Shown here: piece by piece, positions 1 through 64,000 of the stretch
How the letters are laid out: the number at the start of each line of letters is the position of its first letter
How positions within the stretch are numbered: position 1 is the first letter of the stretch
Virus record (IMG/VR): IMGVR_UViG_3300011013_000009
Coordinates: 1-64,000 of that record
DNA length: 64,000 nt
Strand: one strand, 5' to 3'
Origin: a virus
The notes under the pieces: generated by a model
Database searches by the model: none
What the model was told of the DNA's origin: nothing
Seen by the model: the letters and a program-made list of their open reading frames with translations, nothing else
Position numbers and translations under genes: made by a program

Positions 1-1
1 A

Positions 2-136
2 GGTATTACAATAGATTATCTTATAGAAGAAAGAAGAATATCCTTTGGTGTTAATAGTACCCAAAGTGTATATAATTGGTGTAGTCAAGAAGATATCTTC
101 ACTGATAAGGATGAATTGATTGCGCAAATTGTATAA
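2..136 (+). CDS. C-terminal end of an unknown small protein (5' end cut by window)
   Basis: An open frame enters from the left edge and runs 44 codons to a TAA, ending in DELIAQIV. No start codon is visible because the gene begins outside the window. The stop is followed at once by the A-rich leader that precedes the next gene, so it fits the string of tiny genes here. I do not recognise a family. Confidence 0.5.
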   Translation, partial: GITIDYLIEERRISFGVNSTQSVYNWCSQEDIFTDKDELIAQIV

Positions 137-148
137 ACCAAAACAAAG

Positions 149-352
149 ATGAGTAAAGAAGAAATTAGTAAAGTGTTACATAACAACTTAAAAGTTGTAC
201 CAAAAGCATATGATATGCATGGTGAAAACTTTAACTGTGATTGTCATATGGAGATAACAGATAGAGCATACCAAATAATAGGTGAAGGAGATATTGATAA
301 AGGAAAGACTATTGTTGATGAATATCTAAAAGAAACTAATGGACAGTTATAA
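149..352 (+). CDS. Unknown small protein, MSKEE family start
   Basis: Sixty-seven residues beginning MSKEEISKV, with an HGENFNCDCH stretch (one CxC) in the middle and an acidic C-terminal half. The start is chosen because it follows the repeated A-rich leader that marks starts in this region. No known domain is recognised. It is one of a string of co-directional tiny genes, likely early genes transcribed together from a promoter left of the window. Confidence 0.7.
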   Translation: MSKEEISKVLHNNLKVVPKAYDMHGENFNCDCHMEITDRAYQIIGEGDIDKGKTIVDEYLKETNGQL

Positions 353-367
353 ACCAAAACAAAGAAG

Positions 368-493
368 ATGAATAAAGAAGATTGGACTCCAAATATATGC
401 ACAACTTGTGGTTATACTACTACAATATTATTAGGTACAAAAGTTTGTACAAACATAGGTTGTTCTACTAATAATAAAACCAAAAGAAGATGA
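368..493 (+). CDS. Tiny putative zinc-ribbon protein (41 aa)
   Basis: Begins MNKEDWTPNICTTCGYTT and carries a CxxC pair followed about 14 residues later by C...GC, a layout that could bind one zinc ion. It follows the repeated leader and its TGA overlaps the ATG of the next gene (ATGA at 490-493), so the two are probably translationally coupled. The last residues KTKRR come from reading through the next copy of the leader. Function unknown; the zinc reading is inference from four cysteines. Confidence 0.55.
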   Translation: MNKEDWTPNICTTCGYTTTILLGTKVCTNIGCSTNNKTKRR

Positions 494-696
494 GTAAAGA
501 AGAAGTAAAGTATATAGTATTTGCAGAGGATTCTACTGCTATGATGCAAGAGTCACTAATACAACAAAGTAACCCTTTGACAAAAGAAAGAGCTATTGAG
601 TTTGCAGAAAGAATTAAAGATAGAGATAACTTATTCTGTGTTACCATTCTTAAAAGAGTTAGTAAAGAAGAATTAAAACCAAAAGAAGATGAGTGA
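490..696 (+). CDS. Unknown small protein, MSKEE family start
   Basis: Sixty-eight residues starting MSKEEVKYIVFAEDST, mixed alpha/beta in appearance, with a charged tail ending KPKEDE that is encoded by the next leader repeat. It overlaps the preceding gene by 4 bases and the following one by 8. No recognised domain. Confidence 0.7.
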   Translation: MSKEEVKYIVFAEDSTAMMQESLIQQSNPLTKERAIEFAERIKDRDNLFCVTILKRVSKEELKPKEDE

Positions 697-835
697 CTAT
701 ATTAAAGGACAAGAGGACCTAATTAAATATATTAAACAACAATTACTTTTAATGGCTAATAATTCACCAGATGAAACTATTATAGAGGATGTTGTTAACT
801 TTTTACAAAACCTTAAACCAAAAGAAGATGAGTAA
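689..835 (+). CDS. Unknown 48-residue protein
   Basis: Starts MSDYIKGQEDL in the +1 frame relative to the tail of the previous gene, at an ATG supplied by the leader repeat, and ends NLKPKEDE from the next repeat. Predicted to be mostly helical. The 8-base overlaps on both sides suggest coupled translation. No family recognised. Confidence 0.55.
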   Translation: MSDYIKGQEDLIKYIKQQLLLMANNSPDETIIEDVVNFLQNLKPKEDE

Positions 836-1001
836 AGAAGAATTTTATAGTAGACCGTCCTCAATAGGTTATTTGTATTGGTTAGATTCCAATAATGTTA
901 TTAAACAAGGACCTTCATTATGGGGTATAGGAAGATATAGAAGTTGGTTACTATTAGATAAGATACAAAATAGTAATGATTTTATTAAATGGTTAAATTA
1001 A
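828..1001 (+). CDS. Unknown small aromatic-rich protein, MSKEE start
   Basis: Fifty-seven residues from MSKEEFYSRPSS, rich in Trp and Tyr (SIGYLYWLD, GRYRSWLLL). An upstream in-frame ATG at 789 would add 13 residues, but that stretch lies inside the preceding gene, and the ATG at 828 has the conserved leader and MSKEE start, so 828 is preferred. No function recognised. Confidence 0.65.
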   Translation: MSKEEFYSRPSSIGYLYWLDSNNVIKQGPSLWGIGRYRSWLLLDKIQNSNDFIKWLN

Positions 1002-1008
1002 AACAAAG

Positions 1009-1149
1009 ATGAATAAGAAAATACACATAGCAAGTAGAGGTATGGGTAATATTGATAAGGATGGTAACATTACTGATTTTAAGTTGTTATCATATGATTT
1101 AGTTACACCACCATATGGAATTTTTATTAAACCAAAACAAAGAAGATGA
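1009..1149 (+). CDS. Unknown 46-residue protein
   Basis: Starts MNKKIHIASRGMG after a shortened leader (AAAACAAAG) and ends KPKQRR, the read-through of the next leader copy. Its TGA overlaps the next ATG (1146-1149). Reading frame is kept open only by this chain of overlaps; no domain is recognised. Confidence 0.5.
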   Translation: MNKKIHIASRGMGNIDKDGNITDFKLLSYDLVTPPYGIFIKPKQRR

Positions 1150-1424
1150 TAGTAATTAGAGATTTAAGTTCATATAGAGATGGTGGGACTATTTCGATTA
1201 AAGTGAATATTTCATTTGAAGGGTTTCGTTATGAAGGTGAAATTTGTTTAGACAAAAGAATGAGCGATAAAGGTGATGGTAAACTTTGGTTCGGTTATCC
1301 TGAAAAGGAAGGCTCTTCGATTATAGAAGATGTTAAACTTTTAGAACACATTAAAAAAGGAGTAATAGACTACAAAAAGTATCAGAATTTTAAACTTGAT
1401 GAATTAATAGAAAACTTAAAGTAA
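1146..1424 (+). CDS. Unknown 92-residue protein
   Basis: Begins MIVIRDLSSYRDGG and shows alternating hydrophobic beta-strand-like segments (ISIKVNISFEGFRYEGEICL) followed by a helical C-terminus. It is the longest gene of the first kilobase. Base composition is slightly less A-rich than its neighbours. No family recognised. Confidence 0.7.
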   Translation: MIVIRDLSSYRDGGTISIKVNISFEGFRYEGEICLDKRMSDKGDGKLWFGYPEKEGSSIIEDVKLLEHIKKGVIDYKKYQNFKLDELIENLK

Positions 1425-1426
1425 AG

Positions 1427-1606
1427 ATGAGTAAAGAATTAAAACTTACAATAAGTCCATATGAATGGGAAGGTAAAGAAGAATTTACTTATGAAGTAAG
1501 AGGTTTTAACATCTACTATTCAAAAGTTGGATTCCAAACTTATAAAGAAGCGGAAAAAGAAGGTCAATTAAAAGTTGAAGAATTAAACCAAAACAAAGAT
1601 GAGTAA
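1427..1606 (+). CDS. Unknown 59-residue protein
   Basis: Starts MSKELKLTISPYEWEG two bases after the previous stop, and ends ELNQNKDE, encoded by the next leader copy. Looks like a short beta-rich segment plus a charged helix. Overlaps the next start by 8 bases. Confidence 0.6.
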   Translation: MSKELKLTISPYEWEGKEEFTYEVRGFNIYYSKVGFQTYKEAEKEGQLKVEELNQNKDE

Positions 1607-1706
1607 TATAGAAATAATAGAAATCATTTTATTATGTTACATTGCATTTACTGTAACAATAATTGCTAATCGACAATGGCAAAACAAAGATGAAGAAATA
1701 TATTAA
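1599..1706 (+). CDS. Tiny single-span membrane protein (35 aa)
   Basis: MSNIEIIEIILLCYIAF... is one hydrophobic segment of about 20 residues followed by a polar tail RQWQNKDEEIY. The ATG lies in the leader repeat. Such tiny membrane proteins are common in early phage regions, but its role is unknown. Confidence 0.5.
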   Translation: MSNIEIIEIILLCYIAFTVTIIANRQWQNKDEEIY

Positions 1707-1839
1707 ATTTTTACTATTTAAAAACAGATTAAGAGATTACGGAATATCACCTTTAGATATATTTTTTCCAATTGTTAGTTGGATTAGTATTTTTAGCACA
1801 ATATTTCTTATTTACTGTTTATTTAATATTCTTAATTAA
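1690..1839 (+). CDS. Small membrane protein (49 aa)
   Basis: Begins MKKYIKFLLFKNRLRDYG and has a hydrophobic C-terminal segment (IVSWISIFSTIFLIYCLF) long enough to span the membrane. Overlaps the end of the previous gene by 17 bases and starts after ACAAAG, a shortened leader. Function unknown. Confidence 0.5.
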   Translation: MKKYIKFLLFKNRLRDYGISPLDIFFPIVSWISIFSTIFLIYCLFNILN

Positions 1840-1851
1840 AACCAAAAGAAG

Positions 1852-2109
1852 ATGGATGAAGATAAATATATTTTAACTTGGGCAAAAAGAAAAGGCTTTA
1901 ATGTTGGAACATTTATTAAGCCAATACAAATACTTGATGAATGGAATAACCCTACTGCAAATGATATTGAACTAATTGAAAATCCACTTTACTTTGACTA
2001 CAAGGGTAATCTTTGTACAATGAGAAAAGGTGTTAAAGCTGGTGGGTTTTGTATTAGGGATTCTTATGGTAATTGGGCTAAAAAACTAAAACTAAAAGAA
2101 GATGAGTAA
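1852..2109 (+). CDS. Unknown 85-residue soluble protein
   Basis: Starts MDEDKYILTWAKRKGFN after a full leader copy and ends KLKLKEDE, encoded by the next copy. Mixed alpha/beta with several Trp, Gly and Cys residues. Overlaps the next gene by 8 bases. No family recognised. Confidence 0.7.
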   Translation: MDEDKYILTWAKRKGFNVGTFIKPIQILDEWNNPTANDIELIENPLYFDYKGNLCTMRKGVKAGGFCIRDSYGNWAKKLKLKEDE

Positions 2110-2413
2110 TATGGAAGCAATAATTTTATTTTTTACGATAATTGGAATAATATTCTTATTCAATTTTATAACTAAACAAATAGAGAAAAAACAAAACCAA
2201 AGAATTGAAGAACATAAAAAAATATACCCAGAATTGGAAGCACTGGGAAGATTGTATAAACAAGATAATTTTGATACAAAAAAAGAAAGTTTATTAATAA
2301 TGCAACATCATTTGAGGTGTTCTAATGTTGAAGCACTTCGACAAAATTTTACGATCTCAGATTATCATAATAAAAAATACAAGGAAGAGCACTTAAAATT
2401 GTTCGGATGTTAA
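2102..2413 (+). CDS. Membrane-anchored small protein
   Basis: An N-terminal hydrophobic segment (about residues 6-24, ILFFTIIGIIFLFNFIT) is followed by a charged helical region of roughly 75 residues, so the bulk probably faces the cytoplasm. The start overlaps the preceding gene inside the leader repeat. Function unknown. Confidence 0.65.
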   Translation: MSNMEAIILFFTIIGIIFLFNFITKQIEKKQNQRIEEHKKIYPELEALGRLYKQDNFDTKKESLLIMQHHLRCSNVEALRQNFTISDYHNKKYKEEHLKLFGC

Positions 2414-2431
2414 TACTAAACCAAAACAAAG

Positions 2432-3037
2432 ATGAAAAAGATTAACATATGTATTTACGGATATGGACAAGAATTAGTTCAAGGAACTTGGTCTGATGAA
2501 GAAGTAGAAACGTTATTACAAGAATTAAATGACGACAATGACTTATCAACTGTAATATGGAACTTAGAAGAAATACTACCAGATAGTTACGATTGGTATG
2601 ATAGAGATGACCTATGTCATTATTATGGAGGCTTATCGGATAGCTGTAAGATAATAATATCATATGATGATAAAGAAGATACATATGATACTTTATTTGA
2701 TTTAGAAGCAATTGGTGCAATAATAGAATTTGAAGAAGTATATAATTATACTGGTAAGGACAATGTTATTACAATAATATCATCAGAAAAAGGCACAATG
2801 TTTGATGCTGATATTATATTAGAAGATGATGAAGAATTTGACTTATCAAAGTTACGGGTAGAATCAAAAGGAATAATATTCAACAACTATGAAAACGAAT
2901 TAATAACTAGTATATACTACAAAGACAAACAAATAGATGATGAAGGATGTGAAACAAATGGTAAAGGCTTTTATGCTTACCTAGATAAAAAGAAAAATCA
3001 ATGTATAGAAAAAGAAGAAGAAACAAAGAAGAGTTAG
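2432..3037 (+). CDS. Unknown acidic protein of 201 residues
   Basis: The largest gene of this cluster, starting MKKINICIYGYGQEL after a full leader copy. It is strongly acidic (many D and E runs), with an N-terminal part that looks like a small alpha/beta domain and a Lys/Glu-rich tail. Acidic early proteins of phages are often inhibitors or DNA mimics, but nothing here identifies a target, so that remains speculation. Its last 37 bases overlap the next small gene in another frame. Confidence 0.7.
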   Translation: MKKINICIYGYGQELVQGTWSDEEVETLLQELNDDNDLSTVIWNLEEILPDSYDWYDRDDLCHYYGGLSDSCKIIISYDDKEDTYDTLFDLEAIGAIIEFEEVYNYTGKDNVITIISSEKGTMFDADIILEDDEEFDLSKLRVESKGIIFNNYENELITSIYYKDKQIDDEGCETNGKGFYAYLDKKKNQCIEKEEETKKS

Positions 3038-3159
3038 CACTGGCATGGATAATAATAAGTATAGCTAGTATAATAAGTATAATAGTATTCCCACCAATAG
3101 TATTAATAGCTATAGTAATATACGCTATATGGACATTATCAAGACATTATTATTTTTAG
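3001..3159 (+). CDS. Small two-segment membrane protein (52 aa)
   Basis: MYRKRRRNKEELALAWIIISIAS... has a basic N-terminus followed by two Ile-rich hydrophobic stretches separated by FPP, the pattern of a helical hairpin with the positive end inside. The frame begins inside the previous gene and closes at a TAG that is itself the first copy of the TTTTTAG motif. It could be a holin- or superinfection-type small membrane protein; there is no direct evidence for either. Confidence 0.5.
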   Translation: MYRKRRRNKEELALAWIIISIASIISIIVFPPIVLIAIVIYAIWTLSRHYYF

Positions 3160-3810
3160 TCAATTTTTAGTCCATTTTTAGCTATTTCAGCAATGTATTT
3201 TTAGACCAAAGTACTTTTATTTTTAGAATGGTTTTTAGATTTAGTTACTACCAGGCGAAGAATAGGTGTGGTATGTAGTACGTTTACCTTCGGTCCTTTC
3301 AGGCCCTTCGGCAACCCGTATAAGTTCAAGACGCGGATATAGGCATTCCAGGAGTATAAGTGTGTAGTATGGAGTAAAGAATGGATAAAGTCCCCTTTCT
3401 ACCGGTATACATTATTTTTAGGGGGCATATGCTCTTTATCTCAACACCAGGTAGGTCCGGCCACCAGGAATTATTTTTAGTCCATTATACGTGCTTTTAG
3501 AGTCATTTACTTTTAGGCGGAATGGTCGTTATTTTTAGTCCTATATTTAGATTTACTTTTAGACCAAATGCCTTTTACTTTTAGACCAGGAGGCCAGGAA
3601 AGACGGTTTTATTTTTAGTCCAATATAATGTATTTTTAGATGCGTATGTATATATGCGTGTATATATATAGTTATTTTTAGACGGATATGCTATGTATTT
3701 TTAGTTTAATATATAGTCTGGGTATTCTATTTTTAGGGCAATATCCGCACTTTTAGTGCAGATCTGTTCGGTTCTCTAGCTATACGGAGTAAATTATTTT
3801 TAGAAGATCA
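3153..3810 (+). repeat. Gene-free region with about 20 TTTTTAG-type motifs
   Basis: No convincing gene is seen here. The stretch is punctuated by TTTTTAG (or CTTTTAG), mostly as TATTTTTAG, for example at 3153-3159, 3164-3170, 3175-3181, 3198-3204, 3220-3226, 3232-3238, 3415-3421 and 3474-3480, and then about every 15-40 bases to 3805. The motif is followed repeatedly by ACCA, TCCA or ACGG. The pieces between motifs, especially 3245-3410, are clearly richer in G and C than the surrounding genes, as structured RNA would be. All motif copies are on the same strand. They lack a TTTG element 20 bases upstream, so simple promoters are unlikely. Confidence 0.75.
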
Positions 3811-3842
3811 TTAGGATTTATGGATTTTTATTCTTATATTTA
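3811..3842 (+). promoter_or_regulatory. Early promoter, TTAGG / TATATTTA
   Basis: TTAGG (3811-3815) and TATATTTA (3835-3842) are 19 bases apart, like the Bacteroidota TTTG / TAnnTTTG pair. It stands before the gene at 3868. Confidence 0.65.
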
Positions 3843-3867
3843 GAGTATAAACATAAAAAGTATTATT

Positions 3868-3972
3868 ATGGAATTAAAGATATTAGAAGATTATTTACAG
3901 GAATTGGTAGATAACGGGATTATTCATCTAGATATAAAGGATGACATATTATATATAGTTAAACGATTATGA
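3868..3972 (+). CDS. Tiny unknown protein (34 aa)
   Basis: MELKILEDYLQELVDNG... is a short helix-strand peptide behind an early promoter. Its TGA overlaps the ATG of the next gene (3969-3972), suggesting coupling. Function unknown. Confidence 0.5.
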   Translation: MELKILEDYLQELVDNGIIHLDIKDDILYIVKRL

Positions 3973-4247
3973 AATATTTAGGACAAGTAGAAATAGAAAG
4001 AACAGAAGATATCTATGAAGATACAGAAACTGCTAATGTATATAAAATAATAACTGAAAAGACGTATGATATCGGAATAGAATCTGTGCCGATTGAATTT
4101 AACAGCCGTAGCTACAACACTGCGAATAGCGAAATATATATTGAGATATATCAGGATTCGATGATGCATCCGAATAGTTTATATATAGAAAAAGACCCGG
4201 GACAAGTAGAACTTTTGTTGAAAAAGATTTTAGGTAGCGAAAAATAA
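3969..4247 (+). CDS. Unknown 92-residue protein
   Basis: Starts MKYLGQVEIERTEDIYEDTE and reads as a beta-rich domain with an acidic surface and a final helix (QVELLLKKILGSEK). Second gene of a two-gene unit with the 34-residue peptide upstream. No recognised family. Confidence 0.7.
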   Translation: MKYLGQVEIERTEDIYEDTETANVYKIITEKTYDIGIESVPIEFNSRSYNTANSEIYIEIYQDSMMHPNSLYIEKDPGQVELLLKKILGSEK

Positions 4248-4260
4248 ATTTGCTAAAAGA

Positions 4261-4292
4261 TTAGGATCTTTGAAATAAAGGTCTTATATTTA
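4261..4292 (+). promoter_or_regulatory. Early promoter, TTAGG / TATATTTA
   Basis: TTAGG at 4261-4265, an inner TTTGAAAT block, and TATATTTA at 4285-4292; drives 4314 and 4511. Confidence 0.7.
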
Positions 4293-4313
4293 TAGAAATT
4301 AAAATTTAAAGAT

Positions 4314-4514
4314 ATGAAAAAAGGACATTATATGATTACAGATCTGATCGCAGAACTTAAGATTTCATTAAAAAAAGTACCTGCGGTACCTAATTATAAT
4401 AATATTATTAAAATAGTACCTGCTTTAGAACAGTGGGTTAAAGAAAACGGAGATCTGGAATTTGACCCAGATGATATGGAAAAGTTTTTAATGGCAAAAA
4501 AATCAGAGAGATGA
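4314..4514 (+). CDS. Unknown 66-residue helical protein
   Basis: MKKGHYMITDLIAELKISLKK... appears mainly helical, with a D/E-rich motif DPDD near the C-terminus. A second possible start is the Met at residue 7. The TGA overlaps the next ATG by four bases. Function unknown. Confidence 0.65.
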   Translation: MKKGHYMITDLIAELKISLKKVPAVPNYNNIIKIVPALEQWVKENGDLEFDPDDMEKFLMAKKSER

Positions 4515-4720
4515 TAGAAGTAAAAATGACAGTTAGATATCAGGATATATTAATATCTGCCGGGAGATATATTCCAACCGGGACATCGTTTTTGGGTAAG
4601 AAGCTTTATAGAAATATTGATAATGGACAAATTGTTTCCATTGGAAATTTTGAGATTAAAATGATTAATAAATATAATGAGTCTCATGGTATCAATGAGT
4701 GGAAAAACATTGTGGGATAA
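4511..4720 (+). CDS. Unknown 69-residue protein
   Basis: Begins MIEVKMTVRYQDILISAGRYIP; predicted beta strands early and a polar tail. It is coupled to the preceding gene through ATGA. No family recognised. Confidence 0.65.
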   Translation: MIEVKMTVRYQDILISAGRYIPTGTSFLGKKLYRNIDNGQIVSIGNFEIKMINKYNESHGINEWKNIVG

Positions 4721-4748
4721 AAGACGGAAAATAAAGTTAGCAAAATGC

Positions 4749-4777
4749 TTGACACGCATTGATATTATTCTTATATT
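4749..4777 (+). promoter_or_regulatory. Early promoter with TTGACACGCATTGA block
   Basis: TTGACA (4749-4754) and TATATT (4772-4777) are exactly 17 bases apart, within the conserved block TTGACACGCATTGA. This differs from the TTAGG class; see also 5059, 10255 and 12184. Confidence 0.65.
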
Positions 4778-4794
4778 AGTGTAAATTAAAAGAT

Positions 4795-5040
4795 ATGACA
4801 AATTACAAATTAGAATTAGAAGGACATTATGTCACAATCGAGATGAATGAATTTGAGGATAACGTTGCTCAGATTTTTAAAAATAACGATTTAATAGCTG
4901 AATATAAATTCGGTGGAGCTGGAGCAACTCATATATATCATTTGGAAGGTAAAAAACTTATTGATTTACTGGTTGCTATATTATATGAGCAAGCCGACAA
5001 AACTGTTGAAGTGTTAGCTAGCGAAACAAAAAAAGTTTAA
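4795..5040 (+). CDS. Unknown 81-residue protein
   Basis: MTNYKLELEGHYVTIEMNEFED... begins with beta-strand-like alternation, carries a Gly-rich turn (FGGAGATH) and ends in a helix (LIDLLVAILYEQADK). Single-gene unit with its own promoter. Function unknown. Confidence 0.7.
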   Translation: MTNYKLELEGHYVTIEMNEFEDNVAQIFKNNDLIAEYKFGGAGATHIYHLEGKKLIDLLVAILYEQADKTVEVLASETKKV

Positions 5041-5058
5041 AAAAAGTTAGCAAATTGC

Positions 5059-5089
5059 TTGACACGCATTGATTTATTTATTATATTTA
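5059..5089 (+). promoter_or_regulatory. Early promoter with TTGACACGCATTGA block
   Basis: TTGACA (5059-5064), 17 bases, TATATTTA (5082-5089). The upstream GTTAGCAAA is shared with the promoter at 4749. Confidence 0.65.
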
Positions 5090-5112
5090 TATAAATTATA
5101 AAATTAAAAGAT

Positions 5113-5376
5113 ATGACAAAAGGAATTAATAAGCTATATTATAGCTTTAAAGAAATTATTGCAATTTACGCAGAAGCGTTGGAAAATGAAACGGGAGAGC
5201 CTATTGAAAATCTAGAAGCTGTTATGGATTTTGATAATTACAAAATCGAGTTTGATGCAAATGATGATAAAACTGTTATTAAAATATGTGGAGCTTTTAT
5301 ACAATTTGAAATGGATGACACAGATGTATCTGTTGTTAATTATATGGATGGCTCTGGCTGGTATGTTGGATATTAA
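5113..5376 (+). CDS. Unknown 87-residue acidic protein
   Basis: MTKGINKLYYSFKEIIAIYAEALENE... has an N-terminal helix and an acidic beta-rich C-terminal half ending GSGWYVGY. Separate transcription unit between two early promoters. No family recognised. Confidence 0.7.
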   Translation: MTKGINKLYYSFKEIIAIYAEALENETGEPIENLEAVMDFDNYKIEFDANDDKTVIKICGAFIQFEMDDTDVSVVNYMDGSGWYVGY

Positions 5377-5393
5377 AAAAAGTTTAAAAAAGA

Positions 5394-5424
5394 TTAGGAT
5401 AATTGAATTATTATTCTTATATTA
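5394..5424 (+). promoter_or_regulatory. Early promoter, TTAGG / TATATTA
   Basis: TTAGG (5394-5398) and TATATTA (5418-5424) 19 bases apart, before the gene at 5441. Confidence 0.65.
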
Positions 5425-5440
5425 GTGTAAATTAAAAGAT

Positions 5441-6022
5441 ATGGAAAAAAGAAATACGCCGGCGGGCAATACGTATTGGGATGAAAATGGAGCATACCAA
5501 AAAGAATTAAATGAACTATATAACAAACTAGTTCCGATGAGCGGCGATGCCGAAACAGTACATGGAGAATTAGTTAGAGCAGTAAATAGATTATATTACG
5601 AATATTGTAACAATGGGAATTGCAATGCTATTGTACAAGAATATGTCGAGCAGGAATATACATGTTATAATTGTGACGGTACTGGTAATAGAGATTATCA
5701 CGACCACGAGATTGATGAATGGGAGTCTGTAGAATGTGATGACTGTTATGGCGATGGCTATCAATATGAAGAAGAAGAAGGCGATCGTTATATGGATTCA
5801 TATTATGACAGAATGTTAGATTTCATAAGAGATCATGTTTCAAATTCCTATCCGGTAGTTGATGCATTGGAAAGATTTATATTAGATGGTCCTGGCTATT
5901 CGAATTATCAATTTAATGATGCTGAGTATGAGTATTACAATGATGTAGTAGATACTGTAATGCATTATGTATTGAATTCAGAGAATATACCTAATCCGGA
6001 ATATAAACCAGAAAAAGTTTAA
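5441..6022 (+). CDS. Acidic protein with DnaJ-like zinc-binding CxxCxGxG repeats
   Basis: In the 193 residues, two cysteine motifs lie about 24 residues apart: CYNCDGTG (around residue 78) and CDDCYGDG (around residue 105). This is the spacing of one zinc site of the DnaJ cysteine-rich domain, where two CxxCxGxG motifs bind one zinc. No J domain is present, so it is not a DnaJ protein. The flanks are acidic and Tyr-rich. DnaJ-type zinc domains usually bind unfolded protein; here only the zinc site is supported, the role is unknown. Confidence 0.7.
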   Translation: MEKRNTPAGNTYWDENGAYQKELNELYNKLVPMSGDAETVHGELVRAVNRLYYEYCNNGNCNAIVQEYVEQEYTCYNCDGTGNRDYHDHEIDEWESVECDDCYGDGYQYEEEEGDRYMDSYYDRMLDFIRDHVSNSYPVVDALERFILDGPGYSNYQFNDAEYEYYNDVVDTVMHYVLNSENIPNPEYKPEKV

Positions 6023-6028
6023 AAAAGA

Positions 6029-6060
6029 TTAGGATAATTGAAATATTATTCTTATATTTA
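6029..6060 (+). promoter_or_regulatory. Early promoter, TTAGG / TATATTTA
   Basis: TTAGG (6029-6033), inner ATTGAAAT, TATATTTA (6053-6060), before 6087. Confidence 0.7.
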
Positions 6061-6086
6061 AAGTATAATAATAAAAATTAAAAGAT

Positions 6087-6263
6087 ATGGGAAATTTTAA
6101 AAAATATTTAAAAAAAGAATTAGACAGGTTGATTAAAGACGCAGAAGAAATTTGGGAGTCAGAAATCAATCCGGATACAGGAGCTCAATTAACATATGAT
6201 GAGCTTCAAGAAGTAGATAGAGAATTAGAAAGATTATATAGGATGAAAAACAATCCTTTATAA
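6087..6263 (+). CDS. Small helical protein (58 aa)
   Basis: MGNFKKYLKKELDRLIKDAEEIWE... is strongly charged and helical, probably a helical hairpin around the NPDTGAQLT turn. Has its own early promoter and ends just before the structured RNA region. Function unknown. Confidence 0.6.
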   Translation: MGNFKKYLKKELDRLIKDAEEIWESEINPDTGAQLTYDELQEVDRELERLYRMKNNPL

Positions 6264-6267
6264 AAAA

Positions 6268-6725
6268 GCTTGCCATAGCTATTAAATTAGGCGTGGACCT
6301 TTATTGATATGTGATAGCTTCACATAGGTGTTGATCAACCGGTTAAAGTAATCCATGTAGGCAAGTAAATTGTGTAATAATCCAACTACGATAACTTCAT
6401 GGGGGATAGAGGTGAATATAGTGTAGCTTGAAAGATAGCACCCGAATAACTCTATTACACATAAATTTGATTACTACAGGAGAGATAGGTATCACCTTGT
6501 ATCCTGCGGAGGCTTATAATCTCACGTGCTGGAGGGGTAATCATTTAAATGCGTACACCCATGACAGAAGGGCGTAGTTCAATTGCACCTGCCGCTAAGC
6601 AGGAAGATACAATAGCAAAACCTCTGAATATTCTGTCAGGTATTATAAGTGGGCCTTGGAGTCAGGACTCCCAGACTGAGTAGGTTAGTTTTTCATATCT
6701 CTTGCCTACCATATGTGGCCCACTT
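6268..6725 (+). ncRNA. Candidate structured non-coding RNA of five stem-closed domains
   Basis: No convincing reading frame occupies this stretch, but five consecutive segments of 76-99 bases are each closed by a good stem: 6268-6274/6360-6366 (7 bp), 6371-6379/6453-6461 (9 bp), 6468-6474/6537-6543 (7 bp), 6562-6569/6631-6638 (8 bp) and 6647-6655/6717-6725 (9 bp). Inner hairpins support this: 6308-6314/6320-6326, 6292-6297/6352-6357, 6477-6481/6502-6506, 6588-6592/6599-6603, 6658-6662/6667-6671 and 6680-6684/6705-6709. It is much richer in G and C than nearby genes. The fourth domain recalls a tRNA (GTAGTTCAATTG, anticodon-like stem) but has a 6-base loop and no T-arm. Large phage RNAs such as GOLLD or ROOL are possible relatives; identity is unproven. 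Confidence 0.6.
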
Positions 6726-6812
6726 TATTTTTAGAATGATATGACACATTTATTTTTAGAATAATATATAGCTATTTTTAGAATGTATTTTTAGAATAAT
6801 ATTTAGTTTTAG
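6726..6812 (+). repeat. TTTTTAG motif copies after the structured RNA
   Basis: At least five copies of TTTTTAG or TTTTAG follow the last RNA stem directly, as TATTTTTAGAAT repeated. They are the same motif as in 3153-3810, on the same strand, which links the two gene-free regions. Confidence 0.7.
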
Positions 6813-6813
6813 A

Positions 6814-6844
6814 TTTGGATTTTAGAAATAGATTTATTATATTA
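6814..6844 (+). promoter_or_regulatory. Early promoter, TTTGG / TATATTA
   Basis: TTTGG (6814-6818) and TATATTA (6838-6844), with 20 bases between TTTG and TA, the exact Bacteroidota arrangement. Drives 6875. Confidence 0.65.
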
Positions 6845-6874
6845 TAGTATATTAACCATAAAAAGAAAGACCAA

Positions 6875-7156
6875 ATGGCAAAAACAAAAAGAACACCAGA
6901 ATTTCAATTCGGAATTGAATTGACAAGACCGTGGAGTCCAGAAATGTACTCACACAATGATCAAGTAAGAGAAGAAGCTCAGACAATTCTCAATGAAATG
7001 ATTGACAACGGAACAGTAACTGTTAACGGGACTGATATCAGAACCGAAGATACACTTACAAAACAAACCGTAGCTGATCTAAAATATTGGCAATTGGATA
7101 AGTTACACAAAGAACTTAACCTACCATTAACAGTAGGCTTTGTGGGATATAATTAA
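6875..7156 (+). CDS. Unknown protein, paralogue of the 7913 gene
   Basis: Ninety-three residues. The N-terminus FGIELTRPWSPEMYSHND and the C-terminus VGFVGYN closely match the product of 7913-8281 (GIEITKPWSKEMYAHND, EGFVGFK), while the middle differs in length. So the two are diverged duplicates of a small family. A strong intrinsic terminator follows. The basic N-terminus (MAKTKRTP) could bind nucleic acid; function unknown. Confidence 0.75.
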   Translation: MAKTKRTPEFQFGIELTRPWSPEMYSHNDQVREEAQTILNEMIDNGTVTVNGTDIRTEDTLTKQTVADLKYWQLDKLHKELNLPLTVGFVGYN

Positions 7157-7178
7157 TATTTTTTAATTATTATTATTT

Positions 7179-7205
7179 AGGGGCACAGAAATGTGTCCCT
7201 TTTTT
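7179..7205 (+). terminator. Intrinsic terminator after 6875 gene
   Basis: A 9-bp stem (7179-7187/7192-7200, one G-U pair) with a GAAA loop is followed by six T. Closes the transcription unit starting at 6844. Confidence 0.85.
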
Positions 7206-7260
7206 ACTGTCCGGGCAGTAAGAGCTGTGAATAACTTTTTAAAAACGTTTTTAGAAAAGA

Positions 7261-7291
7261 TTAGGATAATTGAATTATTAACCTTATATTA
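7261..7291 (+). promoter_or_regulatory. Early promoter, TTAGG / TATATTA
   Basis: TTAGG (7261-7265) and TATATTA (7285-7291), with the inner ATTGAAT block; before 7323. Confidence 0.65.
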
Positions 7292-7322
7292 GAGTATTAA
7301 TAATTTAAAAAAATAAAAATAT

Positions 7323-7496
7323 ATGAATAGAAAATTTGAAGACATGAAGTTTGTGAAGAATGATGTAGCAGTTTGTGGCCATTGTGGATGTGGTGAAGTT
7401 AAAGAAGAGTTTTATACCGGAGTAATGATATGTGAAGAATGTCAGATAATTGAAGGTGATATTAATTATGTTCCCTATGATGAATATTATGATTAA
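7323..7496 (+). CDS. Small zinc-ribbon protein (57 aa)
   Basis: Contains CGHCGCG near residue 18 and CEEC near residue 37, a two-knuckle zinc ribbon, then an acidic Tyr-rich tail. Single gene between two early promoters. Zinc ribbons of this size often contact nucleic acid or RNA polymerase, but the partner is unknown. Confidence 0.65.
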   Translation: MNRKFEDMKFVKNDVAVCGHCGCGEVKEEFYTGVMICEECQIIEGDINYVPYDEYYD

Positions 7497-7512
7497 AATA
7501 GTTTAAAAATAA

Positions 7513-7544
7513 TTAGGTTAGTTGAAAAATTAACCTTATATTTA
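7513..7544 (+). promoter_or_regulatory. Early promoter, TTAGG / TATATTTA
   Basis: TTAGG (7513-7517), GTTGAAAA, TATATTTA (7537-7544); before 7568. Confidence 0.65.
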
Positions 7545-7567
7545 AGAAATATTAAAAATTAAGAGAT

Positions 7568-7840
7568 ATGAAAATTAAAATTTTAGAAGGCTATGATGGC
7601 TTTGAAAGAAGTGTTAATGGCACAGTTGATTTGGATGGTAATAATGTGTATAAATTTGAATTAGACACTTATGACGGTATGACAAGTATATATTTGATAG
7701 ACGGGTATATTAGAATTAACTTAGAGGATGAAGATGAGTGTGATAGATATATTATTGAGGATGGTATTGAGATATATGACGAAATATTAGATTTTGTTAA
7801 TAACGAAGGCTATGACTTTATTGGAGTAGATTTTGCATAA
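7568..7840 (+). CDS. Unknown 90-residue acidic beta-rich protein
   Basis: MKIKILEGYDGFERSVNGTVD... shows regular strand-like alternation and a high Asp/Glu content, ending in a helix-turn segment GYDFIGVDFA. No recognised family. Own promoter, single gene. Confidence 0.7.
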   Translation: MKIKILEGYDGFERSVNGTVDLDGNNVYKFELDTYDGMTSIYLIDGYIRINLEDEDECDRYIIEDGIEIYDEILDFVNNEGYDFIGVDFA

Positions 7841-7857
7841 AAAAAGTTGCTAAAAGA

Positions 7858-7889
7858 TTAGGATCTTTGAAATAAAGTACTTATATTTA
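7858..7889 (+). promoter_or_regulatory. Early promoter, TTAGG / TATATTTA
   Basis: TTAGG (7858-7862), CTTTGAAAT, TATATTTA (7882-7889); before 7913. Confidence 0.7.
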
Positions 7890-7912
7890 AGAAATAATAA
7901 AAATTAAAAGAT

Positions 7913-8281
7913 ATGGCTAAAAAGAAAAAAGAAAAAGTATTCCAGCACGGAATTGAAATTACAAAGCCTTGGAGCAAAGAGATGTATGCTCACAATGACA
8001 AGGTTGCAACGGAGGTAAGAGATGAAATTTGGGAAAGATGGGCTAAGGCAGTTTTAGATGCAAACATAGACAAAAATGGCGCATGGGAATATGATGCTAC
8101 TGAGGAAATGGAAGACATCCAGATAGCTGTTACATGTTACGGATTTGGATTTGGGCATAGTATAGGAGATGTAGAGGATGAATTTATAGATGAAATGGAA
8201 AATCTTCCTTATTACCGACTAAATCAAGTAGTAGAAGATTTAGAAATAGAATTAGAAGAAGGGTTTGTTGGCTTTAAATAG
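7913..8281 (+). CDS. Unknown protein, paralogue of the 6875 gene
   Basis: One hundred and twenty-two residues with the family N-terminus FQHGIEITKPWSKEMYAHND and C-terminus EEGFVGFK. Compared with the 6875 product it has an extra acidic middle part, including a FGFGHSIGD segment. A very basic start (MAKKKKEK) precedes the shared block. Its role is unknown, but keeping two copies under separate promoters suggests distinct uses. Confidence 0.75.
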   Translation: MAKKKKEKVFQHGIEITKPWSKEMYAHNDKVATEVRDEIWERWAKAVLDANIDKNGAWEYDATEEMEDIQIAVTCYGFGFGHSIGDVEDEFIDEMENLPYYRLNQVVEDLEIELEEGFVGFK

Positions 8282-8305
8282 CCAGCAAACTTTTTTTACT
8301 TTTTA

Positions 8306-8337
8306 TTAGGATCTCTGAAATAAAGGTCTTATATTTA
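8306..8337 (+). promoter_or_regulatory. Early promoter, TTAGG / TATATTTA
   Basis: TTAGG (8306-8310), CTCTGAAAT, TATATTTA (8330-8337); before 8361. Confidence 0.7.
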
Positions 8338-8360
8338 AGTATAATTAAAAATTAAGAGAT

Positions 8361-8657
8361 ATGAAGAAACCAGAAAAACAAGTTTTGTCCTTTAGTGGAT
8401 TTGAGAAGATGCTCCAAGATTTATATCAGGACGCATATTATGAATTAGATTTTATTAATCCTGTACTATGGTATGCAATATATATTGCTGCAGAGGCTGA
8501 TGCTGATAACACAGTTAATGGCGCAATGGCATATTATGACAATGTAGAAATGATGATGATGTTCAATACTACTTTTTTAGATGCAATGGTAATGCTCAGA
8601 GGTAAATTGACAATGTTGGATGAGTTTGCAATTAAAGATTCATATAGATTAAACTAA
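8361..8657 (+). CDS. Unknown 98-residue helical protein
   Basis: Begins MKKPEKQVLSFSGFEKMLQDLY and contains a Met-rich run (EMMMMF) and mostly helical segments. First gene of a small unit with 8662. No recognised family. Confidence 0.7.
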   Translation: MKKPEKQVLSFSGFEKMLQDLYQDAYYELDFINPVLWYAIYIAAEADADNTVNGAMAYYDNVEMMMMFNTTFLDAMVMLRGKLTMLDEFAIKDSYRLN

Positions 8658-8661
8658 GAAG

Positions 8662-8799
8662 ATGATGAAAGAACCTAATTTTAAAGAAGAACCAAAACTA
8701 TGGGTTTTGTGGAATATGTTTACTTATAAAAATAATGAAGAAACTGCAATTAAGTTATTAAAACAAAAAATGTGGTTACAACGAGACAGAATAACCTAG
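8662..8799 (+). CDS. Tiny unknown protein (45 aa)
   Basis: Starts MMKEPNFKEEPKLWVLWNMF after AAGAAG, a leader-like A-rich start, four bases behind the previous stop. Trp-rich helix. Its end overlaps the hairpin 8783-8836. Function unknown. Confidence 0.45.
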   Translation: MMKEPNFKEEPKLWVLWNMFTYKNNEETAIKLLKQKMWLQRDRIT

Positions 8800-8836
8800 G
8801 CGTGTCACCATGCTGTAAGAATCCTAGTGATGTCTC
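8783..8836 (+). other. Nested inverted repeat between two small genes
   Basis: GAGACA/TGTCTC (8783-8788/8831-8836) encloses CTAGG/CCTAG (8796-8800/8823-8827). There is no T-tract, so it is not a standard terminator; it may be an RNA structure that controls the following gene. Confidence 0.4.
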
Positions 8837-8858
8837 TTAAATTTAAAACCAAAAGAAG

Positions 8859-8978
8859 ATGAAGAAGATAATAGCCTCCATGAAGGAAATATATGATGCA
8901 ATGAAACCGAGTGTACACCGTAACAAGAAGAAGTATACTAGGAAAGATAAGCATAAAAAAAAGTTCCCGAAAGATTAG
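8859..8978 (+). CDS. Tiny very basic protein (39 aa)
   Basis: MKKIIASMKEIYDAMKPSVH... followed by a Lys/Arg-rich tail. It is preceded by a perfect AAACCAAAAGAAGATG leader, the same as in the 1-2.4 kb cluster, which supports the start. Its stop lies within the next promoter. Possibly nucleic-acid binding by charge alone. Confidence 0.5.
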   Translation: MKKIIASMKEIYDAMKPSVHRNKKKYTRKDKHKKKFPKD

Positions 8979-9006
8979 GTTATATGAAATATTATTCTTA
9001 TATTTA
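8975..9006 (+). promoter_or_regulatory. Early promoter, TTAGG / TATATTTA
   Basis: TTAGG (8975-8979), ATATGAAAT, TATATTTA (8999-9006); before 9029. Confidence 0.7.
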
Positions 9007-9028
9007 AGAAATTAAAAAATTAAAAGAT

Positions 9029-9199
9029 ATGTATAAGATTATTAAATTTATTTGTATATGGGTGTTACCTATAGGATTAGTAAAATTACTTCCACTTGAT
9101 AAGTTATTCGGTATTGACAGCATTGGAGAGCAATTGTATTACAGAATAGATGACTCTAAAAAACATAGAGGCGCGGGTATATTAATTCGTAAATCTTAA
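9029..9199 (+). CDS. Small protein with N-terminal hydrophobic segment (56 aa)
   Basis: MYKIIKFICIWVLPIGLVKLL... could be a membrane anchor; the rest is polar (GEQLYYRIDDSKK). Single gene with its own promoter. Function unknown. Confidence 0.55.
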   Translation: MYKIIKFICIWVLPIGLVKLLPLDKLFGIDSIGEQLYYRIDDSKKHRGAGILIRKS

Positions 9200-9217
9200 A
9201 AAAAAGTTCCCGAAAGA

Positions 9218-9249
9218 TTAGGACTTACGGAAAACCTACCTTATATTTA
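9218..9249 (+). promoter_or_regulatory. Early promoter, TTAGG / TATATTTA
   Basis: TTAGG (9218-9222) and TATATTTA (9242-9249) 19 bases apart; drives 9266 and probably 9437. Confidence 0.65.
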
Positions 9250-9265
9250 TATAAAATTAAAAGAT

Positions 9266-9430
9266 ATGTTAGACGTAAAAAGATATTCAGAAAACTTCCA
9301 ACTTAAGTGTTGGGCGACTTATTATAATGTATATGAATTCATTATAAAGCACGGAGAGTTATTAGCATTAGATACTTACCCGACACCGGTAGTAAATTAT
9401 TTTAAAAATTGGATTGATTCCAGAAAATAA
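9266..9430 (+). CDS. Tiny unknown protein (54 aa)
   Basis: MLDVKRYSENFQLKCWATYYN... is an aromatic-rich helical peptide. It lies 6 bases before the HD-domain gene and shares its promoter, so the two are likely one operon. No family recognised. Confidence 0.55.
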   Translation: MLDVKRYSENFQLKCWATYYNVYEFIIKHGELLALDTYPTPVVNYFKNWIDSRK

Positions 9431-9436
9431 AGAGAC

Positions 9437-10012
9437 ATGAAAGAATACAAATATTATGATAGAGTATTAGCGCTGGCTACATTAGCACACGACGATCAGA
9501 AAAGAAAATATTCTGATGAGATGTATATAACACATCCGATTGCTGTAGCAAAGATATTAGATGATACTTTCGAAGTTCCTGAAGATCTTATCTATGCAGC
9601 ATTATTACATGATGTGATAGAAGACACTACCGTTACTAGATCGATGTTAACAATTCAGTTAATGATGATCTTTAACGACCAGAAATTAGCCTATAGGGTA
9701 GTTAACCTAGTAACAGAACTAACCGATGTATACACCAGTGAAGCATATCCAGGTTTTAATAGAAGGCAACGAAAGCTATTAGAGCATGACAGGATAGCTA
9801 GAATTAGTGATGAAGCAAAGTTAATTAAGTTAGCAGACCTTATCCACAACACCAAGTCTATTGTCGAAGAAGATCCGTCTTTTGCGAAAGTGTATCTTAA
9901 AGAGAAAGACCATATGTTAAAGGAAATGATGGATGCACGAAAATCTGACACGTTTACTTTGGAATTTGTCCAGCTATATGAATTAGCAAAACATCATAAT
10001 AAAGTTTCATAA
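9437..10012 (+). CDS. HD-domain alarmone (ppGpp) hydrolase-like protein
   Basis: The 191 residues match the RelA/SpoT-type hydrolase domain seen in stand-alone MESH1-like enzymes: H18 in ALAHDDQKRK, H33 in YITHPIAVA, the hallmark HDVIED (58-63), and a later KLADLIHN motif that supplies the last metal ligand. Enzymes of this family use Mn2+ to remove the 3' pyrophosphate of (p)ppGpp. The length fits a single-domain hydrolase, with no synthetase part. In an early phage region it could lower host alarmone levels and keep growth-type metabolism running; that is inference. Another nucleotide substrate is possible, since HD enzymes vary. Confidence 0.8.
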   Translation: MKEYKYYDRVLALATLAHDDQKRKYSDEMYITHPIAVAKILDDTFEVPEDLIYAALLHDVIEDTTVTRSMLTIQLMMIFNDQKLAYRVVNLVTELTDVYTSEAYPGFNRRQRKLLEHDRIARISDEAKLIKLADLIHNTKSIVEEDPSFAKVYLKEKDHMLKEMMDARKSDTFTLEFVQLYELAKHHNKVS

Positions 10013-10015
10013 AGA

Positions 10016-10047
10016 TTAGGTTATATGAAATATTATTCTTATATTTA
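10016..10047 (+). promoter_or_regulatory. Early promoter, TTAGG / TATATTTA
   Basis: TTAGG (10016-10020), ATATGAAAT, TATATTTA (10040-10047); before 10071. Confidence 0.7.
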
Positions 10048-10070
10048 AGAAATAATAAAAATTAAGAGAT

Positions 10071-10226
10071 ATGTATAGTTTAAATTGTAATTATTATGAT
10101 CGTGAATTCGAGACGATCGATGACTTAATTAGTGATGTTCTAGATAGTGGCATGGACCCGAATTATGAAATTACCCGCAACGGAGTAACCACGGGCGAGT
10201 GTTTATTTGATTTAATTGGATTTTAA
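10071..10226 (+). CDS. Tiny acidic protein (51 aa)
   Basis: MYSLNCNYYDREFETIDDLI... reads as a small acidic alpha/beta peptide with the pattern sDvlDsGmDPnYeItrnGv, resembling the tail part of a short DUF-type domain but not identified. Own promoter. Confidence 0.6.
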   Translation: MYSLNCNYYDREFETIDDLISDVLDSGMDPNYEITRNGVTTGECLFDLIGF

Positions 10227-10254
10227 AAAAGTTTAAAAAAAGTTAAGGAAAAGG

Positions 10255-10285
10255 TTGACACGCATTGATCTTTTCCTTATATTTA
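10255..10285 (+). promoter_or_regulatory. Early promoter with TTGACACGCATTGA block
   Basis: TTGACA (10255-10260), 17 bases, TATATTTA (10278-10285). Third clear copy of this class; drives 10310 and 10428. Confidence 0.65.
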
Positions 10286-10309
10286 AGTATAATTTAAAAT
10301 TTAAGAGAT

Positions 10310-10426
10310 ATGAAAAAGAGAAAAATTGAAGCCGGAGTATTCTTCGCAGGAGTATTAGGATTTGCCGTATTGACAGCAATCCTTGTTTATAATGTATTGT
10401 TTAACGGATTAGTAATATGTATTTAA
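10310..10426 (+). CDS. Tiny single-span membrane protein (38 aa)
   Basis: MKKRKIEAGVFFAGVLGFAV... is a positive N-terminus and one long hydrophobic helix. It ends one base before the next start, which also encodes a membrane protein, so the pair may work together. Confidence 0.55.
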   Translation: MKKRKIEAGVFFAGVLGFAVLTAILVYNVLFNGLVICI

Positions 10427-10427
10427 G

Positions 10428-10625
10428 ATGAGAGAGTTATTTGATATGTTCGACAATAAGATAGCTGTTATAAAGACAGCAATGATAATGATGTGTACAA
10501 TATTGTTTGTTGTAGGATCATGTTTAATCAATCCGATGATATTACTTTACACGGCGTTGGTAGCGTTGGGTATAGCATTATTATATTGTATATTCTTAAT
10601 AATATACATGTTTGTAGATGATTAA
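10428..10625 (+). CDS. Two-span membrane protein (65 aa)
   Basis: Two hydrophobic segments, about residues 13-33 and 36-60, separated by a short NP turn, with few charges: a membrane hairpin. Follows another tiny membrane protein in the same unit. Holin-like size, but its early promoter argues against a lysis role. Confidence 0.6.
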   Translation: MRELFDMFDNKIAVIKTAMIMMCTILFVVGSCLINPMILLYTALVALGIALLYCIFLIIYMFVDD

Positions 10626-10641
10626 AAAAGTTTAAAAAAGA

Positions 10642-10673
10642 TTAGGACTTACGAAATAAAGGTGGTATATTTA
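10642..10673 (+). promoter_or_regulatory. Early promoter, TTAGG / TATATTTA
   Basis: TTAGG (10642-10646), TTACGAAAT, TATATTTA (10666-10673); drives 10697 and the sigma factor gene. Confidence 0.7.
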
Positions 10674-10696
10674 AGTATAATTAAAAATTTAAAAAA

Positions 10697-10894
10697 ATGA
10701 GTAAAAATAAAGGTTACGGTTATGATAGACAAGACGCAGTCATCAGCAAATTCCGAAGAGATGTAAAGTCATCTAATAAGACGTCAGCAGTAGGTCAAGC
10801 AATTGCAAGAGGCAAGAAAGCTAAGAAAAAAATCGAAGAGACTGAAGAGGTAAGATTTTCTCCCAGAGCTTTAATAGAATTAAATAATGGGTAA
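10697..10894 (+). CDS. Small basic protein upstream of the sigma factor (65 aa)
   Basis: MSKNKGYGYDRQDAVISKFRRD... is rich in Lys and Arg with an internal KKAKKKIEE run. It overlaps the sigma gene by 8 bases and shares its promoter, so the two are very likely coupled. It could be a nucleic-acid- or polymerase-binding partner; nothing in the sequence proves it. Confidence 0.65.
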   Translation: MSKNKGYGYDRQDAVISKFRRDVKSSNKTSAVGQAIARGKKAKKKIEETEEVRFSPRALIELNNG

Positions 10895-11624
10895 GATATA
10901 TGTAAGCACCGGTGCTGTCATCTCAGATGTTGATAGCACCAAGCTTTACCTGAATGAGATAAAGCAGGCAAAGTTATTGACCCAGGAAGAAGAAAAGGCG
11001 TTAGCCGAAAGAATAAAAGACGGAGACCAATCCGCAGTTAACAAGTTAGTAGAATCTAATCTCCGCTTTGTAGTACAGGTTGCTAAGCAATACCAGGGAA
11101 TGGGAGTTGAGTTAGAAGACTTGATTGGCTTTGGTAACTTAGGATTATTCGAAGCTGCGAAAAGGTTTGAAGCTGATAGAGGAATCAAATTCATTAGCTT
11201 TGCAGTATGGTATGTTAGAGCTGAATTACAAAAGGCGTTGAATGACACCGGAAGAACAGTAAGGATACCTTCCCACAAAACAATGACAGAAGAATACTCA
11301 ACCGTTAGCACCGGAATGAAAATAGGTGAAGGAGAGGATTCGGAAACCTATGCGGATAGATATCTTCCCGCTGAAAAGGAGACTCCACAGAGTGCATTGC
11401 AGGATTTGAAATATGACTTGACAAGAGCATTAGGATTGTTAAAGCCTAAGCAGAGAACGGCTATTGAAATGTTTTATGGTATTGGGTATGACTATCCAAA
11501 GCCGATGGAGCAGATAGCTATCGAGTTATCAGTAACCGGAGAGCGAGCGAGGCAGTTAGTTCGTCAAGCGGAGCTCGGATTGAAGAAAATGTCAGGAATA
11601 AAATTGTTAGAACAATACCTATAA
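10887..11624 (+). CDS. RNA polymerase sigma factor, sigma-70 family
   Basis: A 245-residue RpoD-like sigma factor. Region 1.2 (LYLNEIKQAKLLTQEEEKALAERI, about residues 20-44) and region 2 (NLRFVVQVAKQYQG...DLIGFGNLGLFEAAKRFE...FISFAVWYVRAELQKAL, about 58-118) are clear. A shortened middle follows, then region 4 with a helix-turn-helix (KPKQRTAIEMFYGIG...QIAIELSVTGERARQLVRQAE, about 185-233). It lacks region 1.1 and has a reduced region 3. It should bind host core polymerase and redirect it, perhaps to the TTGACACGCATTGA promoters or to middle genes; the target is inference. It is distinct from the gp55-like factor at 28701. Confidence 0.9.
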   Translation: MGKIYVSTGAVISDVDSTKLYLNEIKQAKLLTQEEEKALAERIKDGDQSAVNKLVESNLRFVVQVAKQYQGMGVELEDLIGFGNLGLFEAAKRFEADRGIKFISFAVWYVRAELQKALNDTGRTVRIPSHKTMTEEYSTVSTGMKIGEGEDSETYADRYLPAEKETPQSALQDLKYDLTRALGLLKPKQRTAIEMFYGIGYDYPKPMEQIAIELSVTGERARQLVRQAELGLKKMSGIKLLEQYL

Positions 11625-11628
11625 AAGA

Positions 11629-11660
11629 TTTGGTACTTTGAAATATTATTCTTATATTTA
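11629..11660 (+). promoter_or_regulatory. Early promoter, TTTGG / TATATTTA
   Basis: TTTGG (11629-11633), CTTTGAAAT, TATATTTA (11653-11660), an excellent match to TTTG / TAnnTTTG; before 11684. Confidence 0.75.
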
Positions 11661-11683
11661 AGAAATAATAAAAATTAAGAGAT

Positions 11684-11908
11684 ATGAAAGAAGGAGTAAG
11701 TTTAAACGTAGTAGTATTCATAGTATTCCTGATACTAAAATTAGTAGGAGTGATAACATGGAGTTGGGTTTGGGTAACGAGTCCAATTTGGATAGGAGTG
11801 ATATTAGGCATATTGGTTTTGATAGCAATCGAATTATTGAAAGCGTATTTAGATAAAAGATCCAATAAGAGATTCGAAGAGTATAGAAAAAATAAGTTTA
11901 ATAAATAA
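11684..11908 (+). CDS. Two-span membrane protein (74 aa)
   Basis: Hydrophobic segments at about residues 7-27 and 33-53 are followed by a basic tail (YLDKRSNKRFEEYRKNKFNK). Likely a hairpin in the inner membrane with the tail inside. Function unknown. Confidence 0.65.
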   Translation: MKEGVSLNVVVFIVFLILKLVGVITWSWVWVTSPIWIGVILGILVLIAIELLKAYLDKRSNKRFEEYRKNKFNK

Positions 11909-11913
11909 GAGAT

Positions 11914-12156
11914 ATGAAAGATTATAGTAAAATGACAACCGATGAATTGGTTGAGGAATTAGACAGATTAGAATTAGGATTAGAAATGAACTTGGTGATG
12001 GATGGAAGCGGAGAGTTAGGCGATGTTATCGGCAAAGGATATTATGAAGACATTAATGCTATCGAAAAGGAATTGCAGACAAGACCTGATAACCCTTATA
12101 AGTTCGATGGCAATATCGATCCCGATGATTATTTTACCGATGATTTACCTTTCTAA
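11914..12156 (+). CDS. Unknown 80-residue acidic protein
   Basis: MKDYSKMTTDELVEELDRLELGL... begins with a helical hairpin typical of short phage proteins (MTTDELxxEL) and ends in an acidic disordered tail (DPDDYFTDDLPF). It is 5 bases behind the membrane protein gene, in one unit. The acidic-Phe tail ending DDLPF resembles that of single-stranded DNA-binding proteins, but no OB fold is present. Confidence 0.65.
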   Translation: MKDYSKMTTDELVEELDRLELGLEMNLVMDGSGELGDVIGKGYYEDINAIEKELQTRPDNPYKFDGNIDPDDYFTDDLPF

Positions 12157-12183
12157 TTCAGGAAAAAAAAGTTCGCAAAAAGG

Positions 12184-12214
12184 TCGACTCGTATTGATAT
12201 TATTCTTATATTTA
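12184..12214 (+). promoter_or_regulatory. Early promoter, diverged TTGACACGCATTGA class
   Basis: TCGACTCGTATTGA (from 12184) and TATATTTA (12207-12214) keep the 17-base spacing of the second promoter class with three changes in the block. Confidence 0.55.
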
Positions 12215-12237
12215 AGAAATAATAAAAATTAAGAGAT

Positions 12238-12270
12238 ATGAAAAATAATAAAAAAAGATTAGAGATATGA
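12238..12270 (+). CDS. Possible 10-residue leader peptide
   Basis: An ATG with the usual GAGAT leader encodes MKNNKKRLEI and stops at a TGA that overlaps the next start (ATGA, 12267-12270). It may be a short upstream frame that couples translation, or simply a duplicated leader. Too short to judge by coding bias. Confidence 0.3.
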   Translation: MKNNKKRLEI

Positions 12271-12506
12271 AAGAAGGTAACAAGGTTAAGATAATAGTTT
12301 GGACTGATAGACGCAGTGAGAAACAAACAATAGACTTAGATGCTAGCCAATTGGAAAGCGCTGTAAGTTCAGGACATGACAATGATTGGAACTGGAATAT
12401 TGATAAAATTAAATATCACTTAAATAGTGGAGATAAGAAAGGCACCACAGATATAACAAGATATCATGGTGGTGGTTCTGATGCTGTTTATTGGGAATTA
12501 AAATAA
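12267..12506 (+). CDS. Unknown 79-residue protein
   Basis: MKEGNKVKIIVWTDRRSEKQT... looks like a small beta-rich domain with a HGGGSDAVYWEL end. Second frame after the short leader peptide. No family recognised. Confidence 0.65.
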   Translation: MKEGNKVKIIVWTDRRSEKQTIDLDASQLESAVSSGHDNDWNWNIDKIKYHLNSGDKKGTTDITRYHGGGSDAVYWELK

Positions 12507-12516
12507 TAAAAAAAGA

Positions 12517-12548
12517 TTAGGTTAATTGAAATATTATCCTTATATTTA
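12517..12548 (+). promoter_or_regulatory. Early promoter, TTAGG / TATATTTA
   Basis: TTAGG (12517-12521), ATTGAAAT, TATATTTA (12541-12548); before the AAA ATPase gene. Confidence 0.7.
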
Positions 12549-12570
12549 AGAAATAATAAAAATTAGAGAC

Positions 12571-13521
12571 ATGAGCAATATTTATGAACCGGCCAGGTTA
12601 AATGGCAAATTAGTAGCAAAGAACATCGCTACAGGGAGTATCGCTCCGGAGGGATTGATTAGAGATATCCAAATCCAAAATGCTGAGAAGCAAGGACAGG
12701 TATTGGCAGTTGATCCGCATAATGGCAGAGTAACGAGACTCCCAGCTTCAGTAGTCGGAAAGGCTCCGGCGGAAGTGGAAGATCCTAAGCTATCCTTTAT
12801 GACAGTAGTTGAAAAGCGAGACCCGAAGGATATGTTCGACAATTTGGAGAGACTGACTAAAATGGTAGGCAGAGGAATCCAACCATCCTTGGTAGTAACC
12901 GGAGGCGCCGGATTGGGTAAGACTTATTTGGTTAAGAAAACATTAGCTGATATGGGCTTAACGGAAGCTAAGGAATTCGTTCACTTTAAAGGAAGAGCAA
13001 CTGCGGCGGGATTGTTTGTAACGCTGTATGAGAATGAGAATAAGATTATAGTGTTGGATGATTGTGATAGCGTGTTTAAGGATGCCGATGCAGTGAATTT
13101 ATTAAAAGCGGCATTGGATAGCTATGACACACGAAGGATATCATATATCAGTACTAAGCCGTTAAAGGATCAATACGGAGACCCAGTGCCAAGACACTTT
13201 GAGTTTACCGGTAAGATAATCTTTATATCCAACCTAAGCCAAGCTACGCTGGATGAAGCAGTTAAAAGCCGTTCCTTTGTATCAGACATCACAATGACGC
13301 AGGAACAAATGTTTATCCGAATAGAGCAGTTAATGGAGAGTATGGAGACAAGGATTCCAGAGACAGCTAAGAAGCAGGCATTAGAAATAATGAAAGAGTT
13401 ACATGAAAAGTATAGTGGCGTTGAGATTAATTTGAGAAGCTTTATTAAAGCGGCAAGGATATGTGCAATGGGATTTGATGATCCGACTACTATGGTAGCT
13501 GAGCAAATTATTAATTTATAA
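12571..13521 (+). CDS. AAA-family ATPase
   Basis: The 316 residues contain Walker A GGAGLGKT (111-118) and Walker B IVLDDCD (Asp 163-164), followed by a sensor-1-like stretch (KIIFISNLSQATLDEAVKSRS) with an arginine that could act as a finger, and a helical C-terminal lid. The N-terminal 90 residues are unlike known partners. AAA proteins of this plan act as ring-shaped remodelers or loaders on DNA or protein. It is bracketed by its own promoter and a strong terminator, so no neighbour hints at the substrate. It is not a recognisable clamp-loader or helicase subunit by eye. Confidence 0.8.
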   Translation: MSNIYEPARLNGKLVAKNIATGSIAPEGLIRDIQIQNAEKQGQVLAVDPHNGRVTRLPASVVGKAPAEVEDPKLSFMTVVEKRDPKDMFDNLERLTKMVGRGIQPSLVVTGGAGLGKTYLVKKTLADMGLTEAKEFVHFKGRATAAGLFVTLYENENKIIVLDDCDSVFKDADAVNLLKAALDSYDTRRISYISTKPLKDQYGDPVPRHFEFTGKIIFISNLSQATLDEAVKSRSFVSDITMTQEQMFIRIEQLMESMETRIPETAKKQALEIMKELHEKYSGVEINLRSFIKAARICAMGFDDPTTMVAEQIINL

Positions 13522-13540
13522 ACCATGTCTCTTAGGTTTA

Positions 13541-13567
13541 AGGAGTCGGAAACGGCTCCTTTTTTTC
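13541..13567 (+). terminator. Intrinsic terminator after AAA ATPase
   Basis: An 8-bp stem (13541-13548/13553-13560) with a GAAA loop and seven T residues, the same design as the terminator at 7179. Confidence 0.85.
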
Positions 13568-13589
13568 TTTAAACTTCACCGGTAAAAGA

Positions 13590-13621
13590 TTTGGTAGAAT
13601 GAAAAAAACACCTTATATTTA
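13590..13621 (+). promoter_or_regulatory. Early promoter, TTTGG / TATATTTA
   Basis: TTTGG (13590-13594) and TATATTTA (13614-13621); before 13646. Confidence 0.7.
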
Positions 13622-13645
13622 AGTATAATTTAAAATTTAAGAGAT

Positions 13646-14245
13646 ATGAAAAAATTGAAAAAGCAAAAAGTAAAATTCATCGACAATACCGCAGCTTTAA
13701 AGAAAACGGATAAGAAGCACAAAGACGAAACGAATGATTGTGTGGTGTATGCTTTTATGAATGCATTTGAGGTTAGCTATGATGAAGCACATGAATATGT
13801 TGAAAAGAATTATAGCAGACGAAAAGGCAAAGGTACATTTAATACGGTACACGGATTAGCTGAGATGGGTGGATTGAAATTAGTATTATCTAAGAATACA
13901 GATAGTGATTGTGACACTAGTTATTTGAATGGCAAGACAACTAAGTATATCGGAAGTCATCCTAAAGCGTGTGTTAAAGACAAGGAAGGTAACGCTTATG
14001 GGACTTATATTAAATTAACCAATCCATTATATCCCTTAGGCAAAGGAGAGTATGCCGGATACACAGTAGGGAAGTTTAGATTACAGCATCCTAAGGGAAC
14101 ATATATTATATTAGTGAGTGGGCACGCATTGTGTATCAAAGACGGAGCGACAGTAGATAACTATTCTGAGAATGATATGTTATTCCAATTCTATAACAGA
14201 GATCAGAGAAGAGCTCTTCATATCTTCCAAGTAATTGACAAGTAA
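13646..14245 (+). CDS. Papain-like (C39-type) cysteine peptidase fold protein
   Basis: In the 199 residues a catalytic-type Cys lies at the start of a helix (TNDCVVYAFMNAF, Cys32), followed much later by GHALCIKDG (His160) and VDN (Asp171). That order, Cys-helix then His and Asp on strands, is the papain-like pattern found in bacteriocin-processing peptidases and many unnamed phage proteins. It could cut a protein or amide bond, or be a transglutaminase-like enzyme. No signal peptide, so it should act in the cytoplasm. Family membership is moderately supported; substrate unknown. Confidence 0.6.
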   Translation: MKKLKKQKVKFIDNTAALKKTDKKHKDETNDCVVYAFMNAFEVSYDEAHEYVEKNYSRRKGKGTFNTVHGLAEMGGLKLVLSKNTDSDCDTSYLNGKTTKYIGSHPKACVKDKEGNAYGTYIKLTNPLYPLGKGEYAGYTVGKFRLQHPKGTYIILVSGHALCIKDGATVDNYSENDMLFQFYNRDQRRALHIFQVIDK

Positions 14246-14251
14246 AAAAGA

Positions 14252-14283
14252 TTTGGTAGAGTGAAATAAAAACCTTATATTTA
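14252..14283 (+). promoter_or_regulatory. Early promoter, TTTGG / TATATTTA
   Basis: TTTGG (14252-14256), AGTGAAAT, TATATTTA (14276-14283); before 14307. Confidence 0.7.
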
Positions 14284-14306
14284 AGAAATAATAAAAATTA
14301 AGAGAT

Positions 14307-14648
14307 ATGAAAAAGTTTAAAAAGTTTAATTTAGGAGACACCGTTAGAGCTCACGATTTTGAAGGCAATTTGGAAGTAGGAACTATTAATGCCTGTTATG
14401 TAGAAGGCATTGTAGTAGACATTGTTAGAGTAGTAGAGATAGGAGGTTGTATGTGTTATAAGCTTAAGTGTACTAAGAAAGTATTTGGAGGCGAAGAGAT
14501 TAAAGAACACAAAGGCGAAATAGTATTCAGTCCTGTTAATGGCACTAAGACATTCTTCGGTAAAGAATTAAATCAGGTTGTGTTAGTTGAGGCATTTGAT
14601 GAAGACACAGATCCCGCAGGTGGATATGGATTACATTCCCACATTTAA
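14307..14648 (+). CDS. Unknown 113-residue beta-rich protein
   Basis: KFNLGDTVRAHDFEGNLEVGTI resembles the first strands of an SH3/KOW-like barrel, and a GGCMCYKLKC segment adds three cysteines. Ends GYGLHSHI. A small beta-barrel fold is plausible. No catalytic motif. Single gene under its own promoter. Confidence 0.65.
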   Translation: MKKFKKFNLGDTVRAHDFEGNLEVGTINACYVEGIVVDIVRVVEIGGCMCYKLKCTKKVFGGEEIKEHKGEIVFSPVNGTKTFFGKELNQVVLVEAFDEDTDPAGGYGLHSHI

Positions 14649-14663
14649 AAGACGGAAAAGAAA

Positions 14664-14695
14664 TTAGGATAGTTGAAATATTATCCTTATATTTA
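14664..14695 (+). promoter_or_regulatory. Early promoter, TTAGG / TATATTTA
   Basis: TTAGG (14664-14668), GTTGAAAT, TATATTTA (14688-14695). It is the last clear promoter of this class before the late region. Confidence 0.7.
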
Positions 14696-14728
14696 AGTAT
14701 TATTAATAATTAAAAAATAAATAATAAA

Positions 14729-15157
14729 ATGAAAAAAGTAAGTTTAAAAGAACAAATCGAAAAAGTAGAGAACCAATCATTAAGTGGAATTTATTCTAAG
14801 GAAGATGTATTGGCATTGTTAAATGATGTAGAAGCTGAAAAAGAATTTGATATTGACTTAGATGAATTGAAAAAGTATTTATTAAGCAATGTAGAGAATT
14901 ATTTTAATAATGTTTATAACGCAGCAGACTACATTGAAGATCCAGAATTTGAGATTAGCTATGGAAATGAATTGACGCTTGAAAGAGCACAATTTGATTC
15001 TAGCCAATTGGCAACTGATGTGGATGCATGTTTTGATGATGCATTAACAGAATATAAAGATGCCGAAGCAGCAAAGAGAATGGCTGAGATAGATAAGGCA
15101 GAGGAAACTCATTTTGAAGAGGCACCTGCAGAAGAGGTGACAGGAACAGAATTATAA
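14729..15157 (+). CDS. Unknown acidic helical protein (142 aa)
   Basis: MKKVSLKEQIEKVENQSLSG... is acidic and largely helical, with an EDVLALLNDVEAEKEF segment and a Glu/Ala-rich disordered tail (EEAPAEEVTGTEL). Last gene of the early/middle block, followed by a terminator hairpin. No family recognised. Confidence 0.7.
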   Translation: MKKVSLKEQIEKVENQSLSGIYSKEDVLALLNDVEAEKEFDIDLDELKKYLLSNVENYFNNVYNAADYIEDPEFEISYGNELTLERAQFDSSQLATDVDACFDDALTEYKDAEAAKRMAEIDKAEETHFEEAPAEEVTGTEL

Positions 15158-15248
15158 ACTAGTTAACACAGAGATAATGAAGAAGAGAGTTTAATACAAA
15201 GACATAGCTTTAATATAGAAAGCCAATAAGATAGCAAGACATAAGCAC

Positions 15249-15294
15249 AGCGTCCCTCCTTAAGCCATAGAGCTAAGCAGTAAGGGGCGCTTTC
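15249..15294 (+). terminator. Probable terminator closing the early block
   Basis: A 9-bp stem (15249-15257/15283-15291, one G-U pair) with a 25-base loop is followed by TTTCT. The T-tract is short, so termination may be partial. Confidence 0.5.
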
Positions 15295-15311
15295 TACAAT
15301 CCATGCCCTAA

Positions 15312-15401
15312 GGGGGCGTAGTAAAGGGGGCAGGGGTAGAACAAGGGGGGCTGGGGCAAAACCGGGGGCTAAAGGGGGCTAAATGGGGGGGTAGGGGAGG
15401 G
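15312..15401 (+). other. Block of ten G-runs (potential G-quadruplex) at the early/late boundary
   Basis: Runs of 3-7 G occur at 15312, 15326, 15333, 15345, 15353, 15364, 15374, 15385, 15394 and 15399, separated by 1-9 bases, in a window where G-runs are otherwise rare. The spacing lets several G-quadruplexes form in the + strand (and in RNA). A C-run (15413-15418) follows. The whole stretch 15158-15540 has no gene. It could stop polymerase, mark a replication or packaging site, or shape a transcript end. Confidence 0.75.
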
Positions 15402-15527
15402 TTTCATTAACACCCCCCTTATCCAGGTGCGGGTTGGCTGCGTTAAACCTATTTTCTTAGCACGGATAGATTTTTTGCTATATAGGTGGTCTTTATTAGA
15501 ATATACTGCGTATATACTTTCTGGTAC

Positions 15528-15540
15528 ATATTTATATTAA
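15528..15540 (+). promoter_or_regulatory. Late-type promoter motif ATATTTATATTAA
   Basis: First clear copy of the motif that precedes genes from here on; it abuts the start codon at 15541. No TTTG lies 20 bases upstream, unlike early promoters. Confidence 0.6.
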
Positions 15541-16002
15541 ATGATAAAACTAAAGTCTATATTAACCGAACAATCAACCCCTACGGTAGTATTTGTTTCT
15601 GGATTAACTAAGTATGAATCAGTCGACGCACAGGGCAACCGAATACAAAGCGGTATGCCCGGATTCCAAGTTATAACATTTCATTATAAAGACAAAGAAA
15701 AAATTATAAAATATCTAAAAGATAACAATGTACAAGCTCTTATATTATATAGTAAGTCTTGTGAATACTGGAAGACATATAAACCATATATTAATAATAT
15801 TTTTTGCATTGAGCCATGGAATGGAAGTAATAAGATGGTATCTAGATACTCAGGGTTTCCTGCTGATAATATGTGGGTCGGCCCAGAAGATTATAGAGGG
15901 AATGGATTAAAAACTAATAATGATATAGTGCCCGGCAAAGGAACTCGGGGACATATCGAAGCCTTATCGGTTGTTTCTCTATTAATAGCTAGGAAAATAT
16001 AA
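15541..16002 (+). CDS. Putative packaged protein with capsid-targeting-like leader
   Basis: The N-terminus MIKLKSILTE|QSTP is the first of a series of matching leaders ending in Leu/Ile-x-Glu, the site type cut by T4 prohead protease gp21. The remaining 143 residues look like a compact alpha/beta domain (PTVVFVSGLTKYES, VQALILYSKSCEYW, IVPGKGTRGHIEALSVVS), possibly an enzyme-like fold with a Ser/Gly nucleophile-elbow appearance at LYSKS, but no family is recognised. Late-type promoter directly in front. Confidence 0.75.
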   Translation: MIKLKSILTEQSTPTVVFVSGLTKYESVDAQGNRIQSGMPGFQVITFHYKDKEKIIKYLKDNNVQALILYSKSCEYWKTYKPYINNIFCIEPWNGSNKMVSRYSGFPADNMWVGPEDYRGNGLKTNNDIVPGKGTRGHIEALSVVSLLIARKI

Positions 16003-16091
16003 TGATAAAACTAAAGTCTATATTAAACGAAATAGGAGATGCCTTGGTTGCTCCTTATATAACAATATCCATTCCTAGGCTTGGAGATTAG
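16002..16091 (+). CDS. Orphan copy of the leader: 29-residue frame, MIKLKSILNE start
   Basis: The first 24 bases are identical to those of the 15541 gene, giving MIKLKSILNE|IGDA, but the frame stops after 29 codons. It starts inside the preceding stop (TAATG). It is probably the remains of a duplicated member of the leader family, or a tiny peptide still sent to the head. Confidence 0.45.
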   Translation: MIKLKSILNEIGDALVAPYITISIPRLGD

Positions 16092-16150
16092 TGTATGGCC
16101 TGAAGTTTACCTGAAAGGGCGTACTTATAAGCGTACTAACGTACTACGCT

Positions 16151-16165
16151 ATATTTATTATAAAA
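16151..16165 (+). promoter_or_regulatory. Late-type promoter motif ATATTTATTATAAAA
   Basis: Lies ahead of the small frame at 16175 and the gene at 16278, with no early-type upstream element. Confidence 0.5.
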
Positions 16166-16174
16166 AGTCTCCAT

Positions 16175-16285
16175 ATGGATAACGCAGGCGATATATTGAT
16201 GGAAATACAAATAATATGCCTCACTATATTTATGTGGAAATTGTATAGGTATATACTATATAAAGAAGGTAAAGAAAATGATTAA
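16175..16285 (+). CDS. Possible tiny membrane peptide (36 aa)
   Basis: MDNAGDILMEIQIICLTIFMWKLYRY... could span the membrane once and has a basic tail. It overlaps the next start by 8 bases. Length and position fit a real small gene, but there is no other support. Confidence 0.4.
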   Translation: MDNAGDILMEIQIICLTIFMWKLYRYILYKEGKEND

Positions 16286-16925
16286 ATTAAAAGATTTATT
16301 AAAAGAGCAAAATTCATTTTTCGAACCAATTACGGGAATAGGATCACCAAAAGCTGGTACCAAGGCTGGTTCTGCATTTGTTAAAGCTGGAGAAAAAGCT
16401 GCAGATTTTGCAATAGCACGTAGTAAGGATAAGGATATCAACGTAATAACTGATTCTGAATTTCGCGCAGCCATGACAAAATTAGCTAATACGTGGAATC
16501 CTATACGAAATCAATATAAAGGTAAAACTGTAAACTTTTATAAAATAGGTACAGATGAATTGCTAGGCAATTTTAAAATAGAGAATATCATAGTTAAATA
16601 TTATGCCGGCAAAGAAGAGTTAGCGCCATATGTAGTTGTAAGATTATCAGGAGAACATAAAGGAACTGCTTATGCATATGAGCAAGATTTAAAAAGGAAT
16701 ATGTTTAAAGTAGGAAAATCTAAATTAGGTACTTATATGCCAGAAGCTCCATTAATGAATAAAGAGTTAACTAAAAGTATTTTATCAAAATGGCCTGCTA
16801 TCGATCGTATTGCTGGAGAATTATCTAATATAAAAGAGAAACAAAGAGTACCAGATGCAGATTTTACAGCTGCTATAGATTCTGAATTAGGCAATGATGA
16901 TATACAATCTACAAATATAGCTTAA
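16278..16925 (+). CDS. Putative packaged protein with leader MIKLKDLLKE
   Basis: Leader MIKLKDLLKE|QNSF, then a 205-residue body with an Ala/Lys-rich helix (AGSAFVKAGEKAADFAIARSKD), a beta-rich middle (YKGKTVNFYKIGTDELLGNFKIENIIVKYY written as alternating strands) and a helical end. No enzyme motif is recognised. By analogy with T4 internal proteins it would be matured by removal of the leader inside the prohead and leave the head with the DNA; this is inference. Confidence 0.75.
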   Translation: MIKLKDLLKEQNSFFEPITGIGSPKAGTKAGSAFVKAGEKAADFAIARSKDKDINVITDSEFRAAMTKLANTWNPIRNQYKGKTVNFYKIGTDELLGNFKIENIIVKYYAGKEELAPYVVVRLSGEHKGTAYAYEQDLKRNMFKVGKSKLGTYMPEAPLMNKELTKSILSKWPAIDRIAGELSNIKEKQRVPDADFTAAIDSELGNDDIQSTNIA

Positions 16926-16940
16926 ATTAAAAATAACGCA

Positions 16941-16954
16941 ATATTTATAATAAA
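16941..16954 (+). promoter_or_regulatory. Late-type promoter motif ATATTTATAATAAA
   Basis: Twelve bases ahead of the start at 16966. Confidence 0.6.
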
Positions 16955-16965
16955 TTGGAAAAAAA

Positions 16966-17298
16966 ATGAAATTAAAAACATTACTAGAAGGATATGCTTG
17001 GGAAAGAAAAGATGGCCAACCATTACCAACATTAAATGATGTTCAGAAAGAGCATAATAAAAAAATATCTGAATCGCCTATACAATATAATCCAAATGAT
17101 TATGAATCTGCAAAACCAAGTAATATTAATTCTCTCTTAGAGGATGCAGAAGAGGAATTGGAATCAGTAGTAAATAAATTGTCGACAGATAGTAATGTAA
17201 GTACTTCAGATAAGTTAGTTTATTTACAAAGTCTTAAAAAAATAAATTATATATTAGATAGATTACAAAATAAAGATTTATCTGGATATTTTGAATAA
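16966..17298 (+). CDS. Small protein with shortened leader MKLKTLLE
   Basis: MKLKTLLE|GYAWERKDG keeps the leader pattern with one residue fewer before the L-x-E site. The 110 residues continue with a disordered segment and a C-terminal helical hairpin (LLEDAEEELESVVNKLS...LQSLKKINYILDRLQNK). No family recognised. Likely a small head-internal or scaffold-type protein. Confidence 0.7.
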   Translation: MKLKTLLEGYAWERKDGQPLPTLNDVQKEHNKKISESPIQYNPNDYESAKPSNINSLLEDAEEELESVVNKLSTDSNVSTSDKLVYLQSLKKINYILDRLQNKDLSGYFE

Positions 17299-17310
17299 AA
17301 GGAAGAAATA

Positions 17311-17655
17311 ATGGAAGACCCTACATTAATCGGAATATTGGTTACATTATTAGGAGCATTTGGTGTTAAAGAGATTTGGACCATATGGAAAAAGAAAATC
17401 GATATCCAAGGACAAAAAGATTTAATAACATTAAGTAAAGAACATCAAATATTACATGGAGTTATAGAAGAGCAAAGAAATACAATTGAAGATATGACAA
17501 AAAGAATTGTATTGTTAGAAGATAAAATTGATCAATTAATCGAAGATAATAAAGATTGTGCTATTAAATTAGCTAGGATGGAAGAAAGATTAATATTATC
17601 AGCTAAACAAAGATCAACCAGAAAACAAAAATCAAAAAACGGTACATCAAAATGA
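17311..17655 (+). CDS. Membrane-anchored coiled-coil protein (114 aa)
   Basis: An N-terminal hydrophobic helix (about 5-20, LIGILVTLLGAFGV) is followed by a long coiled coil (residues 30-95) and a basic tail. This is the layout of i-spanins and of many phage holin-neighbour proteins, but the gene sits among leader-bearing genes and itself lacks the leader. It overlaps the next start by 4 bases. Role unknown. Confidence 0.65.
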   Translation: MEDPTLIGILVTLLGAFGVKEIWTIWKKKIDIQGQKDLITLSKEHQILHGVIEEQRNTIEDMTKRIVLLEDKIDQLIEDNKDCAIKLARMEERLILSAKQRSTRKQKSKNGTSK

Positions 17656-17957
17656 TTAAGCTAAAGAATTTATTAAAAGAAAAATATTCACACGAAGATT
17701 GGAAATCTGGCGCTACCGGAGAAATGTCTGGATATTATTTAATGAAACAATTAAATGATTTAGCACACGATGCCGAAAGATCAGAAGAGCATGATTTAGC
17801 AGATGCATATGAATGGTTACATGGTAGAATAAATCAATCTTATAGAGATATTGATCTTAATATAGTAGATATACAAGATTTATTAAATGAACCTGCGGGC
17901 AGAAAACATTGGAATAATTTGCCAATTGAATATTTGGAAGATTTATTTAATTTTTAA
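17652..17957 (+). CDS. Putative packaged protein with leader MIKLKNLLKE
   Basis: Leader MIKLKNLLKE|KYSH, then a helical 91-residue body (MKQLNDLAHDAERSEEHDLADAYEWLHGRINQ in a helix-turn-helix-like layout). The start overlaps the previous stop (ATGA). Removal of the leader would leave an acidic protein of about 10 kDa, in the range of T4 internal proteins. Confidence 0.75.
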   Translation: MIKLKNLLKEKYSHEDWKSGATGEMSGYYLMKQLNDLAHDAERSEEHDLADAYEWLHGRINQSYRDIDLNIVDIQDLLNEPAGRKHWNNLPIEYLEDLFNF

Positions 17958-17959
17958 TT

Positions 17960-18469
17960 ATGATTAAATTAAAAGATATATTATCAGAAGCATTGCCAGA
18001 TGTTCCTATGACAATGGGATTTCGTAAACACGAAAATTATGAAGATCAAATCGTAGAACAATTTTTAAGATTTTATCAAAATGATGGCGGAAATAAAACC
18101 GGAAGATTTATTGATATGGCATCGCAACTAGTTGATACATATGGGGCGGAAGCAGTACAACAAAATTTAGAACGAATTGACGACTTATCAAATCAAATTA
18201 ACGAATTAATAAAACCAATTTATAAAGGTGCTGGACATAGTGTAAAAACTCCATTAGATTCTGGAGCAAATGCAACTATATGGAAATATCTAGATGATGC
18301 ACATGAAACAGTAAATGAAATAATAAATAATAGTACATTTAATGGATGGCCAATAGATACGGTTATAGCCGAACTAGATGGTTTATATAATACATTAGAC
18401 GAACTAAAAATGATATATACAACCAATTACGGCCCAGAACCTGAAAAAAGACAGGTAGGAATGGTATGA
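17960..18469 (+). CDS. Putative packaged protein with leader MIKLKDILSE
   Basis: Leader MIKLKDILSE|ALPD is nearly identical to that of the next gene. The 169-residue product is helical, with a Gly-containing middle (KPIYKGAGHSVKTPLDSG) and an acidic surface. No family recognised. It overlaps the next gene by 4 bases (ATGA), so both should be made together. Confidence 0.75.
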   Translation: MIKLKDILSEALPDVPMTMGFRKHENYEDQIVEQFLRFYQNDGGNKTGRFIDMASQLVDTYGAEAVQQNLERIDDLSNQINELIKPIYKGAGHSVKTPLDSGANATIWKYLDDAHETVNEIINNSTFNGWPIDTVIAELDGLYNTLDELKMIYTTNYGPEPEKRQVGMV

Positions 18470-18906
18470 TTAAATTGAAAGACATATTACCTGAAGCACT
18501 TCGAGATTATGATTCAAATAACATAGATCTCCCAGCAAATGAATTTAATTTAAAAGATTTAACATTTGATGATGTGTTAGGTAACTTCCCTGGAGAGTAT
18601 AAAACCCAACAATTTACAAGAATGCAACCAAATGGACAAGAAGGACCATATTATAGAGACGGAGTATCATTTCCTAAAGTAGGTGATGGTATGACTACAA
18701 TAGGCGATTTGAAATCCTTCGAAGGTTGGAAAAAAGAGTTCTTAACTAAATTTGGAGAAACAATAATTTTATTAGACCCAGACGCAGAATGGTTTGATAA
18801 GGTTAAAATAAAAAATGATAAATTCAATCAACAATCCACTGCTAGTTCTAAAGCAATTTCAAAATATTACACAGATAAACCATCAGGTGGTTTTACTGGT
18901 GATTAG
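18466..18906 (+). CDS. Putative packaged protein with leader MIKLKDILPE
   Basis: Leader MIKLKDILPE|ALRD; the 146-residue product has no recognised motif, with several Phe/Trp-containing segments and a polar Ser/Gly tail. Shares leader and the following Ala-Leu with its upstream neighbour, which points to duplication of the 5' end of the gene followed by divergence or swapping of the body. Confidence 0.75.
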   Translation: MIKLKDILPEALRDYDSNNIDLPANEFNLKDLTFDDVLGNFPGEYKTQQFTRMQPNGQEGPYYRDGVSFPKVGDGMTTIGDLKSFEGWKKEFLTKFGETIILLDPDAEWFDKVKIKNDKFNQQSTASSKAISKYYTDKPSGGFTGD

Positions 18907-18908
18907 CC

Positions 18909-19049
18909 ATGCCCCACTATAAACTTCTTAAAAATTCATTTACGATCATTTGTGGAAAATGTGATCATGAATGGAACAGGAAAAGAATGCCCGTTACGGC
19001 TACATGTCCTAAATGTAAACATAAAGCAAAAATTAAATCTAGATTATAG
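18909..19049 (+). CDS. Tiny zinc-ribbon protein (46 aa)
   Basis: CGKC (residues 15-18) and CPKC (33-36) form a treble-clef/zinc-ribbon pair in a very basic peptide ending KAKIKSRL. Basic zinc ribbons like this usually bind nucleic acid or ribosomes. Encoded two bases after the preceding stop. Function unknown. Confidence 0.6.
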   Translation: MPHYKLLKNSFTIICGKCDHEWNRKRMPVTATCPKCKHKAKIKSRL

Positions 19050-19055
19050 TTAGTT

Positions 19056-19069
19056 ATATTTATATAAAA
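19056..19069 (+). promoter_or_regulatory. Late-type promoter motif ATATTTATATAAAA
   Basis: Perfect motif directly before the start codon at 19069, leaving almost no untranslated leader if the start point is about 7 bases downstream; a further-upstream start site is also possible. Confidence 0.55.
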
Positions 19070-19926
19070 TGATAAAGCTCAAAAACATATTATTAAATGA
19101 ACAACAAACTAAAACAGTAAAGGGAGTTGAATATTGGAGAAAAAGTGAAGGTGAACCATGGCAAGCAATAGATAAATGTGTTAAAGGTAATTGTCATCAT
19201 GGAGAAGGAGAAACTATTGGAGAAGATGGATCATTTATTGGCGAATTCAAGAATGGTAAACGATGGAAAGGAATTTTGACAGGACCAAACGGAGATCAAA
19301 TATATGTTAATGGTAAAGCTGAAATACTTAGAGAACCAGAAGAAAAATCAGGAGGATTTTTATCAGTTGCGTTAAACAGTATAATGCCCACTGATTATTT
19401 TAATTTATTACCAGTTAATGCAAAAGCTTGGGTAAAAGATTTAGTAGGAATTAAAAAAACAATTACTTCGAAAGATTTTTCAGTTAATGATTTATTAGTA
19501 TTAATTGAAATTGTTAAACGATTAAAAAAAGAAGGAAGAGTAGCAATACAATATTATGATTATAATAAGATGCTTAGGGATAATAAAATAAAAATCCAAA
19601 AGCAAGGAATTGAGAAGAGTTTTGAAGATTCAATAGCAGGTTCAATATATAGATTACGAACAACGTTAGGACGGGCTCGAATAGGCACAAATTCAGAAGG
19701 ACAAACAGTTATTGTAGATACATTTGATTTTAATAATGTCCTCTCCGGAGAGGGTAGTAGCGCTAGTTCTAAAAAAAGACAACAAGAAAAAATAATCCAA
19801 CAAATTTTAAATAATCCTACAGATCTTAGTTATGATAAAGCAAGAAGGATATCTGGTGCATTTGGTTCTGCAGACGGTGAAGGAGCTTATGTTTATATTA
19901 ATCTAGGAGATGAAGCAGATATATGA
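19069..19926 (+). CDS. Putative packaged protein with leader MIKLKNILLNE and MORN-like repeats
   Basis: Leader MIKLKNILLNE|QQTK. Next come Gly-rich repeats resembling MORN motifs (GEGETIGEDGSFIGEFKNGK, around residues 48-80), which can bind membranes or proteins. The C-terminal 190 residues are mixed, with a GAFGSADGEGAYVYINLG end and a helical middle. At 285 residues it is one of the longest leader-bearing products. No enzyme motif recognised. Confidence 0.75.
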   Translation: MIKLKNILLNEQQTKTVKGVEYWRKSEGEPWQAIDKCVKGNCHHGEGETIGEDGSFIGEFKNGKRWKGILTGPNGDQIYVNGKAEILREPEEKSGGFLSVALNSIMPTDYFNLLPVNAKAWVKDLVGIKKTITSKDFSVNDLLVLIEIVKRLKKEGRVAIQYYDYNKMLRDNKIKIQKQGIEKSFEDSIAGSIYRLRTTLGRARIGTNSEGQTVIVDTFDFNNVLSGEGSSASSKKRQQEKIIQQILNNPTDLSYDKARRISGAFGSADGEGAYVYINLGDEADI

Positions 19927-20198
19927 TTAAACTAGAAAACATATTAAAAAGTATTCCAAATCAAGAAATAGTTGAATCTGAATTAGGACAATGGGAATAT
20001 CCTGGTAGAATAACAAGAATACCAAGTAATACTATAACAATGCAACCCGATCCTAGAACAGGTAAGCCTATAGAACATATATTATTAATAATAGGAGACC
20101 AAAGCGGAGAAAAAAAGATAGGAATTCCAGGAGGACCTAATTTATTTTTTCCAACAGATACATCAGTTACTGAATATCCTATTAAAAGGCATATGTAA
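19923..20198 (+). CDS. Leader-family protein with diverged site (MIKLENILKS)
   Basis: The start MIKLENILKSIPNQ keeps the leader but lacks Glu at the expected position; a later VESELGQ could serve. The 91-residue product is short and beta-rich with a Gly/Pro-rich middle (IPGGPNLFFP). Overlaps the previous gene by 4 bases. Confidence 0.65.
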   Translation: MIKLENILKSIPNQEIVESELGQWEYPGRITRIPSNTITMQPDPRTGKPIEHILLIIGDQSGEKKIGIPGGPNLFFPTDTSVTEYPIKRHM

Positions 20199-20199
20199 C

Positions 20200-20213
20200 A
20201 TATTTATATAAAA
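20200..20213 (+). promoter_or_regulatory. Late-type promoter motif ATATTTATATAAAA
   Basis: Perfect motif, eight bases before the start at 20222, with an AAGGA Shine-Dalgarno-like stretch between. Confidence 0.65.
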
Positions 20214-20221
20214 AGGATATT

Positions 20222-20398
20222 ATGAGTAAAAAACAATTAAACGAATGGAATGATGATTCATTTAAAAAATTACCTAAGCGATGGACTAAACATTATAATA
20301 AACCTGATGGAACTGGTTTAACAGAGTTTGAGAAAAAGGGCGGCAAAGATATTCCAAAGAAGAAAACAAAAAACAACCCCAAAAAATTTAAATGGTAA
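20222..20398 (+). CDS. Tiny basic protein with leader-like start MSKKQLNE
   Basis: MSKKQLNE|WNDDSFKKLPKRW is a short leader variant ending L-N-E, followed by a Lys-rich 50-residue peptide (KKGGKDIPKKKTKNNPKKFKW). Such a basic packaged peptide could accompany DNA. Supported by promoter and by the leader site; no family recognised. Confidence 0.55.
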   Translation: MSKKQLNEWNDDSFKKLPKRWTKHYNKPDGTGLTEFEKKGGKDIPKKKTKNNPKKFKW

Positions 20399-20402
20399 AA
20401 TT

Positions 20403-21407
20403 ATGAAAAAGAAACAATTATTAAAAGAAAGATTTCAACAATTAGCTGGATTAAAAGAAATTAAAATTTTAAATGAAGAAATTCATCCACCAAAAGAATT
20501 AGCAAATGATCTAGAAAAATGGATTGGTAATTTCGAAGCAATTCCATTTGGATCGGGCCAAGTAAATTCTGTAAGAATTACTGATCCTGTTGATACAAGC
20601 AGTAGAGATATTTTACGCATCGATGGAAATGAAAAAGATGCATATTATGTAATTTGGCCAGGTAAAGATTTCCCAAAAGATCCGGCATTAGATAGTTATT
20701 TTACATCTACTCCTGATAATACATATAAACAACCACACGAAAAAATAAAAGCAGCAAATGCATTTGTATTAGTAGGCCCGAAAGTACAAAAAATATTAAG
20801 CCATGTATCTGCGTTATTAGGACCCAGCGAAGAAGAGGAAGAAGAACCAAGAGCATCGTGGTGTAAGCGAAATTTAAATTCAGATTGGTATTTTGATAAA
20901 TTAATGAATGGATTAGGATATTTAAAAGTTGGTGATTGTGGTGATGCTGTAGAAATAGCACAAGAGCATATGAATGAATTTTTACAAAAAGATTCGGGTA
21001 ACTCAGCTAATATAGTTCCTTTAAATGTAGATGGTAAGTATGGGCCAAAAACAAAAGCTGAAGTTCAAAGAGTACAAAAAGCAATAAATACTAAACCAGA
21101 TGGATATTACGGTAAAAAAACTCACGATGCACTTATAAAATTAATTAAATCTATGACAACTATAGTTAACGAACCTGAAGTAATAGATAAAATGGATATT
21201 CGTGACCCGAATAATGTTTTAGGTAAAAACAAGCCTGAACCAATTAAATTACAAACATTAGCTCCAGTAACATCAGCTGATGATTCTGAGTTTAAAGAAA
21301 AAACAAGAAAAAAATTATTTAAACGTAAAAACAAGAAATCTAAAAAATCTAAATCAACGCCGATATATGATATACCAAAAATGAAAAATAAAACATATGG
21401 TTTATAA
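20403..21407 (+). CDS. Leader-bearing protein with peptidoglycan-binding domain
   Basis: The start at 20403 gives MKKKQLLKERFQQLAGLKEIKILNEE, with L-x-E sites at LKE and LNE; an in-frame start at 20328 lies inside the previous gene and is rejected. Around residues 170-245 is a PG_binding_1-like domain (VGDCGDAVEIAQEHMNEF, LNVDGKYGPKTKAEVQRVQKA, PDGYYGKKTHDAL), which binds cell-wall peptidoglycan. The C-terminus is very basic (KKLFKRKNKKSKKSK). A packaged or ejected protein that anchors to the cell wall during DNA entry would fit; inference. Confidence 0.75.
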   Translation: MKKKQLLKERFQQLAGLKEIKILNEEIHPPKELANDLEKWIGNFEAIPFGSGQVNSVRITDPVDTSSRDILRIDGNEKDAYYVIWPGKDFPKDPALDSYFTSTPDNTYKQPHEKIKAANAFVLVGPKVQKILSHVSALLGPSEEEEEEPRASWCKRNLNSDWYFDKLMNGLGYLKVGDCGDAVEIAQEHMNEFLQKDSGNSANIVPLNVDGKYGPKTKAEVQRVQKAINTKPDGYYGKKTHDALIKLIKSMTTIVNEPEVIDKMDIRDPNNVLGKNKPEPIKLQTLAPVTSADDSEFKEKTRKKLFKRKNKKSKKSKSTPIYDIPKMKNKTYGL

Positions 21408-21409
21408 TA

Positions 21410-21595
21410 ATGCAAAAATTTTCTTTAATAAAGTTACATACATTCGATAATGAACCTATTTATATAAACAAAAAATATATCAAGAAAATATATCAAAATT
21501 CAGTAGGTATTATAGTGATACAATTATTAAATGAAGATTCTATTTTTACAAATGAAACTAGTATAGATTTATTAGCTGACAAATTATCAATGTAA
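21410..21595 (+). CDS. FlbD-like small protein (61 aa)
   Basis: The pattern IKLHTFDNEPIYINKKYIKKIYQNSVGIIVIQLLNEDSIF resembles the FlbD family (I-x-L-T-x-x-G-x-x-x-x-I-N-x-x-x-I-x-x-I), a short beta-rich protein found near flagellar genes and scattered in phages. No known activity. It sits 2 bases behind the peptidoglycan-binding gene. Confidence 0.5.
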   Translation: MQKFSLIKLHTFDNEPIYINKKYIKKIYQNSVGIIVIQLLNEDSIFTNETSIDLLADKLSM

Positions 21596-21608
21596 AGTTT
21601 TTTTACAA

Positions 21609-21621
21609 ATATTTATATAAA
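21609..21621 (+). promoter_or_regulatory. Late-type promoter motif ATATTTATATAAA
   Basis: Directly abuts the start codon at 21622. Confidence 0.6.
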
Positions 21622-22389
21622 ATGAGTGAAAAATATTTAAGAAATATTATAAGAAATCAATTATTAGCTGTCTTAAATGAACAAGAAATTGAAACTTCTC
21701 CTTTCACAGCAGCTGAAGAAAAGTTTTTAGCAAAATTTGCTGAACTAGGAACTACCTCATTGGGTATAATCTATTCGCCAAATGAAGTTGGAGTGCGTGA
21801 ATTTATCGGAAGAAGTGGGAAAGAACTAAATTTAACACCAAATGTATTAGCAAAGCTTCTTAAAGACAAAATAATTAGCATTATTCCATATGGAGGATAT
21901 GGAAGGAATGACGATTATACATTACAGTGCAACCTTCCACTTGATCAATTAGAAGGAATGAACTCAGGAACAGCAGAAGATGGTGGAGCTGATGGAGCTG
22001 AAGGAGCTGAAGCACCACCACCAGAAGGAGATTTACCTGAACCCCCGGAGGTTCCCGCAGGTCCGCCTGAAGAATCTGCAAGATCAAGCAAGGATATATC
22101 GAAATTATTGGTTTCTGAAGCAAAAAAATCAAAAAAAAAGTCCAAAAGTAAGGTTCATACCAAGAAAGCAAGGACATTAGGTCGATTACCTGGTGGTTAT
22201 GTGGTATATCTAGAACGAATTATTGAAATTTTAGGTCAAAAATTGCATACTTCATTAGAGAAAGAACATTTGGTGGCTGATATACTTGATAATTTAGCTC
22301 ATAATTTTGGTTTAACGCCACAACAAGTATATAAATCATTTATTTTTTATAGATCTCAAAATAGATTACAAAATGTTATTAAAAAATAA
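21622..22389 (+). CDS. Putative head/internal protein, leader-like start ending VLNE
   Basis: The N-terminal helix ends LLAVLNE|QEIE, an L-x-E site at residue 20. The body has an N-terminal folded part, a disordered Gly/Ala/Pro/Glu linker (about residues 112-155), a Lys-rich patch (KKSKKKSKSKVHTKKA) and a conserved-looking C-terminal helical domain (GGYVVYLERIIEILGQKL...FIFYRSQNRLQ). The basic patch suggests DNA contact. No named family recognised. Confidence 0.7.
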   Translation: MSEKYLRNIIRNQLLAVLNEQEIETSPFTAAEEKFLAKFAELGTTSLGIIYSPNEVGVREFIGRSGKELNLTPNVLAKLLKDKIISIIPYGGYGRNDDYTLQCNLPLDQLEGMNSGTAEDGGADGAEGAEAPPPEGDLPEPPEVPAGPPEESARSSKDISKLLVSEAKKSKKKSKSKVHTKKARTLGRLPGGYVVYLERIIEILGQKLHTSLEKEHLVADILDNLAHNFGLTPQQVYKSFIFYRSQNRLQNVIKK

Positions 22390-22446
22390 AATTATTATTT
22401 CTTGGAAATTACCTAAAAATTTTATATAATATAATAAAAAACAAAT

Positions 22447-22644
22447 ATGGGTTATTACACAGCAAAAGTCCAGTTAGAAGATGATTCATCTGGCAAAGTA
22501 AAAAAAGTAACTGAAATGTATCTAGTAGAAGCTATGTCAGTTACAGAAGCAGAAGCAAAAGTAGTTAAAGACTTTGGAACAACTGCATTTGATTATGAAG
22601 TCAAGGCCGTATCGGCAAGTAAAATCATTAAAATTATAGAATAA
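22447..22644 (+). CDS. DUF4494-like protein (65 aa)
   Basis: The pattern YYTAKVQLEDDSSGKVKKVTEMYLVEAMSVTEAEAKV...FDYEVKAVSASKIIKI matches what I know of DUF4494, a short Bacteroidota protein of unknown function (VKKVTExYLVdAxSxTEAEa). It supports a Bacteroidota host. One base overlap with the next gene. Confidence 0.7.
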   Translation: MGYYTAKVQLEDDSSGKVKKVTEMYLVEAMSVTEAEAKVVKDFGTTAFDYEVKAVSASKIIKIIE

Positions 22645-22931
22645 TGTATAAATTAGGAGAATCGGTTATTGTCACCGAAAGAAATAAGGACAAGTCAGAA
22701 AGACACCAAGTCGGTGTTATCATAAAACAAAGAAAAATCAAAAAACAGCCGTTTTATGATGTATTGTTAGAGACTAGGAGTGCTAGGATTATTTTAAATA
22801 CTGCTAGGTCAAATAAAACATTTATCAATAGGACACTTTCCGAAAAATTGTGCGAAAGTGGCGACATAGTCGCAACCATTCCATATCATTCTTTAGCAGA
22901 AGAAGATTTATTACCATTTATCGATTCATAA
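22644..22931 (+). CDS. Unknown 95-residue beta-rich protein
   Basis: MYKLGESVIVTERNKDKSERHQVGVIIKQRKI starts like a KOW/SH3-type barrel (GexViVt...GvIi), followed by a helical end with an acidic patch. It is linked to both neighbours by one-base TAATG overlaps. Function unknown. Confidence 0.7.
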   Translation: MYKLGESVIVTERNKDKSERHQVGVIIKQRKIKKQPFYDVLLETRSARIILNTARSNKTFINRTLSEKLCESGDIVATIPYHSLAEEDLLPFIDS

Positions 22932-23233
22932 TGGGCCGACCAAGATTACCAGAACTAGAAAAATTACAAAATCGTGTCAAGAAAAGATATCCTGGCGCAT
23001 TTTGTAGCACAAACCCATTTGGGGAGTATTATATTGATTGGAATGGTACAAATTTAAATAATACTTTTCTGTTAGATGATTGTGAGACTGAAGTAGAAGC
23101 TTGGAGACAGGCATCTATAACAGCTAAACACGAACAACATATTAATAGAACACATCCTATGAAACAATGGATGAATGAAGAAAAGAAAAATCAAAATAAA
23201 GAACGAATAACTAAAAGGATAAGAAAACAATGA
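22931..23233 (+). CDS. Unknown basic protein (100 aa)
   Basis: MGRPRLPELEKLQNRVKKRYPGAFCST... starts at an ATG overlapping the previous stop (TAATG); an in-frame start at 22850 would read over the previous gene and is rejected. A short beta part (FGEYYIDWNGT) and a Lys/Arg-rich helical tail follow. No family recognised. Confidence 0.65.
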   Translation: MGRPRLPELEKLQNRVKKRYPGAFCSTNPFGEYYIDWNGTNLNNTFLLDDCETEVEAWRQASITAKHEQHINRTHPMKQWMNEEKKNQNKERITKRIRKQ

Positions 23234-23622
23234 ATAGTATCAATCAGCCTTGGGCTATATCTGATAAATTTAGACATAAATACGGAACAATTTGGTCTGA
23301 TATGGATTTTAAAGTCAATGAAAAATTAACAAATTATATGTTTAAAACAGACCCGATGAACACATCAGTTGGGACATTAGAAATATGTGGTAAAAGTATA
23401 CCATTAAAATATAAACACTTAATATCATATACAAATACCATTTCAGAATTAGCAAAAGCATTATATTTTGAAAAAGATATATCAAAACATGATAAATTTG
23501 CAATTCCTATAGGAGCAAAAGAGTTTTATTTGAAGAAACACGAAATAGGAAAATTGAATGAAACTTTAGGAGATTCTTTGGCTTGTATAGTTAAAAGTTA
23601 CCAACTAGGACTATATTTATAA
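23230..23622 (+). CDS. Unknown 130-residue protein
   Basis: MNSINQPWAISDKFRHKYGTIW... overlaps the previous stop by 4 bases. It has a middle TLEICGKSIPLKYKHLISYTNTISELAKAL segment and an end KSYQLGLYL; probably a small alpha/beta domain. No recognised family. Confidence 0.65.
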   Translation: MNSINQPWAISDKFRHKYGTIWSDMDFKVNEKLTNYMFKTDPMNTSVGTLEICGKSIPLKYKHLISYTNTISELAKALYFEKDISKHDKFAIPIGAKEFYLKKHEIGKLNETLGDSLACIVKSYQLGLYL

Positions 23623-23625
23623 TAA
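23613..23625 (+). promoter_or_regulatory. Late-type promoter motif ATATTTATAATAA
   Basis: Overlaps the end of the previous gene and abuts the start at 23626. Confidence 0.55.
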
Positions 23626-24063
23626 ATGAACATATATGATAAAATATTAGTAAGTTTGCCGGAATATAATTTCTTTCGTGAACTACCAGATGTTGAAAAA
23701 GTACAATATCTTCTAGAAGTTTATGACATAGAAACAAAGCGTGTTGGAAATAGCATTGTTAATGGATTAAATAATTTTTTTGATGATATTCGTGAAGAAG
23801 ATGTTGAACATGGAATAGAATTTGATTCTATAGAATATGGCAATAAAAAAGATCGTGTTGATATCATGATTGATAATGAAAATATTGTTATAGAATCTAA
23901 TAGTTTAAAAGCATTAAGATATATAGCATATCGATTTGTTGATTCGGGCTATGTTATACTCAGAGACAAAAATACAGAAAAATTATTTCGAGCTGATAAA
24001 GTAACGAGGTATTTGCGAGTATATAAGATACTAGGGCAATCTAATTGTTTGTGTTATAATTAA
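23626..24063 (+). CDS. Unknown 145-residue protein
   Basis: MNIYDKILVSLPEYNFFRELPD... mixed alpha/beta with an acidic middle (DDIREEDVEHGIEFDSIEYG). No motif recognised. Has its own late-type promoter motif. Confidence 0.65.
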   Translation: MNIYDKILVSLPEYNFFRELPDVEKVQYLLEVYDIETKRVGNSIVNGLNNFFDDIREEDVEHGIEFDSIEYGNKKDRVDIMIDNENIVIESNSLKALRYIAYRFVDSGYVILRDKNTEKLFRADKVTRYLRVYKILGQSNCLCYN

Positions 24064-24069
24064 TTTTAT

Positions 24070-24306
24070 ATGAACCCACGAAATATTGTAACAAAATCTC
24101 CAACCGTAGAATATCAAGACAAAAGATATATTATTAACCGGTTAGTAAAAGAAGTAGAAGAAGAAGATCCAGAATATTGGAAATCTATTATTCCACATGA
24201 TATAGTTTTAAAAAAAGATGGAATGCTTTGGTTTCTTTATGAAATTACTGAGGTGTTCCCTATAGACATAAAACATGGCAAAGAAGAAGAAACAAAAGAT
24301 ACCTAA
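24070..24306 (+). CDS. Unknown 78-residue protein
   Basis: MNPRNIVTKSPTVEYQDKRYIINRLVKE... small alpha/beta, ending in a charged KHGKEEETKDT tail that overlaps the next gene by 32 bases. No family recognised. Confidence 0.6.
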   Translation: MNPRNIVTKSPTVEYQDKRYIINRLVKEVEEEDPEYWKSIIPHDIVLKKDGMLWFLYEITEVFPIDIKHGKEEETKDT

Positions 24307-24805
24307 ATATATTATTAACAAATTTTTAAAACCACAATTCAAAGTAGGTGATATAGTATTATATTCATTCCTAGGAGAAGGTGGTTATGGTAAAATTATA
24401 AGCATAAAAAATGAAAAAGCTGATCACAATGTTAGTTACACGGTTGAGGGGAATGGTTACAAATATCCTTGTGGCCTTAAGATTAAAGAACACAAAAGCT
24501 ACCAATTCGGATACATCTTATATGATGAAACAACAAATCATATCGGACCTCTTACAATCCCCAGAAGGAAAACTAATACAACAACAGATGATAGTAATAG
24601 CGGCAAGCGAACACCTAGAGATGGTAGCAAAATATTATCAAACAATGCCGGAGCCAGATTCGGGACAGAAAATGTTGATAGGGATATCATTACAGACAAC
24701 AGTATCCCAAATGATGAAGGCAGAAAAGATGATAGAGAGTCTTCGGAGCTCGAGTCTGCAATAGATAAACAGAAAGCTTTTTTGCGAGGATTTACTAAAA
24801 AATAG
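24275..24805 (+). CDS. KOW/Tudor-like protein with disordered C-terminal half
   Basis: After a basic start (MAKKKKQKIPKYIINKFLKPQ) comes a barrel-like segment FKVGDIVLYSFLGEGGYGKIISI, residues 25-90, typical of small beta-barrels that bind nucleic acid or protein. The C-terminal 80 residues are polar and Asp/Ser/Asn-rich. A second frame (24522-24764) overlaps exactly this polar half, so one of the two may have been overprinted on the other. Confidence 0.65.
   Translation: MAKKKKQKIPKYIINKFLKPQFKVGDIVLYSFLGEGGYGKIISIKNEKADHNVSYTVEGNGYKYPCGLKIKEHKSYQFGYILYDETTNHIGPLTIPRRKTNTTTDDSNSGKRTPRDGSKILSNNAGARFGTENVDRDIITDNSIPNDEGRKDDRESSELESAIDKQKAFLRGFTKK
24522..24764 (+). CDS. Possible overlapping gene (80 aa) nested in 24275
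   Basis: In the +1 frame, MMKQQIISDLLQSPEGKLIQQQM... encodes amphipathic helices with normal phage-like composition (many Met, Gln, Ile, Leu), while the host frame is low-complexity here. The segment has more G and C than its surroundings, as expected for doubly coding DNA. It could be an independent nested gene or be reached by frameshifting. No ribosome-binding sequence is evident, so it remains tentative. Confidence 0.35.
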   Translation: MMKQQIISDLLQSPEGKLIQQQMIVIAASEHLEMVAKYYQTMPEPDSGQKMLIGISLQTTVSQMMKAEKMIESLRSSSLQ

Positions 24806-24869
24806 GTTGGATTCTTGAATTTTATTTCTTATTATAATAATGTAATTAAAAATTTAAAAAAATAAAACC

Positions 24870-25352
24870 ATGAAAAAATTAATATTATTAGCAGGAATCC
24901 TTTTAGGATTATTTTTAGGATCAAAAGTTTTTGGACAACAATCAAATATTAAATATCCTAATATCGATAGTTTACAAACAATTGTATATGATGCATTAAC
25001 TAATTTTGATAAATATGAATATTCGTTATTGAATTCTAATATTCAAACAAAAGATACAATGTTATATCATTTTTTCGATGTATTTACTGGCAGTGGCATT
25101 TTTCTAGATACAATGGAGTCAAAAGAATGTATTAAAACTATGATTGATATAGATTTACAATCTTTTATAAAACACGATGATTATTATGTTACATTTTTAC
25201 CTAGAGATGATATGTTTTATAATAATGGTATAGATAAATGGGCGATTATTTCTAAAATGAAATCTGATATATATGACAATGTTCTATACGTAGAATTTTA
25301 TTTTAATTCTGCTAATCAATTTCATTTTGTAAAAGTTACTCATTGTAAATAA
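24870..25352 (+). CDS. Secreted or periplasmic protein with signal peptide (160 aa)
   Basis: MKKLILLAGILLGLFLGSKVFGQQSN is a classical signal peptide with likely cleavage after VFG or FGQ. The rest (about 140 residues) is mixed alpha/beta with two Cys-poor domains and no recognised motif. A phage protein exported to the periplasm could act in lysis or superinfection exclusion. It is followed by a bidirectional terminator. Confidence 0.65.
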   Translation: MKKLILLAGILLGLFLGSKVFGQQSNIKYPNIDSLQTIVYDALTNFDKYEYSLLNSNIQTKDTMLYHFFDVFTGSGIFLDTMESKECIKTMIDIDLQSFIKHDDYYVTFLPRDDMFYNNGIDKWAIISKMKSDIYDNVLYVEFYFNSANQFHFVKVTHCK

Positions 25353-25378
25353 TAATTATAGTTTATTATAACAGTAAG

Positions 25379-25399
25379 AAAGCGCTCAATGAGCGCTTT
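25379..25399. terminator. Bidirectional terminator between convergent genes
   Basis: A 9-bp stem (25379-25387/25391-25399) with an AAT loop lies between the plus gene ending at 25352 and the minus gene ending at 25426; T-rich on the right side, A-rich on the left. Confidence 0.75.
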
Positions 25400-25425
25400 T
25401 CTACATTTAACTAACAATAATATAT

Positions 25426-25983
25426 TTATGTTACATTATAAGACCAGCCTCTGTAGTCATTCCAATCATCAGCTCCTGACATATTAGGTGTTATATTTCC
25501 ACCTTGAGTACGTTTTATGTCTTGTATAACAGGCCATTTTCCCATTACTTTCGTAATGACATCCCAGTCTATTAATTGACTATTATCTTTATTACTACGT
25601 AAAAAGCTAACTAACGCCTGTGCTGGTACCATATCATGCATTTCTTTTGGTATTTTATTAACATCAAAGTAATTCAACAACCGACCTGCTGCGAACTTTA
25701 CATCATTTATAAAAAATTCATACTCGCTTTGTGAAAGATCAACTTCTCCTTGTGCATTTATTGAAGGAACCAATACAGCCTTTAAAACACCCGACCAAGG
25801 TTTCACAACGTGTTCTTTTTGTTTTTTTGTAAATCGATCATACGCCATATATTTTCGTGGCTTTCGGTTAAGAGTAGCAGTTTTTATAACTTGCGGCTCT
25901 CCTTTTTCTGGTGCTGTAGCTTGTTCAGAAAGATTTTTTGTTCCAAATCTTCTCATGTTCTCTTTTAAAATATTTAAATTCAT
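25426..25983 (-). CDS. Putative packaged protein, the only minus-strand gene
   Basis: The product starts MNLNILKE|NMRRFGTKNLSE|QATA, with two possible L-x-E cleavage sites, and so joins the leader family although it lies on the other strand. The 185-residue body contains a PWSGVLKAVLVPSI strand-helix segment and two helical parts; no enzyme motif recognised. Its own late-type promoter motif lies 27 bases upstream on the minus strand. Convergent with the 24870 gene. Confidence 0.75.
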   Translation of the reverse strand: MNLNILKENMRRFGTKNLSEQATAPEKGEPQVIKTATLNRKPRKYMAYDRFTKKQKEHVVKPWSGVLKAVLVPSINAQGEVDLSQSEYEFFINDVKFAAGRLLNYFDVNKIPKEMHDMVPAQALVSFLRSNKDNSQLIDWDVITKVMGKWPVIQDIKRTQGGNITPNMSGADDWNDYRGWSYNVT

Positions 25984-26010
25984 TTCGATTTCCTTATATC
26001 GTTAGTTTTA

Positions 26011-26026
26011 TTTATAATAAATATAG
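26011..26026 (-). promoter_or_regulatory. Late-type promoter motif on the minus strand
   Basis: Read on the minus strand this is CTATATTTATTATAAA, placed 27 bases before the start at 25983. It shows that the motif follows gene orientation. Confidence 0.65.
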
Positions 26027-26099
26027 AATAAAATACTTTTCATTATTTATTTGTATTCACAAAAAAATTCATTATATTAATAATAAATTGTCTATAGCA

Positions 26100-26113
26100 A
26101 TATTTATATATAG
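26100..26113 (+). promoter_or_regulatory. Late-type promoter motif ATATTTATATATAG
   Basis: Twenty bases before the start at 26134; back-to-back with the minus-strand promoter at 26011-26026. Confidence 0.6.
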
Positions 26114-26133
26114 ACCAAAAAAGAAAGGTAAAA

Positions 26134-26280
26134 ATGAAAGAAGTAATTAATTCATCATGGTTTAGAGCAGCATTAGCCGGAGGAGCTGGAGCTGCATTAA
26201 TGGTAACAGGTAACGTACTTTATGCAGGTATTGCATTTGGCGTTGGTGTTAGAGAATTGTTATTAGCATTCAAAAAATAG
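26134..26280 (+). CDS. Tiny Gly/Ala-rich membrane protein (48 aa)
   Basis: MKEVINSSWFRAALAGGAGAALMVTGNVLYAGIAFGVGV... contains two short hydrophobic Gly/Ala-rich helices. AAGGT lies before the start. Size and pattern resemble tiny holins or head-associated peptides; undecided. Confidence 0.55.
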   Translation: MKEVINSSWFRAALAGGAGAALMVTGNVLYAGIAFGVGVRELLLAFKK

Positions 26281-26291
26281 AAAGTTATAAT

Positions 26292-26471
26292 ATGTCAAAA
26301 TTACGTTATAAAGAAAAAATCACAGATGACATTGTTGATGCAAGAGAAATCATTCGAATGGTTGGTCGTGGAATTGAAAATGGAAACATTGATCCACAAT
26401 CTGCTATGATAAATTTAGCTGAAGCTATTCGGAAGTTGGAAAATGCAAAATCATTTGTTGATCGTGAATGA
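26292..26471 (+). CDS. Small helical protein (59 aa)
   Basis: MSKLRYKEKITDDIVDAREIIRMVGRGIENGNIDPQSAMINLAEAIRKLE (written in segments) looks like a compact two- or three-helix bundle of a kind seen before membrane proteins in marine T4-like phages. Overlaps the next start by ATGA. Function unknown. Confidence 0.6.
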   Translation: MSKLRYKEKITDDIVDAREIIRMVGRGIENGNIDPQSAMINLAEAIRKLENAKSFVDRE

Positions 26472-27466
26472 AAAAAGTTTTCCCATACATTGTATTGTTA
26501 GCGGCATTATGTTTAGCAACTAGTGCCGCTTACTACAGCGTATTCGGACTTAGCAAATTATTTTCCGCACAAACATTAGCTATTATTATAATGGCAGGTA
26601 CATTAGAGGTTTCAAAATTAATCACTGCTACTTATTTACACCGTTATTGGAAAAAATTAAATATACTTATTAAAATGTATTTAACTACGGCTGTTGTCGT
26701 ATTAATGTTTATTACATCTATAGGTATATATGGATTTTTGGTATCTGCATATCAAACAACCGCAGACCAATTAACTATAATAGATAAACAAATTGCAGTT
26801 ATAGAATTAAAGAAAGAAAGATTTAATGACCAATTAACTAGTTATAGTGCTGAAAAAGAACAGCTAGGAGAATCTATATCCGAACTATCAAAAGGATTAT
26901 CAAATAATGTAGTTCAATATAAGGATAAAGAATCTGGTAAAATTATAACTACTACATCTTCTTCTACAAGGAGAGTTTTAAATGATCAATTAGATGATTT
27001 TAAAGAACAAAGAAATAATATATCAATAAAAATAGAATCAATGACAGATTCAATAACAAAATTAGATTTACAAGTATTAGATATAGAATCAAATAGTGAG
27101 GCATCTGCAGAGATAGGCCCACTAAAATATCTATCAGAATTATTAGATAAACCCATGGACGAAATAGTTAATTGGTTTATATTAATTTTTATATTTGTAT
27201 TTGACCCATTAGCAATCATATTATTAGTATCAGCAAACAAAGCATTTGATATAGTAAATGAAACAAAATATAAATTATATGAAAAACAAGATGTTCAATG
27301 TTCCATTCCAGATGGATATGAATATAATACACCATACCCAATACCGGAGGAAATATTAAATGCCGAGGATAATCAAGAAGAAAATGTCGATTCCGTTCCG
27401 GAAGAGAAAACAGAGGTTAAAAAGAAAAAGAAACGTTTTAGGACAAATACAAAAGTTATATCATGA
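26468..27466 (+). CDS. Membrane protein with large coiled-coil loop
   Basis: The 332 residues show hydrophobic segments near 6-25, 33-50, 70-92 and 232-255, with a long heptad-rich segment (about 100-200) between the third and fourth. The tail is Glu- then Lys-rich (KKKKKRFRTN). This layout, membrane spans around a coiled coil, is common in unnamed phage proteins and suggests assembly or lysis at the membrane. It overlaps its two neighbours by 4 bases each. Confidence 0.65.
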   Translation: MKKVFPYIVLLAALCLATSAAYYSVFGLSKLFSAQTLAIIIMAGTLEVSKLITATYLHRYWKKLNILIKMYLTTAVVVLMFITSIGIYGFLVSAYQTTADQLTIIDKQIAVIELKKERFNDQLTSYSAEKEQLGESISELSKGLSNNVVQYKDKESGKIITTTSSSTRRVLNDQLDDFKEQRNNISIKIESMTDSITKLDLQVLDIESNSEASAEIGPLKYLSELLDKPMDEIVNWFILIFIFVFDPLAIILLVSANKAFDIVNETKYKLYEKQDVQCSIPDGYEYNTPYPIPEEILNAEDNQEENVDSVPEEKTEVKKKKKRFRTNTKVIS

Positions 27467-27624
27467 AAAAAGCAAAAACAAAAACAAGAGGGAATTATAA
27501 AAAAATGGCTTGTAAATATTGTGAGTCAATTGTTGAGCGAGTAGATTCGAACTCTGTCGCAGTTACATGTTCAAAATGTACTTTCAAATTATGTGAAGGT
27601 ATTGATTTGGATAGTTCCGAATAA
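27463..27624 (+). CDS. Zinc-ribbon protein (53 aa)
   Basis: CKYC (residues 17-20) and CSKC (36-39) with a basic N-terminus form a zinc ribbon; a further Cys follows (KLCEG). Coupled to the membrane protein gene by ATGA. Function unknown. Confidence 0.6.
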   Translation: MKKAKTKTRGNYKKMACKYCESIVERVDSNSVAVTCSKCTFKLCEGIDLDSSE

Positions 27625-27648
27625 TTTATTATATTATATATAAAAAAT

Positions 27649-28425
27649 ATGTTAGAAGCAGAGAAAATTAAATTAAACTGGGATATATACAGAGATCGTG
27701 TTAATTCATTATTTCCGGATAGAGCAGTACAATTAAATAAATTATATGATGATTATGAAGATAGAATTATAATGATGCCAGCATCTTCTGTCGCTCATTT
27801 TCATAATGCATTTGCCGGAGGATATATTGATCATATACTTCGTGTTATGGATTGTGCAGAAAAATTATATGAATCATGGAAAGATATGGGAGCTGATATG
27901 TCAGGCTATACAGTCCATGAAATGTTATTTGCTGCAATGCATCACGATTTAGGCAAATGTGGATTTCCAGGAGATGGAAATGAAGTATACCAAGTAGAAA
28001 CTTCAGATTGGCATAGAAAAAATATGGGAAGGATGTATAAGCATAATGAAAACATTCCTTTTACAATGGTACCTGATTTATCAATATTTTTATTACACAA
28101 ATATCAAGTTCCGATGTCTTGGAATGAATATCAAGCTATCAAAATACATGATGGTGTTTATGATGAAGCAAATAAACCATATTTTATTTCTAGGTCAGCA
28201 CAATCAAAATTAAAAACTAATTTACCATTGTTATTACACCATGCAGATCATATGGCATCGCAGATAGAATATGAACAATGGAGAAACGCAAAAAATAATT
28301 CACCAAAACCAGTAGCACCAAAATCAAAAGCTACTAAATCAACCGCACTTAAAAATTTAGCAGAAAAAAATCCAACTATGGATAAGTCTATCTCTGATAT
28401 TTTTAGCACGTTTAACGAAGGATAA
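27649..28425 (+). CDS. HD-domain phosphohydrolase
   Basis: The sequence HNAFAGGYIDHILRVMDCAEKL (around residues 47-68), then MHHDLGKCGFP (around 101-111), and later LLLHHADHMA gives the H...HD...D pattern of HD hydrolases. The form H-x-A-x-x-GGxxxH recalls the HD domain of YhaM-type 3'-5' exoribonucleases, without their OB fold. So it may act on nucleotides or RNA ends. The C-terminal 50 residues are a polar Lys/Pro-rich tail. Substrate is unknown. Confidence 0.75.
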   Translation: MLEAEKIKLNWDIYRDRVNSLFPDRAVQLNKLYDDYEDRIIMMPASSVAHFHNAFAGGYIDHILRVMDCAEKLYESWKDMGADMSGYTVHEMLFAAMHHDLGKCGFPGDGNEVYQVETSDWHRKNMGRMYKHNENIPFTMVPDLSIFLLHKYQVPMSWNEYQAIKIHDGVYDEANKPYFISRSAQSKLKTNLPLLLHHADHMASQIEYEQWRNAKNNSPKPVAPKSKATKSTALKNLAEKNPTMDKSISDIFSTFNEG

Positions 28426-28426
28426 T

Positions 28427-28741
28427 ATGATTATATTCTTAATATCAATATCATCTGTACTATTAATAACGACTGTATATTTTATATATAGAGCATATGT
28501 ACTCGCAGGAGTATTAGCTGACGCTGAAGAATATATTAAAGATGTAGAAGACTTATCTACTTATATGTATCGACAAATAGATGCTTCATATGAAGAAATG
28601 AAGCGTGTCGATCATATGGGAGCATTTCATGAAGATGATGAAGCTGGAACTACATTTGCTATGTTAAAAGATGTAGTTGAAAAATTATATAAGGAATTTA
28701 ATGCCGAGAAAAAAGAAGCAGAGCAACAGGTATTGGACTAA
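28427..28741 (+). CDS. Membrane-anchored protein of a type common in marine T4-like phages
   Basis: One N-terminal hydrophobic helix (about 2-26) is followed by a helical region with DHMGAFHEDDEAGTTFAMLKDVVEKL, a pattern (x-G-x-F-x-x-DDE-x-G) I associate with short unnamed proteins next to the late sigma gene in T4-like genomes. Overlaps the sigma gene by 41 bases. Function unknown. Confidence 0.65.
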   Translation: MIIFLISISSVLLITTVYFIYRAYVLAGVLADAEEYIKDVEDLSTYMYRQIDASYEEMKRVDHMGAFHEDDEAGTTFAMLKDVVEKLYKEFNAEKKEAEQQVLD

Positions 28742-29402
28742 CATTACCGAATGCTCAATATCTGCTTATAATCAATGTGCAGAAGAGCCAGTATTAAGGG
28801 AGCGAATATATAGAAGATTTATATTTCCTGCCTTTATGAAGCTAGCAGAAAATTTAATTAATAAAATGAAGTGTGAATATATAGATTCCACATTTCAAGA
28901 TCTACAAACAGATATAGTTACATATCTTACAGTTCGCCTAGACAAATTCAATCCAAATGCCGGAAGGGCATATTCATATTATACAAGAACTACATTTAAT
29001 TATTTAATCGCAGAAAATCAAAAAGGATATGCAAAATTAAAAAGAAAAGCAGAGCCTGTAGATATAGATGATAATAGAAATGTTCTAATTGAAATGCATA
29101 ATGATGAAATGCGAGAAACTTTAAAGTATTTTATGGACGCATATATTGAATATTGTTATAATAATTTAAATTTTATATTTACAAATGAATTAGATATACA
29201 TGTTGCTGATTCTATATTACATATTTTTTCAGAACGAGAAAATATAGAACAATATAATAAAAAAGCGTTATATGTTTTTATCCGTGAAAGAACCGGACTA
29301 CAAACAAACAATATAACAAGAGTTATAAAAGTACTTAAGGAAATTTATAACAACAAGTTTCTAGAATACGAACAAACAGAGTTCGTGAATTTGCCTTTTT
29401 AA
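28701..29402 (+). CDS. Late-transcription sigma factor, T4 gp55-like
   Basis: Start taken at 28701 (MPRKKKQSNRYWTN); an in-frame ATG at 28677 adds eight residues. The core resembles sigma region 2 as in gp55: LAENLINKMKCEYIDSTFQDLQ...DIVTYLTVRLDKFNPNAGRAYSYYTRTTFNYLIAENQKGYAKLKRK (segments near residues 45-115). It has no region 4. In T4, gp55 binds core polymerase and recognises a promoter with only a -10-type element. Here the compact ATATTTAT motif before late genes fits that mode. The 120-residue C-terminal half is unlike T4 and may hold the coactivator or clamp contact. Assignment is by pattern only. Confidence 0.7.
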   Translation: MPRKKKQSNRYWTNITECSISAYNQCAEEPVLRERIYRRFIFPAFMKLAENLINKMKCEYIDSTFQDLQTDIVTYLTVRLDKFNPNAGRAYSYYTRTTFNYLIAENQKGYAKLKRKAEPVDIDDNRNVLIEMHNDEMRETLKYFMDAYIEYCYNNLNFIFTNELDIHVADSILHIFSERENIEQYNKKALYVFIRERTGLQTNNITRVIKVLKEIYNNKFLEYEQTEFVNLPF

Positions 29403-29416
29403 TATTTATTATTAAA
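29402..29416 (+). promoter_or_regulatory. Late-type promoter motif ATATTTATTATTAAA
   Basis: Ten bases before the start at 29427, with an AAGGA Shine-Dalgarno-like sequence between. Confidence 0.65.
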
Positions 29417-29426
29417 AGGAACTACT

Positions 29427-29861
29427 ATGGACATAAAAGAAGAATTATTCAAAGGAACTAGCTTTGCTGACCTAATGTCCGATGTCTATCACAATTCAAA
29501 AAAGAAAGATAGACAAATAAATCAATTAATATCTCAATTACAACCACTAATACGTAATGCATCTGATGCTACTATAATAGTACCATTAATTAAAGAATAC
29601 CTGGATGTTGCGGTGAAGAACGATGATCATTTAGTCAAATTAACCGCTATAGTCCAACGTTATATATCCGCTACACAGACAATTTCCGGCGAATCTTCAT
29701 TATTAAGTGAAGAAGAAAAAATGCAATTATTAAAAGTTGCTGAAGAAACATTTGAGGACGAGTTATCAGATGAAATCAAAAAAATTGATGATGAAGATAA
29801 AGAGTTGAAAGAAAAAATTAAAAACGTTAAAGAATCGTTGGAGAAAAAAGATGCACGTTAA
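29427..29861 (+). CDS. Helical protein upstream of the baseplate hub gene (144 aa)
   Basis: MDIKEELFKGTSFADLMSDVYHN... is helical throughout, with an acidic, coiled-coil C-terminus (EIKKIDDEDKELKEKIKNVKESLEKK). It overlaps the hub gene by 11 bases, suggesting a role in baseplate or tail assembly such as a chaperone. No recognised family. Confidence 0.65.
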   Translation: MDIKEELFKGTSFADLMSDVYHNSKKKDRQINQLISQLQPLIRNASDATIIVPLIKEYLDVAVKNDDHLVKLTAIVQRYISATQTISGESSLLSEEEKMQLLKVAEETFEDELSDEIKKIDDEDKELKEKIKNVKESLEKKDAR

Positions 29862-30864
29862 GTTTCATTTAGCGGAAGTAATTTCAAATAATAATATTGA
29901 TACGTATAAAAGAACTGAAATAGATAATTCAATTAATGATTTCTTTTTAATAACAGTACGTACATATGACGCTAATAGAACACAAGATATTGATTGTAGA
30001 CCAGCTAATCCAAATATAAAACAAATTCCTTTAATAGGAGAACATGTTTTAATATTTCAAGGAACAAATGAATTTAGTAATATCGATAAATTTAGACGCC
30101 AATGGTATTATCTTCCTGCATATTCTATACAATCAGCTATAAATGAAAATGCATTACCAGGAGTTGCTAAATTACGAGCAAGTGATATTAATCCATTACC
30201 AAGTCAAGATAATACTCCTATAGGTAATTCATTTAAACAAAAAGTTGTTTCTCCATTACAGCCATATGAAGGAGATACATTAATAGAAGGTCGTTTTAGT
30301 AATAGTATTAGATTAGGAAGTACAGTTACTGGTGGCGATTATACATTAATGCCATCTTGGGGCGGAAATGCTAATGGAGATCCAATTATAATATTATCAA
30401 ATAACCACACTGATTTACAAAATAAAAAATTTACAGTTGAAAATATAAAACAAGACGGATCTAGTTTATACTTAACATCGACGCAAACATTTCCAAATTT
30501 ACAATTGGATATTCCGCTAACAAAATCAACATCTGAGAGTCAATATAATTCGCCTCAAATAATTGGGAGTGCAGATAGAATTATATTACAAGCAAAAAAA
30601 GATATTATTGCATTAGATGCAAAAAAACGAGTAACTATTAATACGCCAAATTTACACATCGGAGATGAAACTGCGTGTGAAGCGATGGTGCATGGAGATG
30701 TATTATTGTCAATATTAATAGATATCCTCAATGTTTTATCGGCTGGAGGTATTGGTCCTAGTGGAATTCCAACTCAGCCTAAAGATTTAGCATCATTACA
30801 AAGCGCCCGAGAACAATTGCAGAATTTAAATAGTTCGAGATTTTTTATAAAAAGAGATAATTAA
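29851..30864 (+). CDS. Baseplate hub protein, gp5/VgrG-like OB-fold
   Basis: The 337 residues begin with a beta-barrel-like part (IPLIGEHVLIFQGTNEFSN, about 55-80, the usual place where gp5-type proteins show a P-x-x-GExV strand). A middle follows with GRFSNSIRLGST...GDPIIILSNN (about 145-190), a pattern found in hub proteins of far T4-like phages. The C-terminal part resembles a short beta-helix (IILQAKKDIIALDAKKRVTINTPNLHIGDE). No lysozyme domain is visible, unlike T4 gp5. Should sit at the centre of the baseplate. Confidence 0.7.
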   Translation: MHVKFHLAEVISNNNIDTYKRTEIDNSINDFFLITVRTYDANRTQDIDCRPANPNIKQIPLIGEHVLIFQGTNEFSNIDKFRRQWYYLPAYSIQSAINENALPGVAKLRASDINPLPSQDNTPIGNSFKQKVVSPLQPYEGDTLIEGRFSNSIRLGSTVTGGDYTLMPSWGGNANGDPIIILSNNHTDLQNKKFTVENIKQDGSSLYLTSTQTFPNLQLDIPLTKSTSESQYNSPQIIGSADRIILQAKKDIIALDAKKRVTINTPNLHIGDETACEAMVHGDVLLSILIDILNVLSAGGIGPSGIPTQPKDLASLQSAREQLQNLNSSRFFIKRDN

Positions 30865-30875
30865 AAGGAGTTATT

Positions 30876-31772
30876 ATGGCAGTATCACCACCATTAGATA
30901 TTATACCAGGCTTACCAGCTAAAGGAGTTGCAGAATTAAATAAATTGTCTAGTAAATTAATAAAACAAATTGCTGGCAAAGTTGGGGAAACTTTACAAGA
31001 TGCAATACAATTACCTGACAATATTAAATGTGATGATCCTAGGATTGAAGATATTAAACAAAAAATACAAGAAGCTCAAGAGCTAATTGCAAATTTGCAA
31101 GATGTTATTGCTACTATACAAAAAGTAGCTACGGCTGTACAACAAGCGGCTGCAATCGCAGCTGCAATTAAATCTTCGATTTTTTTACTGCCTCCACCAA
31201 TTGGCACTGCTGCGTTACAAGCTGAGTTAGTAGAAGTACAAAACATGACAATTGCAAATGCTATTGAAGCAGTAAAACAATTAAATATAATACCAGAATC
31301 ATTAAATGCAGGAATGGGACTAATTAATAGTCAATTAGCTAATATTATTGGACAGTTAGGATCTATTTGTAATAATGAATCATTTGCTGTTTCAGATGAA
31401 GTGGCAGCTAATTTAGATCAACAAGGAGATGGTAATACTATTGGAGGTGGTGAATATAACAACCCAGACGGAATCGGGTGGGGAACTGCAGAGAGTAGAG
31501 TAGATGATGCTACACTTGGTACTGAATTTTATACTGACATTAATGTATCAAAAGATGATTTGCAACAATATGTTTCTGCGGCGGAGAAATTAGTATTAAA
31601 TCAACAAAATTTATTAACATCGATAAAAGAAGCGCCTGCACAATCATATAATGGAACTACTCCTCCTTTAAGGGTATTAGGGAAGCCAGGGGATTACTAT
31701 ATCGACACTGCTGCTAAAAAAATGTATGGGCCTAAAACAAGTGATGGATGGCCAAGCCCCGTAAATTATTAA
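30876..31772 (+). CDS. Tail/baseplate structural protein with helical core
   Basis: A long Ala/Gln-rich helical section (about 50-140) is followed by a C-terminal module with PLRVLGKPGDYYIDTAAKKMYGPKTSDGW, a motif common at fibre or collar proteins (GxxGDxYxD...YGPK). A good Shine-Dalgarno (AAGGAG) precedes the start. Located between hub and gp25 genes, so a baseplate or spike-associated protein is likely. Confidence 0.65.
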   Translation: MAVSPPLDIIPGLPAKGVAELNKLSSKLIKQIAGKVGETLQDAIQLPDNIKCDDPRIEDIKQKIQEAQELIANLQDVIATIQKVATAVQQAAAIAAAIKSSIFLLPPPIGTAALQAELVEVQNMTIANAIEAVKQLNIIPESLNAGMGLINSQLANIIGQLGSICNNESFAVSDEVAANLDQQGDGNTIGGGEYNNPDGIGWGTAESRVDDATLGTEFYTDINVSKDDLQQYVSAAEKLVLNQQNLLTSIKEAPAQSYNGTTPPLRVLGKPGDYYIDTAAKKMYGPKTSDGWPSPVNY

Positions 31773-31777
31773 TTGTA

Positions 31778-31791
31778 ATATTTATATAAAA
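31778..31791 (+). promoter_or_regulatory. Late-type promoter motif ATATTTATATAAAA
   Basis: Perfect motif ten bases before the start at 31802. Confidence 0.7.
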
Positions 31792-31801
31792 GAAGAAAAT
31801 T

Positions 31802-32278
31802 ATGGACACAAAAAAATTTATTCAAACATTAAGAAAAGTAGTACAAGAAGAAGTAAGATCGGTTATTAAACAAGAATTAACTGAAATTTTACAAGAAGGA
31901 CTACAACCAACTATTTCTGAGTTACAAACGACAAAACAACCAATTCAAGAACAAGTTTCAGGACCTAAATACCCAACCACAACAAAGAAAAATAAAGTTA
32001 AATTTAAGAAAACTAAATATTCTGATATTTTAAATGAAACGAATTCTTTAAGAGAACAAACAACTGCAGGAGATTATGCTTCAATGATGAATGAAGATAT
32101 TGTCATGACGTCAAAAGATGCAGTTGGGTTTGGAATGCAACGAAATGGTTCTGCTCTAGCAACTATGGTCGACCCAGAAACTGGGAAGAATATGAAAGTA
32201 GATAGTGTTGTAGCAGATGCGATAACAAAAGACTATTCAGCTTTAATGAAAGCAATTGACAAGAAAAAAGGTAAATAA
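31802..32278 (+). CDS. Unknown helical protein before gp25 (158 aa)
   Basis: MDTKKFIQTLRKVVQEEVRSVIKQ... starts with a long amphipathic helix ending EILQE|GLQP, which could be another L-x-E type site but is far longer than the common leader. A disordered middle and a conserved-looking part (MMNEDIVMTSKDAVGFGMQRNG) follow. One-base overlap with the gp25 gene; probably a baseplate or head-maturation protein. Confidence 0.6.
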   Translation: MDTKKFIQTLRKVVQEEVRSVIKQELTEILQEGLQPTISELQTTKQPIQEQVSGPKYPTTTKKNKVKFKKTKYSDILNETNSLREQTTAGDYASMMNEDIVMTSKDAVGFGMQRNGSALATMVDPETGKNMKVDSVVADAITKDYSALMKAIDKKKGK

Positions 32279-32721
32279 TGGCATATCAAATTGTTGGTGT
32301 TGATATTAATGATATAGCTCCAAATAGTGCAATTGGAGTTAAATTTCCATTTAATGCCCAAGGCGTTTTTACTAAAACATATACAACATTAGAACAAGCT
32401 AGTACTAATGTTAGAAGTTTATTATTAACAAGAAAAGGAGAGCGTTATATACAACCAACATTTGGCACTGATTTACTAAACATTTTATTCCAGCCGAATA
32501 TTAATGAATTAAAAGATTTAGTTTCATCTACAATAACCGATGCTATAACGTATTGGTTACCTTATATTATTATTAATACATTAGAAATTGTTACGCAAGA
32601 AGATGATCCTACTTTAATACATGATATAAAAATATCAATTAAATTTACAACAGCCGGGGTTGGTGCAGAAGAAACTATTACTATTTTTGCTGGAGAAAAT
32701 GGTGTATTGCGAGTAGAATAA
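32278..32721 (+). CDS. Baseplate wedge protein, T4 gp25-like
   Basis: The 147 residues show the gp25/W family pattern: an N-terminal strand region GVKFPFNAQGVFTKTYTTLEQASTNVRSLLLTRKGERYIQPTFGTDL (read in segments) with the conserved GER-x-x-x-P-x-FG loop, then helix and strands to the end. In T4, gp25 sits in the baseplate wedge and starts sheath assembly. Directly followed by the gp6-like gene, as in T4-like and contractile systems. Confidence 0.85.
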   Translation: MAYQIVGVDINDIAPNSAIGVKFPFNAQGVFTKTYTTLEQASTNVRSLLLTRKGERYIQPTFGTDLLNILFQPNINELKDLVSSTITDAITYWLPYIIINTLEIVTQEDDPTLIHDIKISIKFTTAGVGAEETITIFAGENGVLRVE

Positions 32722-32736
32722 TAGAAAGCATAACAA

Positions 32737-34617
32737 ATGGAAATACAAAAAGATGTATCATATTTAGGAAAAGATTTTGGTCAATTTCGTAAAAACTTAA
32801 TTGACTTTACAAAGCAATACTTTCCTAATGATTACAATGATTTTAATGAATCGTCGCCAGGTATGTTGTTCATGGAAATGGCTTCATATGTTGGTGATGT
32901 ATTAAGTTATTATGCTGATACAAATTTAAAAGAGTCGTTATTAGAACAAGCATCAGAACGACAAAATATATATGATATTGCAAAATCATTAGGATATACT
33001 CCAAAAAATGCAATACCAGCTTATACAAATCTAGATGTATTCCAATTGGTTCCTGCTATTGGTTCCGGCGACAATGTAAGTCCAGATTATAATTATGCAT
33101 TATCGATAAAACCAGGAATTCGTGTTAAACAAAATAATGGATCAGCTGAATTTAGAACATTAGATGCTGTTGATTTTGAGTTTTCGTCGTCAATTAATCC
33201 AACAGAAGTTACGGTATATGAAAGTGATGATACTACAAAACAGCCAACGTATTATTTACTAAAGAAAACAGTACAAGCCGTATCTGGTGAAACTAAAACA
33301 GCTACATTTTCATTTACTTCTCCTAAAGCATATGATAAAATCGTTTTACCTGAAACAAATGTTATTGATATTATTTCAATTGAAGAATCTGATGGTGATA
33401 ATTGGTATCATGTTCCATATCTAGCACAAGATACTATATTTGAACCGGTACCAAATTTATTAGAGAATGATCCTGATTTTGTTCAATATCGAGATTCTAG
33501 TCCTAGTTTATTAAAATTAAGAAAAACTGCTAAAAGATTTGTAACTAGATTAAGGAGTGATAATAAATTAGAAATACAATTTGGAGCAGGTATATCTGAT
33601 AATAATGACGAAGAAATTATACCAAATCCAGATAATGTAGGAAATGGGTTAGCTGGGTTTAGAAGGCCAATTGACGTAGATATTGACCCTTCTAATTTTT
33701 TATATACTAGAGCATATGGACAAGTACCAGCAAATACAACGTTAACTGTTACATATACAGTTGGTGGCGGAGTTTCTGATAACGTTCAATCTGGTGTATT
33801 AACAAATATCGATTTTATAGATTATAATGATGATCCAAATTCTAGTAATAATGTGTCTACAGTTAGATTTATAAAATCAACAGTTGCTGTTAATAATACA
33901 AATCCAGCTAATGGCGCAAAAACAGCTGATACGTTGCAAGATATTAAAAATAATACTTTAGGAAATTTTGCTACTCAAAATCGGTTAGTAACAAGAGACG
34001 ATTATATTATAAGATGTTATTCAATGCCGGCTAGATTCGGGAGCGTTTCAAAAGCATATATTGTTCCTGATGATCAAATTGCTCAAAGTGACTTAGAAGA
34101 AACTATAGTAGCAAATCCATTAGCAATGAATTTATATACATTAGGTTTTAATTCACAAAAACAATTAACTCCATTAAATGATGCTATTAAAACAAATTTA
34201 AAAAATTATTTAGGTTATTATAGAATTTTAACAGATGCTATAAATATTAAAGATGCATTTATAATTAATATGGGTGTTGAATTTGAAATAACTGTTTTAT
34301 CTAATTTTAATTCCAATGAAGTATTATTACAATGCATTGATACTGTTAAAAGTTATTTTGATGTAGATAAATGGCAAATAAACCAACCTATTATTAAAAC
34401 CGAATTATTAAATACTATTGCAAATGTACAAGGAGTACAAAGTGTTGTAGGAGTTATATTTAATAATTTATATAATACCGACCAAAATTATTCTGGAAAT
34501 GTTTATGATTTAGAAGGTGCAACGAGACAAGGTATTATTTATCCTTCATTAGATCCAAGTATATTTGAAGTTAAATTTCCAAATCAAGATATAAAAGGAA
34601 GAGTAGTTAACTATTAA
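32737..34617 (+). CDS. Baseplate wedge protein, T4 gp6/Baseplate_J-like
   Basis: The 626-residue product begins DVSYLGKDFGQFRKNLIDFTKQYFPNDYNDFNESSPGMLFMEMASYVGDVLSYYADTNLKESLLEQASERQNIY (read in segments), the signature start of gp6-like wedge proteins of T4-like phages (NESSPGxMLxexxAYVGDVLsYY). A middle beta-rich region and a C-terminal Baseplate_J-like region (TRDDYIIRCYSMPARFGSV) follow. It should form the inner baseplate ring with gp7- and gp53-like partners. Confidence 0.9.
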   Translation: MEIQKDVSYLGKDFGQFRKNLIDFTKQYFPNDYNDFNESSPGMLFMEMASYVGDVLSYYADTNLKESLLEQASERQNIYDIAKSLGYTPKNAIPAYTNLDVFQLVPAIGSGDNVSPDYNYALSIKPGIRVKQNNGSAEFRTLDAVDFEFSSSINPTEVTVYESDDTTKQPTYYLLKKTVQAVSGETKTATFSFTSPKAYDKIVLPETNVIDIISIEESDGDNWYHVPYLAQDTIFEPVPNLLENDPDFVQYRDSSPSLLKLRKTAKRFVTRLRSDNKLEIQFGAGISDNNDEEIIPNPDNVGNGLAGFRRPIDVDIDPSNFLYTRAYGQVPANTTLTVTYTVGGGVSDNVQSGVLTNIDFIDYNDDPNSSNNVSTVRFIKSTVAVNNTNPANGAKTADTLQDIKNNTLGNFATQNRLVTRDDYIIRCYSMPARFGSVSKAYIVPDDQIAQSDLEETIVANPLAMNLYTLGFNSQKQLTPLNDAIKTNLKNYLGYYRILTDAINIKDAFIINMGVEFEITVLSNFNSNEVLLQCIDTVKSYFDVDKWQINQPIIKTELLNTIANVQGVQSVVGVIFNNLYNTDQNYSGNVYDLEGATRQGIIYPSLDPSIFEVKFPNQDIKGRVVNY

Positions 34618-34625
34618 GGACAATT

Positions 34626-36068
34626 ATGTTTAAAATAATATATCCACAATCAGATGCAACATTATATGAATCATCGCCAACAACTAATACTGGATTAGAT
34701 GAAATATTAGAAGTTGGTAAACGACTATCAACAGCTGGCGATAGCTATTTAAAATCTAGATCTGTTATTAAATTTGATATGGCCGACGTAACATCTGCTT
34801 TAACAAAATATGGAGTTAGTTTAGATGATTGTAAATTTGTGTTACAGTTATATACTACTAATGCAAAAAATTTACCAGCTGATTATACAATTGATGCTAA
34901 GTTAGTGGGGGATGATTGGACTAATGGAACTGGTCAGCAATATGATAATACAATTGTAAAGGATGGCATAACCTGGGATAATCCTAAATCAGGATCTTTC
35001 TATTGGACATCAGGAAGTCAGTATGTACAGGTACCATCTGGTGGTGGCAGTTTAGTAAAATTAACGAGTGTTGGCTCATTTAATATTACAGGCAGTACTG
35101 CGGGAACTTATATTGTTAGTTCCTCGAATACTAATGTTACTGCTTCTATAACATTAACATCTACATCTAGTTTTGGGTCTGCTACAATAGTTGCAGCGAC
35201 TGGATCGTTTAATGTATCAGACACCGTTGTATTTACTTCACAATCATTAGGTGCTACCACATCCGGCGGAACTGATATGACATTTACTTTAGTTGATGTT
35301 GATTTTCGTAATGCAAGTAGCATTTATATAAGTGGATCTGGTGTTGGTGGTAGTTGGCTATATCAATCTGGGTCTGGAATATATAGTGGTAGTTTAACAT
35401 TTTATTCTCAATCATTCTTTACACAACCAGGATTAGATTTATCCGAAGATTTTAATTATAGACCAACTGATTTAAATATTGATGTTACCGGAGCGGTGAA
35501 AACGTGGATAAGTGGTTCGGGAGGATTTACTATTCCAAATTATGGATTTTTATTACAATTTTCTGATGCAGATGAAGCAGATGTTTCAAAAACTGGATAC
35601 GTAAGATTCTTTAGTAGGGAAACCCACACTGTATATGTTCCTAGATTAACAATGTATTTTGATAAATCTAGTTTTGCTACAGGATCTTTGTCAGCAATGG
35701 ATTTAGATTCATATACAGTATACACAAAACTTAAAAAAGAATATAAAGATTCTGAAGTATCTAAACTTAGAATTTATGCTCGTGATAAATACCCACAAAA
35801 ATCACCAACTAATTTATTTCCAATGACAACCGTAAAATATTTGCCTAGCAATACTTTATATACATTGAAAGATGCGGCTACAGACGAAACGATAATTCCA
35901 TATGATAATATTTATACTAAAGTAAGTTGCGATAGTACAAGTAATTATGTGTATATGGACATGACTGGTTTAATGCCAGAGCGTTACTATCGTTTAGAGT
36001 TTAAAGTCGTAGATGGCTTTGTAGAAGAATATATAGAAGATGACTTCTATTTTAAAGTAGTTAGGTAA
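34626..36068 (+). CDS. Tail-associated beta-rich protein, DNRLRE/CBM96-like
   Basis: The start FKIIYPQSDATLYESSPTTNTGLDEILEVGK...SRSVIKFDM resembles the DNRLRE-type jelly-roll module (A-x-x-x-x-x-x-x-x-N-x-G-x-D-x-x-L-x-V-G) that occurs in fibres and carbohydrate-binding proteins. The middle is rich in Ser/Thr/Gly (residues 130-260), consistent with fibrous repeats. The C-terminal part is a second beta domain ending FYFKVVR. Encoded right after gp6, so a baseplate-attached fibre or wedge extension. Confidence 0.65.
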   Translation: MFKIIYPQSDATLYESSPTTNTGLDEILEVGKRLSTAGDSYLKSRSVIKFDMADVTSALTKYGVSLDDCKFVLQLYTTNAKNLPADYTIDAKLVGDDWTNGTGQQYDNTIVKDGITWDNPKSGSFYWTSGSQYVQVPSGGGSLVKLTSVGSFNITGSTAGTYIVSSSNTNVTASITLTSTSSFGSATIVAATGSFNVSDTVVFTSQSLGATTSGGTDMTFTLVDVDFRNASSIYISGSGVGGSWLYQSGSGIYSGSLTFYSQSFFTQPGLDLSEDFNYRPTDLNIDVTGAVKTWISGSGGFTIPNYGFLLQFSDADEADVSKTGYVRFFSRETHTVYVPRLTMYFDKSSFATGSLSAMDLDSYTVYTKLKKEYKDSEVSKLRIYARDKYPQKSPTNLFPMTTVKYLPSNTLYTLKDAATDETIIPYDNIYTKVSCDSTSNYVYMDMTGLMPERYYRLEFKVVDGFVEEYIEDDFYFKVVR

Positions 36069-36073
36069 ATAAT

Positions 36074-37168
36074 ATGGCACGAAATGTAAATCAAGCAAAT
36101 GTACAAGCTGTAGCAATTCGTGATCCACTACCAGATCCAATTGCACAAGAAATTCAACAGCCATATATACTAAATGGATTAACATATCAGTCTAATAATC
36201 CATATGTTGTTGAAAGAGATGGTGCTGGTAATATTAAATTATATGAATCTGAGTCTAATCAAAGATTAATAATTGAACCATCAATTGAAAATATTACTAA
36301 TGAATCATTTGTACAAGTAGTAGATACTCAATTTCAATACTTTAAATTTCCTGTTAGAACTGTTTCAGCTGGATCATCTGCGATAACAGATATAGATTTA
36401 GATATATCGCAAGATCCATATGAAGGAAGATTGATTAGAACTGATTCTAGTAATACATATCTAATAGAAAATGGACTTAAACGGTTATTTTTTATTAAAG
36501 CAGATAACACATGGGCACTAAAAAATAATTTGCCTCCATTTTCTAATATCGCAGATAATATAAACAATGTAGACCCAGGCGGATATAATCCAGATTCGTC
36601 ATTAAACGTTGAAAAAGTTCCTGAAACTATATTAGGGTCATATCCAACCGGCGCAGCATATTTGCCAACAGATGCATTTCCAGAAGGAAACGTATATAGT
36701 AAATTTACATTTATATTAGAAGAAAAAGCAGATAATACAAATGCCTCGTTATTAATAACCGGACCAGGATTTGGTAAAGCAAAATTTGATGGAGGTGTTA
36801 CTACAAATGATGGAAACGTAATACGTGTCATGGAATTTAATATTAATGATACTGCTAATAGTTATTTAGAATTTAGTATGCCAGATTTGGGAGGGCCTCG
36901 TAAGATGACACTTGGCGTAGGAGGATTTTTGGCTACTGACTTTAGGCTAATTGCTGATTTATTAGAAAATAGCGAAAATGGAAATACATCAAATAATCAA
37001 AGTAAACCAATAAAAAATAAAACTTGGAAATTATCAATTTCTGATTTATTAAATTATAATAAAGATATATTACAGGCAGCGTTTGATTTTAATACTAATA
37101 AGGTGCCATTTCGAATTAAAGGCAATACTACTATTCAATTTACTTTAACAATACTAAAGGATGAATAA
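36074..37168 (+). CDS. Tail/baseplate structural protein (364 aa)
   Basis: A beta-rich protein starting MARNVNQANVQAVAIRDPLPDPIA, with a proline-rich N-terminus that could thread into a partner. It ends TTIQFTLTILKDE. No recognised domain. Position between the DNRLRE-like and large wedge-like genes implies a virion role. Confidence 0.6.
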   Translation: MARNVNQANVQAVAIRDPLPDPIAQEIQQPYILNGLTYQSNNPYVVERDGAGNIKLYESESNQRLIIEPSIENITNESFVQVVDTQFQYFKFPVRTVSAGSSAITDIDLDISQDPYEGRLIRTDSSNTYLIENGLKRLFFIKADNTWALKNNLPPFSNIADNINNVDPGGYNPDSSLNVEKVPETILGSYPTGAAYLPTDAFPEGNVYSKFTFILEEKADNTNASLLITGPGFGKAKFDGGVTTNDGNVIRVMEFNINDTANSYLEFSMPDLGGPRKMTLGVGGFLATDFRLIADLLENSENGNTSNNQSKPIKNKTWKLSISDLLNYNKDILQAAFDFNTNKVPFRIKGNTTIQFTLTILKDE

Positions 37169-37180
37169 CCTATAGGCAAA

Positions 37181-40100
37181 ATGATATCACAATATTCAAA
37201 TATCGATGAAATTTTAAATGCGGACCAATCACTATCTGGTTTGCGTTTATCAAAAAAACAATCGGATTTGTTATCATTTCCATTAGACAAACGTATTGAT
37301 TTTGCTAATATTAATCCATCTCAAGAAAATTTATTAGAATTTCATGTATATGCAAATGATACATGGATAACCGGAAATCATACTTTACCGGTAACTAATG
37401 AATCAGCTACATTTACCAATACAGCTACTAATGAATCTATACAATTAAATGGCGTTCCTGTTAATATTAATTTATTTCAACAACTTGACAATTTAAAATT
37501 AACTGCAGGAAATTATAGATTTGTAATTAATTTCTTTGAAAATTTAATTGGTAGTTATGCATTACAGTACTTAAAAGTCGATGAAATATCTCCAGATAGA
37601 ACAGAGGTACGGTTAAAAGCAATTGATAAAAAAAATTCACAGTTTTTAATACAAATTAATAATTATATTAACAGCGTTAATCAAACTGCAACTCCTGGCG
37701 GATTTGCTAAAACGTATTTATTGAATTTTAGTAGAAATCAAACATTTCAATATGTTAATAGTGTTGTTATTGGCGAATTTTTATATGTAAAATTATTGAA
37801 TCCGCTTCCTGATACAATTGAAGAACAATTTAAATGTTGGGTTGTACAAGAAAACAAATATCCATATATTGATAATGTAGTTATTTATTCCCAATCAGGC
37901 GTTTCTCCTGTTAATATATTATCTGGTCCTAATTGGCAAGCAAATAATCAAGGCTTTAATATTTCATCAGAAACTAATTTAAAAACATGGAATGATTTAT
38001 TAGGTTCTTCTACTCAAACATCTCAAGAAATTGTAGACGCACATTTTTCTGGTAGTTTATCTGGTATGTCATTAAATATCGATTATACTGATTTTAATAA
38101 TTTTATATTTTATAGTTCAGCTACAGAAAGATTAGCTAATTACAGATATAAATTAGATTTATTAGAATATTATATTGCACAATCATCATCCGCTGCAGAA
38201 TTATCTGGATCTGTAGCAGTAACTAATGCTACAGATTATGATAAATTAAAAACAAATTTAATTGGAGGATTTGATAAATTTGAGCAATTTTTATATTATG
38301 AATCTTCGTCTGGATTATTTAGTAATGAAATTCCGTTAGAAAATCCTAATGTTAGTTATGTAACAGGAAGTTATATCACACCATCTCCTAAATCTAATTC
38401 AACGTTGCCATATACTTTATATTCAATTACTAGTAGTCAATTTGAAACGTGGTATAATGGTTTATATGATAGTGCATCTATTTATGACAATCGAAATTTA
38501 AATTTATTAACAAAGTCCGTACCAGAATTTATATTGTTAGATGAAAATAATTCTCAATTATCTACATTTGTTAATATGTTAGGTCAACATTATGATATAT
38601 TATATACATATATTAATGCAATGACTCGTATAAACAAAAGAGATGAACATCCTAAATTAGGAATGCCTAATGAATTATTATATGATGTAGCAAAACAATT
38701 TGGATGGAATTTACAAGACGGAAATCAAAATAAAAATTTATGGGAATATACATTAGGTACTGATGAATCTGGAACGCCTTTAACTGGTTCTAATTCTATT
38801 AGCGGAACTTCAATGCCAGCACAAGATATGACATATAACATATGGAGACGTATTGTTAATAATATTCCAGGGTTATTAAAGTCAAAAGGAACTAAGCGTA
38901 GTATACAAGCGTTATTGGCTTGTTACGGCGTACCACAATCATTAATTACTATAAAAGAATATGGCGGTCCTAGATTAGAAAGACCTCCTATATATGAACA
39001 ATTGAATTTTGATTATGCATTAGATTTAATTACAAATCCTGCAGGTACAGTGACAGTTAATTATGATCAACCAATCGATGGAGTAGAATTGAGATTTAGA
39101 ACCGATAATATTTTAACTAATCCTACAATGTCAAGTACAATGAATTTATATAATGTAGGTAGTAATTCAGTAACTATTGATTTTTCTTCTGGTACAAAAG
39201 GTACTATTCAAATTAATGGAACTAGTTCAGCTGCATTCGAATGTTTCAATGGAGATTGGGTAAATACAATATTAAGAAGTGGTAGTAATGGCACATTAGA
39301 AATCGTTGCAAAAAAATCTAAATACGGAAAAATTGTTTCATCAGTTTCTGCATCTGCTACAGCAAGTTTACCTGCATCTGGTACTGTTACCTTAGGTAGT
39401 ACTAGTACCGGCGCTACTAGATTAGAAGGCCAATTACAAGAACTTAGATTATGGACTGGAAGTTTATTAGATGATCCTATGGAAAATCATACAAAAGCAC
39501 CTGCGGCATATGATGGTAATGTAGATGCATATGATGAATTAGTATTTAGAGTTCCATTAACACAAAAAATTGATCATTCTATAACATCAAGTTTATCTGG
39601 CGTCGAGCCGAATCCTTCCGGAATATCTGCTTCATTTGCAAGTTGGACAAATGATACTCCATATGATTCTATAGAAGAAATGTATTATTATGATGGTATA
39701 TCATTAGGAGCAGGAACGTTTGATGATAATAAGATACGGTTAGAATCAAATGAATTAGTAGGAACATTAGATTTTCTTACGAGAGCAGAAAGAAGTCAGT
39801 TTGATAGGGCTCCATTAGATAGCAAAAAATTAGGTGTATATTATTCTCCACAAACAATGATTAATGAAGACATTATTGCACAATTAGGATTTCAAAGTTT
39901 AGATGATTATATAGGAGATCCTGGAGATCAAAATAGTCGTTCATATCCTGATTTAATTAGAGTAGCTACAGACTATTGGAAAAAATATACACAAAAGAAT
40001 GATATTAATGCATATATAAAAATATTTTCTTTATTTGATTTATCATTCTTTAAACAATTAGAGCAATTATTGCCAGCTCGTGTTGATAAAATAACTGGAT

Positions 40101-40687
40101 TATTAATACAACCAAATTTATTAGAACGTAGCAAAGATACAGCATTACCAAATGTTAATCGCTTCAATGAAACATATAATGGAGAATTAATTGTATTTGA
40201 TAATACAGATGAATTTATTAATTCACAATATTTAACGTATACTGGATCTGTCGGTACATTGATTGCATCTATGAGTGGTAATGATGATGATCAATTACAA
40301 GCATATTTAACTAGTAGTCAAGATAATTATAATGGAACTACATATTGTTATCCATATTTAATTAGATCTGGAAGTGGATGGCTGCAAGTTTCATCTTCAT
40401 ATTGGTTATGTGAAGGAGTATTACCAACTATTACCGGAAGTAGATTATCAGAAATATATGAATATGTATATTCTGGGAGTGTTATGCGTTCTGCAGAAGT
40501 ACAAGACTATTTGCCAACCGGAACAGAGCGTCATGAATACCTAGGATGTTCTATGACTAGTCCAGACTTCAATATTGATTCGACGGATACTATTGACGGC
40601 GGACCTGTAGTCGAATATATAGAAGCAAACCCAAATCAAATAATTACACAATCGCCAGGACAACAAGGAGGGTTTCAAATTAAATAA
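37181..40687 (+). CDS. Large baseplate/tail protein with LamG-like domain
   Basis: The 1168 residues form the second largest virion protein here. Residues about 560-610 carry YNIWRRIVNNIPGLLKSKGTKRSIQALLACYGVPQSLITIKEYGG (read in segments), a tail-protein motif where a helix packs on a short strand set. This is followed by a concanavalin/LamG-like jelly roll (about 625-770) likely to bind sugar or protein. The C-terminal part is rich in Ser/Gly. Its size and position suggest a gp7- or gp10-like wedge role, or a fibre adaptor. Confidence 0.65.
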   Translation: MISQYSNIDEILNADQSLSGLRLSKKQSDLLSFPLDKRIDFANINPSQENLLEFHVYANDTWITGNHTLPVTNESATFTNTATNESIQLNGVPVNINLFQQLDNLKLTAGNYRFVINFFENLIGSYALQYLKVDEISPDRTEVRLKAIDKKNSQFLIQINNYINSVNQTATPGGFAKTYLLNFSRNQTFQYVNSVVIGEFLYVKLLNPLPDTIEEQFKCWVVQENKYPYIDNVVIYSQSGVSPVNILSGPNWQANNQGFNISSETNLKTWNDLLGSSTQTSQEIVDAHFSGSLSGMSLNIDYTDFNNFIFYSSATERLANYRYKLDLLEYYIAQSSSAAELSGSVAVTNATDYDKLKTNLIGGFDKFEQFLYYESSSGLFSNEIPLENPNVSYVTGSYITPSPKSNSTLPYTLYSITSSQFETWYNGLYDSASIYDNRNLNLLTKSVPEFILLDENNSQLSTFVNMLGQHYDILYTYINAMTRINKRDEHPKLGMPNELLYDVAKQFGWNLQDGNQNKNLWEYTLGTDESGTPLTGSNSISGTSMPAQDMTYNIWRRIVNNIPGLLKSKGTKRSIQALLACYGVPQSLITIKEYGGPRLERPPIYEQLNFDYALDLITNPAGTVTVNYDQPIDGVELRFRTDNILTNPTMSSTMNLYNVGSNSVTIDFSSGTKGTIQINGTSSAAFECFNGDWVNTILRSGSNGTLEIVAKKSKYGKIVSSVSASATASLPASGTVTLGSTSTGATRLEGQLQELRLWTGSLLDDPMENHTKAPAAYDGNVDAYDELVFRVPLTQKIDHSITSSLSGVEPNPSGISASFASWTNDTPYDSIEEMYYYDGISLGAGTFDDNKIRLESNELVGTLDFLTRAERSQFDRAPLDSKKLGVYYSPQTMINEDIIAQLGFQSLDDYIGDPGDQNSRSYPDLIRVATDYWKKYTQKNDINAYIKIFSLFDLSFFKQLEQLLPARVDKITGLLIQPNLLERSKDTALPNVNRFNETYNGELIVFDNTDEFINSQYLTYTGSVGTLIASMSGNDDDQLQAYLTSSQDNYNGTTYCYPYLIRSGSGWLQVSSSYWLCEGVLPTITGSRLSEIYEYVYSGSVMRSAEVQDYLPTGTERHEYLGCSMTSPDFNIDSTDTIDGGPVVEYIEANPNQIITQSPGQQGGFQIK

Positions 40688-40702
40688 AAATATTTGATTG
40701 TA

Positions 40703-40716
40703 ATATTTATATAAAA
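40703..40716 (+). promoter_or_regulatory. Late-type promoter motif ATATTTATATAAAA
   Basis: Perfect motif 17 bases before the start at 40734. Confidence 0.7.
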
Positions 40717-40733
40717 TTAAAGGTAAAAAGAAA

Positions 40734-41396
40734 ATGGGATATTTAGATAACAGTTCAGTAACAGTTGATGCTATATTAACTCTAAAAGGAAGAGAATTAT
40801 TAGCAAGAGGCGGAAATGCATTTAATATTACGCAATTTGCATTAGGAGACGATGAGGTAGATTATGGATTATGGAATCCGCAACACGGATTAGGTTCAGA
40901 TTATTATGGTGTAATTATAGAAAATATGCCGGTAACTGAAGCAGTTGCTGATGAAACACAAGCGTTAAGATATAAACTAGTTACATTGCCGAAACAAACT
41001 ACTCAAATACCTGTAGTAACAGTTGGTAATGCTTCTATAGATTTATTAGCGGCTGGAGACTCTTCAATTATATCTCCCAATACTAGTAATTTACAAGGAG
41101 GCAATTCTACATTAGGCTATACTGCGATTTTATCTGATAGTACAGTTGCAGATATTACTGTTACTCAACCATTACAAAATTCAGTACTTCCTACTACGCC
41201 AAGATTTATTGGTGATAATGAAGATGCTCAAAGTGTTGCTGTAGCTGGGTTTGCTTTTCAAGTTGTTGCTAAGTATCAAGCATTAGCAGATAAAACTGCT
41301 ACTATAACTATAATAGGAAATGAAACAGGTGGTAGTACTACTATTAATTTAACAGTTAGAGAAGCAACTGCTAATACTGCAGGAATAACATTATAA
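40734..41396 (+). CDS. Virion structural protein of the LDNS...DAILT family
   Basis: The start GYLDNSSVTVDAILTLKGRELLARGGNAFNITQFALGDDEVDYGLW (read in segments) is typical of a structural protein found near tail fibre genes in many large phages (LDNs-x-x-V-D-A-x-LT-x-x-GR...FALGDDEVDY). The C-terminal half is an Ig-like beta domain (ATITIIGNETGGSTTINLTV). The exact place in the virion is not known to me. Confidence 0.75.
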   Translation: MGYLDNSSVTVDAILTLKGRELLARGGNAFNITQFALGDDEVDYGLWNPQHGLGSDYYGVIIENMPVTEAVADETQALRYKLVTLPKQTTQIPVVTVGNASIDLLAAGDSSIISPNTSNLQGGNSTLGYTAILSDSTVADITVTQPLQNSVLPTTPRFIGDNEDAQSVAVAGFAFQVVAKYQALADKTATITIIGNETGGSTTINLTVREATANTAGITL

Positions 41397-41405
41397 TAGG
41401 ATAAT

Positions 41406-42662
41406 ATGAAAACATTAATAACTACATTAAAACAATTACCAAACCAAGGACAGCGAGTACCTAGGGGAGGCGAAGTAAATAGAGAAGCACTTGGCGATCG
41501 GGCAACTGCGGCTGGTGAAGCAGCATTGAATGCTCAAATACAAGCACAGGCACAAGTAATAGCCGAACAAATTATTGCTCAGCAACAACAAGCTGATATA
41601 TTATCTAAAAACGGATCGACATTCTCAGTGTTTAATCCTACAGAAGATATTGTTGATAAACAAACAGAGGTTGTTACTGCGGGGCTGTGGAGTGATAATC
41701 AAGGAACGTTAACGACACACTTTTCTTCATCAACTCAAACAGTTAGTCAAGTTCGTCATTACGTAGATGTATATCAAAAACTTCCTTCTGATACTGGTTC
41801 GGCTGTACAATATGCTTTATCATATGGACATGTAGATGGAAGTGGTTCTTCGAATTTAGGAACACAGGAAAATCCGGCATCAAAAGCTACATATGCTCAA
41901 TATAAACAATTATTATTAGAAAAGACTGCAACTAGGTTTGTTACTGCCGGATCTGGTAGTACCGATTCTGTTTATGTTATTAATGTACAACGTAATAGAA
42001 TGAAAGAGCAATTAGATGCAGGAAATTGGCAATTACCATTAACTGGAGTTACTTCTAGAGCAACTAATGCAACTGGTAGCGTTGCAGTTGGATCGGTTAG
42101 TGGATCTATAACATTGATAGATGATTCAAGTGTTAATACTGGTACTGTTGGAGAGACAGGAGTCGTTTATAATGTAGTATCAGGTAGTATTGATAATGGA
42201 GTTCATAATTCTACAAATCCTGTTTATTATGGATTATTTTATCCGAAACATGGAGCAATTGTATTAGACGGAAAAATGTTAGATCAACAATTGAGTTTTG
42301 ATACTAATACAACTTCAAATTCAGAAGGAAATAATCATTATGCGTTATTCCATTCTATATCTGGTTCTGCTAGTGCTTCTTCAGAAGGATTTGAAGCAAG
42401 AAACCAAGAAACAGTAACGAGTACTCATTATTTTGTAAGAGTTAAAAATGGAATGTTTAATTTCTCAAATAATCCTTCTTATACAACTGGAAGTGTTGGA
42501 ACGTTAGCACAAAGTACTTTTGTAGGTGCACCTAAATCTTATGTAACGACAGTTGGATTGTATAATGATCAACAAGAATTGTTAGCAGTTGCAAAATTAA
42601 GCAAACCATTATTGAAATCATTTTCTAGAGAAGCGTTGATTAGAGTTAAATTAGATTTTTAA
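41406..42662 (+). CDS. Tail structural protein sharing a C-terminal module with 42726
   Basis: The N-terminus has a Gln/Ala-rich helix (ALNAQIQAQAQVIAEQIIAQQQQ), the middle is Ser/Gly/Thr-rich beta, and the last 90 residues contain HYFVRVKNGMFNFSNNPSY...YVTTVGLYNDQQELLAVAKLSKPL. That last block recurs in the 42726 product and is common in virion proteins of large phages. Likely an adhesin or fibre attachment protein. Confidence 0.7.
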   Translation: MKTLITTLKQLPNQGQRVPRGGEVNREALGDRATAAGEAALNAQIQAQAQVIAEQIIAQQQQADILSKNGSTFSVFNPTEDIVDKQTEVVTAGLWSDNQGTLTTHFSSSTQTVSQVRHYVDVYQKLPSDTGSAVQYALSYGHVDGSGSSNLGTQENPASKATYAQYKQLLLEKTATRFVTAGSGSTDSVYVINVQRNRMKEQLDAGNWQLPLTGVTSRATNATGSVAVGSVSGSITLIDDSSVNTGTVGETGVVYNVVSGSIDNGVHNSTNPVYYGLFYPKHGAIVLDGKMLDQQLSFDTNTTSNSEGNNHYALFHSISGSASASSEGFEARNQETVTSTHYFVRVKNGMFNFSNNPSYTTGSVGTLAQSTFVGAPKSYVTTVGLYNDQQELLAVAKLSKPLLKSFSREALIRVKLDF

Positions 42663-42689
42663 AAGTAACTCATTGATTTTAGACCTGTT

Positions 42690-42704
42690 ATATTTATTAT
42701 AAAA
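42690..42704 (+). promoter_or_regulatory. Late-type promoter motif ATATTTATTATAAAA
   Basis: Lies between short inverted repeats (ACCTG at 42683-42687 and CAGGT at 42711-42715), 21 bases before the start at 42726. Confidence 0.6.
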
Positions 42705-42725
42705 GTATAGCAGGTTTTTACTATT

Positions 42726-44270
42726 ATGCCAAATCATATAACAGACGAATATAAAGGTGTTTATCCGCAAGTACTAAAAAAGGTAGAGCCGAGCGATTAT
42801 AAAGTTAATCAATTTGAAGCTAACAAACAATTTATTTTTACTTCAGGTAGCGCTGTTACAGATGGTTATACTCCATTACAAGGAATATATGTATCTTCGT
42901 TGCCTCCTATATCTAGTAGCCAAACGTTTAATTCTGCTACCAACGTCGATGGCTCATATCAATTTTCAACATATTATTCTATCAATCAATTGTTTTATAA
43001 ACGAAAAGGAGAACCAAGTAAAACTCATGGACCAACTAATCTAAATAGAACTTCAAAATTTCTATATGAGTCTGCTTCGGTATTTGCAATACCACAAACC
43101 AAATTTGGCGAAGCTATTAAACCAGCTTCGTTTACATATACCGGATCTGTTAGTTTGAAATCTGATCGTTATGGAAATATATATGATGAAAATATTTCTA
43201 CCGGTTCATTTCCTGGCGGAGAAACATTTTATGAAGGGTTCAATGAATATTTTGATTTAACAAGAATTCCTTATGTATCTGCATTAGGTGTTACATATAT
43301 TGATGGTGTTACTACAAGTAATGGAAGTCAATTACCAATTGGATTATCAGCAAGATTTTCTGGATCTGGATATATTGAAAGTGATTTGCCTGGATATTAT
43401 AATCGTGATTATAATTATGCAATTTCTTTCTTCATATCAAGTGGATCTGCAACGGCTGATGAATTAATACTAGGAAAAATATCAGCATCAAATACTCCAC
43501 AATATCCATTTAATGTACAATTAAGTGGTAGCAATCAATTAAAATTTTCCGCAGGTGGTTCTAATACTTTTACAGCAGAAATTTCATCATCAACATTTGT
43601 TAGTAGTAGCTGGACACACGTTGTATGCCAAAAGTCAGGTAGCGAATTACAATTATATATAGACGCAACATTACACGCATCTGCTAGCTCAAATTTATTG
43701 TTATCCGCATTCAATACACCATTTACCGCATCTGCTAGAATCGACAATGATTATCCACTCAAAATAGGCGGATATAGCCCCAATACCGGCAATCTACACG
43801 CAGATCTAGATGAAATTAGGATTTTTAATAAATCATTGACTCAAGCTCAAATAACATCGTTATCGGACCGTAGCGAGGGCGGAGGTTTATTGCAAACTGA
43901 TAGAGTTGGCAATGTATTTAATAAACAAGGATTAGTAGTAATTTCTAGTACAGATTATAGATATGATGATATATTAACTGCTAATTATACCTCAAGTTAT
44001 AAGAGCACTATTACATTATATGAGCATTCTATATTAGCAAGATTAAATGCTGGAGATTTTAATATATCTTCAAATCCTACTACTTTAAAAGATGATGGGT
44101 TTAACATTCAGAATTGGGCCACCGGTAGTAATTTTAATCCTTATATAACAGAAATCGGATTGTATAATGATGCTGGACAATTATTAGCAATAGGAAAATT
44201 AGCAACACCAATTAAAAAAAGAGATGATATCGATATGAATTTTTTAATTAACATTGATATTGATAAGTAA
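42726..44270 (+). CDS. Tail protein with LamG-like domain
   Basis: The 514 residues hold a clear concanavalin/LamG-type jelly roll around 205-380 (GLSARFSGSGYIESDLPG...ISFFISSGSA...SWTHVVCQKSGSELQLYIDATLHASAS...LDEIRIFNKSLTQAQITSL, read in segments). The C-terminal module (ILARLNAGDFNISSNPT...YITEIGLYNDAGQLLAIGKLATPI) is shared with the upstream gene. LamG domains in phage tails bind sugars; a receptor-binding role is plausible. Confidence 0.75.
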   Translation: MPNHITDEYKGVYPQVLKKVEPSDYKVNQFEANKQFIFTSGSAVTDGYTPLQGIYVSSLPPISSSQTFNSATNVDGSYQFSTYYSINQLFYKRKGEPSKTHGPTNLNRTSKFLYESASVFAIPQTKFGEAIKPASFTYTGSVSLKSDRYGNIYDENISTGSFPGGETFYEGFNEYFDLTRIPYVSALGVTYIDGVTTSNGSQLPIGLSARFSGSGYIESDLPGYYNRDYNYAISFFISSGSATADELILGKISASNTPQYPFNVQLSGSNQLKFSAGGSNTFTAEISSSTFVSSSWTHVVCQKSGSELQLYIDATLHASASSNLLLSAFNTPFTASARIDNDYPLKIGGYSPNTGNLHADLDEIRIFNKSLTQAQITSLSDRSEGGGLLQTDRVGNVFNKQGLVVISSTDYRYDDILTANYTSSYKSTITLYEHSILARLNAGDFNISSNPTTLKDDGFNIQNWATGSNFNPYITEIGLYNDAGQLLAIGKLATPIKKRDDIDMNFLINIDIDK

Positions 44271-44273
44271 CTG

Positions 44274-44287
44274 ATATTTATTATTAT
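44274..44287 (+). promoter_or_regulatory. Late-type promoter motif ATATTTATTATTAT
   Basis: Directly abuts the start codon at 44288. Confidence 0.5.
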
Positions 44288-46126
44288 ATGAATAAATTAG
44301 ACATTATATTAGATCGGTTAAATGTTACCGTTGACAATCCAAAATATTCTAGCTTAATTAAAGAAGAAATGGATCGAGCTAAACAATTACAATTACTTAA
44401 TGAAGTAATAAAAATTAAGTGGGAATTAAAAGATATATCAAATGTTAAAAAGTTTTTAGATCAAGGATTTGATGATGCATTTCGTGTAAAGCGTGTAACA
44501 AATAAACCTAAAAAACTTAAAGAATTAACTATAACAGAATTTTTAACAACAATATTGGATGCGATGACTAACAATAATTGGAAAGAAAAAAATTATTTTA
44601 ATTCTAATTATGTATTATTTATCGGACCTGATTATCGAAAATATACTCCAAAACAAGTTATGGATTTATTAATATTCCCAAAATCTGATATTAATACCGA
44701 GGAACTAGATACTTCAAAAAAAATAACATCGATCAATGGTGCCGATGTTTATAATTATGGAGATTTTCCAGGAGGGCGAATTAAAGGCACTAAAGTTGAT
44801 CGAAAATCATATAAAGGGAAAGAACAAGATGCAAAAAATTTACATGCTCCTGAAGTTAGAGTAGAAACAGAACCAGAAATAGATGCAACTAGTCAATTGA
44901 CTACTAACATACCATTACCAACATTGAAGCTTGGTTCTAGAGGAGAAGAAGTTAAAAAATTACAAACTATTTTATTTAATGATCAAACAGAATGGGATGG
45001 TAAATTTGGAACCAAAACAAAAGCGTTTTTAACGGCGTGGCAACAAGTTAATATTCTTAATCTTGATGGTATATATGGCCCAAGCTCATATGAGCGAATG
45101 AAACAAACTAATGGAACTTGGTCATTAGGAAAAACTGAAACTGGCGCCAATGGATCAGTAAAACAAAATAAAACCGATTTAGGAAATTATATTTACACTG
45201 AATTAAAGAAAAAATCTAAATCTAAAAGCGATACTAATGTTGGGTCAATTTGGTCGGCTCTAAGAGAAGCTCAACGAGGCTATATTACAAAAATATTGGA
45301 AGAAACAAATGCTGAATCTTATATAAAACCGGGTACTACAATAATTGGTGTTGTTGATACTACGAGCAATCGATTTTTTAGAGACGATTTAAAAAAAATG
45401 GGAAGAGAATGGGTTAATGCAATACAGAAAAAAGTTTTGTATTTTACAAAATGGAATGATTCATCAAGTAGAATTCCAGAATGGGGTGGTGGACCTGGAG
45501 GCCAAATATCATTAATTTATAAGTATACTAACGTAACTACTTTAGATGTAAACTCGCCTGGAGCTTATATGAAATATGATACAACAAAATCTGAAGAAAA
45601 ACCTAAAGATACTAAAGTAGTAAAATATCCAAAATTAGATGAAGATGAATTTTTAATTGTTAAAGCGTGGCAAAGTAATACTGGTAAAAAATCAAATTGG
45701 GGAGTTCGACAACCTGCTTTAGAATATAAAGTTAAAGATAGGTATGGAAATACTCCAAGTTTAGCAACGTTGAAAAAATATTTCGGTGGGTCTAGATTTG
45801 GCTCCTCAATTGGACGATTTAAATGGTATGGTACTGGAAAAACATGGGAGGCATCTAAAGGCTCTATTAAATTTTATATGAAACCATATAAAGATGGAAC
45901 GTTATATACTCCGGGACATTATATGGACTGGGGAAATGATCCGTATTGGATTAATTCCCATGCAGCTGGAATTATGAAAAAAGCAAAAAATATAGGAAAT
46001 GGTAAGATGAAAATTAGTCCAGATGTAAGAAGTGTATCTTCAAAATCTAGTTCATCATCTAGTTCATCATCTAGTTCATCATCTAAACCAAGGATGGATT
46101 ATATAAACACCGGAGGATTAAAATAA
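44288..46126 (+). CDS. Structural or lytic protein with peptidoglycan-binding domain
   Basis: The 612 residues include a PG_binding_1-like domain at about 215-275 (LKLGSRGEEVKKLQTILFND...WDGKFGTKTKAFLTAWQQVN...LDGIYGPSSYERM). The N-terminal 130 residues are helical, and the C-terminal half holds an unrecognised domain with several Trp-Gly motifs (NWGVRQPALEYKV). The end is a low-complexity Ser tract from a 12-base tandem repeat. No lysozyme or amidase residues are obvious. It may localise tail or lysis functions to the cell wall. Confidence 0.65.
   Translation: MNKLDIILDRLNVTVDNPKYSSLIKEEMDRAKQLQLLNEVIKIKWELKDISNVKKFLDQGFDDAFRVKRVTNKPKKLKELTITEFLTTILDAMTNNNWKEKNYFNSNYVLFIGPDYRKYTPKQVMDLLIFPKSDINTEELDTSKKITSINGADVYNYGDFPGGRIKGTKVDRKSYKGKEQDAKNLHAPEVRVETEPEIDATSQLTTNIPLPTLKLGSRGEEVKKLQTILFNDQTEWDGKFGTKTKAFLTAWQQVNILNLDGIYGPSSYERMKQTNGTWSLGKTETGANGSVKQNKTDLGNYIYTELKKKSKSKSDTNVGSIWSALREAQRGYITKILEETNAESYIKPGTTIIGVVDTTSNRFFRDDLKKMGREWVNAIQKKVLYFTKWNDSSSRIPEWGGGPGGQISLIYKYTNVTTLDVNSPGAYMKYDTTKSEEKPKDTKVVKYPKLDEDEFLIVKAWQSNTGKKSNWGVRQPALEYKVKDRYGNTPSLATLKKYFGGSRFGSSIGRFKWYGTGKTWEASKGSIKFYMKPYKDGTLYTPGHYMDWGNDPYWINSHAAGIMKKAKNIGNGKMKISPDVRSVSSKSSSSSSSSSSSSSKPRMDYINTGGLK
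46046..46085 (+). repeat. 12-base tandem repeat coding Ser tract
   Basis: About 3.3 copies of TCTAGTTCATCA encode consecutive serines near the C-terminus of the 44288 product; length variation between isolates would be expected. Confidence 0.75.
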
Positions 46127-46133
46127 TATAGTT

Positions 46134-46619
46134 ATGAAAAAAAATCATTGGCATACCGCTGGAAGTAAAAAACGTCAAGCGGCATATAAATACGGTTATA
46201 AATCTGGATTAGAATTGACAGTTGCTAATCAAATCAAAGAAGCAAAATATCCAGTAAATTACGAAACTGAAAAATTAGAATATACGGTACCTGCAAAAGA
46301 TCACAAATATACACCAGACTTTGTATTTCAAAAGAAAAATGGAGAAACAATGTATATCGAAACAAAAGGTAGATGGACGACTATCGATAGAAGAAAAATG
46401 AAACATATATTAGCTTCTAATCCGGATATTGATTTAAGAATAGTATTTCAAAACCCAAACCAAAAAATAACAAAAGGTAGTAAAACTACATATGAAATGT
46501 ATGCAAAGAAGTTAGGAATAACTCATATTGCAAAGAAAGATATCCCAGATGCGTGGTTTAAAGAATGTTTGAAAGATGGAGAAGTTCCAAAACCGAAAAA
46601 ACAATTTTTAACGTATTAG
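46134..46619 (+). CDS. Endonuclease I (T7 gp3-type Holliday junction resolvase)
   Basis: The 161 residues match T7 endonuclease I throughout: the nuclease signature E27 (YKSGLE), D62 (YTPDF), E76-x-K78 (IETKGRWT) corresponds to E20, D55, E65 and K67 of the T7 enzyme, with VPAKDHKYTPDF and FQNPNQKITKGSKTTYEMYAKKLG also preserved. It resolves branched DNA such as Holliday junctions, needed before packaging of replicated phage DNA. T4 uses a different enzyme, endonuclease VII, so this is a swap of function. It opens the DNA-metabolism block. Confidence 0.9.
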   Translation: MKKNHWHTAGSKKRQAAYKYGYKSGLELTVANQIKEAKYPVNYETEKLEYTVPAKDHKYTPDFVFQKKNGETMYIETKGRWTTIDRRKMKHILASNPDIDLRIVFQNPNQKITKGSKTTYEMYAKKLGITHIAKKDIPDAWFKECLKDGEVPKPKKQFLTY

Positions 46620-46808
46620 GTTGGATTTGTGAAATTTTTTAATTATTTTCTAAATGTAATTAATAAAATGATTATTATTTATTATAATGAAATGTTTAAT
46701 AAATGATGATCGTTAGATCGTTTATTGATTGTAATTAATAAATGTATTTAACCATAATATATAAGCCATATACTTTGAATTCTTCAGTATTTTCATTATA
46801 ATATTAAT
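46620..46808 (+). promoter_or_regulatory. AT-rich intergenic region with hairpin before primase
   Basis: This 189-base gap contains a hairpin (46698-46703/46721-46726, with inner 46708-46711/46716-46719 and a GTTA loop), two copies of TGTAATTAATAAA and a TTGGATTTGTGAAAT start similar to the early promoter block. It likely holds the promoter of the primase/recombination genes. A replication start is possible but not shown. Confidence 0.45.
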
Positions 46809-47750
46809 ATGAAGAATCTTAAATTACTTCAATTATTAGAGTCTGTATTAGGTAAAGGTAAGAAAACCTCAGGAGATAATATAGCATTTTTCTCTCCATT
46901 TACTTCGCATTATAAACCTAAATTAGAAATAAATCTTAACACATCAATAGAAGGCCAGAATCCATGGCACTGTTGGATATCTGATAGAAAAGGGCGAACA
47001 ATTGGTTCGCTATTTAAACAACTAAAACTCCCAAAAGAAAAATTTGAGCAATTAAGTCGAATAATACAAACGGCAAAATATCGCAATAATGAAACAGTAA
47101 AAACAGAAGAGACATTAAGATTACCAGAAGAATACATACCACTCTGGATTCCAAAGAAAACACCTGATTATCGTAATGCAATGCATTATTTAAAAACAAG
47201 AGGAGTTACTATATTTGATATTATTAGATACAGAATTGGGTATGCTGAATCTGGCGAGTATTCCGGAAAAATAATTATACCAAGTTATAATAAAGAAGGA
47301 CTTATAAATTATTTTGTATCAAGAGCATATTATTCAAGCGATTCTTATAAACACAAAAATCCAAAAGTATCAAAAGATATAATAGGATTTGAAATGTTAA
47401 TTAATTGGGCAGAGCCAATTGTTTTATGTGAAGGAGCGTTTGATGCAATAGCAATAAAAAGAAATGCGATACCATTATTTGGAAAAATAATACAACCAAC
47501 ATTACAGAAAAAAATTATAGAAGAACGGGTAAAAGATATATACTTATGTTTAGATCAAGATGCAATTAAAAAAGCATTATCTATCGCAGAGAAATTTATG
47601 GCAGAAGGATTAAATGTATATTTCGTAGAATTGCCGGACAAAGACCCAAGTGAGTTAGGGTTTGAAACAATAAACAAGATGATTACAAATACAACTACAT
47701 TTTCATTTGAAAGGTTAATGCAGTTAAGAATGAATATAATATGGAAATAA
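46809..47750 (+). CDS. DnaG-like DNA primase with Toprim domain
   Basis: The 313 residues begin with a reduced zinc-domain-like region lacking the usual cysteines (FFSPFTSHYKPKLEINL...WHCW, which keeps the strand layout of primase zinc domains). Next comes a helical part and a Toprim domain: EGAFDAIA (catalytic Glu near 217), CLDQDAIKKAL (Asp near 257) and DPSELG (near 290). It should make RNA primers for lagging-strand synthesis with a phage helicase outside the window. It is similar in plan to T4 gp61 and to DnaG. It overlaps the next gene by 10 bases. Confidence 0.85.
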   Translation: MKNLKLLQLLESVLGKGKKTSGDNIAFFSPFTSHYKPKLEINLNTSIEGQNPWHCWISDRKGRTIGSLFKQLKLPKEKFEQLSRIIQTAKYRNNETVKTEETLRLPEEYIPLWIPKKTPDYRNAMHYLKTRGVTIFDIIRYRIGYAESGEYSGKIIIPSYNKEGLINYFVSRAYYSSDSYKHKNPKVSKDIIGFEMLINWAEPIVLCEGAFDAIAIKRNAIPLFGKIIQPTLQKKIIEERVKDIYLCLDQDAIKKALSIAEKFMAEGLNVYFVELPDKDPSELGFETINKMITNTTTFSFERLMQLRMNIIWK

Positions 47751-50700
47751 AAGAATTAGAAACTAATATAGAGTATATTGATAAGATATTTCACATATCT
47801 GATATACATATTAGAACACTAAAACGACACAATGAATTTAATAAAGTTTTTGACAATATGTTTTTACACATTGCTCAACACGCAACAGATTCTAGTATTT
47901 GTGTTGTAACTGGAGATATAGTACATTCTAAATTAGAAATGTCTCCGGAACTAATAAACATGTTAACTAAATTCTTTCGTGGCTTTACAATTCCTACAAT
48001 TGTTATGTTAGGAAATCACGATATGAATTTAAATAATTTAAATCGAATAGATGCACTGTCGCCTATATTAAATGTAATTAATAATCCAAATATACATTTT
48101 ATAAAAGAGAATGGGCTGTTTAAATTAGGAAATGTTGTCTTTAATCATATGGCAGTAGATGTACAGCCTGAAAATTATATACGAGCAAAAGATTTTGATG
48201 CACCATATAAAATTGCATTACACCATGGAGCAGTAGATAGCGCAGTTACAGATGTAGGATTTGAAATTTCAAATGATCATGTAAAGACAGATTTATTCGA
48301 AGGACATGATTTAACATTATTAGGAGATATTCACAAACCAGCACAATTTTTAAATACAGAAAAAACAATTGGATATCCTGGAAGTTTAATTCAACAAAAT
48401 CATGGAGAGGCATTAGATCATGGTATGTTAGTTTGGGACCTCCCAAGTAAAACATCTGAATTTATACAAGTACATAATGAATATGGTTATGTTACATTTG
48501 AAGTTAATAAATCAACTATTGTAGATGCACCACACCGAGTTCCAGAAAAACCAAGAGTAAGAATAAAATTTAATGGAACAGATGCAGCAGATATTAAAAA
48601 ATTAATTGCAACTATTCGAAACAAATATGATGTACAAGACATTTCAATTCAACGGAATACTGACGAATTAGAACAACAGGAATTAGAAGTAAATACAATT
48701 GGAAATGTAAGAGATGTTGAATATCAAAATACAATGATAACGGAATATGTTGAAAACACATTTCCAGATGCATTAGATTCAGAAGTAGATGCAGTAAGAC
48801 ACATTAATAGAACAATGAATTCTAAATTACCAGCACTCGATTCTGTTAGAAACGTAACTTGGTATCCTGTGTCATTTGAATTCGAAAATATGTTTTCATA
48901 TGGCAAAAAAAGTACTATTGACTTTTCTAAATTAAATGATGTAGTAGGATTATTTGCCGCAAATACATCTGGAAAATCATCTTTATTAGACGCAATAACA
49001 TATACTATATTTGATAAATGTAGCAAGACAAGTAAATCAAAAGAAGTTTTAAATAATAAAAAGTCTACATTTAAAGGAGTATTTAAATTCATGTTAAATA
49101 ATGAATTATATACTATTGAGCGAGAAGGAATAACATTAAAACATGGACATGTTAAAGTAAATGTTAATTTTCATAATGAAACTGAAAATTTCAATGGGGA
49201 AGAAAGAAGTGATACAAATAAAATGATTCGAAAGTATCTTGGTACTTATGATGATTTCATATTAACTGCATTTTCATTACAAGCAGATAATAATAATTTT
49301 ATAGAAAAGTCACAACGAGAAAGAAAAGATTTATTATCACAATTTCTAGATACAACCGTATTTGAACAATTATATCATATTGCATCACAAGAAGTAAAAG
49401 AGACAGCTGGCAAGTTAAAAGAATATAAAAAGACGGATTTTGGAGAAATTATAAAACAATCTGATGAAATTATAACTGATGAGCAACAAGAAATTACAGA
49501 ATTAGAAAAATCAGAACACGACTTACAAGAGTCACGAAATCAATTACAAGACGACATTTTAGAATTAATTGACCAAAAACAACCAACATCATATGATGGG
49601 CCAGATTTGGAAAAATTACAAGATGTACAAGAAGATTTAGATTCAGAAATAGATACTACAGAAAGTAATATACAAGATCAAGAAGAAGTTGTACAACAAA
49701 CTAATTCCAAATTTAAAGAGTTTAGCGATACTGTTAACGATAATCAAGAAGTTACTACAGAAATATTAAAAGAGAAAATTGAAAAGCGTGCTCCTATTGT
49801 AAAAGAATTTGAAAGAAATATAAAAAAAATTACCAAGGAAGAAACTGAGTTAAAACAATTAATAAAAATACAAAAGAAAAAATTAGATCATTTAAAAACA
49901 CACGAATATGATCCAAATTGTAAATATTGTACATCAAATGTTTTTATTAAAGAAGCGGAACAAGCAAAACAAGAATTGCCTGATAATGAAATTAGATTAG
50001 AGTCAAAACAAAAAGCAATAAAGCATTTCCAAAAACAAGCAGATGGAATTACAGAAACAATATCCAAATATCAATTAGGAGTAGACTTATTAAATAAATT
50101 AGAAACTCAAAAATTACAATTACAAGTAATGCAAAGCGATTTGCAAACAAAAGAGAATGAATTAAAAACAAATAAAAATCAACAAGACAATTATATAAAA
50201 AATGAATCTTCGATCATACATAATAGCGGAATAGATTCAAAAATTGAAAATAATAAATCATTAATAAAAGATATTAGTACTACATTAAAAGGTATAACTG
50301 GGTCGATTAAATCTAAACATGGAAAAATTGAAGTAGCAAAAACTAAAAAGAAAAATGCAATCGAACAAATTGAAAAATATAAACAATTAGAAACAGAATA
50401 TAAAGCATATGAATATTATTTAAGTGCTGTTGGAAGAAATGGCGTTTCATATGAATTAGTTAAAATTGCATTGCCTAAAATTGAAAACGAAATAAATAAT
50501 GTATTAAACCAAGTAGTTGATTTTAATATGGTTTTACAGACAGATGGAAAAAATATTAATGGATATATTATTTATGATGAAGATAATTTTTGGCCATTAG
50601 AATTAACATCAGGAATGGAAAGATTTATTTCTTCATTAGCAATTCGTGTAGCATTAATAAATGTATCAGCATTACCAAGACCAAATTTCATAGCAATAGA

Positions 50701-50881
50701 TGAAGGCTGGGGCAGTTTAGATCAAAACCATATGTCATCAATTTCAAATCTATTTGAATATTTTAGAACCAAATTTGAGTTTTGTATTATTATTTCACAC
50801 GTTGATACAATGAGAGATATGGTAGATAATTTAATCGAGGTAAATAAGATAGATAATTTCAGCCAGATTGTACATACTTAA
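47741..50881 (+). CDS. Fused Mre11-Rad50 (SbcD-SbcC, T4 gp47-gp46) recombination nuclease
   Basis: One 1046-residue chain holds both halves. The N-terminal nuclease shows HISDIH (18-23), GDIVH, GNHDMN, HHGAVD and GDIHKP, the metal-binding motifs of Mre11/SbcD. From about 380 the ATPase follows: Walker A FAANTSGKSS (K412), long coiled-coil arms, a zinc hook CKYC (727-730), the signature LTSGMERF (around 957), and Walker B FIAIDEGWGS (D987, E988). T4 encodes these as two proteins. The complex processes DNA ends for recombination-dependent replication. The fusion enforces 1:1 assembly. No frameshift is needed: one open frame. Confidence 0.9.
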   Translation: MEIKELETNIEYIDKIFHISDIHIRTLKRHNEFNKVFDNMFLHIAQHATDSSICVVTGDIVHSKLEMSPELINMLTKFFRGFTIPTIVMLGNHDMNLNNLNRIDALSPILNVINNPNIHFIKENGLFKLGNVVFNHMAVDVQPENYIRAKDFDAPYKIALHHGAVDSAVTDVGFEISNDHVKTDLFEGHDLTLLGDIHKPAQFLNTEKTIGYPGSLIQQNHGEALDHGMLVWDLPSKTSEFIQVHNEYGYVTFEVNKSTIVDAPHRVPEKPRVRIKFNGTDAADIKKLIATIRNKYDVQDISIQRNTDELEQQELEVNTIGNVRDVEYQNTMITEYVENTFPDALDSEVDAVRHINRTMNSKLPALDSVRNVTWYPVSFEFENMFSYGKKSTIDFSKLNDVVGLFAANTSGKSSLLDAITYTIFDKCSKTSKSKEVLNNKKSTFKGVFKFMLNNELYTIEREGITLKHGHVKVNVNFHNETENFNGEERSDTNKMIRKYLGTYDDFILTAFSLQADNNNFIEKSQRERKDLLSQFLDTTVFEQLYHIASQEVKETAGKLKEYKKTDFGEIIKQSDEIITDEQQEITELEKSEHDLQESRNQLQDDILELIDQKQPTSYDGPDLEKLQDVQEDLDSEIDTTESNIQDQEEVVQQTNSKFKEFSDTVNDNQEVTTEILKEKIEKRAPIVKEFERNIKKITKEETELKQLIKIQKKKLDHLKTHEYDPNCKYCTSNVFIKEAEQAKQELPDNEIRLESKQKAIKHFQKQADGITETISKYQLGVDLLNKLETQKLQLQVMQSDLQTKENELKTNKNQQDNYIKNESSIIHNSGIDSKIENNKSLIKDISTTLKGITGSIKSKHGKIEVAKTKKKNAIEQIEKYKQLETEYKAYEYYLSAVGRNGVSYELVKIALPKIENEINNVLNQVVDFNMVLQTDGKNINGYIIYDEDNFWPLELTSGMERFISSLAIRVALINVSALPRPNFIAIDEGWGSLDQNHMSSISNLFEYFRTKFEFCIIISHVDTMRDMVDNLIEVNKIDNFSQIVHT

Positions 50882-50894
50882 TATTTATAGAAAA
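50881..50894 (+). promoter_or_regulatory. Late-type promoter motif ATATTTATAGAAAA
   Basis: Twelve bases before the start at 50907, between DNA-metabolism and virion genes. Confidence 0.6.
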
Positions 50895-50906
50895 GAGTAA
50901 TGTTAA

Positions 50907-53900
50907 ATGGCAAAACAGCGGGCAGTAAAAAAAGGATTTGATACAATTCCAACTTATTTTACAGACACATCTGTATCATCTCCAGATGTATTCAAAATTA
51001 CTAAACTCCCATTACGATTCACAGCCGGCAAAAATTTAATTAAATTACAAGGCAATACTGATAATTTAAAATTAGGAACACTTGTTGATGTTGAAGTTTT
51101 AGATTATAATGGAGACCCAATATATTCTGAGTTTATTGATTATCTAGAAGAAGATAAGTCTAGAGTCATTGCAATTTATGTTTATGAAGATACATCTCCT
51201 GGTGACTGTACTGTTACTATTACTGGAACGTTGTCTAAACTCAACGGACAGCCAGTTCCACAAGAATGGCAAGGCAAAACAAATGTTAAATGGATTAAAC
51301 AATTTCCAGTTAATCCTACAGATCCAAATGAAACAGAAATAATATTCACAAAAGAACCTACAATAACTGTTGAAGAAAATGTAGGAGTACAGTTAGATAG
51401 AAATTATACAACAACTCAATTCCCAACATATACTACAGGAACAGTTGAATATTTTTTTAAAAATAATCAGCCGGCATTACAATTAGTAGGTGGAAAATTT
51501 GAAGGAGATATGATCGGAGGAACTATTACAGTTGCTAGCCCAACAAACCCAGCACCAACACCAAATTATACTCCATCCACTACACAATTTACATCTAAAA
51601 TAAAAAAAGTATTAAATGACAATTCAGTAACATTAGAAACACCATTTACTGTTTTAAGCAACAAAACAATATCATCTCATACATATAATCATTTTGATCC
51701 ATCATCATTTAGTTTATCATATGAAGCAGACCCAACATATGTCGCAACACAAAATTCAGAATCATTTGCATTATTACAAATAAATGATTTAGATCCAGCA
51801 ACAGGAGATATTTCAAGAATAAAAGTTTATACCAACGGGAGTGGCACTGTTGGCACATGGGAACAAGTAAATGATGTATTGTTAGAAGGCACAGAAATAT
51901 TTGTAGATTCTACAGCATCATTAACACCAGATCAATCTATAGGAATATTTACAACACAAAGTATAATTGATACGTATTGGGAAGGACATTTATATTTAGG
52001 CAATTCTGAATCAACTGAACCAGCTTTATTATGGAGGACTGGATCAATTAATAATGGAATGTTAATTCGCAGTACTACAAATATTAATGCAAAAACAGAT
52101 GTATTGGTTGCACAAGTAACAGATCAATATTCTGGATTTTTCGTAAGCCAGTCACAATATAAAGTTACAATTGATGCATTTGCAGAAAGAAGTATTTTAT
52201 CAGATTATAATAATCCTAAACTATCGATATATGCATCTGGTTCTGCATTTAATTTTGATACAACCGATGTTCTAAATCAATCGTTGCCAGTAACATTAGG
52301 TAAGAAAATTGGAGAAATAGAAAGCACTGCAAAAACATCGCAACGGTATGATGATATAGAATTTGAATTTAAATCAGATCAATCAGGTAATGGCTCTTTG
52401 TTATTTGTAGTAGAAGCAGGAAAATGGTATATTGCTGATATAAGAACAGTAACAAGTGCAGAAATAGGTTACAGCCCAAATTACACAAGAATTAGATCTG
52501 AAATACCAACTAAACATAAAAGTGATAATCAATTATCATTTAAAGTAGAATATTATAATGTAATTGGTGATAGAAGTAAAACTATTAGTTATGTTAATAA
52601 TAAAACTTGGGAAGGTGGAAATAGATATATTGACGGAGCATTTTCAATGCTTACTGGTTCATTATATGTAGCTGATACATTAGAATCAGGTATAGATATT
52701 TCCGGATTAAAAGATACAGGCTTTATTCGTTCATTACCATATGGAGGATTTAATCAAGCAACAGGATCAGGAGCACCAGGATTTTTATTGTTTTCTGGAT
52801 CTGCATTGCCAAATCAAACAGCAACATCATATCAAGGCGTTGGATTAGAAATGGTTGCTGATGCAAATAACTATTTTAGATTTAGAACCAATCCATCAAT
52901 ATTAGATATAAGAACAGAAACAATATTTTTGAGTGGTAGTAATGTTGAAATAAATACTCCAAATTTCTTTTTAGGAGTGGAAGGAGGAGTTTATTTATCT
53001 GGATCAAATGGAAATATTGCAATTTCTGCTTCTAATTTTTCTGTATCTCAAGAAGGAAGTGTAACTGCATCAAATGCATTATTTAGTGGAGTAGCATTAG
53101 CTAATATTATACGGGATAAAACTATAATTGTAAATGATGGTAATAGCGGAAGTTATTTACAATTAGTAGATATAGAACCAGGCGGTGGTATATGTTATGC
53201 AACACAAGTTGTTTTCGATGGGTCATTGGGTGGAGAAACAGTCCGAAGACTACGTATAGCAACAACTAATTTACCATATTCGCCAACCTTCCCTGCCGGC
53301 ACAAACGGAGCACCTATAGGAGATTTTTTACTTCCGGAATTATCTAGTACATCAAAATTAGATTTTGTTTTAGAATTTGCTGGTGACAATAAATCTGTAT
53401 TTGATGTGTTTACTCCATCGAAAGCAGCCGGTGGCCCTAGCCCCCCACCATTCACTTGTCCACCAGACTATATTACATTAGACGCGAATTCTGTATTAAC
53501 TTTCGTAGCCGGCGGATCTGGGCTTACTTGGTTAACAACTGCTGGTACACAACACCCGTTTGATCATACATTTAACCGCAATATTACAATCGGAGATGGA
53601 GATTCAAGTGGAGGATCAATACAGGTAATAAAGTCAGGGTCAAATACCGGCACCTCTGCCAGGATTGGTCCTTATATTGAACTTATTAATCCAACTTATG
53701 GAAACACTAATAAATTTACTATATCACAAGGAGGAACTACTGGAACTACTCCACTCGTATTAGCAAACAATGAGCCATATTGGGGAATTGTATCTAACCA
53801 AGTAGGTACTATATTTAATGAACCATATATAGCATTTTCTGGATCTTTAAATGGAGATACTAGAAAAACAATGATTACTAGTGCACTGTATCACAATTGG

Positions 53901-54209
53901 CGCGAAATATCATCTGCTGGAACATATGATGCCAACGGAGATGATTATTTTATTATTGTTAATCACACAACTGGTACTGTTACAATAGAGCCATCTGCCG
54001 TAGCTTCGGAACAAGGGCGTGTTTTAAAAATAATATATACCGGAACTGGTGGAACATTAGTTATTAATCCTCCCGGCTTCGGAGTTATATTAATTGCCGG
54101 TGGAGGAGTACTAACTAGGACTACTACTGTGCAAGGATCTGCTATATCATTAGTAGCAAACGGAGCTACATCGTGGATACAATTCGCAGAAACTGGCACA
54201 TGGACATAA
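50907..54209 (+). CDS. Large tail fibre-type protein (1100 aa)
   Basis: The N-terminus GFDTIPTYFTDTSVSSPDVFKITKLPLRFTAGKNLIKLQGN (read in segments) looks like the attachment domain of a tail protein. A long beta-rich body follows, rich in Thr/Ser/Gly. At about 665-720 there are short repeats of the type VEINTPNFFLGVEGGVYLSGSNGNIAISASNFSVS, characteristic of fibre shafts or triple-stranded beta-helices. The end is a hydrophobic Gly-rich beta domain (VILIAGGGVLTRTT). Likely a distal tail component. Confidence 0.7.
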   Translation: MAKQRAVKKGFDTIPTYFTDTSVSSPDVFKITKLPLRFTAGKNLIKLQGNTDNLKLGTLVDVEVLDYNGDPIYSEFIDYLEEDKSRVIAIYVYEDTSPGDCTVTITGTLSKLNGQPVPQEWQGKTNVKWIKQFPVNPTDPNETEIIFTKEPTITVEENVGVQLDRNYTTTQFPTYTTGTVEYFFKNNQPALQLVGGKFEGDMIGGTITVASPTNPAPTPNYTPSTTQFTSKIKKVLNDNSVTLETPFTVLSNKTISSHTYNHFDPSSFSLSYEADPTYVATQNSESFALLQINDLDPATGDISRIKVYTNGSGTVGTWEQVNDVLLEGTEIFVDSTASLTPDQSIGIFTTQSIIDTYWEGHLYLGNSESTEPALLWRTGSINNGMLIRSTTNINAKTDVLVAQVTDQYSGFFVSQSQYKVTIDAFAERSILSDYNNPKLSIYASGSAFNFDTTDVLNQSLPVTLGKKIGEIESTAKTSQRYDDIEFEFKSDQSGNGSLLFVVEAGKWYIADIRTVTSAEIGYSPNYTRIRSEIPTKHKSDNQLSFKVEYYNVIGDRSKTISYVNNKTWEGGNRYIDGAFSMLTGSLYVADTLESGIDISGLKDTGFIRSLPYGGFNQATGSGAPGFLLFSGSALPNQTATSYQGVGLEMVADANNYFRFRTNPSILDIRTETIFLSGSNVEINTPNFFLGVEGGVYLSGSNGNIAISASNFSVSQEGSVTASNALFSGVALANIIRDKTIIVNDGNSGSYLQLVDIEPGGGICYATQVVFDGSLGGETVRRLRIATTNLPYSPTFPAGTNGAPIGDFLLPELSSTSKLDFVLEFAGDNKSVFDVFTPSKAAGGPSPPPFTCPPDYITLDANSVLTFVAGGSGLTWLTTAGTQHPFDHTFNRNITIGDGDSSGGSIQVIKSGSNTGTSARIGPYIELINPTYGNTNKFTISQGGTTGTTPLVLANNEPYWGIVSNQVGTIFNEPYIAFSGSLNGDTRKTMITSALYHNWREISSAGTYDANGDDYFIIVNHTTGTVTIEPSAVASEQGRVLKIIYTGTGGTLVINPPGFGVILIAGGGVLTRTTTVQGSAISLVANGATSWIQFAETGTWT

Positions 54210-54235
54210 TTTTAATATTAATATAAACTAACTAG

Positions 54236-54249
54236 ATATTTATAATAAA
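54236..54249 (+). promoter_or_regulatory. Late-type promoter motif ATATTTATAATAAA
   Basis: Nine bases before the start at 54259. Confidence 0.65.
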
Positions 54250-54258
54250 GAATAAAAA

Positions 54259-57200
54259 ATGGATAAAGTAACAGTATTATTCCCAGGAGGATTTAAACCA
54301 ATCACAGGAGCTCATATGGCTCTTGCTCAACGATACGCACAAAACCCAAATGTTAATAAAGTTTTAATGTTTATTGGACCAAAAGCAAGACATGGAGTAA
54401 CAAGAGATCAATCCAAACAAATATTCAATTTATTAAATAGAAACAAAAAAATACAATTAATATATTCTAGATTAAATTCTCCAATTGCATCAGCATTTGA
54501 TTATTTACTTACAATGCCAGAAGACACTGTCGGAAAATTTGCATTAGCAGCTGCGAATAAAGATAAAGACTATGTACGAATAAAAGATTTTATTGGAGCA
54601 GTTGATAAATATAAAATTAATCCAGACAAAAAAGGAAATAAAATTCCACAAGGAGTAGATGCTATAGAATTAATGGTAAATGTAGACCCATTAACATATC
54701 CAAACGGAGAACCTATATCTGCAGATTCAACTATATCTACAATAAATTCCGGAGAGTTATCAAAATTTAAAGACAGCTATCCAAATTACTCAGATGCTAT
54801 AGTAAAAAATATATGGCAACTATTAGGTGGAGAATCTACATTTGGAGATGAATTTGGAGATGAAGCAAAATCAAGAGTACAAAAAAGTGCGGGCATAAAA
54901 CCAAAAGAAGATTTTTCTACACAAATGCCATTAATAGGATGGGAATATGATAAATTTGTAGAGAATTATAAAAATCTACACCCAGATAATGTAGTAGAAG
55001 ATGGCCCTGATAATTACACATATGGATATAGAAAAGGCGATACCCAAGCCCATTGGAAATATGATGATTTAGACAATGTAATACAATCAGACTCGAATAA
55101 AGAAATTAGAAAAGTAATTGGATCTCCCCAAACCGCAACGTTATGGAAAGAATCTAAATATGGCAATCAAGTGTCGTGGAATACAAGTCCTATACAAACA
55201 GCTTCTGGCCAAATGCCAAAAGAAAAACACACTGATGGTAAAGGAAATGAATTGCCAACTAAAGATGAATACGAAATAGGAGACAAAGTAGAAATCCCAT
55301 ATCAATATATGGTTACTACTGGAATAGTTAGAAGTATTGATAAGAGAGGCAAATCAAACCCAAGAAATTGGGAATATACAGTACAACAAAAAGGCGATGA
55401 AGCAGGAACAAAAGAAGAGGATGGTTATAACGGACCTAGGTCATATCCATGGGGATATGATATATATGGGTATTGGCCTGATAAAGAAAAAAATGAAAGT
55501 ATACTCACAAAAGATTGGTGGGTAAATGAATTACTTGCAGATGCAAAACAAATGTTCAATGAATTAAGAACAGGCAAAAGATTAAGAGTATTTGATTTTG
55601 ATGACACATTAAGCAAAATGAATGCTACTATATATGTTACACACAGAGATGGAAATAAGACAAATTTAAGTCCAGCAGAATTTGCAGTATATGAGCCAAG
55701 GCCAGGCGATGACTTTGATTTTAGAGATTTTGATAAAATTATAAAAGGAGCAACACCAATATCTGTTAACATAGAAGCACTACGAAAAGCACAAAATGAT
55801 CCTGGAGCAAAAACAACAATATTAACTGCGAGAGGAATAGGATACCCAGTAAAAAGATATTTAGAAAGAGAACACGGAATAAAAAATGTTTATGTAGTAG
55901 CATTAGGTTCATCAGACCCAATGGATAAAGCAAGGTGGATAGAAGACCAAATTAAAAAAGGATATGACGACATTTATTTTATAGACGATTCTCATAAAAA
56001 TATAGCCGCAGTAAAAACATTGATAGATAAATATCCAGATGTACATATGGATGTCGAATTGGCAGAAGGATATGAAACTCCAAAAGGAGCTAAAGCGCAC
56101 ATTAAAAAAATAAGCAAATTAAGAAAATATTTAGATAAAGATGATAATAAAGGATTTGTTTATGACTTCGATAAATTTCCTAAAACTGTGTTTGGAACCA
56201 AACATTTAACTGAAGGCGGATTAGCTGGACATATGAATCACCCATTTGAGCGAGCAACATCAAGATCACTGACATTTGGAGATATGAAAGAAATAGTTGC
56301 TAGGGCATTACAAGGAAGATTAGATATTGAATCTGTTGTAACAGAAAAGACTGATGGATTAAATATATTTGTAACAGTTAAAGATGGACAAGTTAAATTT
56401 GCAAGAAATAAAGGAGAAAGAGTCAATCCACTAACTGCAAAAGAGTTAGCTACAAAATTTGCCGGTCGAGGAGATTTAACAAAAGCATTCACAGAAACTG
56501 GGGAAGATTTAGCATCAGCATTTTCACAAGTTAATTCAGAAACAATACAAAGTATATTCCAAAATGGACGTGTATTTGCAAACATGGAAATTATATATCC
56601 AGATACTAAAAATGTTATTTCATATGATATTGCAGCATTACAATTTCACAATTTACAGGAATTTGATGAAAAAGGAAATGTAGTCCAAACTGATATGACA
56701 GGAGCAAATGTAATACAAAAAGCAGTCGAAGATGCAAATGCTCATATGCAAAAAACATTTAATTTAATACCACCAAATAAAATTAAAGTTGGACAGTTAG
56801 AAGATTTTGAAGATTACCAAGATGCGTTATTTAATGAATTAGACCAATTAAAAAATCAATATGAATTAGATGATAAAGATACTATATCTGAATATCATAA
56901 AGGGTGGTGGAGAGATGTAATACAAGATAAAGCAACTGAATTAGGATATGAAATTCCAGAAGAAGTTTTAGAATTGTTAGTCGATAGATGGGCATTCAAT
57001 TTAAAAGGCACAAGAATCACAGCTGTTAAAAAAATGATTGACAATGAAAAATTTGCAAATTGGGTTACTGATTTTGATAAAAAAGATTTTAAACAATATC
57101 AAAAACAAAATGTAGAACCATTTGAATCTGTATTTTTAAAATTAGGTGCAGAGGTATTAAAGAATGTTTCTAGTATGTTGGCTGCAAATCCTAATAAAAC

Positions 57201-57438
57201 GGCACAACAAATAAGAAAAGATTTAGCATCTGTAATTCGAGAACTAAGAGCAACCAATGATTTAAGAAAATTAGAATTAATGAAAACACATTTACAAAAA
57301 ATTCAACGAATGGGAGGATTTGAAAAAATCGTGCCAATTGAAGGTTTAGTATTCGTGTATGGTGGGAATACTTATAAATTAACTGGATCATTTGCACCAA
57401 TAAATCAAATATTAAACATTGTAAAGTATTCTAGATAA
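54259..57438 (+). CDS. Three-domain fusion: nucleotidyltransferase, HAD phosphatase, RNA-ligase-like
   Basis: A 1059-residue chain. Residues 1-110: a cytidylyltransferase/NMN-adenylyltransferase-like fold (LFPGGFKPITGAHMALAQ, an HxGH-type motif written GAHM). Residues 440-600: HAD phosphatase (DFDDTLS at 446-452, ILTARG, then IDDSHKN), similar in plan to phage polynucleotide 3'-phosphatases. Residues 653-1059: a covalent nucleotidyltransferase of the RNA/DNA ligase class, with motif I EKTDG (Lys697), motif III FANMEIIY, motif IV EGLVFVYGG (Glu1028) and motif V YKLTG (Lys1040). Together they suggest RNA or nucleic-acid repair, possibly with NAD-linked chemistry. An L-x-E sequence (HLTE|GG, 649-654) precedes the ligase part. 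It lies among virion genes. Confidence 0.8.
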   Translation: MDKVTVLFPGGFKPITGAHMALAQRYAQNPNVNKVLMFIGPKARHGVTRDQSKQIFNLLNRNKKIQLIYSRLNSPIASAFDYLLTMPEDTVGKFALAAANKDKDYVRIKDFIGAVDKYKINPDKKGNKIPQGVDAIELMVNVDPLTYPNGEPISADSTISTINSGELSKFKDSYPNYSDAIVKNIWQLLGGESTFGDEFGDEAKSRVQKSAGIKPKEDFSTQMPLIGWEYDKFVENYKNLHPDNVVEDGPDNYTYGYRKGDTQAHWKYDDLDNVIQSDSNKEIRKVIGSPQTATLWKESKYGNQVSWNTSPIQTASGQMPKEKHTDGKGNELPTKDEYEIGDKVEIPYQYMVTTGIVRSIDKRGKSNPRNWEYTVQQKGDEAGTKEEDGYNGPRSYPWGYDIYGYWPDKEKNESILTKDWWVNELLADAKQMFNELRTGKRLRVFDFDDTLSKMNATIYVTHRDGNKTNLSPAEFAVYEPRPGDDFDFRDFDKIIKGATPISVNIEALRKAQNDPGAKTTILTARGIGYPVKRYLEREHGIKNVYVVALGSSDPMDKARWIEDQIKKGYDDIYFIDDSHKNIAAVKTLIDKYPDVHMDVELAEGYETPKGAKAHIKKISKLRKYLDKDDNKGFVYDFDKFPKTVFGTKHLTEGGLAGHMNHPFERATSRSLTFGDMKEIVARALQGRLDIESVVTEKTDGLNIFVTVKDGQVKFARNKGERVNPLTAKELATKFAGRGDLTKAFTETGEDLASAFSQVNSETIQSIFQNGRVFANMEIIYPDTKNVISYDIAALQFHNLQEFDEKGNVVQTDMTGANVIQKAVEDANAHMQKTFNLIPPNKIKVGQLEDFEDYQDALFNELDQLKNQYELDDKDTISEYHKGWWRDVIQDKATELGYEIPEEVLELLVDRWAFNLKGTRITAVKKMIDNEKFANWVTDFDKKDFKQYQKQNVEPFESVFLKLGAEVLKNVSSMLAANPNKTAQQIRKDLASVIRELRATNDLRKLELMKTHLQKIQRMGGFEKIVPIEGLVFVYGGNTYKLTGSFAPINQILNIVKYSR

Positions 57439-57452
57439 TATTTATATTAAAA
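57438..57452 (+). promoter_or_regulatory. Late-type promoter motif ATATTTATATTAAAA
   Basis: Overlaps the last base of the fusion gene; 14 bases before the start at 57467. Confidence 0.65.
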
Positions 57453-57466
57453 ATAAGGCAATAGCT

Positions 57467-58315
57467 ATGGCTAAAAAGTACAAAAAACCAGAAAATAAAA
57501 AACATAAACCCAGAAAAGATTTAAAAGATTATGAGGGAAAAGAGACTGAAAATATGGTATTAGACGCATCAGGCGAACCACAACCAGATGTTCCTAGAAA
57601 AATTAAATATTCAGACATAGGCGATTCTGAAAATATGGTTTATGATGTAAAAGATTCTGATAGGGCATATCCAATAAAAGATATGCAAGACGGAGATCCT
57701 AAGATGGCTAAACACGCATTAAAAACATTTGATAAAAACGTAGAAGCTGATGCTGACGATTTTATAGAAACATTGTCAAAAAAGGATGGTGGGTATACTT
57801 CTAAATTAAAAAAATTAACTAAAGAACAAAAAGAAAAATTCGTTAGAGCTATAGTTCGTAAGCGTATTGAACAATTTATTAATGAATCAGTACAGTTAGA
57901 ACAAGGCGATCCAGAAGAAGAGCCATTAGCTGATACTCCAGAGCCTGCACCAGCCCCCGAAGCACCAGCAGTTCCTGCAGATCAAACAGAACCTGCACCA
58001 ACTCCCGAAATACCTGCAGAACCAGAATCAACTCCTGAAATGCCGGCGCCAACAGGAGCGGCTACTTCACCCGAAGCACCTGAAGCACCAGAAGCATCAG
58101 CCGACCCAAATGATCCGGATGGCGATGGTATGCCAGGCGATTCTAGAATTGATAACTTTGTATTAGCAGTTCAACAAAAACCAAATATTGTACAGCAAAT
58201 AAAAATGATTATGGATGTAATAAATAAAATTACTGCTGAAGATGATAGAAAACAAAAAATTGGAAAAATTGGTTTATTAAAGCGAGTTGTAGATAGAGCA
58301 ATTTCAAGATTATAA
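57467..58315 (+). CDS. Unknown protein with Pro/Glu/Ala-rich linker (282 aa)
   Basis: A basic N-terminus (MAKKYKKPENKKHKPRKD) and a helical middle are followed by a disordered Pro/Ala/Glu-rich tract (about 150-215) and a calcium-loop-like DPNDPDGDGMPGD, then a C-terminal helical domain. Placed a little upstream of terminase, it could be a head-tail or packaging accessory protein. No family recognised. Confidence 0.65.
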   Translation: MAKKYKKPENKKHKPRKDLKDYEGKETENMVLDASGEPQPDVPRKIKYSDIGDSENMVYDVKDSDRAYPIKDMQDGDPKMAKHALKTFDKNVEADADDFIETLSKKDGGYTSKLKKLTKEQKEKFVRAIVRKRIEQFINESVQLEQGDPEEEPLADTPEPAPAPEAPAVPADQTEPAPTPEIPAEPESTPEMPAPTGAATSPEAPEAPEASADPNDPDGDGMPGDSRIDNFVLAVQQKPNIVQQIKMIMDVINKITAEDDRKQKIGKIGLLKRVVDRAISRL

Positions 58316-58324
58316 AAGGATAAT

Positions 58325-58963
58325 ATGTCAAAAAAGTTACAAAATATAAAAGCAGTGAAAAAAATGCTCGAAGGAACTCATGCATTTCAAACAAAGAAAA
58401 CTCACGGATTTTCAGATGCTAAAAAAACAGCAGACAAAAATCAAAAACGAGAAGTGGGAGATATCTGGGATGAAGAAATTAATGGTACCCTTTACACAAT
58501 AGAACAAAAAAAAGGGTTTAGAATAAAAAAACCAAAAAATTCAATCGCATCAGATATAAAAGAATATTTAAAATCATTTCCAAATTGTCCAAAAGAAACA
58601 TGTACATGTAAAGCGCCAAATCGATTAGATAATAAGATGCGTATATATCACGGAAAATGTTTTGATTGTGTTATTGATATGGAACATCAATTACGTGTAG
58701 AAGGAAAATACGAAGAGTATGAAAAAAATAGAATAAAAAATAATGCAGTTGCTTGGTTAAAAAAAGCAGAAGAAGATGTTAAAATGTTAAAAAAAGCATA
58801 CACCGAAGCTAGTACAATAGTTACTAATGCAGATGGTTTAACAGAGAATTGGGCAGCAAAAATGACTCCGGAACAATTCGAAGAATCAGTACAACAAAAT
58901 TTTGATAAGTTTAAAAAAGAATTTTTAGAAAATTTAAATAAAGAAGAAAATGAAGACAATTAA
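58325..58963 (+). CDS. Zinc-binding protein upstream of terminase (212 aa)
   Basis: Residues about 88-122 carry CPKETCTC...GKCFDC, enough cysteines for one zinc site. The flanks are charged helices, with MTPEQFEESVQQNFDKFKKEFLENL at the end. The position just before the terminase block makes a small-terminase or packaging role conceivable, but no gp16-like feature is evident. Overlaps the next gene by 14 bases. Confidence 0.65.
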   Translation: MSKKLQNIKAVKKMLEGTHAFQTKKTHGFSDAKKTADKNQKREVGDIWDEEINGTLYTIEQKKGFRIKKPKNSIASDIKEYLKSFPNCPKETCTCKAPNRLDNKMRIYHGKCFDCVIDMEHQLRVEGKYEEYEKNRIKNNAVAWLKKAEEDVKMLKKAYTEASTIVTNADGLTENWAAKMTPEQFEESVQQNFDKFKKEFLENLNKEENEDN

Positions 58964-59270
58964 AAAATATTGGAAAATAATTGCAGGTGCAATTGTAGGA
59001 TTATTTGGATTAATATTTCTAGTTTCAAGAAAAATAACTGCAAACAAATTAGATAAAACAGAAGAAGAAATTGATAAAAATAATTCAAAAGTCGATAAAT
59101 TATCAGGAAAATTGGAACGAATTAAAGAGGAAGAAGAAGAAGCTAAAGCAGACATTAAAAAACAAAAAAAAGATATTAAAGAGGCAAAAAAGAAAAAAGA
59201 CACCGTTCCTACAACAAAGAGAACTACTGCCGATGCTAAGAAAAATATAATCAAAAAAACTCGGAAATGA
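58950..59270 (+). CDS. Membrane-anchored coiled coil, i-spanin-like
   Basis: One N-terminal membrane helix (about 9-27, KIIAGAIVGLFGLIFLVS) is followed by a charged coiled coil (35-85) and a basic tail. This is the layout of an inner-membrane spanin. The next gene, overlapping by 4 bases, encodes an exported protein, so the pair may span the envelope. No direct homology is recognised. Confidence 0.5.
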   Translation: MKTIKKYWKIIAGAIVGLFGLIFLVSRKITANKLDKTEEEIDKNNSKVDKLSGKLERIKEEEEEAKADIKKQKKDIKEAKKKKDTVPTTKRTTADAKKNIIKKTRK

Positions 59271-59647
59271 AAAAATTTTTTATTATATTATTATTATTAC
59301 CAGTTTTTTCGTTTACACAAACTGTTGATACTTGTTTTACAGAAGAACAAATACATGATATATCTGAAACAATAGATTCATTATATTATTTAGATTCTGT
59401 TAACAATGATATTATAATAAAACAAGACAAGTTAATATCTAGTTTAGATCGATTAAATAAATTAGATTCATTACAAAAATTATATTATCAACAACAAATT
59501 GATTTATTAAACAGTAACATTGATTTATATATTGAACGAGAAGACCTTATAAAACCAAAATGGTATGATAGCAAAATAATTTGGTTTGGTGCTGGTATAT
59601 TAACTACGGTATTGACCGGAAAGTTAATTGTAGAAGTGGTTCAATAA
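59267..59647 (+). CDS. Exported coiled-coil protein with C-terminal membrane helix
   Basis: A signal peptide (MKKFFIILLLLPVFSFTQT) precedes a helical region (about 25-90) with heptad pattern, then a C-terminal hydrophobic segment (IIWFGAGILTTVLTGKLIV). It is coupled to the gene before it by ATGA. A spanin-like role is possible, though an outer-membrane lipobox is absent. Confidence 0.5.
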   Translation: MKKFFIILLLLPVFSFTQTVDTCFTEEQIHDISETIDSLYYLDSVNNDIIIKQDKLISSLDRLNKLDSLQKLYYQQQIDLLNSNIDLYIEREDLIKPKWYDSKIIWFGAGILTTVLTGKLIVEVVQ

Positions 59648-59648
59648 T

Positions 59649-61226
59649 ATGGCTGAAAAAAATATAAAACAAATAATTGAAGAACAATATGTAAAGTGTG
59701 CAAATGATCCAGTATACTTTATGCGACAGTTTTGCTATATTCAACATCCTTTAAAAGGAAAAATCAAATTCGATTTATTTCCATTTCAAGAAGAATCACT
59801 ATCTACTTTACAAAATAGTCGTTATAGCGTAATATTAAAATCAAGGCAGTTGGGTATATCAACATTATCTGCTGGATATGCATTGTGGTCGATGTTATTT
59901 AATGAAGACTTCAACGTTTTGGTTATAGCAACAACACAAGATGTAGCAAAAAACTTAGTAAGTAAAGTTCAAATAATGAATGAAAATTTACCTAGTTGGT
60001 TAAAAACTACAATAACAACTAATAATAAATTATCATTAAAATTTTCAAATGGTTCGCAAATAAAAGCAATTTCAAGTGCATCAACAGGAGCTCGGTCAGA
60101 AGCATTATCATTACTAATAGTTGATGAAGCCGCATTTATTAGAAACATCGAAGAGATATGGGTGGCATCACAAGCAACGCTATCAACAGGTGGTGGCGCT
60201 ATTGTTTTATCTACCCCAAATGGTTTAGGAAATTGGTTTCATCAAATATGGGCAGATGCTGAAACTGGCACAAATGGGTTTGAAACAATTAAGTTAAAAT
60301 GGGACCTTCACCCAGAACGTGATCAATCTTGGAGAGATGACCAAACAAAGTTATTAGGCGAAAGAGGAGCAGCTCAAGAATGTGATTGTGATTTTATATC
60401 ATCAGGTCATACTATTGTCGATGGGGCAATATTACAACAATATGAATTAAAATGTGAAGATCCGGTTGAAAAAAGAGGATATGATAACGGTTATTGGATT
60501 TGGGAATATCCAGACTATACAAAAAATTATATAGTAGTAGCAGATGTCGCAAGGGGCGATGGAGCAGATTGGTCTGCATTTCATGTAATCGATGTTGAAA
60601 CAATAACCCAGGTAGCAGAGTATAAAGGAAAGCTACCACCTAAAGATTTTGGCAACATGTTAGTATCAGTTGCAACAGAATGGAATAATGCATTATTAGC
60701 AATTGAAAATGCAAATATAGGATGGGCGGCAGTACAGCCAGCATTAGATAGAGGATATGAAAATCTATTTTATACATATAAAACAGAAGGATATGTAGAT
60801 TTAGAAGTACAATTACAAAAAGGATATGACATAAAAGATAAAACAAAAATGGTACCTGGAGTCTCAACTACAAGTAGAACTAGGCCATTAATGATATCTG
60901 CATTAGAAATGTATATGAGAGAAGGAACGCCTATTATTAAATCAAAACGACTTATACAAGAATTATTTGTATTTGTCTGGCTTAACGGTAAAGCACAGGC
61001 ACAGATTGGTTATAATGATGACTTAGTAATGAGTTATGCAATAGGATTGTGGTTAAGAGATACTAGTTTAAAATTAAGACAACATGGAATTGAATTAAAT
61101 AAACGAGCATTATCACAATTTAGAAAAACAGATACAACCATTTATACTAATAATAACACAAAACAAAATGATAGTTGGAAATGGAATAATGGTTCAGAAG
61201 ACGAAAATTTAACCTGGCTTCTGTAA
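59649..61226 (+). CDS. Terminase large subunit, T4 gp17-like
   Basis: The 525 residues show the packaging ATPase then nuclease plan. Walker A is the variant KSRQLGIS (64-71), where T4 has SRQLGKT; Walker B is LLIVDEA (D159, E160), followed by a coupling motif STPNG. The nuclease part has an RNase H-like acidic set starting VVADVARGDGADWS (around 300) and ending YNDDLVMSYAIG (around 455-465). It drives DNA into the prohead and cuts the concatemer. It is followed directly by the portal gene. Confidence 0.9.
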   Translation: MAEKNIKQIIEEQYVKCANDPVYFMRQFCYIQHPLKGKIKFDLFPFQEESLSTLQNSRYSVILKSRQLGISTLSAGYALWSMLFNEDFNVLVIATTQDVAKNLVSKVQIMNENLPSWLKTTITTNNKLSLKFSNGSQIKAISSASTGARSEALSLLIVDEAAFIRNIEEIWVASQATLSTGGGAIVLSTPNGLGNWFHQIWADAETGTNGFETIKLKWDLHPERDQSWRDDQTKLLGERGAAQECDCDFISSGHTIVDGAILQQYELKCEDPVEKRGYDNGYWIWEYPDYTKNYIVVADVARGDGADWSAFHVIDVETITQVAEYKGKLPPKDFGNMLVSVATEWNNALLAIENANIGWAAVQPALDRGYENLFYTYKTEGYVDLEVQLQKGYDIKDKTKMVPGVSTTSRTRPLMISALEMYMREGTPIIKSKRLIQELFVFVWLNGKAQAQIGYNDDLVMSYAIGLWLRDTSLKLRQHGIELNKRALSQFRKTDTTIYTNNNTKQNDSWKWNNGSEDENLTWLL

Positions 61227-61232
61227 TAAGAT

Positions 61233-61246
61233 ATATTTATATAAAA
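61233..61246 (+). promoter_or_regulatory. Late-type promoter motif ATATTTATATAAAA
   Basis: Perfect motif ten bases before the portal start. Confidence 0.7.
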
Positions 61247-61256
61247 AAAGAAAACA

Positions 61257-63077
61257 ATGGCATCATTAAGAAAACGTTTAAGAAATTTATTTTCTACTAA
61301 TGTAATAGTACGTAAGTATGGAAAAGATCGTCTAAGAGTAGTCGATACTAACAGATTACAGTCATTAGGAAATTTATCACAAAGCAAGTTAACGGATAGA
61401 TATAATCGATTACACGGCACAACTAAACATAATATGGGTGGTTATGGCGGATATGATTCGAATTACTACATGCAACAGAATCGTATGCAATTGTATACTG
61501 ATTACGAGATGATGGATAAAGACCCAATAATATCATCTGCATTAGATATATATGCTGACGAATCAACATTAGCAGATCAGTTCGGCGATATATTAACTAT
61601 TAAAACAAATAAAACTCATATACAAAAAATATTATACAATTTATATTATGACATATTAAACATTGAATTTAATATGTGGCCATGGATTCGTAATATGTGT
61701 AAGTATGGAGATTTCTTTTTAAAATTAGATGTTGCTGAAGAAATAGGAATTTTAAATGCACGCCCACTTTCTACTTATGAAATTGAAAGATTGGAACAGT
61801 ATGACGAAACAACGGGTGAATATGATATTAAATTTAGACACGCCGCAACAGAACATTTAGAATATGATGTGTTTGAGATAGCACACTTCAGGTTATTATC
61901 AGATTCAAACTTCCTCCCATACGGCCGAGCAATGCTTGAAGGAGCTAGACAAGAATTTCAAAAATTAATGATGTTAGAAGATGCAATGCTTATTCACAGA
62001 ATAATGAGAGCACCCGAAAAACGTATTTTTAAAATTGATATTGGTAATATTCCACCCAATGAAGTTGATTCATTTATGGAAACAATTATTAATAAAATGA
62101 AAAAAATTCCATATGTTGATAAACAAACTGGTAACTATAATCTTAAATTTAATTTGAATAATATGTTAGAAGATTATTACTTACCTGTGCGGGGAGGCAA
62201 TAGTCAAACGACAATAGATACACTACCAGGAATGGAGTTTACCGGCATTGATGACATCGAATATGTAAAACACAAAATGATGGCAGCATTGAAAATTCCT
62301 AAACCATTTTTAGGATATGATGAGGGAGTTGAAGGGAAAACTACATTAGCGTCAATGGATATTAGGTTTGCAAGAACAATTGAAAGAATTCAAAAAATAG
62401 TTGTTTCAGAATTAGTTAAAATTGGAATTGTACATTTATATTCTCAAGGCTATGAAGGAGATGATTTAATAGGATTTGAGTTAGAATTGACTCCGCCATC
62501 TATAATTTACGATCAACAAAAAGTTGCATTGATGAATGAAAAAGTAACTTTAGCATCTGCAATGAAGGATCTAAAACTAGTTTCAGATAAATACATTTAT
62601 GAGTATATTTTCAATATGTCTGAAGATGAGTGGTTAGAAGAGCGTAATAATGTTATAGAAGATCTTAAATTAAGATTTAGACAAAATCAAATTGAACAAG
62701 AAGGTAATGATCCAACATTAACAGGAACATCATTTGGAACACCACATGATTTGGCGTCAATTCATATGAGTACCGATGACGTAGAAGATAAAGATCCGGG
62801 GGGCAGACCACCCGAAGGAATTAAATATGGACAGCACAAAAATGAATTTGGTTGGGATCCAACTGGGGCTAAAACAATTAAGCAAGGAACAGATCCAAAC
62901 AATATCACAACCACATTCCAACCAGATCCTAGATTTAGAAATACAAAAACAACTGTAGCAACTGAAAATGCTGATATTTTAAAGAAATTAAGACCTAAAA
63001 GCCCAAAGATTATAACAGAAGATCAAAATAAAGATGTAGATTCTGGAACAATGTTGGACGAAGACAATATTTTATAA
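61257..63077 (+). CDS. Portal vertex protein, T4 gp20-like
   Basis: The 606-residue product has the gp20 features: a DYEMMDKDPIISSALDIYADEST segment (about 82-104), AHFRLLSDSNFLPYGRAMLEGARQEFQKLMMLEDAMLIHRIMRAPEKRIFKIDIGNIPPNEVDSFM (read in segments, about 205-270), and GMEFTGIDDIEYVKHKMMAALKIPKPFLGYDEGV (about 325-360). The C-terminal 130 residues are polar. Twelve copies form the ring through which DNA enters and leaves the head. Confidence 0.92.
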   Translation: MASLRKRLRNLFSTNVIVRKYGKDRLRVVDTNRLQSLGNLSQSKLTDRYNRLHGTTKHNMGGYGGYDSNYYMQQNRMQLYTDYEMMDKDPIISSALDIYADESTLADQFGDILTIKTNKTHIQKILYNLYYDILNIEFNMWPWIRNMCKYGDFFLKLDVAEEIGILNARPLSTYEIERLEQYDETTGEYDIKFRHAATEHLEYDVFEIAHFRLLSDSNFLPYGRAMLEGARQEFQKLMMLEDAMLIHRIMRAPEKRIFKIDIGNIPPNEVDSFMETIINKMKKIPYVDKQTGNYNLKFNLNNMLEDYYLPVRGGNSQTTIDTLPGMEFTGIDDIEYVKHKMMAALKIPKPFLGYDEGVEGKTTLASMDIRFARTIERIQKIVVSELVKIGIVHLYSQGYEGDDLIGFELELTPPSIIYDQQKVALMNEKVTLASAMKDLKLVSDKYIYEYIFNMSEDEWLEERNNVIEDLKLRFRQNQIEQEGNDPTLTGTSFGTPHDLASIHMSTDDVEDKDPGGRPPEGIKYGQHKNEFGWDPTGAKTIKQGTDPNNITTTFQPDPRFRNTKTTVATENADILKKLRPKSPKIITEDQNKDVDSGTMLDEDNIL

Positions 63078-63085
63078 TTAACACG

Positions 63086-63100
63086 ATATTTATATGTAAA
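63086..63100 (+). promoter_or_regulatory. Late-type promoter motif ATATTTATATGTAAA
   Basis: Seventeen bases before the start at 63117, with an AAAGGAA Shine-Dalgarno-like stretch. Confidence 0.65.
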
Positions 63101-63116
63101 GGAACTGTGTTTCGAT

Positions 63117-63971
63117 ATGAAAAAATTAAAACATTCTAAATATAAGAATACGGCAATGTTATTCGAAATTTTAGTAAGGAAATTAACATCCGAATCATTG
63201 ACTTCAGATAAGTCAGTGACAATTGATATAATTAAAAAGTATTTTGGAAAGAACACTGAGCTGTCAAAAGAACTACAATTATATAATTCATTAATAAAAG
63301 AACAATTTAAGTCAGAAGCGAGAGCATTAGATTTTATTAGGTCTTGTAAAGAGACTCACAATAAATTAAATAAATCTTTAATTAAAAGACAACGGTATAA
63401 CTTAGTAAAAGAAATATCAGAAAATTTTATTTTTGATAAAATGTCAAAAATTAGGATTAATAATTATAAACAAATTGCTTCAATATATAAATTATTTGAA
63501 TATAATGAATCACACAATCCTAAACAAATTTTAGAATGTAAAGATGTAATTATAGAACATATATTAATTAAAGACACAAGTAATTCAAAGAAAAATACTA
63601 TATTAGAATCATTTAAAAATCAACATAAAGATGTTCGATTATTAACATATAAATTATTAGTTGATAAATTTAATAAAAAATATTCTGGTTTAAATGAAGC
63701 ACAAAAGGATTTGCTTAATCATTATATTACTCACGTTAATGATACTGAGTCTTTAAAGGAATATATCCACAAAGTTATTCCTGTTATTAAAAAACAATTA
63801 AAAGAACATGTTAAATTAATAGATGACAAAGTGACAAAAATTAAAGTAGACAAATTATCAGAAATGCTTTGTAATGTTGAAACAATTAAAACTATTAAAG
63901 AATCTCATGTATTATCATTATTAAGATATTTTGATTTAATTAAAGAATTAAAAGAGGTAAATATAAAATGA
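63117..63971 (+). CDS. Head-assembly region helical protein (284 aa)
   Basis: MKKLKHSKYKNTAMLFEILVRKLTSESL... is a basic, almost entirely helical protein, of a kind that lies between portal and prohead genes in T4-like phages of marine hosts. It ends in a helix and overlaps the next start (ATGA, 63968-63971). It could be a prohead core component, but it lacks the leader. No named family recognised. Confidence 0.65.
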   Translation: MKKLKHSKYKNTAMLFEILVRKLTSESLTSDKSVTIDIIKKYFGKNTELSKELQLYNSLIKEQFKSEARALDFIRSCKETHNKLNKSLIKRQRYNLVKEISENFIFDKMSKIRINNYKQIASIYKLFEYNESHNPKQILECKDVIIEHILIKDTSNSKKNTILESFKNQHKDVRLLTYKLLVDKFNKKYSGLNEAQKDLLNHYITHVNDTESLKEYIHKVIPVIKKQLKEHVKLIDDKVTKIKVDKLSEMLCNVETIKTIKESHVLSLLRYFDLIKELKEVNIK

Positions 63972-64000
63972 AATCTTTTTTAAATGAAATGGAAAAAAAG
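63968..64000 (+). CDS. Start of a prohead gene with leader MKSFLNE (3' end outside window)
   Basis: Only MKSFLNE|MEKK is visible before the window ends. The L-N-E site and position after the portal fit a prohead core protein or the protease itself, which in T4 lie directly downstream of gp20. Starts inside the previous stop. Confidence 0.5.
   Translation, partial: MKSFLNEMEKK

Follow-up and report, generated by a model that had tools for sequence, protein, structure and literature searches.

Plasmid iteron origins usually carry a handful of 17-22 bp repeats beside a rep gene, and in CsrB the repeated motifs are displayed in the loops of RNA hairpins. The hallmark of iteron origins is direct repeats that keep in phase with the helix (PMC5043065), and the RepA_N iterons of the PLE of Vibrio cholerae are direct, semi-palindromic repeats meeting on a poly-A/T tract (PMC7145576). 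Phage T4 carries iterons at oriE (Vaiskunaite et al. 1999, reviewed in PMC3016281), whose role is ill defined, none having been proven. Here we describe a locus that resembles T4 oriE in that a T4-like phage carries clustered short repeats of one direction together with a putative early promoter, conserved in close relatives (PMC3016281).

The locus lies in a window of 64,000 nucleotides that belongs to a record of 77,441 bp from an uncultured tailed phage (IMGVR_UViG_3300011013_000009). We regard this phage as T4-like because the window encodes a sigma factor, a baseplate-wedge protein and an SbcC-like protein. Its putative early promoters (TTAGGAT ... TTATATTTA), assigned from the known consensus, are Bacteroidota-like, and the hosts are probably Bacteroidota.

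Repeat arrays in the window and in related phages

Exact TTTTTAG occurs 15 times at 3153-3803 and four further times at 6728-6794, on the + strand only, in agreement with the initial annotation, which had described the motif as dense on one strand and as returning after a structured RNA. The 651 bp of the main array would be expected to hold 0.3 copies from base composition and 1.2 from a first-order Markov model. Outside the arrays the window contains 11 forward and 17 reverse copies; the equal density over the rest of the genome that the annotation had named as evidence against a special role was not seen. With tolerated variants included, 20 copies lie in 3151-3843, separated by gaps of 11-59 bp with a single exception of 195 bp. 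The main array (3151-3803, + strand) comprises the 15 exact copies and the variants TACTTTTAG, TATATTTAG and CACTTTTAG, with the consensus Y-TATTTTTAG-A; the sequence logo shows that mostly A or T follows, then C or G, then AAT, which accommodates the ACCA, TCCA and ACGG extensions noted earlier. The region is GC-richer as claimed, at 37-40% in the densest parts of the main array versus about 28% around it. It is also gene-free in that no open reading frame of at least 60 aa was found between 3160 and 3968, though an ORF for a 52-aa membrane protein (3001-3159, + strand) uses the TAG of the first copy as its stop codon. A second, small array (6726-6812, + strand) consists of TATTTTTAG at 6726, 6751, 6773 and 6786 and TAGTTTTAG at 6804.

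Both arrays end in a putative early promoter on the + strand; all promoters described here, the early type included, were assigned from consensus only. The main array leads to TTAGGAT ... TTATATTTAG at 3811-3848, located 35 bp downstream of the start of a terminal module, CTAGCTATACGGAGTAAA (3776-3793, + strand), which is in phase with both array and promoter. Directly after the second array follows TTTGGAT ... TATTATATTATAG (6814-6847), and the structured RNA occupies 6270-6725 on the + strand, between the two arrays.

Relatives were collected by fetching 66 loci with the sigma factor as bait, and pattern scans supplied more. After near-identical arrays had been merged, about 28 non-identical arrays remained, all from uncultured phages, and the structured RNA adjoins many of them. 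Across these arrays, exact and one-mismatch forms of TATTTTTAG number 362 forward and 0 reverse, and most of the tolerated substitutions put G or C at position 1 of the word and C or G at position 3. Among the sigma-bait loci, motif clusters are confined to close relatives, always run along the direction of transcription, and precede the sigma-factor gene by a few kb; each whole record of 160-173 kb contains a single motif cluster. Given that relatives share the arrays and that their 160-170 kb genomes contain none elsewhere, we conclude that the array is not a chance occurrence. A DNA-level comparison turned up no relative among isolated phages. Thirty bacterial or archaeal contigs matched the pattern, and a family-type array was present in one alone (L208); this contig, assigned to a Helicobacteraceae metagenome bin, carries the present phage locus and is probably a mis-binned phage. 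One relative (L021) lacks the array in the 10 kb that precede its sigma gene and has a cluster of at least 16 tRNA genes there (744-2399).

In most relatives, a conserved block (GTGTCTAGTA, GGGGCATAGACTCTTTAT, TGTTCTTAAACG) is followed by the array, the module CTAGCTATACRGAGTAA and an early promoter, GGTTGGA ... TATTATATAA, downstream of which lies a tiny membrane peptide and/or the structured RNA ending in a terminator. The window departs from this order. A block related to the conserved segment (GTGTCTAGTA ... GGGGCATAGACTCTTTAT ... TGTTCTTAAACG, 3240-3470, + strand) is enclosed by the main array, and the structured RNA stands 3 kb downstream and is followed by the second small array and another promoter, whereas in relatives its counterpart follows closely on the array and promoter. 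Many relatives (L096, L146, L153, L162, L017) carry ORFs of 27-30 aa with a single membrane helix after the array promoter, for example MAIVILIAVVLGIGAYMDWRFNRDDWNN, and these are similar to small hydrophobic toxic or exclusion peptides. The structured RNA itself, present beside many arrays (oriented L016 6900-7120, L096 2960-3200), is marked by GACGGGGTCCGG, AACCACAAGC ... AACACC, GGCGGATCG and a terminator hairpin. In the window it includes a tRNA-like segment without a normal T arm (GACAGAA ... GTTCAATTG ... TTCTGTC, 6563-6640), for which neither ARAGORN nor Rfam made a call; the structured RNA is absent from Rfam, and no Rfam family reached its gathering score anywhere in the window.

Helical phasing of the repeats and its relation to the putative promoter

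The distances between all pairs of copies showed a best period of 10.75 bp (bootstrap 10.75-10.80; 290-295 sites from 22 phages), scoring 11.7 over distances of 8-130 bp and 7.9 when only those of 40-130 bp are counted, and none of 500 interval-jitter nulls reached the observed score. The ten most different arrays alone scored 8.9. A simple nearest-gap Rayleigh test gave broad periods, and it was the all-pairs test that resolved the period. Taken singly, 20 of 23 arrays showed positive periodicity, the main array of the window with p=0.004, and about one third of main arrays lacked significant phasing; since the arrays are homologous and the phages are not fully independent samples, these p-values overstate independence. 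The signal at exactly 10.5 bp was weaker than at 10.75 bp, and that at 11.0 bp was much lower at long range, which speaks against a simple 11-mer repeat. DNA in solution has 10.5 bp per turn, and somewhat larger values have been reported in cells. The units are not alike throughout, the spacers being unrelated and the period non-integer, so that the earlier statement that this is no tandem repeat stands.

A/T tracts of at least 4 were likewise phased at 10.75 bp, the main array having the highest rank in the 64 kb and the second array the next highest, whereas at 10.5 or 10.3 bp the array was no higher than in the top 2-5%. When the motifs were masked, the spacers displayed an AT periodicity near 10 bp, which stems partly from the extended motif itself, versus a trough there in flanking and coding DNA.

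The spacers diverge more than nearby fourfold-degenerate sites in two of three close pairs with enough coding sequence, at 88.5% versus 96.3% identity in one pair and 85.8% versus 98.5% in another, with a reversal in the third, more distant pair (75.8% versus 68.0%). Motif identity in the compared close pairs is 97-99%, and the spacers change by replacement of whole blocks, for the most part with their length unchanged. From this divergence, motif identity and length conservation, we conclude that the spacer letters are free to change, whereas the motif is preserved and so, for the most part, is the spacing. The array spacers of L135/L162 and L096/L195 change several times faster than fourfold sites through such block replacements, a pattern suggesting that array alleles recombine frequently.

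The sites also share their phase relative to the terminal module CTAGCTATACRGAG: measured against the CTAGCTAT module, 24 phages agree in their mean site phase (R=0.86), and measured against the -35 and -10 boxes R is 0.66 and 0.69, respectively. Among relatives with a recognisable promoter (some have no recognisable -35 box in range), the early-type consensus lies directly downstream of the repeats. The distance from module to -35 box is 33-35 bp in ten phages and 44, 45, 97, 108 and 108 bp in others, the values of 44-45, 97 and 108 bp corresponding to about 33 bp plus 1, 6 and 7 helical turns. One phage, at 74 bp, is an exception, about 2 bp off phase. The module match in L010 is a chance overlap with the motif.

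Explanations at the level of RNA and of DNA

The initial annotation had offered two possibilities, RNA sites for a binding protein or processing enzyme and a DNA protein array. If the repeats acted in RNA, UUUUUAG in the transcript would be bound by an RNA-binding protein or nuclease as a sponge or processing array, and the uniform orientation along transcription, the adjoining structured RNA and the possibility of read-through (no terminator-like site or hairpin was found on the + strand at 3000-7000, nor do the repeats form a cluster of intrinsic terminators) are consistent with this. However, a hairpin around the motif, CTA-UUUU-UAG, showed no covariation over 338 sites. Arrays as RNA folded only a little better than shuffled sequences, with a mean z of -0.6 on the + strand and -1.0 on the - strand, and the effect is thus not strand-specific; the conserved block as RNA gave a z of about 0 with a best helix barely above the null, and the group alignments contained no strand-specific conserved fold. 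The method is able to detect structure, since the structured RNA downstream of the array in relatives folds better than shuffles (mean z -2.1). A search for a phage RRM protein returned nothing over the cut-off, and a sponge for a host RRM protein was discarded because the RbpB motif from the literature fails to match. In addition, a 10.75-bp phasing is not to be expected in single-stranded RNA, the phase to the promoter is constant, and in some relatives copies sit between the -35 and -10 boxes. Because hairpins, covariation and a conserved fold are all lacking, the RNA reading fails; we consider it already largely refuted and very improbable.

By contrast, the annotation's DNA protein array is supported by the helical phasing, the uniform orientation and the constant phase to the terminal module and promoter. 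The phasing and this constant phase call for sites in double-stranded DNA and for a complex that includes the promoter region, and we see about an even chance that the repeats form a phased protein array controlling an early promoter. A protein, postulated here, would bind each TATTTTTAG copy in duplex DNA; because the copies lie whole turns (10.75 bp) apart in the same orientation, the bound proteins would be aligned on one face. Aligned in this way, they might form a single nucleoprotein body by bending or wrapping the DNA over several hundred base pairs; this body would end at the module CTAGCTATACRGAG, which complete helical turns separate from the -35 box of a strong early promoter. Given this whole-turn distance, the body would most likely switch or tune the early promoter, which in turn would drive the structured RNA or the tiny membrane peptide. 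What speaks against promoter control is that up to 20 sites over 300-900 bp exceed the needs of ordinary promoter control. The same body may double as a transcription-coupled origin. That a phage protein coats up to 20 same-face sites and that the wrapped body both fires the structured-RNA promoter and starts replication is, in our estimation, rather unlikely.

A transcription-coupled origin is the main rival to promoter control. Here, an initiator would bind the phased direct repeats and open the A+T-rich promoter region, and the early transcript would prime replication, as has been proposed for T4 oriE. The repeats have the single orientation (362 versus 0 reverse) and the helix phase, coherent to 130 bp, expected of iteron origins (PMC5043065), and the combination of direct repeats with a putative early promoter resembles T4 oriE (PMC3016281). 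Each genome holds a single main array, a short sequence of 84% A+T follows the module in the window, and three 160-170 kb genomes are coded almost wholly on one strand without skew reversal, as a single unidirectional origin would permit. The A+T-rich sequence after the module (59-84% A+T) overlaps a promoter, however. However, model searches of seven records, which may be incomplete, found neither a RepA_N nor a Rep_3 initiator gene, a second array lies 3 kb away in the window, GC skew is unchanged at the array, and an origin does not demand a constant promoter phase. GC skew was set aside as an origin marker, being monotonic and uninformative. On balance, we regard an origin as an unlikely but serious possibility. 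It is improbable that intrinsic curvature suffices, with phased T5 tracts bending the upstream DNA and aiding the alpha C-terminal domains of RNA polymerase with no dedicated protein: the A/T tracts are indeed phased upstream of a promoter, and predicted curvature, computed from wedge values, is modestly higher in the array of three relatives, but all 362 copies keep their orientation although curvature depends neither on a single orientation nor on strict TA...AG edges, and the arrays extend far past the contact range of polymerase. Least probable of all is a packaging or partition site, serving as the target of the small subunit of a terminase or of a partition protein. Although partition sites such as parC of plasmid R1 consist of direct repeats arrayed about a promoter (cited in PMC3235114), neither a terminase nor a partition gene was recognised near the array, sites of this kind usually adjoin the gene of their protein, and the phage looks virulent.

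As regards the protein that a promoter-controlling array would call for, a model search found no MotA-type activator. A small KPWS protein family was rejected as the array binder, its confident model having no match to a known fold. Two paralogues of this small family, with invariant PWS, Y and HN, are encoded in the window at 6875-7156 and 7913-8281, and members lie beside the locus in 16 relatives. Structural genes at 19000-64000 of the window are preceded by what is apparently the late promoter, ATATTTATA, with a core that matches the T4 late TATAAATA when reverse-complemented. The late genes carry ATATTTATA, a variant never found among array copies, and an array of sigma-factor or late-promoter sites was therefore dismissed.

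Comparison with known systems

CsrB-type sponges share with this locus some 20 short motifs in an untranslated stretch, but no array motif sits in a hairpin here, and the spacing is that of helical DNA. The repeats of plasmid iteron origins are likewise direct and in helical phase (PMC5043065), and CTA-TTTT-TAG has the semi-palindromic, A/T-centred shape of the RepA_N iterons of PLE (PMC7145576). Unlike the plasmid origins, this locus has no RepA_N or Rep_3 gene that we could find, and unlike PLE it has many more copies and no detected RepA_N protein. The repeats of T4 oriE are 12 nt long and evenly spaced, whereas here a 9-nt core recurs at irregular whole-turn gaps in up to 20 copies, with a conserved structured RNA as its neighbour and a sigma-factor gene further downstream.

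Comparison of many diverged arrays allows whole-turn spacing to be recognised from the sequence by itself, and this separates DNA from RNA explanations. If the reading in which one wrapped body both fires the promoter and starts replication is true, it would represent a new class of large, promoter-coupled nucleoprotein array in a lineage without a cultured member. The arrays of this lineage are much larger than that of T4 oriE and plainly phased, exist in about 28 natural variants, end in a defined module and probably adjoin a promoter, which renders the role of phased repeats in T4-like phages testable.

Follow-up and report, generated by a model that had tools for sequence, protein, structure and literature searches.

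Known RNAs that block ribosome binding sites usually have one or a few targets. The c4 RNA of phages P1 and P7 holds complementary bases in loops, which pair around a ribosome binding site and block translation (PMC12197685), and RNAIII of Staphylococcus aureus masks ribosome binding sites with C-rich hairpin loops (PMC2837412). In T4, the protein RegA acts at the AUG of about 30 early mRNAs, in their start regions (PMC3014915). GOLLD and ROOL are large structured RNAs, some of which are found in phages (PMC12286853). Here, we describe a candidate structured RNA of a phage in which one hairpin loop is complementary to the start region shared by many early genes. We propose, with a probability of about 0.58, that it acts as an antisense RNA in the manner of RNAIII and c4, blocking ribosome binding on the early genes as a class. 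The proposed RNA resembles c4 in being a phage RNA with its complement in loops and a ribosome binding site as its target; c4, however, has a single target, the ant mRNA, in temperate phages, whereas the RNA proposed here would be directed at a start that many early genes of a T4-like phage have in common. With RNAIII it has in common that it is large and multi-hairpin, that a small ORF accompanies it, and that loops of one motif would face several mRNAs. By contrast, RNAIII is a cellular virulence regulator with C-rich loops against Shine-Dalgarno sequences, and the phage RNA has a U/C-rich loop against a AAGAGAUAUG start; the two are likened by anatomy, not by sequence. RegA has the same role as that proposed here but is a protein; a search that recovered T4 RegA itself at E 2e-75 did not detect it in 11 records of this phage group, which are possibly incomplete.

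The DNA analyzed, called the window below, is the 64,000-nucleotide stretch at positions 1-64,000 of IMGVR_UViG_3300011013_000009, a viral record of 77,441 bases in full. The phage is T4-like by its terminase, which is of T4 type (Pfam). The best matches of this terminase among cultured phages are in Microcystis phage Mel-JY01 (56%) and in the immuto group of Flavobacterium phages (52%); the latter match, together with promoter form, leads us to infer a Bacteroidota host. In the region from about 4.3 to 14.3 kb, most genes are preceded by a promoter of their own (like TTGAAATATTATTCTTATATTTAAG) and have leaders that are alike, typically ending AATTAAGAGATATGAAA; the start consensus drawn from 27 related loci approximates TAAAAAATAAGAGATATGAAAA. 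Gene starts in the window fall into two classes: TTAAGAGATATGAAA-like starts predominate among the genes at 4314-14307, and many genes at 149-3037 have AAACCAAAAGAAGATG-like starts that do not pair with the D5 loop described below. The phage encodes a sigma factor (10887-11624; sigma-70 regions 1.2, 2 and 4 by Pfam), which is conserved in the group and might read the early or the later promoters. A 193-aa protein with paired CxxC-type motifs (5441-6022) is weakly Anti-TRAP-like (E 4e-4, below the Pfam cut-off), and its relatives occur in four otherwise different viral contigs. Permuted tmRNAs (Rfam RF04321) were found in two viral contigs, L004 (7950-8320) and L005 (6098-6339); both share a relative of the gene at 5441-6022, and the L004 tmRNA lies just upstream of it.

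The stretch of interest, 6268-6725, sits between ORFs 6087-6263 and 6875-7156 (93 aa). Its parts and immediate neighbors are listed below.

6038..6059, + strand: early-type promoter TTGAAATATTATTCTTATATTT, before the 58-aa ORF and of the form found at most genes between 4.3 and 14.3 kb
6087..6263, + strand: 58-aa ORF, directly 5' of the RNA; its start region pairs with the D5 loop at -13.3 kcal/mol
6268..6366, + strand: D1, closing stem of 7 pairs (6268-6274/6360-6366); z -2.7, better than shuffles
6371..6461, + strand: D2, closing stem of 9 pairs (6371-6379/6453-6461); inner fold z -0.4, chance level
6468..6543, + strand: D3, closing stem of 8 pairs (6468-6475/6536-6543); inner fold z -0.5, chance level
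6563..6637, + strand: D4, closing stem of 7 pairs (6563-6569/6631-6637); z -1.4, without a tRNA signal
6647..6725, + strand: D5, closing stem of 9 pairs (6647-6655/6717-6725); z -2.6, better than shuffles
6727..6794, + strand: four copies of ATTTTTAG, directly 3' of the RNA; arrays of the same word adjoin the corresponding RNAs of relatives

The initial annotation, made from the sequence alone, had read this stretch as a candidate large structured RNA of five tandem domains in a gene-free, G+C-richer region. All five of its closing stems, of 7-9 pairs, are present, in segments of 75-99 bases; there is no ORF of at least 50 aa, and the G+C content is 0.37-0.48 in the domains against about 0.31 in the surroundings. 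The claim of a large fold held in part: D1 and D5 fold significantly, whereas D2-D4 and the global + strand fold are at chance level (whole stretch, + strand z -0.46, - strand z -2.04), and D2-D4 are not kept apart when the + strand is folded without constraint. Five tandem closed domains arose in 2 of 300 dinucleotide shuffles, a result that is only suggestive because the thresholds were chosen after the sequence had been seen. Taken as a whole, the five-segment structure exceeds chance only modestly. A structured non-coding RNA at 6268-6725 is plausible, and roles of D1-D4 in stability, as a scaffold or in processing would be guesses. The promoter at 6038-6059 likely drives a transcript that ends with this RNA. 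A terminator-like TTTATTTTTAG stands directly 3' of the D5 closing stem; a strict terminator scan listed none at the D5 3' end. The 58-aa ORF has no Pfam match, and a search for its relatives found none.

A resemblance to GOLLD and ROOL, a tRNA-derived look of D4 and a covariance-model search for known families had all been put forward in the initial annotation. At the gathering threshold, none of 4227 Rfam families, GOLLD and ROOL included, matched anywhere in the window; no GOLLD or ROOL match appeared over 6200-6900 at E up to 10, and eight relatives returned tRNAs only. ARAGORN found no tRNA in the window, and the suggestion for D4 was not borne out, this domain giving neither an ARAGORN tRNA nor an Rfam tRNA match at E up to 10 over 91 bases. 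Also rejected on Rfam and ARAGORN were a tRNA or tRNA cluster and a tmRNA, permuted tmRNA included, as was membership of the c4 family on Rfam. The window RNA is thus not a member of a described family. An ornate large RNA akin to GOLLD and ROOL, or a degenerate cluster of tRNAs, would agree with the size, the phage context and the five segments, and with the real tRNA-Met inside the corresponding RNA of relative L027; set against the missing Rfam matches in the window, the tRNA-only result in the relatives and a D4 without tRNA signal, we consider this reading very improbable, and the least probable of those discussed here.

The initial annotation did not mention that the loop of D5 is complementary to the gene starts of the phage. 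The elements concerned, together with two further candidates, are as follows.

6680..6709, + strand: inner hairpin of D5, GTAGG / CCTAC, which presents the antisense loop
6689..6704, + strand: antisense loop UUUUUCAUAUCUCUUG, complementary to AAGAGAUAUGAAAAA, the start consensus of the early genes
8824..8841, + strand: possible third antisense element GATGTCTCTTAAA, intergenic; scan rank 3
13524..13565, + strand: second antisense element CATGTCTCTTAGG, in the AAA-ATPase 3' UTR, directly before the terminator; scan rank 2

The hairpin has the layout GTAGG-TTAGTTTTTCATATCTCTTG-CCTAC, and its loop word TTTTTCATATCTCTT is the exact complement of AAGAGATATGAAAAA, a word that occurs where early genes start. 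Bases 428-442 of the stretch, which lie in this loop, were hit repeatedly by 15-base matches when 24 relatives were searched at blast level. Against the start consensus the loop forms 16 contiguous pairs, and the next-best + strand site in the 77-kb record forms 12. The run is 15 bases with Watson-Crick pairs only, a length reached in none of 200 genome shuffles; with G-U pairs allowed, a 16-pair run arose somewhere in 5 of 200. Four of 200 shuffled loops equaled the D5 loop on median energy. When the + strand of the first 16 kb was scanned without bias, at every fourth base, for the energy of pairing to sampled gene starts of the phage itself, the D5 loop ranked first (z -6.9), followed by the AAA-ATPase 3' UTR site (position 13521, z -6.4) and the intergenic site (position 8825, z -5.1). 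Of the 36 starts before 16 kb, 16 pair with the D5 loop at -10 kcal/mol or better, as do 5 of the 68 after; in the predicted fold of the full RNA, the larger part of the loop (6689-6700) is unpaired. Collectively, these results show an accessible loop that is complementary to the phage's own gene starts beyond chance, as an antisense RNA would have.

Corresponding RNAs were sought in related phages, for which about 130 loci were gathered by scans based on the genes of the AAA-ATPase and the sigma factor. Some kb upstream of these genes, most close relatives have a region that is free of genes, richer in G+C and furnished with ATTTTTAG arrays; in many of them, an early-type promoter box and a structured RNA come next. 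The order of promoter, small ORF and RNA is found in several relatives too; in L013, L018, L023 and L070 the RNA follows the promoter without a convincing ORF between them. The ATTTTTAG arrays have 4-16 copies on the + strand and lie at 3152-3803 and 6727-6794 in the window; they also occur in L007, L013, L014, L015, L018, L023, L026, L027, L029, L030 and L070, confined to gene-free G+C-richer regions. They are possibly origin iterons, minus-strand promoters (CTAAAAAT) or RNA sites.

Two domains characterize the RNAs of relatives, domain X (CCGACRGGGUCCGGG..GUGCUCGAAAGACAC..CCCGGCGGAUCGG) and domain Y (GCCGGUAACCACAAGC..GCUAACACCUCCGGC), and their covariance models, R1 and R2, found 9 and 8 loci, respectively. 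Compensating base changes, which the initial annotation had asked for, are present in 13 of 36 predicted pairs in an alignment of seven relatives' RNAs that does not contain the window RNA; the aligned RNAs are clearly structured, and the window RNA is one sequence, for which no homologue was found. The phage collection held no DNA homologue, nor was one found in 24 related records (the three best hits are in coding DNA, the others mostly the anti-start word, i.e. the complement of the start motif), by a pattern scan of viral contigs, or via relatives of the 58-aa ORF and of ORF 6875-7156. Against the window, R1 and R2 gave best matches at E about 1, outside 6268-6725, and a homology of D2 to domain X, suspected from GCUUGAAAGAUAGCACCC, was unsupported by the covariance model. 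The RNAs with domains X and Y (in L013, L018, L023, L031, L033 and others) share with the window RNA the genome place, a nearby ATTTTTAG array and a 3' anti-start hairpin; the domains themselves, however, were not found in the window. On these models, the window RNA is not a demonstrable homologue of the X/Y RNAs, and the five-unit plan, which had been thought possibly new, showed no conservation, with the relatives' domains being different and their models missing the window. The L013 region had no match in the phage collection, the domain X pattern was absent from the bacterial and archaeal genome contigs scanned, and no published description of such RNAs was found in a literature search of partial coverage. 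In L027, the corresponding structured RNA (3905-4310) contains a tRNA-Met gene (4031-4104), which is flanked by domain Y and by a hairpin with two copies of CATATCTCT in its loop.

Nearly all of the relatives' RNAs have a hairpin loop that is UUUCUCUCUCUUAUU-like or holds CAUAUCUCU, the complements of the upstream and the downstream half of the start consensus, respectively. In all but one of 17 loop sites examined, the loop is closed by a stem of 6-13 pairs, of differing sequences; the L030 hairpin is a poor case, and at random positions the best stem is typically 5-6 pairs long. That the loop is a presented one is therefore argued from its recurrence with differing stem sequences, more than from stem length alone. 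T runs 3' of several of these hairpins place the loop within a terminator. Moreover, the word (A/T)CATATCTCTC stands between the stop codon and the terminator of several genes, including that of the AAA-ATPase, and also after a tRNA. Hence, at the level of a class of loops, though not of any direct homologue to the window RNA, a hairpin-held complement appears to be kept in the relatives.

The occurrence of these words follows the use of the start motif. Anti-start words are present in the non-coding + strand DNA of 38 of 41 loci that use the motif (0.41 per kb) and of 1 of 39 loci with few start-motif starts (0.010 per kb), sets that include duplicates and overlapping pieces, so that independent cases are fewer. 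In the best terminase match, Microcystis phage Mel-JY01, CATATCTCT was absent from both strands. An anti-start site came first in the energy scans of L007, L010, L013, L014, L015, L018, L027, L029, L031, L033, L070 and L084; it was not first in L037, whose starts lack GAG, or in L020, and in L023, L025 and L030 the hairpin loop was not top-ranked.

The relation to the start motif bears on whether a functional RNA exists here at all, since the complement might instead be a DNA-level or minus-strand feature, such as a remnant minus-strand gene start or a bidirectional DNA site, or a chance match. The - strand does fold a little better, the CTAAAAAT arrays can be read as a minus-strand motif, and some 16-pair runs with G-U pairs arise in shuffles. 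However, a minus-strand gene behind the complement was rejected, as its reading ATG AAA AAC TAA stops after three codons and has no early leader upstream. In the relatives, moreover, the loops lie in hairpins with + strand T runs and + strand early promoters, and their occurrence tracks the start motif. We regard a feature of this kind as highly unlikely.

In the antisense mechanism that we favor, an early transcript would carry the 58-aa ORF and then the structured RNA as its probable 3' part. The D5 loop would pair with the shared translation start region of early mRNAs, over a span that opens about 10 bases 5' of the AUG and closes about 5 bases past the A of that codon; this pairing would block ribosome binding, so that the early genes are repressed as a class. 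Self-control of the 58-aa ORF is also possible, because its own start can pair with the loop. Complementarity, rank, specificity, hairpin presentation and the recurrence of loops in relatives are computed results; transcription, pairing in the cell, repression, its timing and any contribution of D1-D4 are what we infer. Class-wide repression by RNA is favored because the loop complements start regions as RNAIII and c4 do, and because RegA was not found; the RNA could take over part of the job of T4 RegA.

The pairing with the upstream ORF (-13.3 kcal/mol) would also suit a role in cis, in which the 3' end of an early transcript (terminator or 3' UTR) is the unit, the words act for example by pairing mRNA ends or in decay, and the window RNA is mainly a long 3' UTR. 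Anti-start words between stop codon and terminator, in genes of relatives and in the ATPase gene of the window, and the recurrent order of promoter, small ORF and RNA are consistent with such a role. Nevertheless, the RNAs without a convincing ORF after the promoter do not fit it, and the D5 loop pairs better with the starts of other genes (up to -21.9 kcal/mol) than with its own ORF. This reading is unlikely.

The complementarity data would also fit a positive or ribosome-directed role: the RNA might bind early mRNAs or the 30S subunit and aid translation or stability, for example as a stand-in for the hidden anti-Shine-Dalgarno of Bacteroidota. Bacteroidia ribosomes are reported not to recognize Shine-Dalgarno sequences (PMC9976891), and a phage could thus profit from another way of recruiting ribosomes; the loops are, besides, located in early-type transcripts. 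By contrast, a duplex over the AUG is expected to hinder the ribosome, as RNAIII does on coa mRNA (PMC2837412), the RNA has no recognized ribosome-binding part, and the Bacteroidota host is itself a probable assignment. We therefore hold a positive role to be quite unlikely.

The repressive antisense RNA proposed here is unusual in two respects: it would be aimed at a start sequence common to an expression class, and its element turns up repeatedly across a phage group, in dedicated RNAs, in the loops of terminators and in 3' UTRs. A wider version, which we offer tentatively and consider doubtful, is a lineage-wide RNA network in which dedicated RNAs and several 3' UTRs complement the shared leader, so that the build-up of early transcripts would shut off early translation and replace RegA. 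If class-wide repression is true, the window RNA would be a self-directed, class-wide RNA switch in a lytic phage and a possible substitute for RegA, and a number of non-coding phage RNAs without an Rfam family would gain a function.

Follow-up and report, generated by a model that had tools for sequence, protein, structure and literature searches.

A group of aquatic T4-like phages very probably uses a common N-terminal leader to label otherwise unrelated proteins for loading into the head, trimming by the prohead protease and delivery with the DNA. This leader, of approximately ten residues and ending in (L/I)-x-E, recurs in an IMG/VR contig of 77,441 b from a phage of the Far-T4 type, of which a stretch of 64,000 nucleotides (the window) was analyzed. 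We hold with considerable confidence that it marks a T4-type cargo system based on capsid-targeting sequences, wherein a core-bound leader would be cut off by gp21 and the body would be packaged alongside the DNA and, most likely, injected. Packaging and cleavage of the leader proteins are strongly, though indirectly, supported. The observations at hand comprise the leader with its residue register, the protease, the association of leader loci with head genes, the modular exchange of bodies, a late-type promoter element and a rule that holds for virions of cyanophage S-CREM2. What is new here is the leader sequence and a far larger repertoire, within a known T4-type cargo system.

Six full-length ORFs and one truncated ORF between positions 15541 and 19926 carry the N-terminal sequence MIKLK[SDN][IL]L-x-E. 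The full-length genes, which match MIKLK[SDN][IL]L-x(1-2)-E and lie on the plus strand, are located at 15541..16002 (MIKLKSILTE/Q, the slash marking the end of the leader; 153 aa, mature 16.2 kDa, pI 9.3), 16278..16925 (MIKLKDLLKE/Q, 215 aa), 17652..17957 (MIKLKNLLKE/K, 101 aa, with 46% identity to the L058 leader protein), 17960..18469 (MIKLKDILSE/A, 169 aa), 18466..18906 (MIKLKDILPE/A, 146 aa, with a body kin to the L257-L260 leader proteins) and 19069..19926 (MIKLKNILLNE/Q, 285 aa). Behind these leaders the bodies have nothing in common, as the first-pass annotation had noticed, and some bodies of the window are small and lack detectable domains. The C-terminal part of the 19069 product matches PHROG 7348, annotated as endolysin (1.8e-11), and the protein bears a very weak similarity to PBECR3 nucleases. 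Relatives of the 15541 and 19069 proteins were sought in IMG/VR and none were found, and comparison of both with PDB sequences gave no match of value.

Two further ORFs had been counted as bearers of the shared leader and are not retained. The leader at 16002 (16002..16091, plus strand; MIKLKSILNE) is real, and its DNA is a near-copy of the 15541 leader DNA, but this locus is a remnant without a product because the ORF with its decayed body spans only 29 aa and stops occur in all frames. The protein at 19923 is probably not a member of the set, as judged from its start (MIKLENILKSIPN), which lacks L-x-E at the right place, and from its 85-91% conservation in relatives.

The shorter and altered forms that had been proposed as members are indeed variants of the leader, and homologues support all except 20403. 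The product of 16966..17298 (plus) begins with MKLKTLLE/G, and its body family (GYAWER..G.PLPTL) stands behind MIKLKNILSE/A and MIKLKNLLKE/G in relatives. Leader exchange is likewise evident for the 58 aa protein of 20222..20398 (plus; MSKKQLNE/W), whose body in L131 sits behind MIKLKDLLKE/W. The gene at 20403..21407 (plus) encodes a two-site leader (MKKKQLLKE...IKILNE) and a PG_binding_1 peptidoglycan-binding domain (8.2e-9); this leader is similar to MKKQILSEQFKRMQKLAGIITE, one of the leader families of Flavobacterium phage immuto (MENFDLKKFLVE..., MKKQILSEQFKRMQKLAGIITE...). A conserved island protein (21622..22389, plus) has a longer leader (...AVLNE/Q) ending in L-x-E/Q, of which Glu20-Gln21 is invariant and the flanking residues are variable among five aligned homologues. 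Finally, the minus-strand gene at 25426..25983 carries the two-site leader MNLNILKENMRRFGTKNLSE/Q, which in relatives is found on unrelated bodies and also fused behind MIKLKNILAE.

Chance can be rejected as the source of these common N-termini because the leader expression matches six of the 115 ORFs in this genome but, in control phage loci, not one out of 1823, because the pattern gives 60 matches in 27 records whereas its reversal gives none, and because the leader alone as query fetches at least 120 loci from IMG/VR (a lower bound) whereas a scrambled pattern fetches two. Among 55 MIKLK ORFs picked without selecting for E, 52 carry [LIVMF]-x-E at residues 6-14, compared with a control ORF rate of 11%. 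A translation-start artefact was also considered and rejected. When N-termini from related phages are compared, the leader recurs on their proteins and the consensus ends at E10, with unrelated bodies behind it.

The genome encodes the machinery that such a leader would need. A terminase large subunit of the gp17 type (59649..61226, plus) and a T4-type portal (gp20; 61257..63077, plus) lie within the window, and the gp21 protease (64536), a prohead-core protein (65162), a gp22-like scaffold (66423) and gp23 (67529) follow beyond it, at contig positions. The gp21 protein is a Peptidase_S77 (6.6e-31), and the Gp23 match scores 1.4e-76. Moreover, gp23 carries the sequence Q[LI][LVI]xE/A aligned to the T4 cut at Glu65/Ala66, in keeping with an (L/I/V)-x-E specificity, and the conserved core protein whose gene lies beside gp21 has a MIKLKDLLNE-like start in many relatives. 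Head genes (gp21, gp22, gp23 or the core gene) occur in 36 of 120 leader-fetched loci among the matches listed and in none of 120 control loci (p=1e-12). An upstream element, TATTTATA (15529..15536, plus), lies 12 nt before the leader gene at 15541 and at the same distance before 19069 and 21622; it also precedes 16966, 20222 and structural genes such as the portal at 61257, and is a late-type promoter element common to leader and structural genes. It came to light, on the coding strand, when a late promoter of the T4 type (TATAAATA) was sought, and stands in the place of the latter.

A match to the T4 capsid-targeting sequence in length, position and cleavage site had been suggested, and it holds residue by residue. 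Targeting in T4 depends on residues 4 and 7 and processing on residues 8 and 10 (PMC9026906), and the leader has the same register, with hydrophobic residues at 4, 7 and 8 and Glu10. The nearest T4 sequence is not that of an internal protein (IP), with which the leader was first compared. When 69 T4 proteins are ranked with a leader-only profile, the gp24 propeptide MAKINELLRE comes first and Alt eighth, and the two IPs that were scored come 12th and 13th. The first ten residues of gp24 are cut off by the prohead protease (PMC9958956), although gp24 is a shell vertex protein rather than cargo. Alt (MELITELFDE) is an injected ADP-ribosyltransferase with a ten-residue propeptide of matching register.

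IPI, IPII and IPIII resemble the present proteins in having approximately ten leader residues with hydrophobic positions 4, 7 and 8, Glu10 and an S77 gp21, and in placing a single leader on unrelated bodies at clustered swapping loci (PMC9026906, PMC3012670, PMC12373910). They differ in leader sequence (MIKLKDILxE here, MKTYQEFIAE in T4), and in the Far-T4 phages the body clusters number more than 100, as many as 11 leaders occur on a single 75-kb contig, and many bodies are enzymes. The mature products are not uniformly small and basic; the pI values of 11 products range from 4.5 to 10.1 and five of the 11 are acidic, whereas T4 IPs are basic, which we count against our explanation. Because only the register is held in common, we do not file these proteins as T-even IPs. 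In the giant phages phiKZ and SPN3US, too, a protease distantly related to gp21 frees head cargo by cutting behind a Glu at the end of the propeptide (PMC9026906). The head genes of Far-T4 phages differ in being of the standard T4 set, and their common leader is short.

Evidence that this register predicts virion content comes from published proteomics of the T4-like cyanophage S-CREM2 (PMC10665884, Table 3). All five leader-register proteins among its 219 were detected by mass spectrometry in virions (p=4e-5) and none were missed, although the authors note that co-purification is possible. Its SAM hydrolase, APH-like kinase and cytidylyltransferase start with MKxFxxFLxE, and gp13 with MKxLxxFLxE, in the register described here; the leader type thus differs from MIKLK, and the authors mention no leader (PMC10665884). 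Together with the head-gene linkage, this result, though indirect, supports the proposal that the cargo is loaded into the head. A literature search for virion proteomics of the present phage, its close relatives or immuto found none.

We favor a mechanism in which the leader would act as a propeptide that binds the scaffold core during prohead assembly and pulls the protein into the prohead. Cleavage by gp21 after Glu10, as in gp23, would free the mature body inside the head, and the bodies, packed with DNA, would most likely pass into the host upon infection and could serve there as enzymes, made in advance, for takeover, counter-defence or action on the cell wall. Scaffold binding and cleavage of these particular proteins, their injection, any anti-defence roles and their individual functions are what we infer. 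Since the leader alone would suffice for targeting, any gene that acquires it should become cargo. That the set changes quickly, as first proposed, is borne out by cargo bodies exchanged at the leader between contigs that are 96-99% identical in flanking DNA. Breakpoints fall inside leader DNA, and 9 of 47 lie at leaders versus 1.2% expected, the events being mutually non-independent. Recombination within leader DNA would thus yield a fast-changing island. We see an even chance that leader-coding DNA serves both as address label and as recombination joint, creating an open, integron-like cargo island where attachment to an approximately 30-nt leader would turn any gene into one for an injected effector.

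The leader proteins might instead be packaged and cut but serve mainly as prohead-core or DNA-condensing structural helpers, which we consider improbable. One leader family is indeed the conserved core gene beside gp21, T4 IPIII influences head assembly (PMC9026906), and the small window bodies without domains would fit. However, the 189 MIKLK ORFs among the matches listed divide into 105 clusters whose bodies are unrelated to one another and include Nudix, GNAT, zeta-toxin/kinase, M23 peptidase, lysozyme and exonuclease proteins. This enzyme diversity and the rapid swapping between near-identical genomes make the cargo unlike assembly parts, and T4 Ip1-3 inhibit restriction enzymes (PMC12373910). 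The presence of the leader on one lysozyme and one tail-lysozyme-like protein could suggest a different site of action, which counts against our main explanation. A fold predicted for the 21622 protein from five sequences had a pLDDT of 55, a low confidence, and matched no PDB structure significantly; that of the FHVT cargo family (L025 and others; pTM 0.62) gave no significant Foldseek match. ADP-ribosyltransferase folds recur among the insignificant matches of this family, and an ART-like identity of cargo proteins, to which ART-like sequence motifs also point, is therefore only an unproven lead.

Far less probable is another role for the motif, such as translation initiation, membrane docking or a degradation signal, with the head-gene link reflecting mere shared T4-like ancestry. 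The motif is A-rich in DNA, and S77 was found in 13 of 24 leader contigs of at least 50 kb and not in the other 11, which is also a point against our main explanation. Of these 11, one carries a T4 portal close to the contig end and one carries T4 gp15, but the remaining contigs are too fragmentary for a judgement. But conservation is at the protein level and stops at Glu10, as evident by 31 DNA versions of MIKLK and K/R interchange. In addition, the P1′ residue is skewed to A/G/S (35% versus 19%, p=2e-6), and the register, which equals that of T4, foretells which S-CREM2 proteins occur in virions. The near-identical 15541 and 16002 leader DNA might point to a single gene family that was recently duplicated in tandem. 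This is rejected as scarcely credible given the unrelated bodies, leaders that differ at synonymous sites and the recurrence of the same leader, across IMG/VR, on more than 100 clusters of unrelated bodies.

To our knowledge, little has been established about what phage heads contain except in a few model phages. Because cargo proteins that carry a common leader can be found from sequence alone, the question of what such phages inject becomes a sequence search, and a ten-residue signature singles out proteins of more than 100 unrelated clusters that are probably carried in the virions of common phages of aquatic habitats, whose hosts are probably Bacteroidota and other aquatic bacteria. The register also suggests a possible import signal for puzzling virion-borne cyanophage enzymes (kinase, SAM hydrolase, NMN adenylyltransferase-like). 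These proteins offer a large supply of candidate anti-defence and takeover proteins, and their leaders are new means of directing proteins into T4-like capsids. If leader DNA is indeed both label and joint, the injected effectors of these phages would form a very large repertoire, for the most part uncharacterised, and could be catalogued from sequence.

Six open reading frames (ORFs) in the window, encoding proteins of 101 to 285 amino acids, begin with MIKLK[SDN][IL]L-x(1-2)-E, and variant leaders open the proteins at 16966, 20222, 20403, 21622 and 25983 (minus strand). Homologues identify four of these as genuine variants: the body of 20222 is found behind MIKLKDLLKE in locus L131 and that of 16966 behind MIKLKNILSE in locus L101, the family of 21622 retains a terminal Glu-Gln in an otherwise variable leader, and the leader of 25983 (ILxENMRRFGTKNLxE) recurs on other bodies and is also seen fused behind MIKLKNILAE. 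For 20403, the one argument is a resemblance to leaders of Flavobacterium phage immuto. The set of leader proteins proposed by the first-pass annotation is retained to this extent, with two losses. A seventh leader, at 16002, precedes a 29-amino acid remnant with stops in every frame, and 19923 (MIKLENILKSIPN) was dropped because the site is missing from it and its sequence is strongly conserved. The stretch 16002-16277 is an intact leader on a decayed cargo gene, whose first residues (EIGDALVAPY) are like those of intact leader proteins in loci L054 and L307. Phage immuto (L007, L009) carries other leader families, MENFDLKKFLVENKLTTNSKILKE and MKKQILSEQFKRMQKLAGIITE, which have two L-x-E sites ~10 residues apart and each occur on at least two unrelated bodies.

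Chance is excluded as the source of the shared leader. A scan of IMG/VR returned at least 120 stretches with the leader and two with a scrambled pattern; across 27 records, 60 matches compare with none for the reversed pattern, and a single 75-kb contig carries 11 leaders. Among 189 MIKLK ORFs, the 55 that were unselected for Glu include 52 with [LIVMF]-x-E at residues 6-14, compared to 11% of control ORFs. This is the fair test, because positions 1-5, 7, 8 and 10 had entered the selection of the set used to examine codon conservation. The leader is conserved at the protein level, as judged from 31 different DNA spellings of MIKLK, a drop to background conservation past codon 10, and Lys/Arg interchange at positions 3 and 5. 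The bodies of the 189 ORFs form 105 clusters, and an alignment of 106 bodies yields the consensus MIKLKDILxE with nothing in common after it, which bears out the earlier claim that unrelated bodies share this leader.

The T4 capsid-targeting sequence (CTS) comprises ten residues, of which 4 and 7 serve targeting and 8 and 10 processing, and gp21 cuts after (L/I)-x-E (PMC9026906). The first ten residues are likewise removed from gp24 (PMC9958956). We read the T4 leaders as MKTYQEFIAE/A for the internal proteins (IPs) IPII and IPIII, MELITELFDE/D for Alt and MAKINELLRE/S for gp24, where the slash stands directly after the site. The Far-T4 leader has L4, D/N6, I/L7, L8 and E10, so that the resemblance to T4 in length, position and site noticed in the first pass holds. 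When 69 T4 proteins were ranked with a profile from Far-T4 leaders alone, the gp24 sequence MAKINELLRE was nearest, whereas Alt ranked 8th and the IPs (MKTYQEFIAE) 12th and 13th. Residues A, G or S directly follow the site in 35% of cases versus a 19% background (p=2e-6), and gp23s of leader phages carry Q[LI][LVI]xE/A aligned to T4 Glu65/Ala66.

The 77,441-base IMG/VR contig, of which the window is bases 1-64000, has a T4 head module at its right end: portal (61257), gp21 protease (contig position 64536; PF03420, 6.6e-31; PHROG head maturation protease, 1.5e-54), a small core gene (65162), gp22-like scaffold (66423) and gp23 (67529; PF07068, 1.4e-76). The phage probably belongs among Far-T4-type phages (PMC4360716, PMC7198788), because, among isolates, its gp21 is nearest to those of Microcystis phage Mel-JY01 and immuto. 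A weak ribosomal protein S21-like gene also lies within the module (contig positions 65987-66244; L006 4988-5245), and the Mel-JY01 annotation has one too. Among the matches listed, gp21, gp22, gp23 or the core gene was present in 36 of 120 loci fetched by the leader alone, versus 0 of 120 control loci fetched by an unrelated N-terminal pattern (p=1e-12). The protease (S77) is present in 13 of the 24 leader contigs that reach 50 kb; the 11 without it comprise one with a T4 portal near its end, one with a T4 gp15, and fragments that cannot be judged. In relatives, the core gene adjoining gp21 itself bears MIKLKDLLNE, MAKLKDLLGE and similar leaders, and a kindred motif (MDLKNILNE, MNISSLLE) opens several gp23s.

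The leader island and the structural genes have a common upstream element, since TATTTATA precedes both. From 15.5 kb on, 17 of 72 genes have it 12-33 nucleotides upstream, where 1.1 would be expected; the portal and five leader-type genes are among them. Sites ahead of the start codons, in leader genes as in structural genes, are at 15529, 16942, 19057, 20201, 21610, 31779, 40704, 50882, 54237, 57439, 61234 and 63087. The element is orientation specific and precedes 15-17% of ORFs in Far-T4 loci versus 0.9% in controls. We consider it a putative late promoter, unlike the T4 late promoter TATAAATA. About 15 copies of another box, around CTTATATTTAAG, are confined to the first 14.7 kb, with a long form (AAAGATTAGG-n-TTGAAATATTAT-CTTATATTTAAGAAATAATAAAAATTAAGAGATATG) ahead of genes at 3833-14686; this is likely an early promoter. 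A sigma-70 family factor encoded by the phage itself (10887-11624; regions 1.2, 2 and 4) may be what recognises one of these two kinds of promoter.

The virion proteome of the T4-like cyanophage S-CREM2 comprises 52 of 219 proteins (PMC10665884, Table 3). We scanned all 219 annotated proteins for the initial register M..[FYLI]..[FLIM][LIMF].E, and the five that carry it are all in the virion list: gp6 SAM hydrolase (MKDFDSFLEE), gp13 (MKDLHSFLTE), gp14 kinase (MKRFDAFLTE), gp136 (MQTFSMFFSE) and gp154 cytidylyltransferase (MKNFSSFLTE). The corresponding Fisher p=4e-5 is somewhat optimistic because, while the register came from T4 and Far-T4, the exact residue classes were fixed after part of the list had been seen. 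The authors caution that proteins of this sort may co-purify, and the text of their paper makes no mention of a leader (PMC10665884). A Cas9-like nuclease detected in the same virion, gp12 (L314 7704-10313), has RFASFMAE/A at residues 18-25, like its neighbours' leader, and the true start of this protein may lie downstream of the annotated one.

Pfam matches among leader bodies include Nudix, zeta-toxin/kinase, GNAT, ATP-grasp, M23 peptidase, lysozymes, cell-wall hydrolase and exonuclease. Of the window's own leader proteins, 20403 contains a peptidoglycan-binding domain, and 19069 is matched by PHROG 7348, a family annotated as endolysin; the others gave no informative family match, and mature pI values are mixed. 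Across 55 relatives reached via the 21622 family, the island is the same and the cargo different. Loci L258 and L259 have flanking DNA that is 96-99% identical, yet L259 has one leader gene more than L258, and at a second place the two carry entirely different bodies after the leader. The junction of the insertion, like that of the replacement on its 5′ side, falls inside the leader or at its end. Overall, 9 of 47 deduplicated indel or replacement events break at a leader, versus 1.2% of positions qualifying (p=4e-9, with events that are not independent). Leaderless short Dps/ferritin-like proteins (FHWQ motif) adjoin cargo genes in L095, L068 and L101. Separately, a 1059-amino acid protein (54259-57438) has a nucleotidyltransferase-like (NMNAT-like) N-terminus (VLFPGGFKPITGAHMALAQRY) and a middle region matching a polynucleotide-kinase PHROG; NMNAT-like proteins are present in cyanophage virions.

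In T4, others have established experimentally that the CTS drives packaging, that gp21 cuts and that the proteins are injected; for S-CREM2, published experiments establish presence in the virion. The leader, protease, register, linkage, modularity and shared element described here are read from sequence, and from them we infer packaging, cutting and injection of the window's proteins as well as individual roles. That these proteins are packaged and cut is very probable, and injection of most leader proteins is likely, if a step less secure; any single cargo function is proposed with lower confidence still. The CTS principle is that of T4 and has already been put forward as something that T4-like phages use in general (PMC9026906), and T-even ip genes have been located via their signal (PMC12373910). 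Relative to the papers searched, five points are new: Far-T4 phages use a different, gp24-like leader; their repertoire is large and rich in enzymes; some leader families have two sites; virion enzymes of a cyanophage that had been unexplained match the pattern; and the leader is a putative recombination joint.
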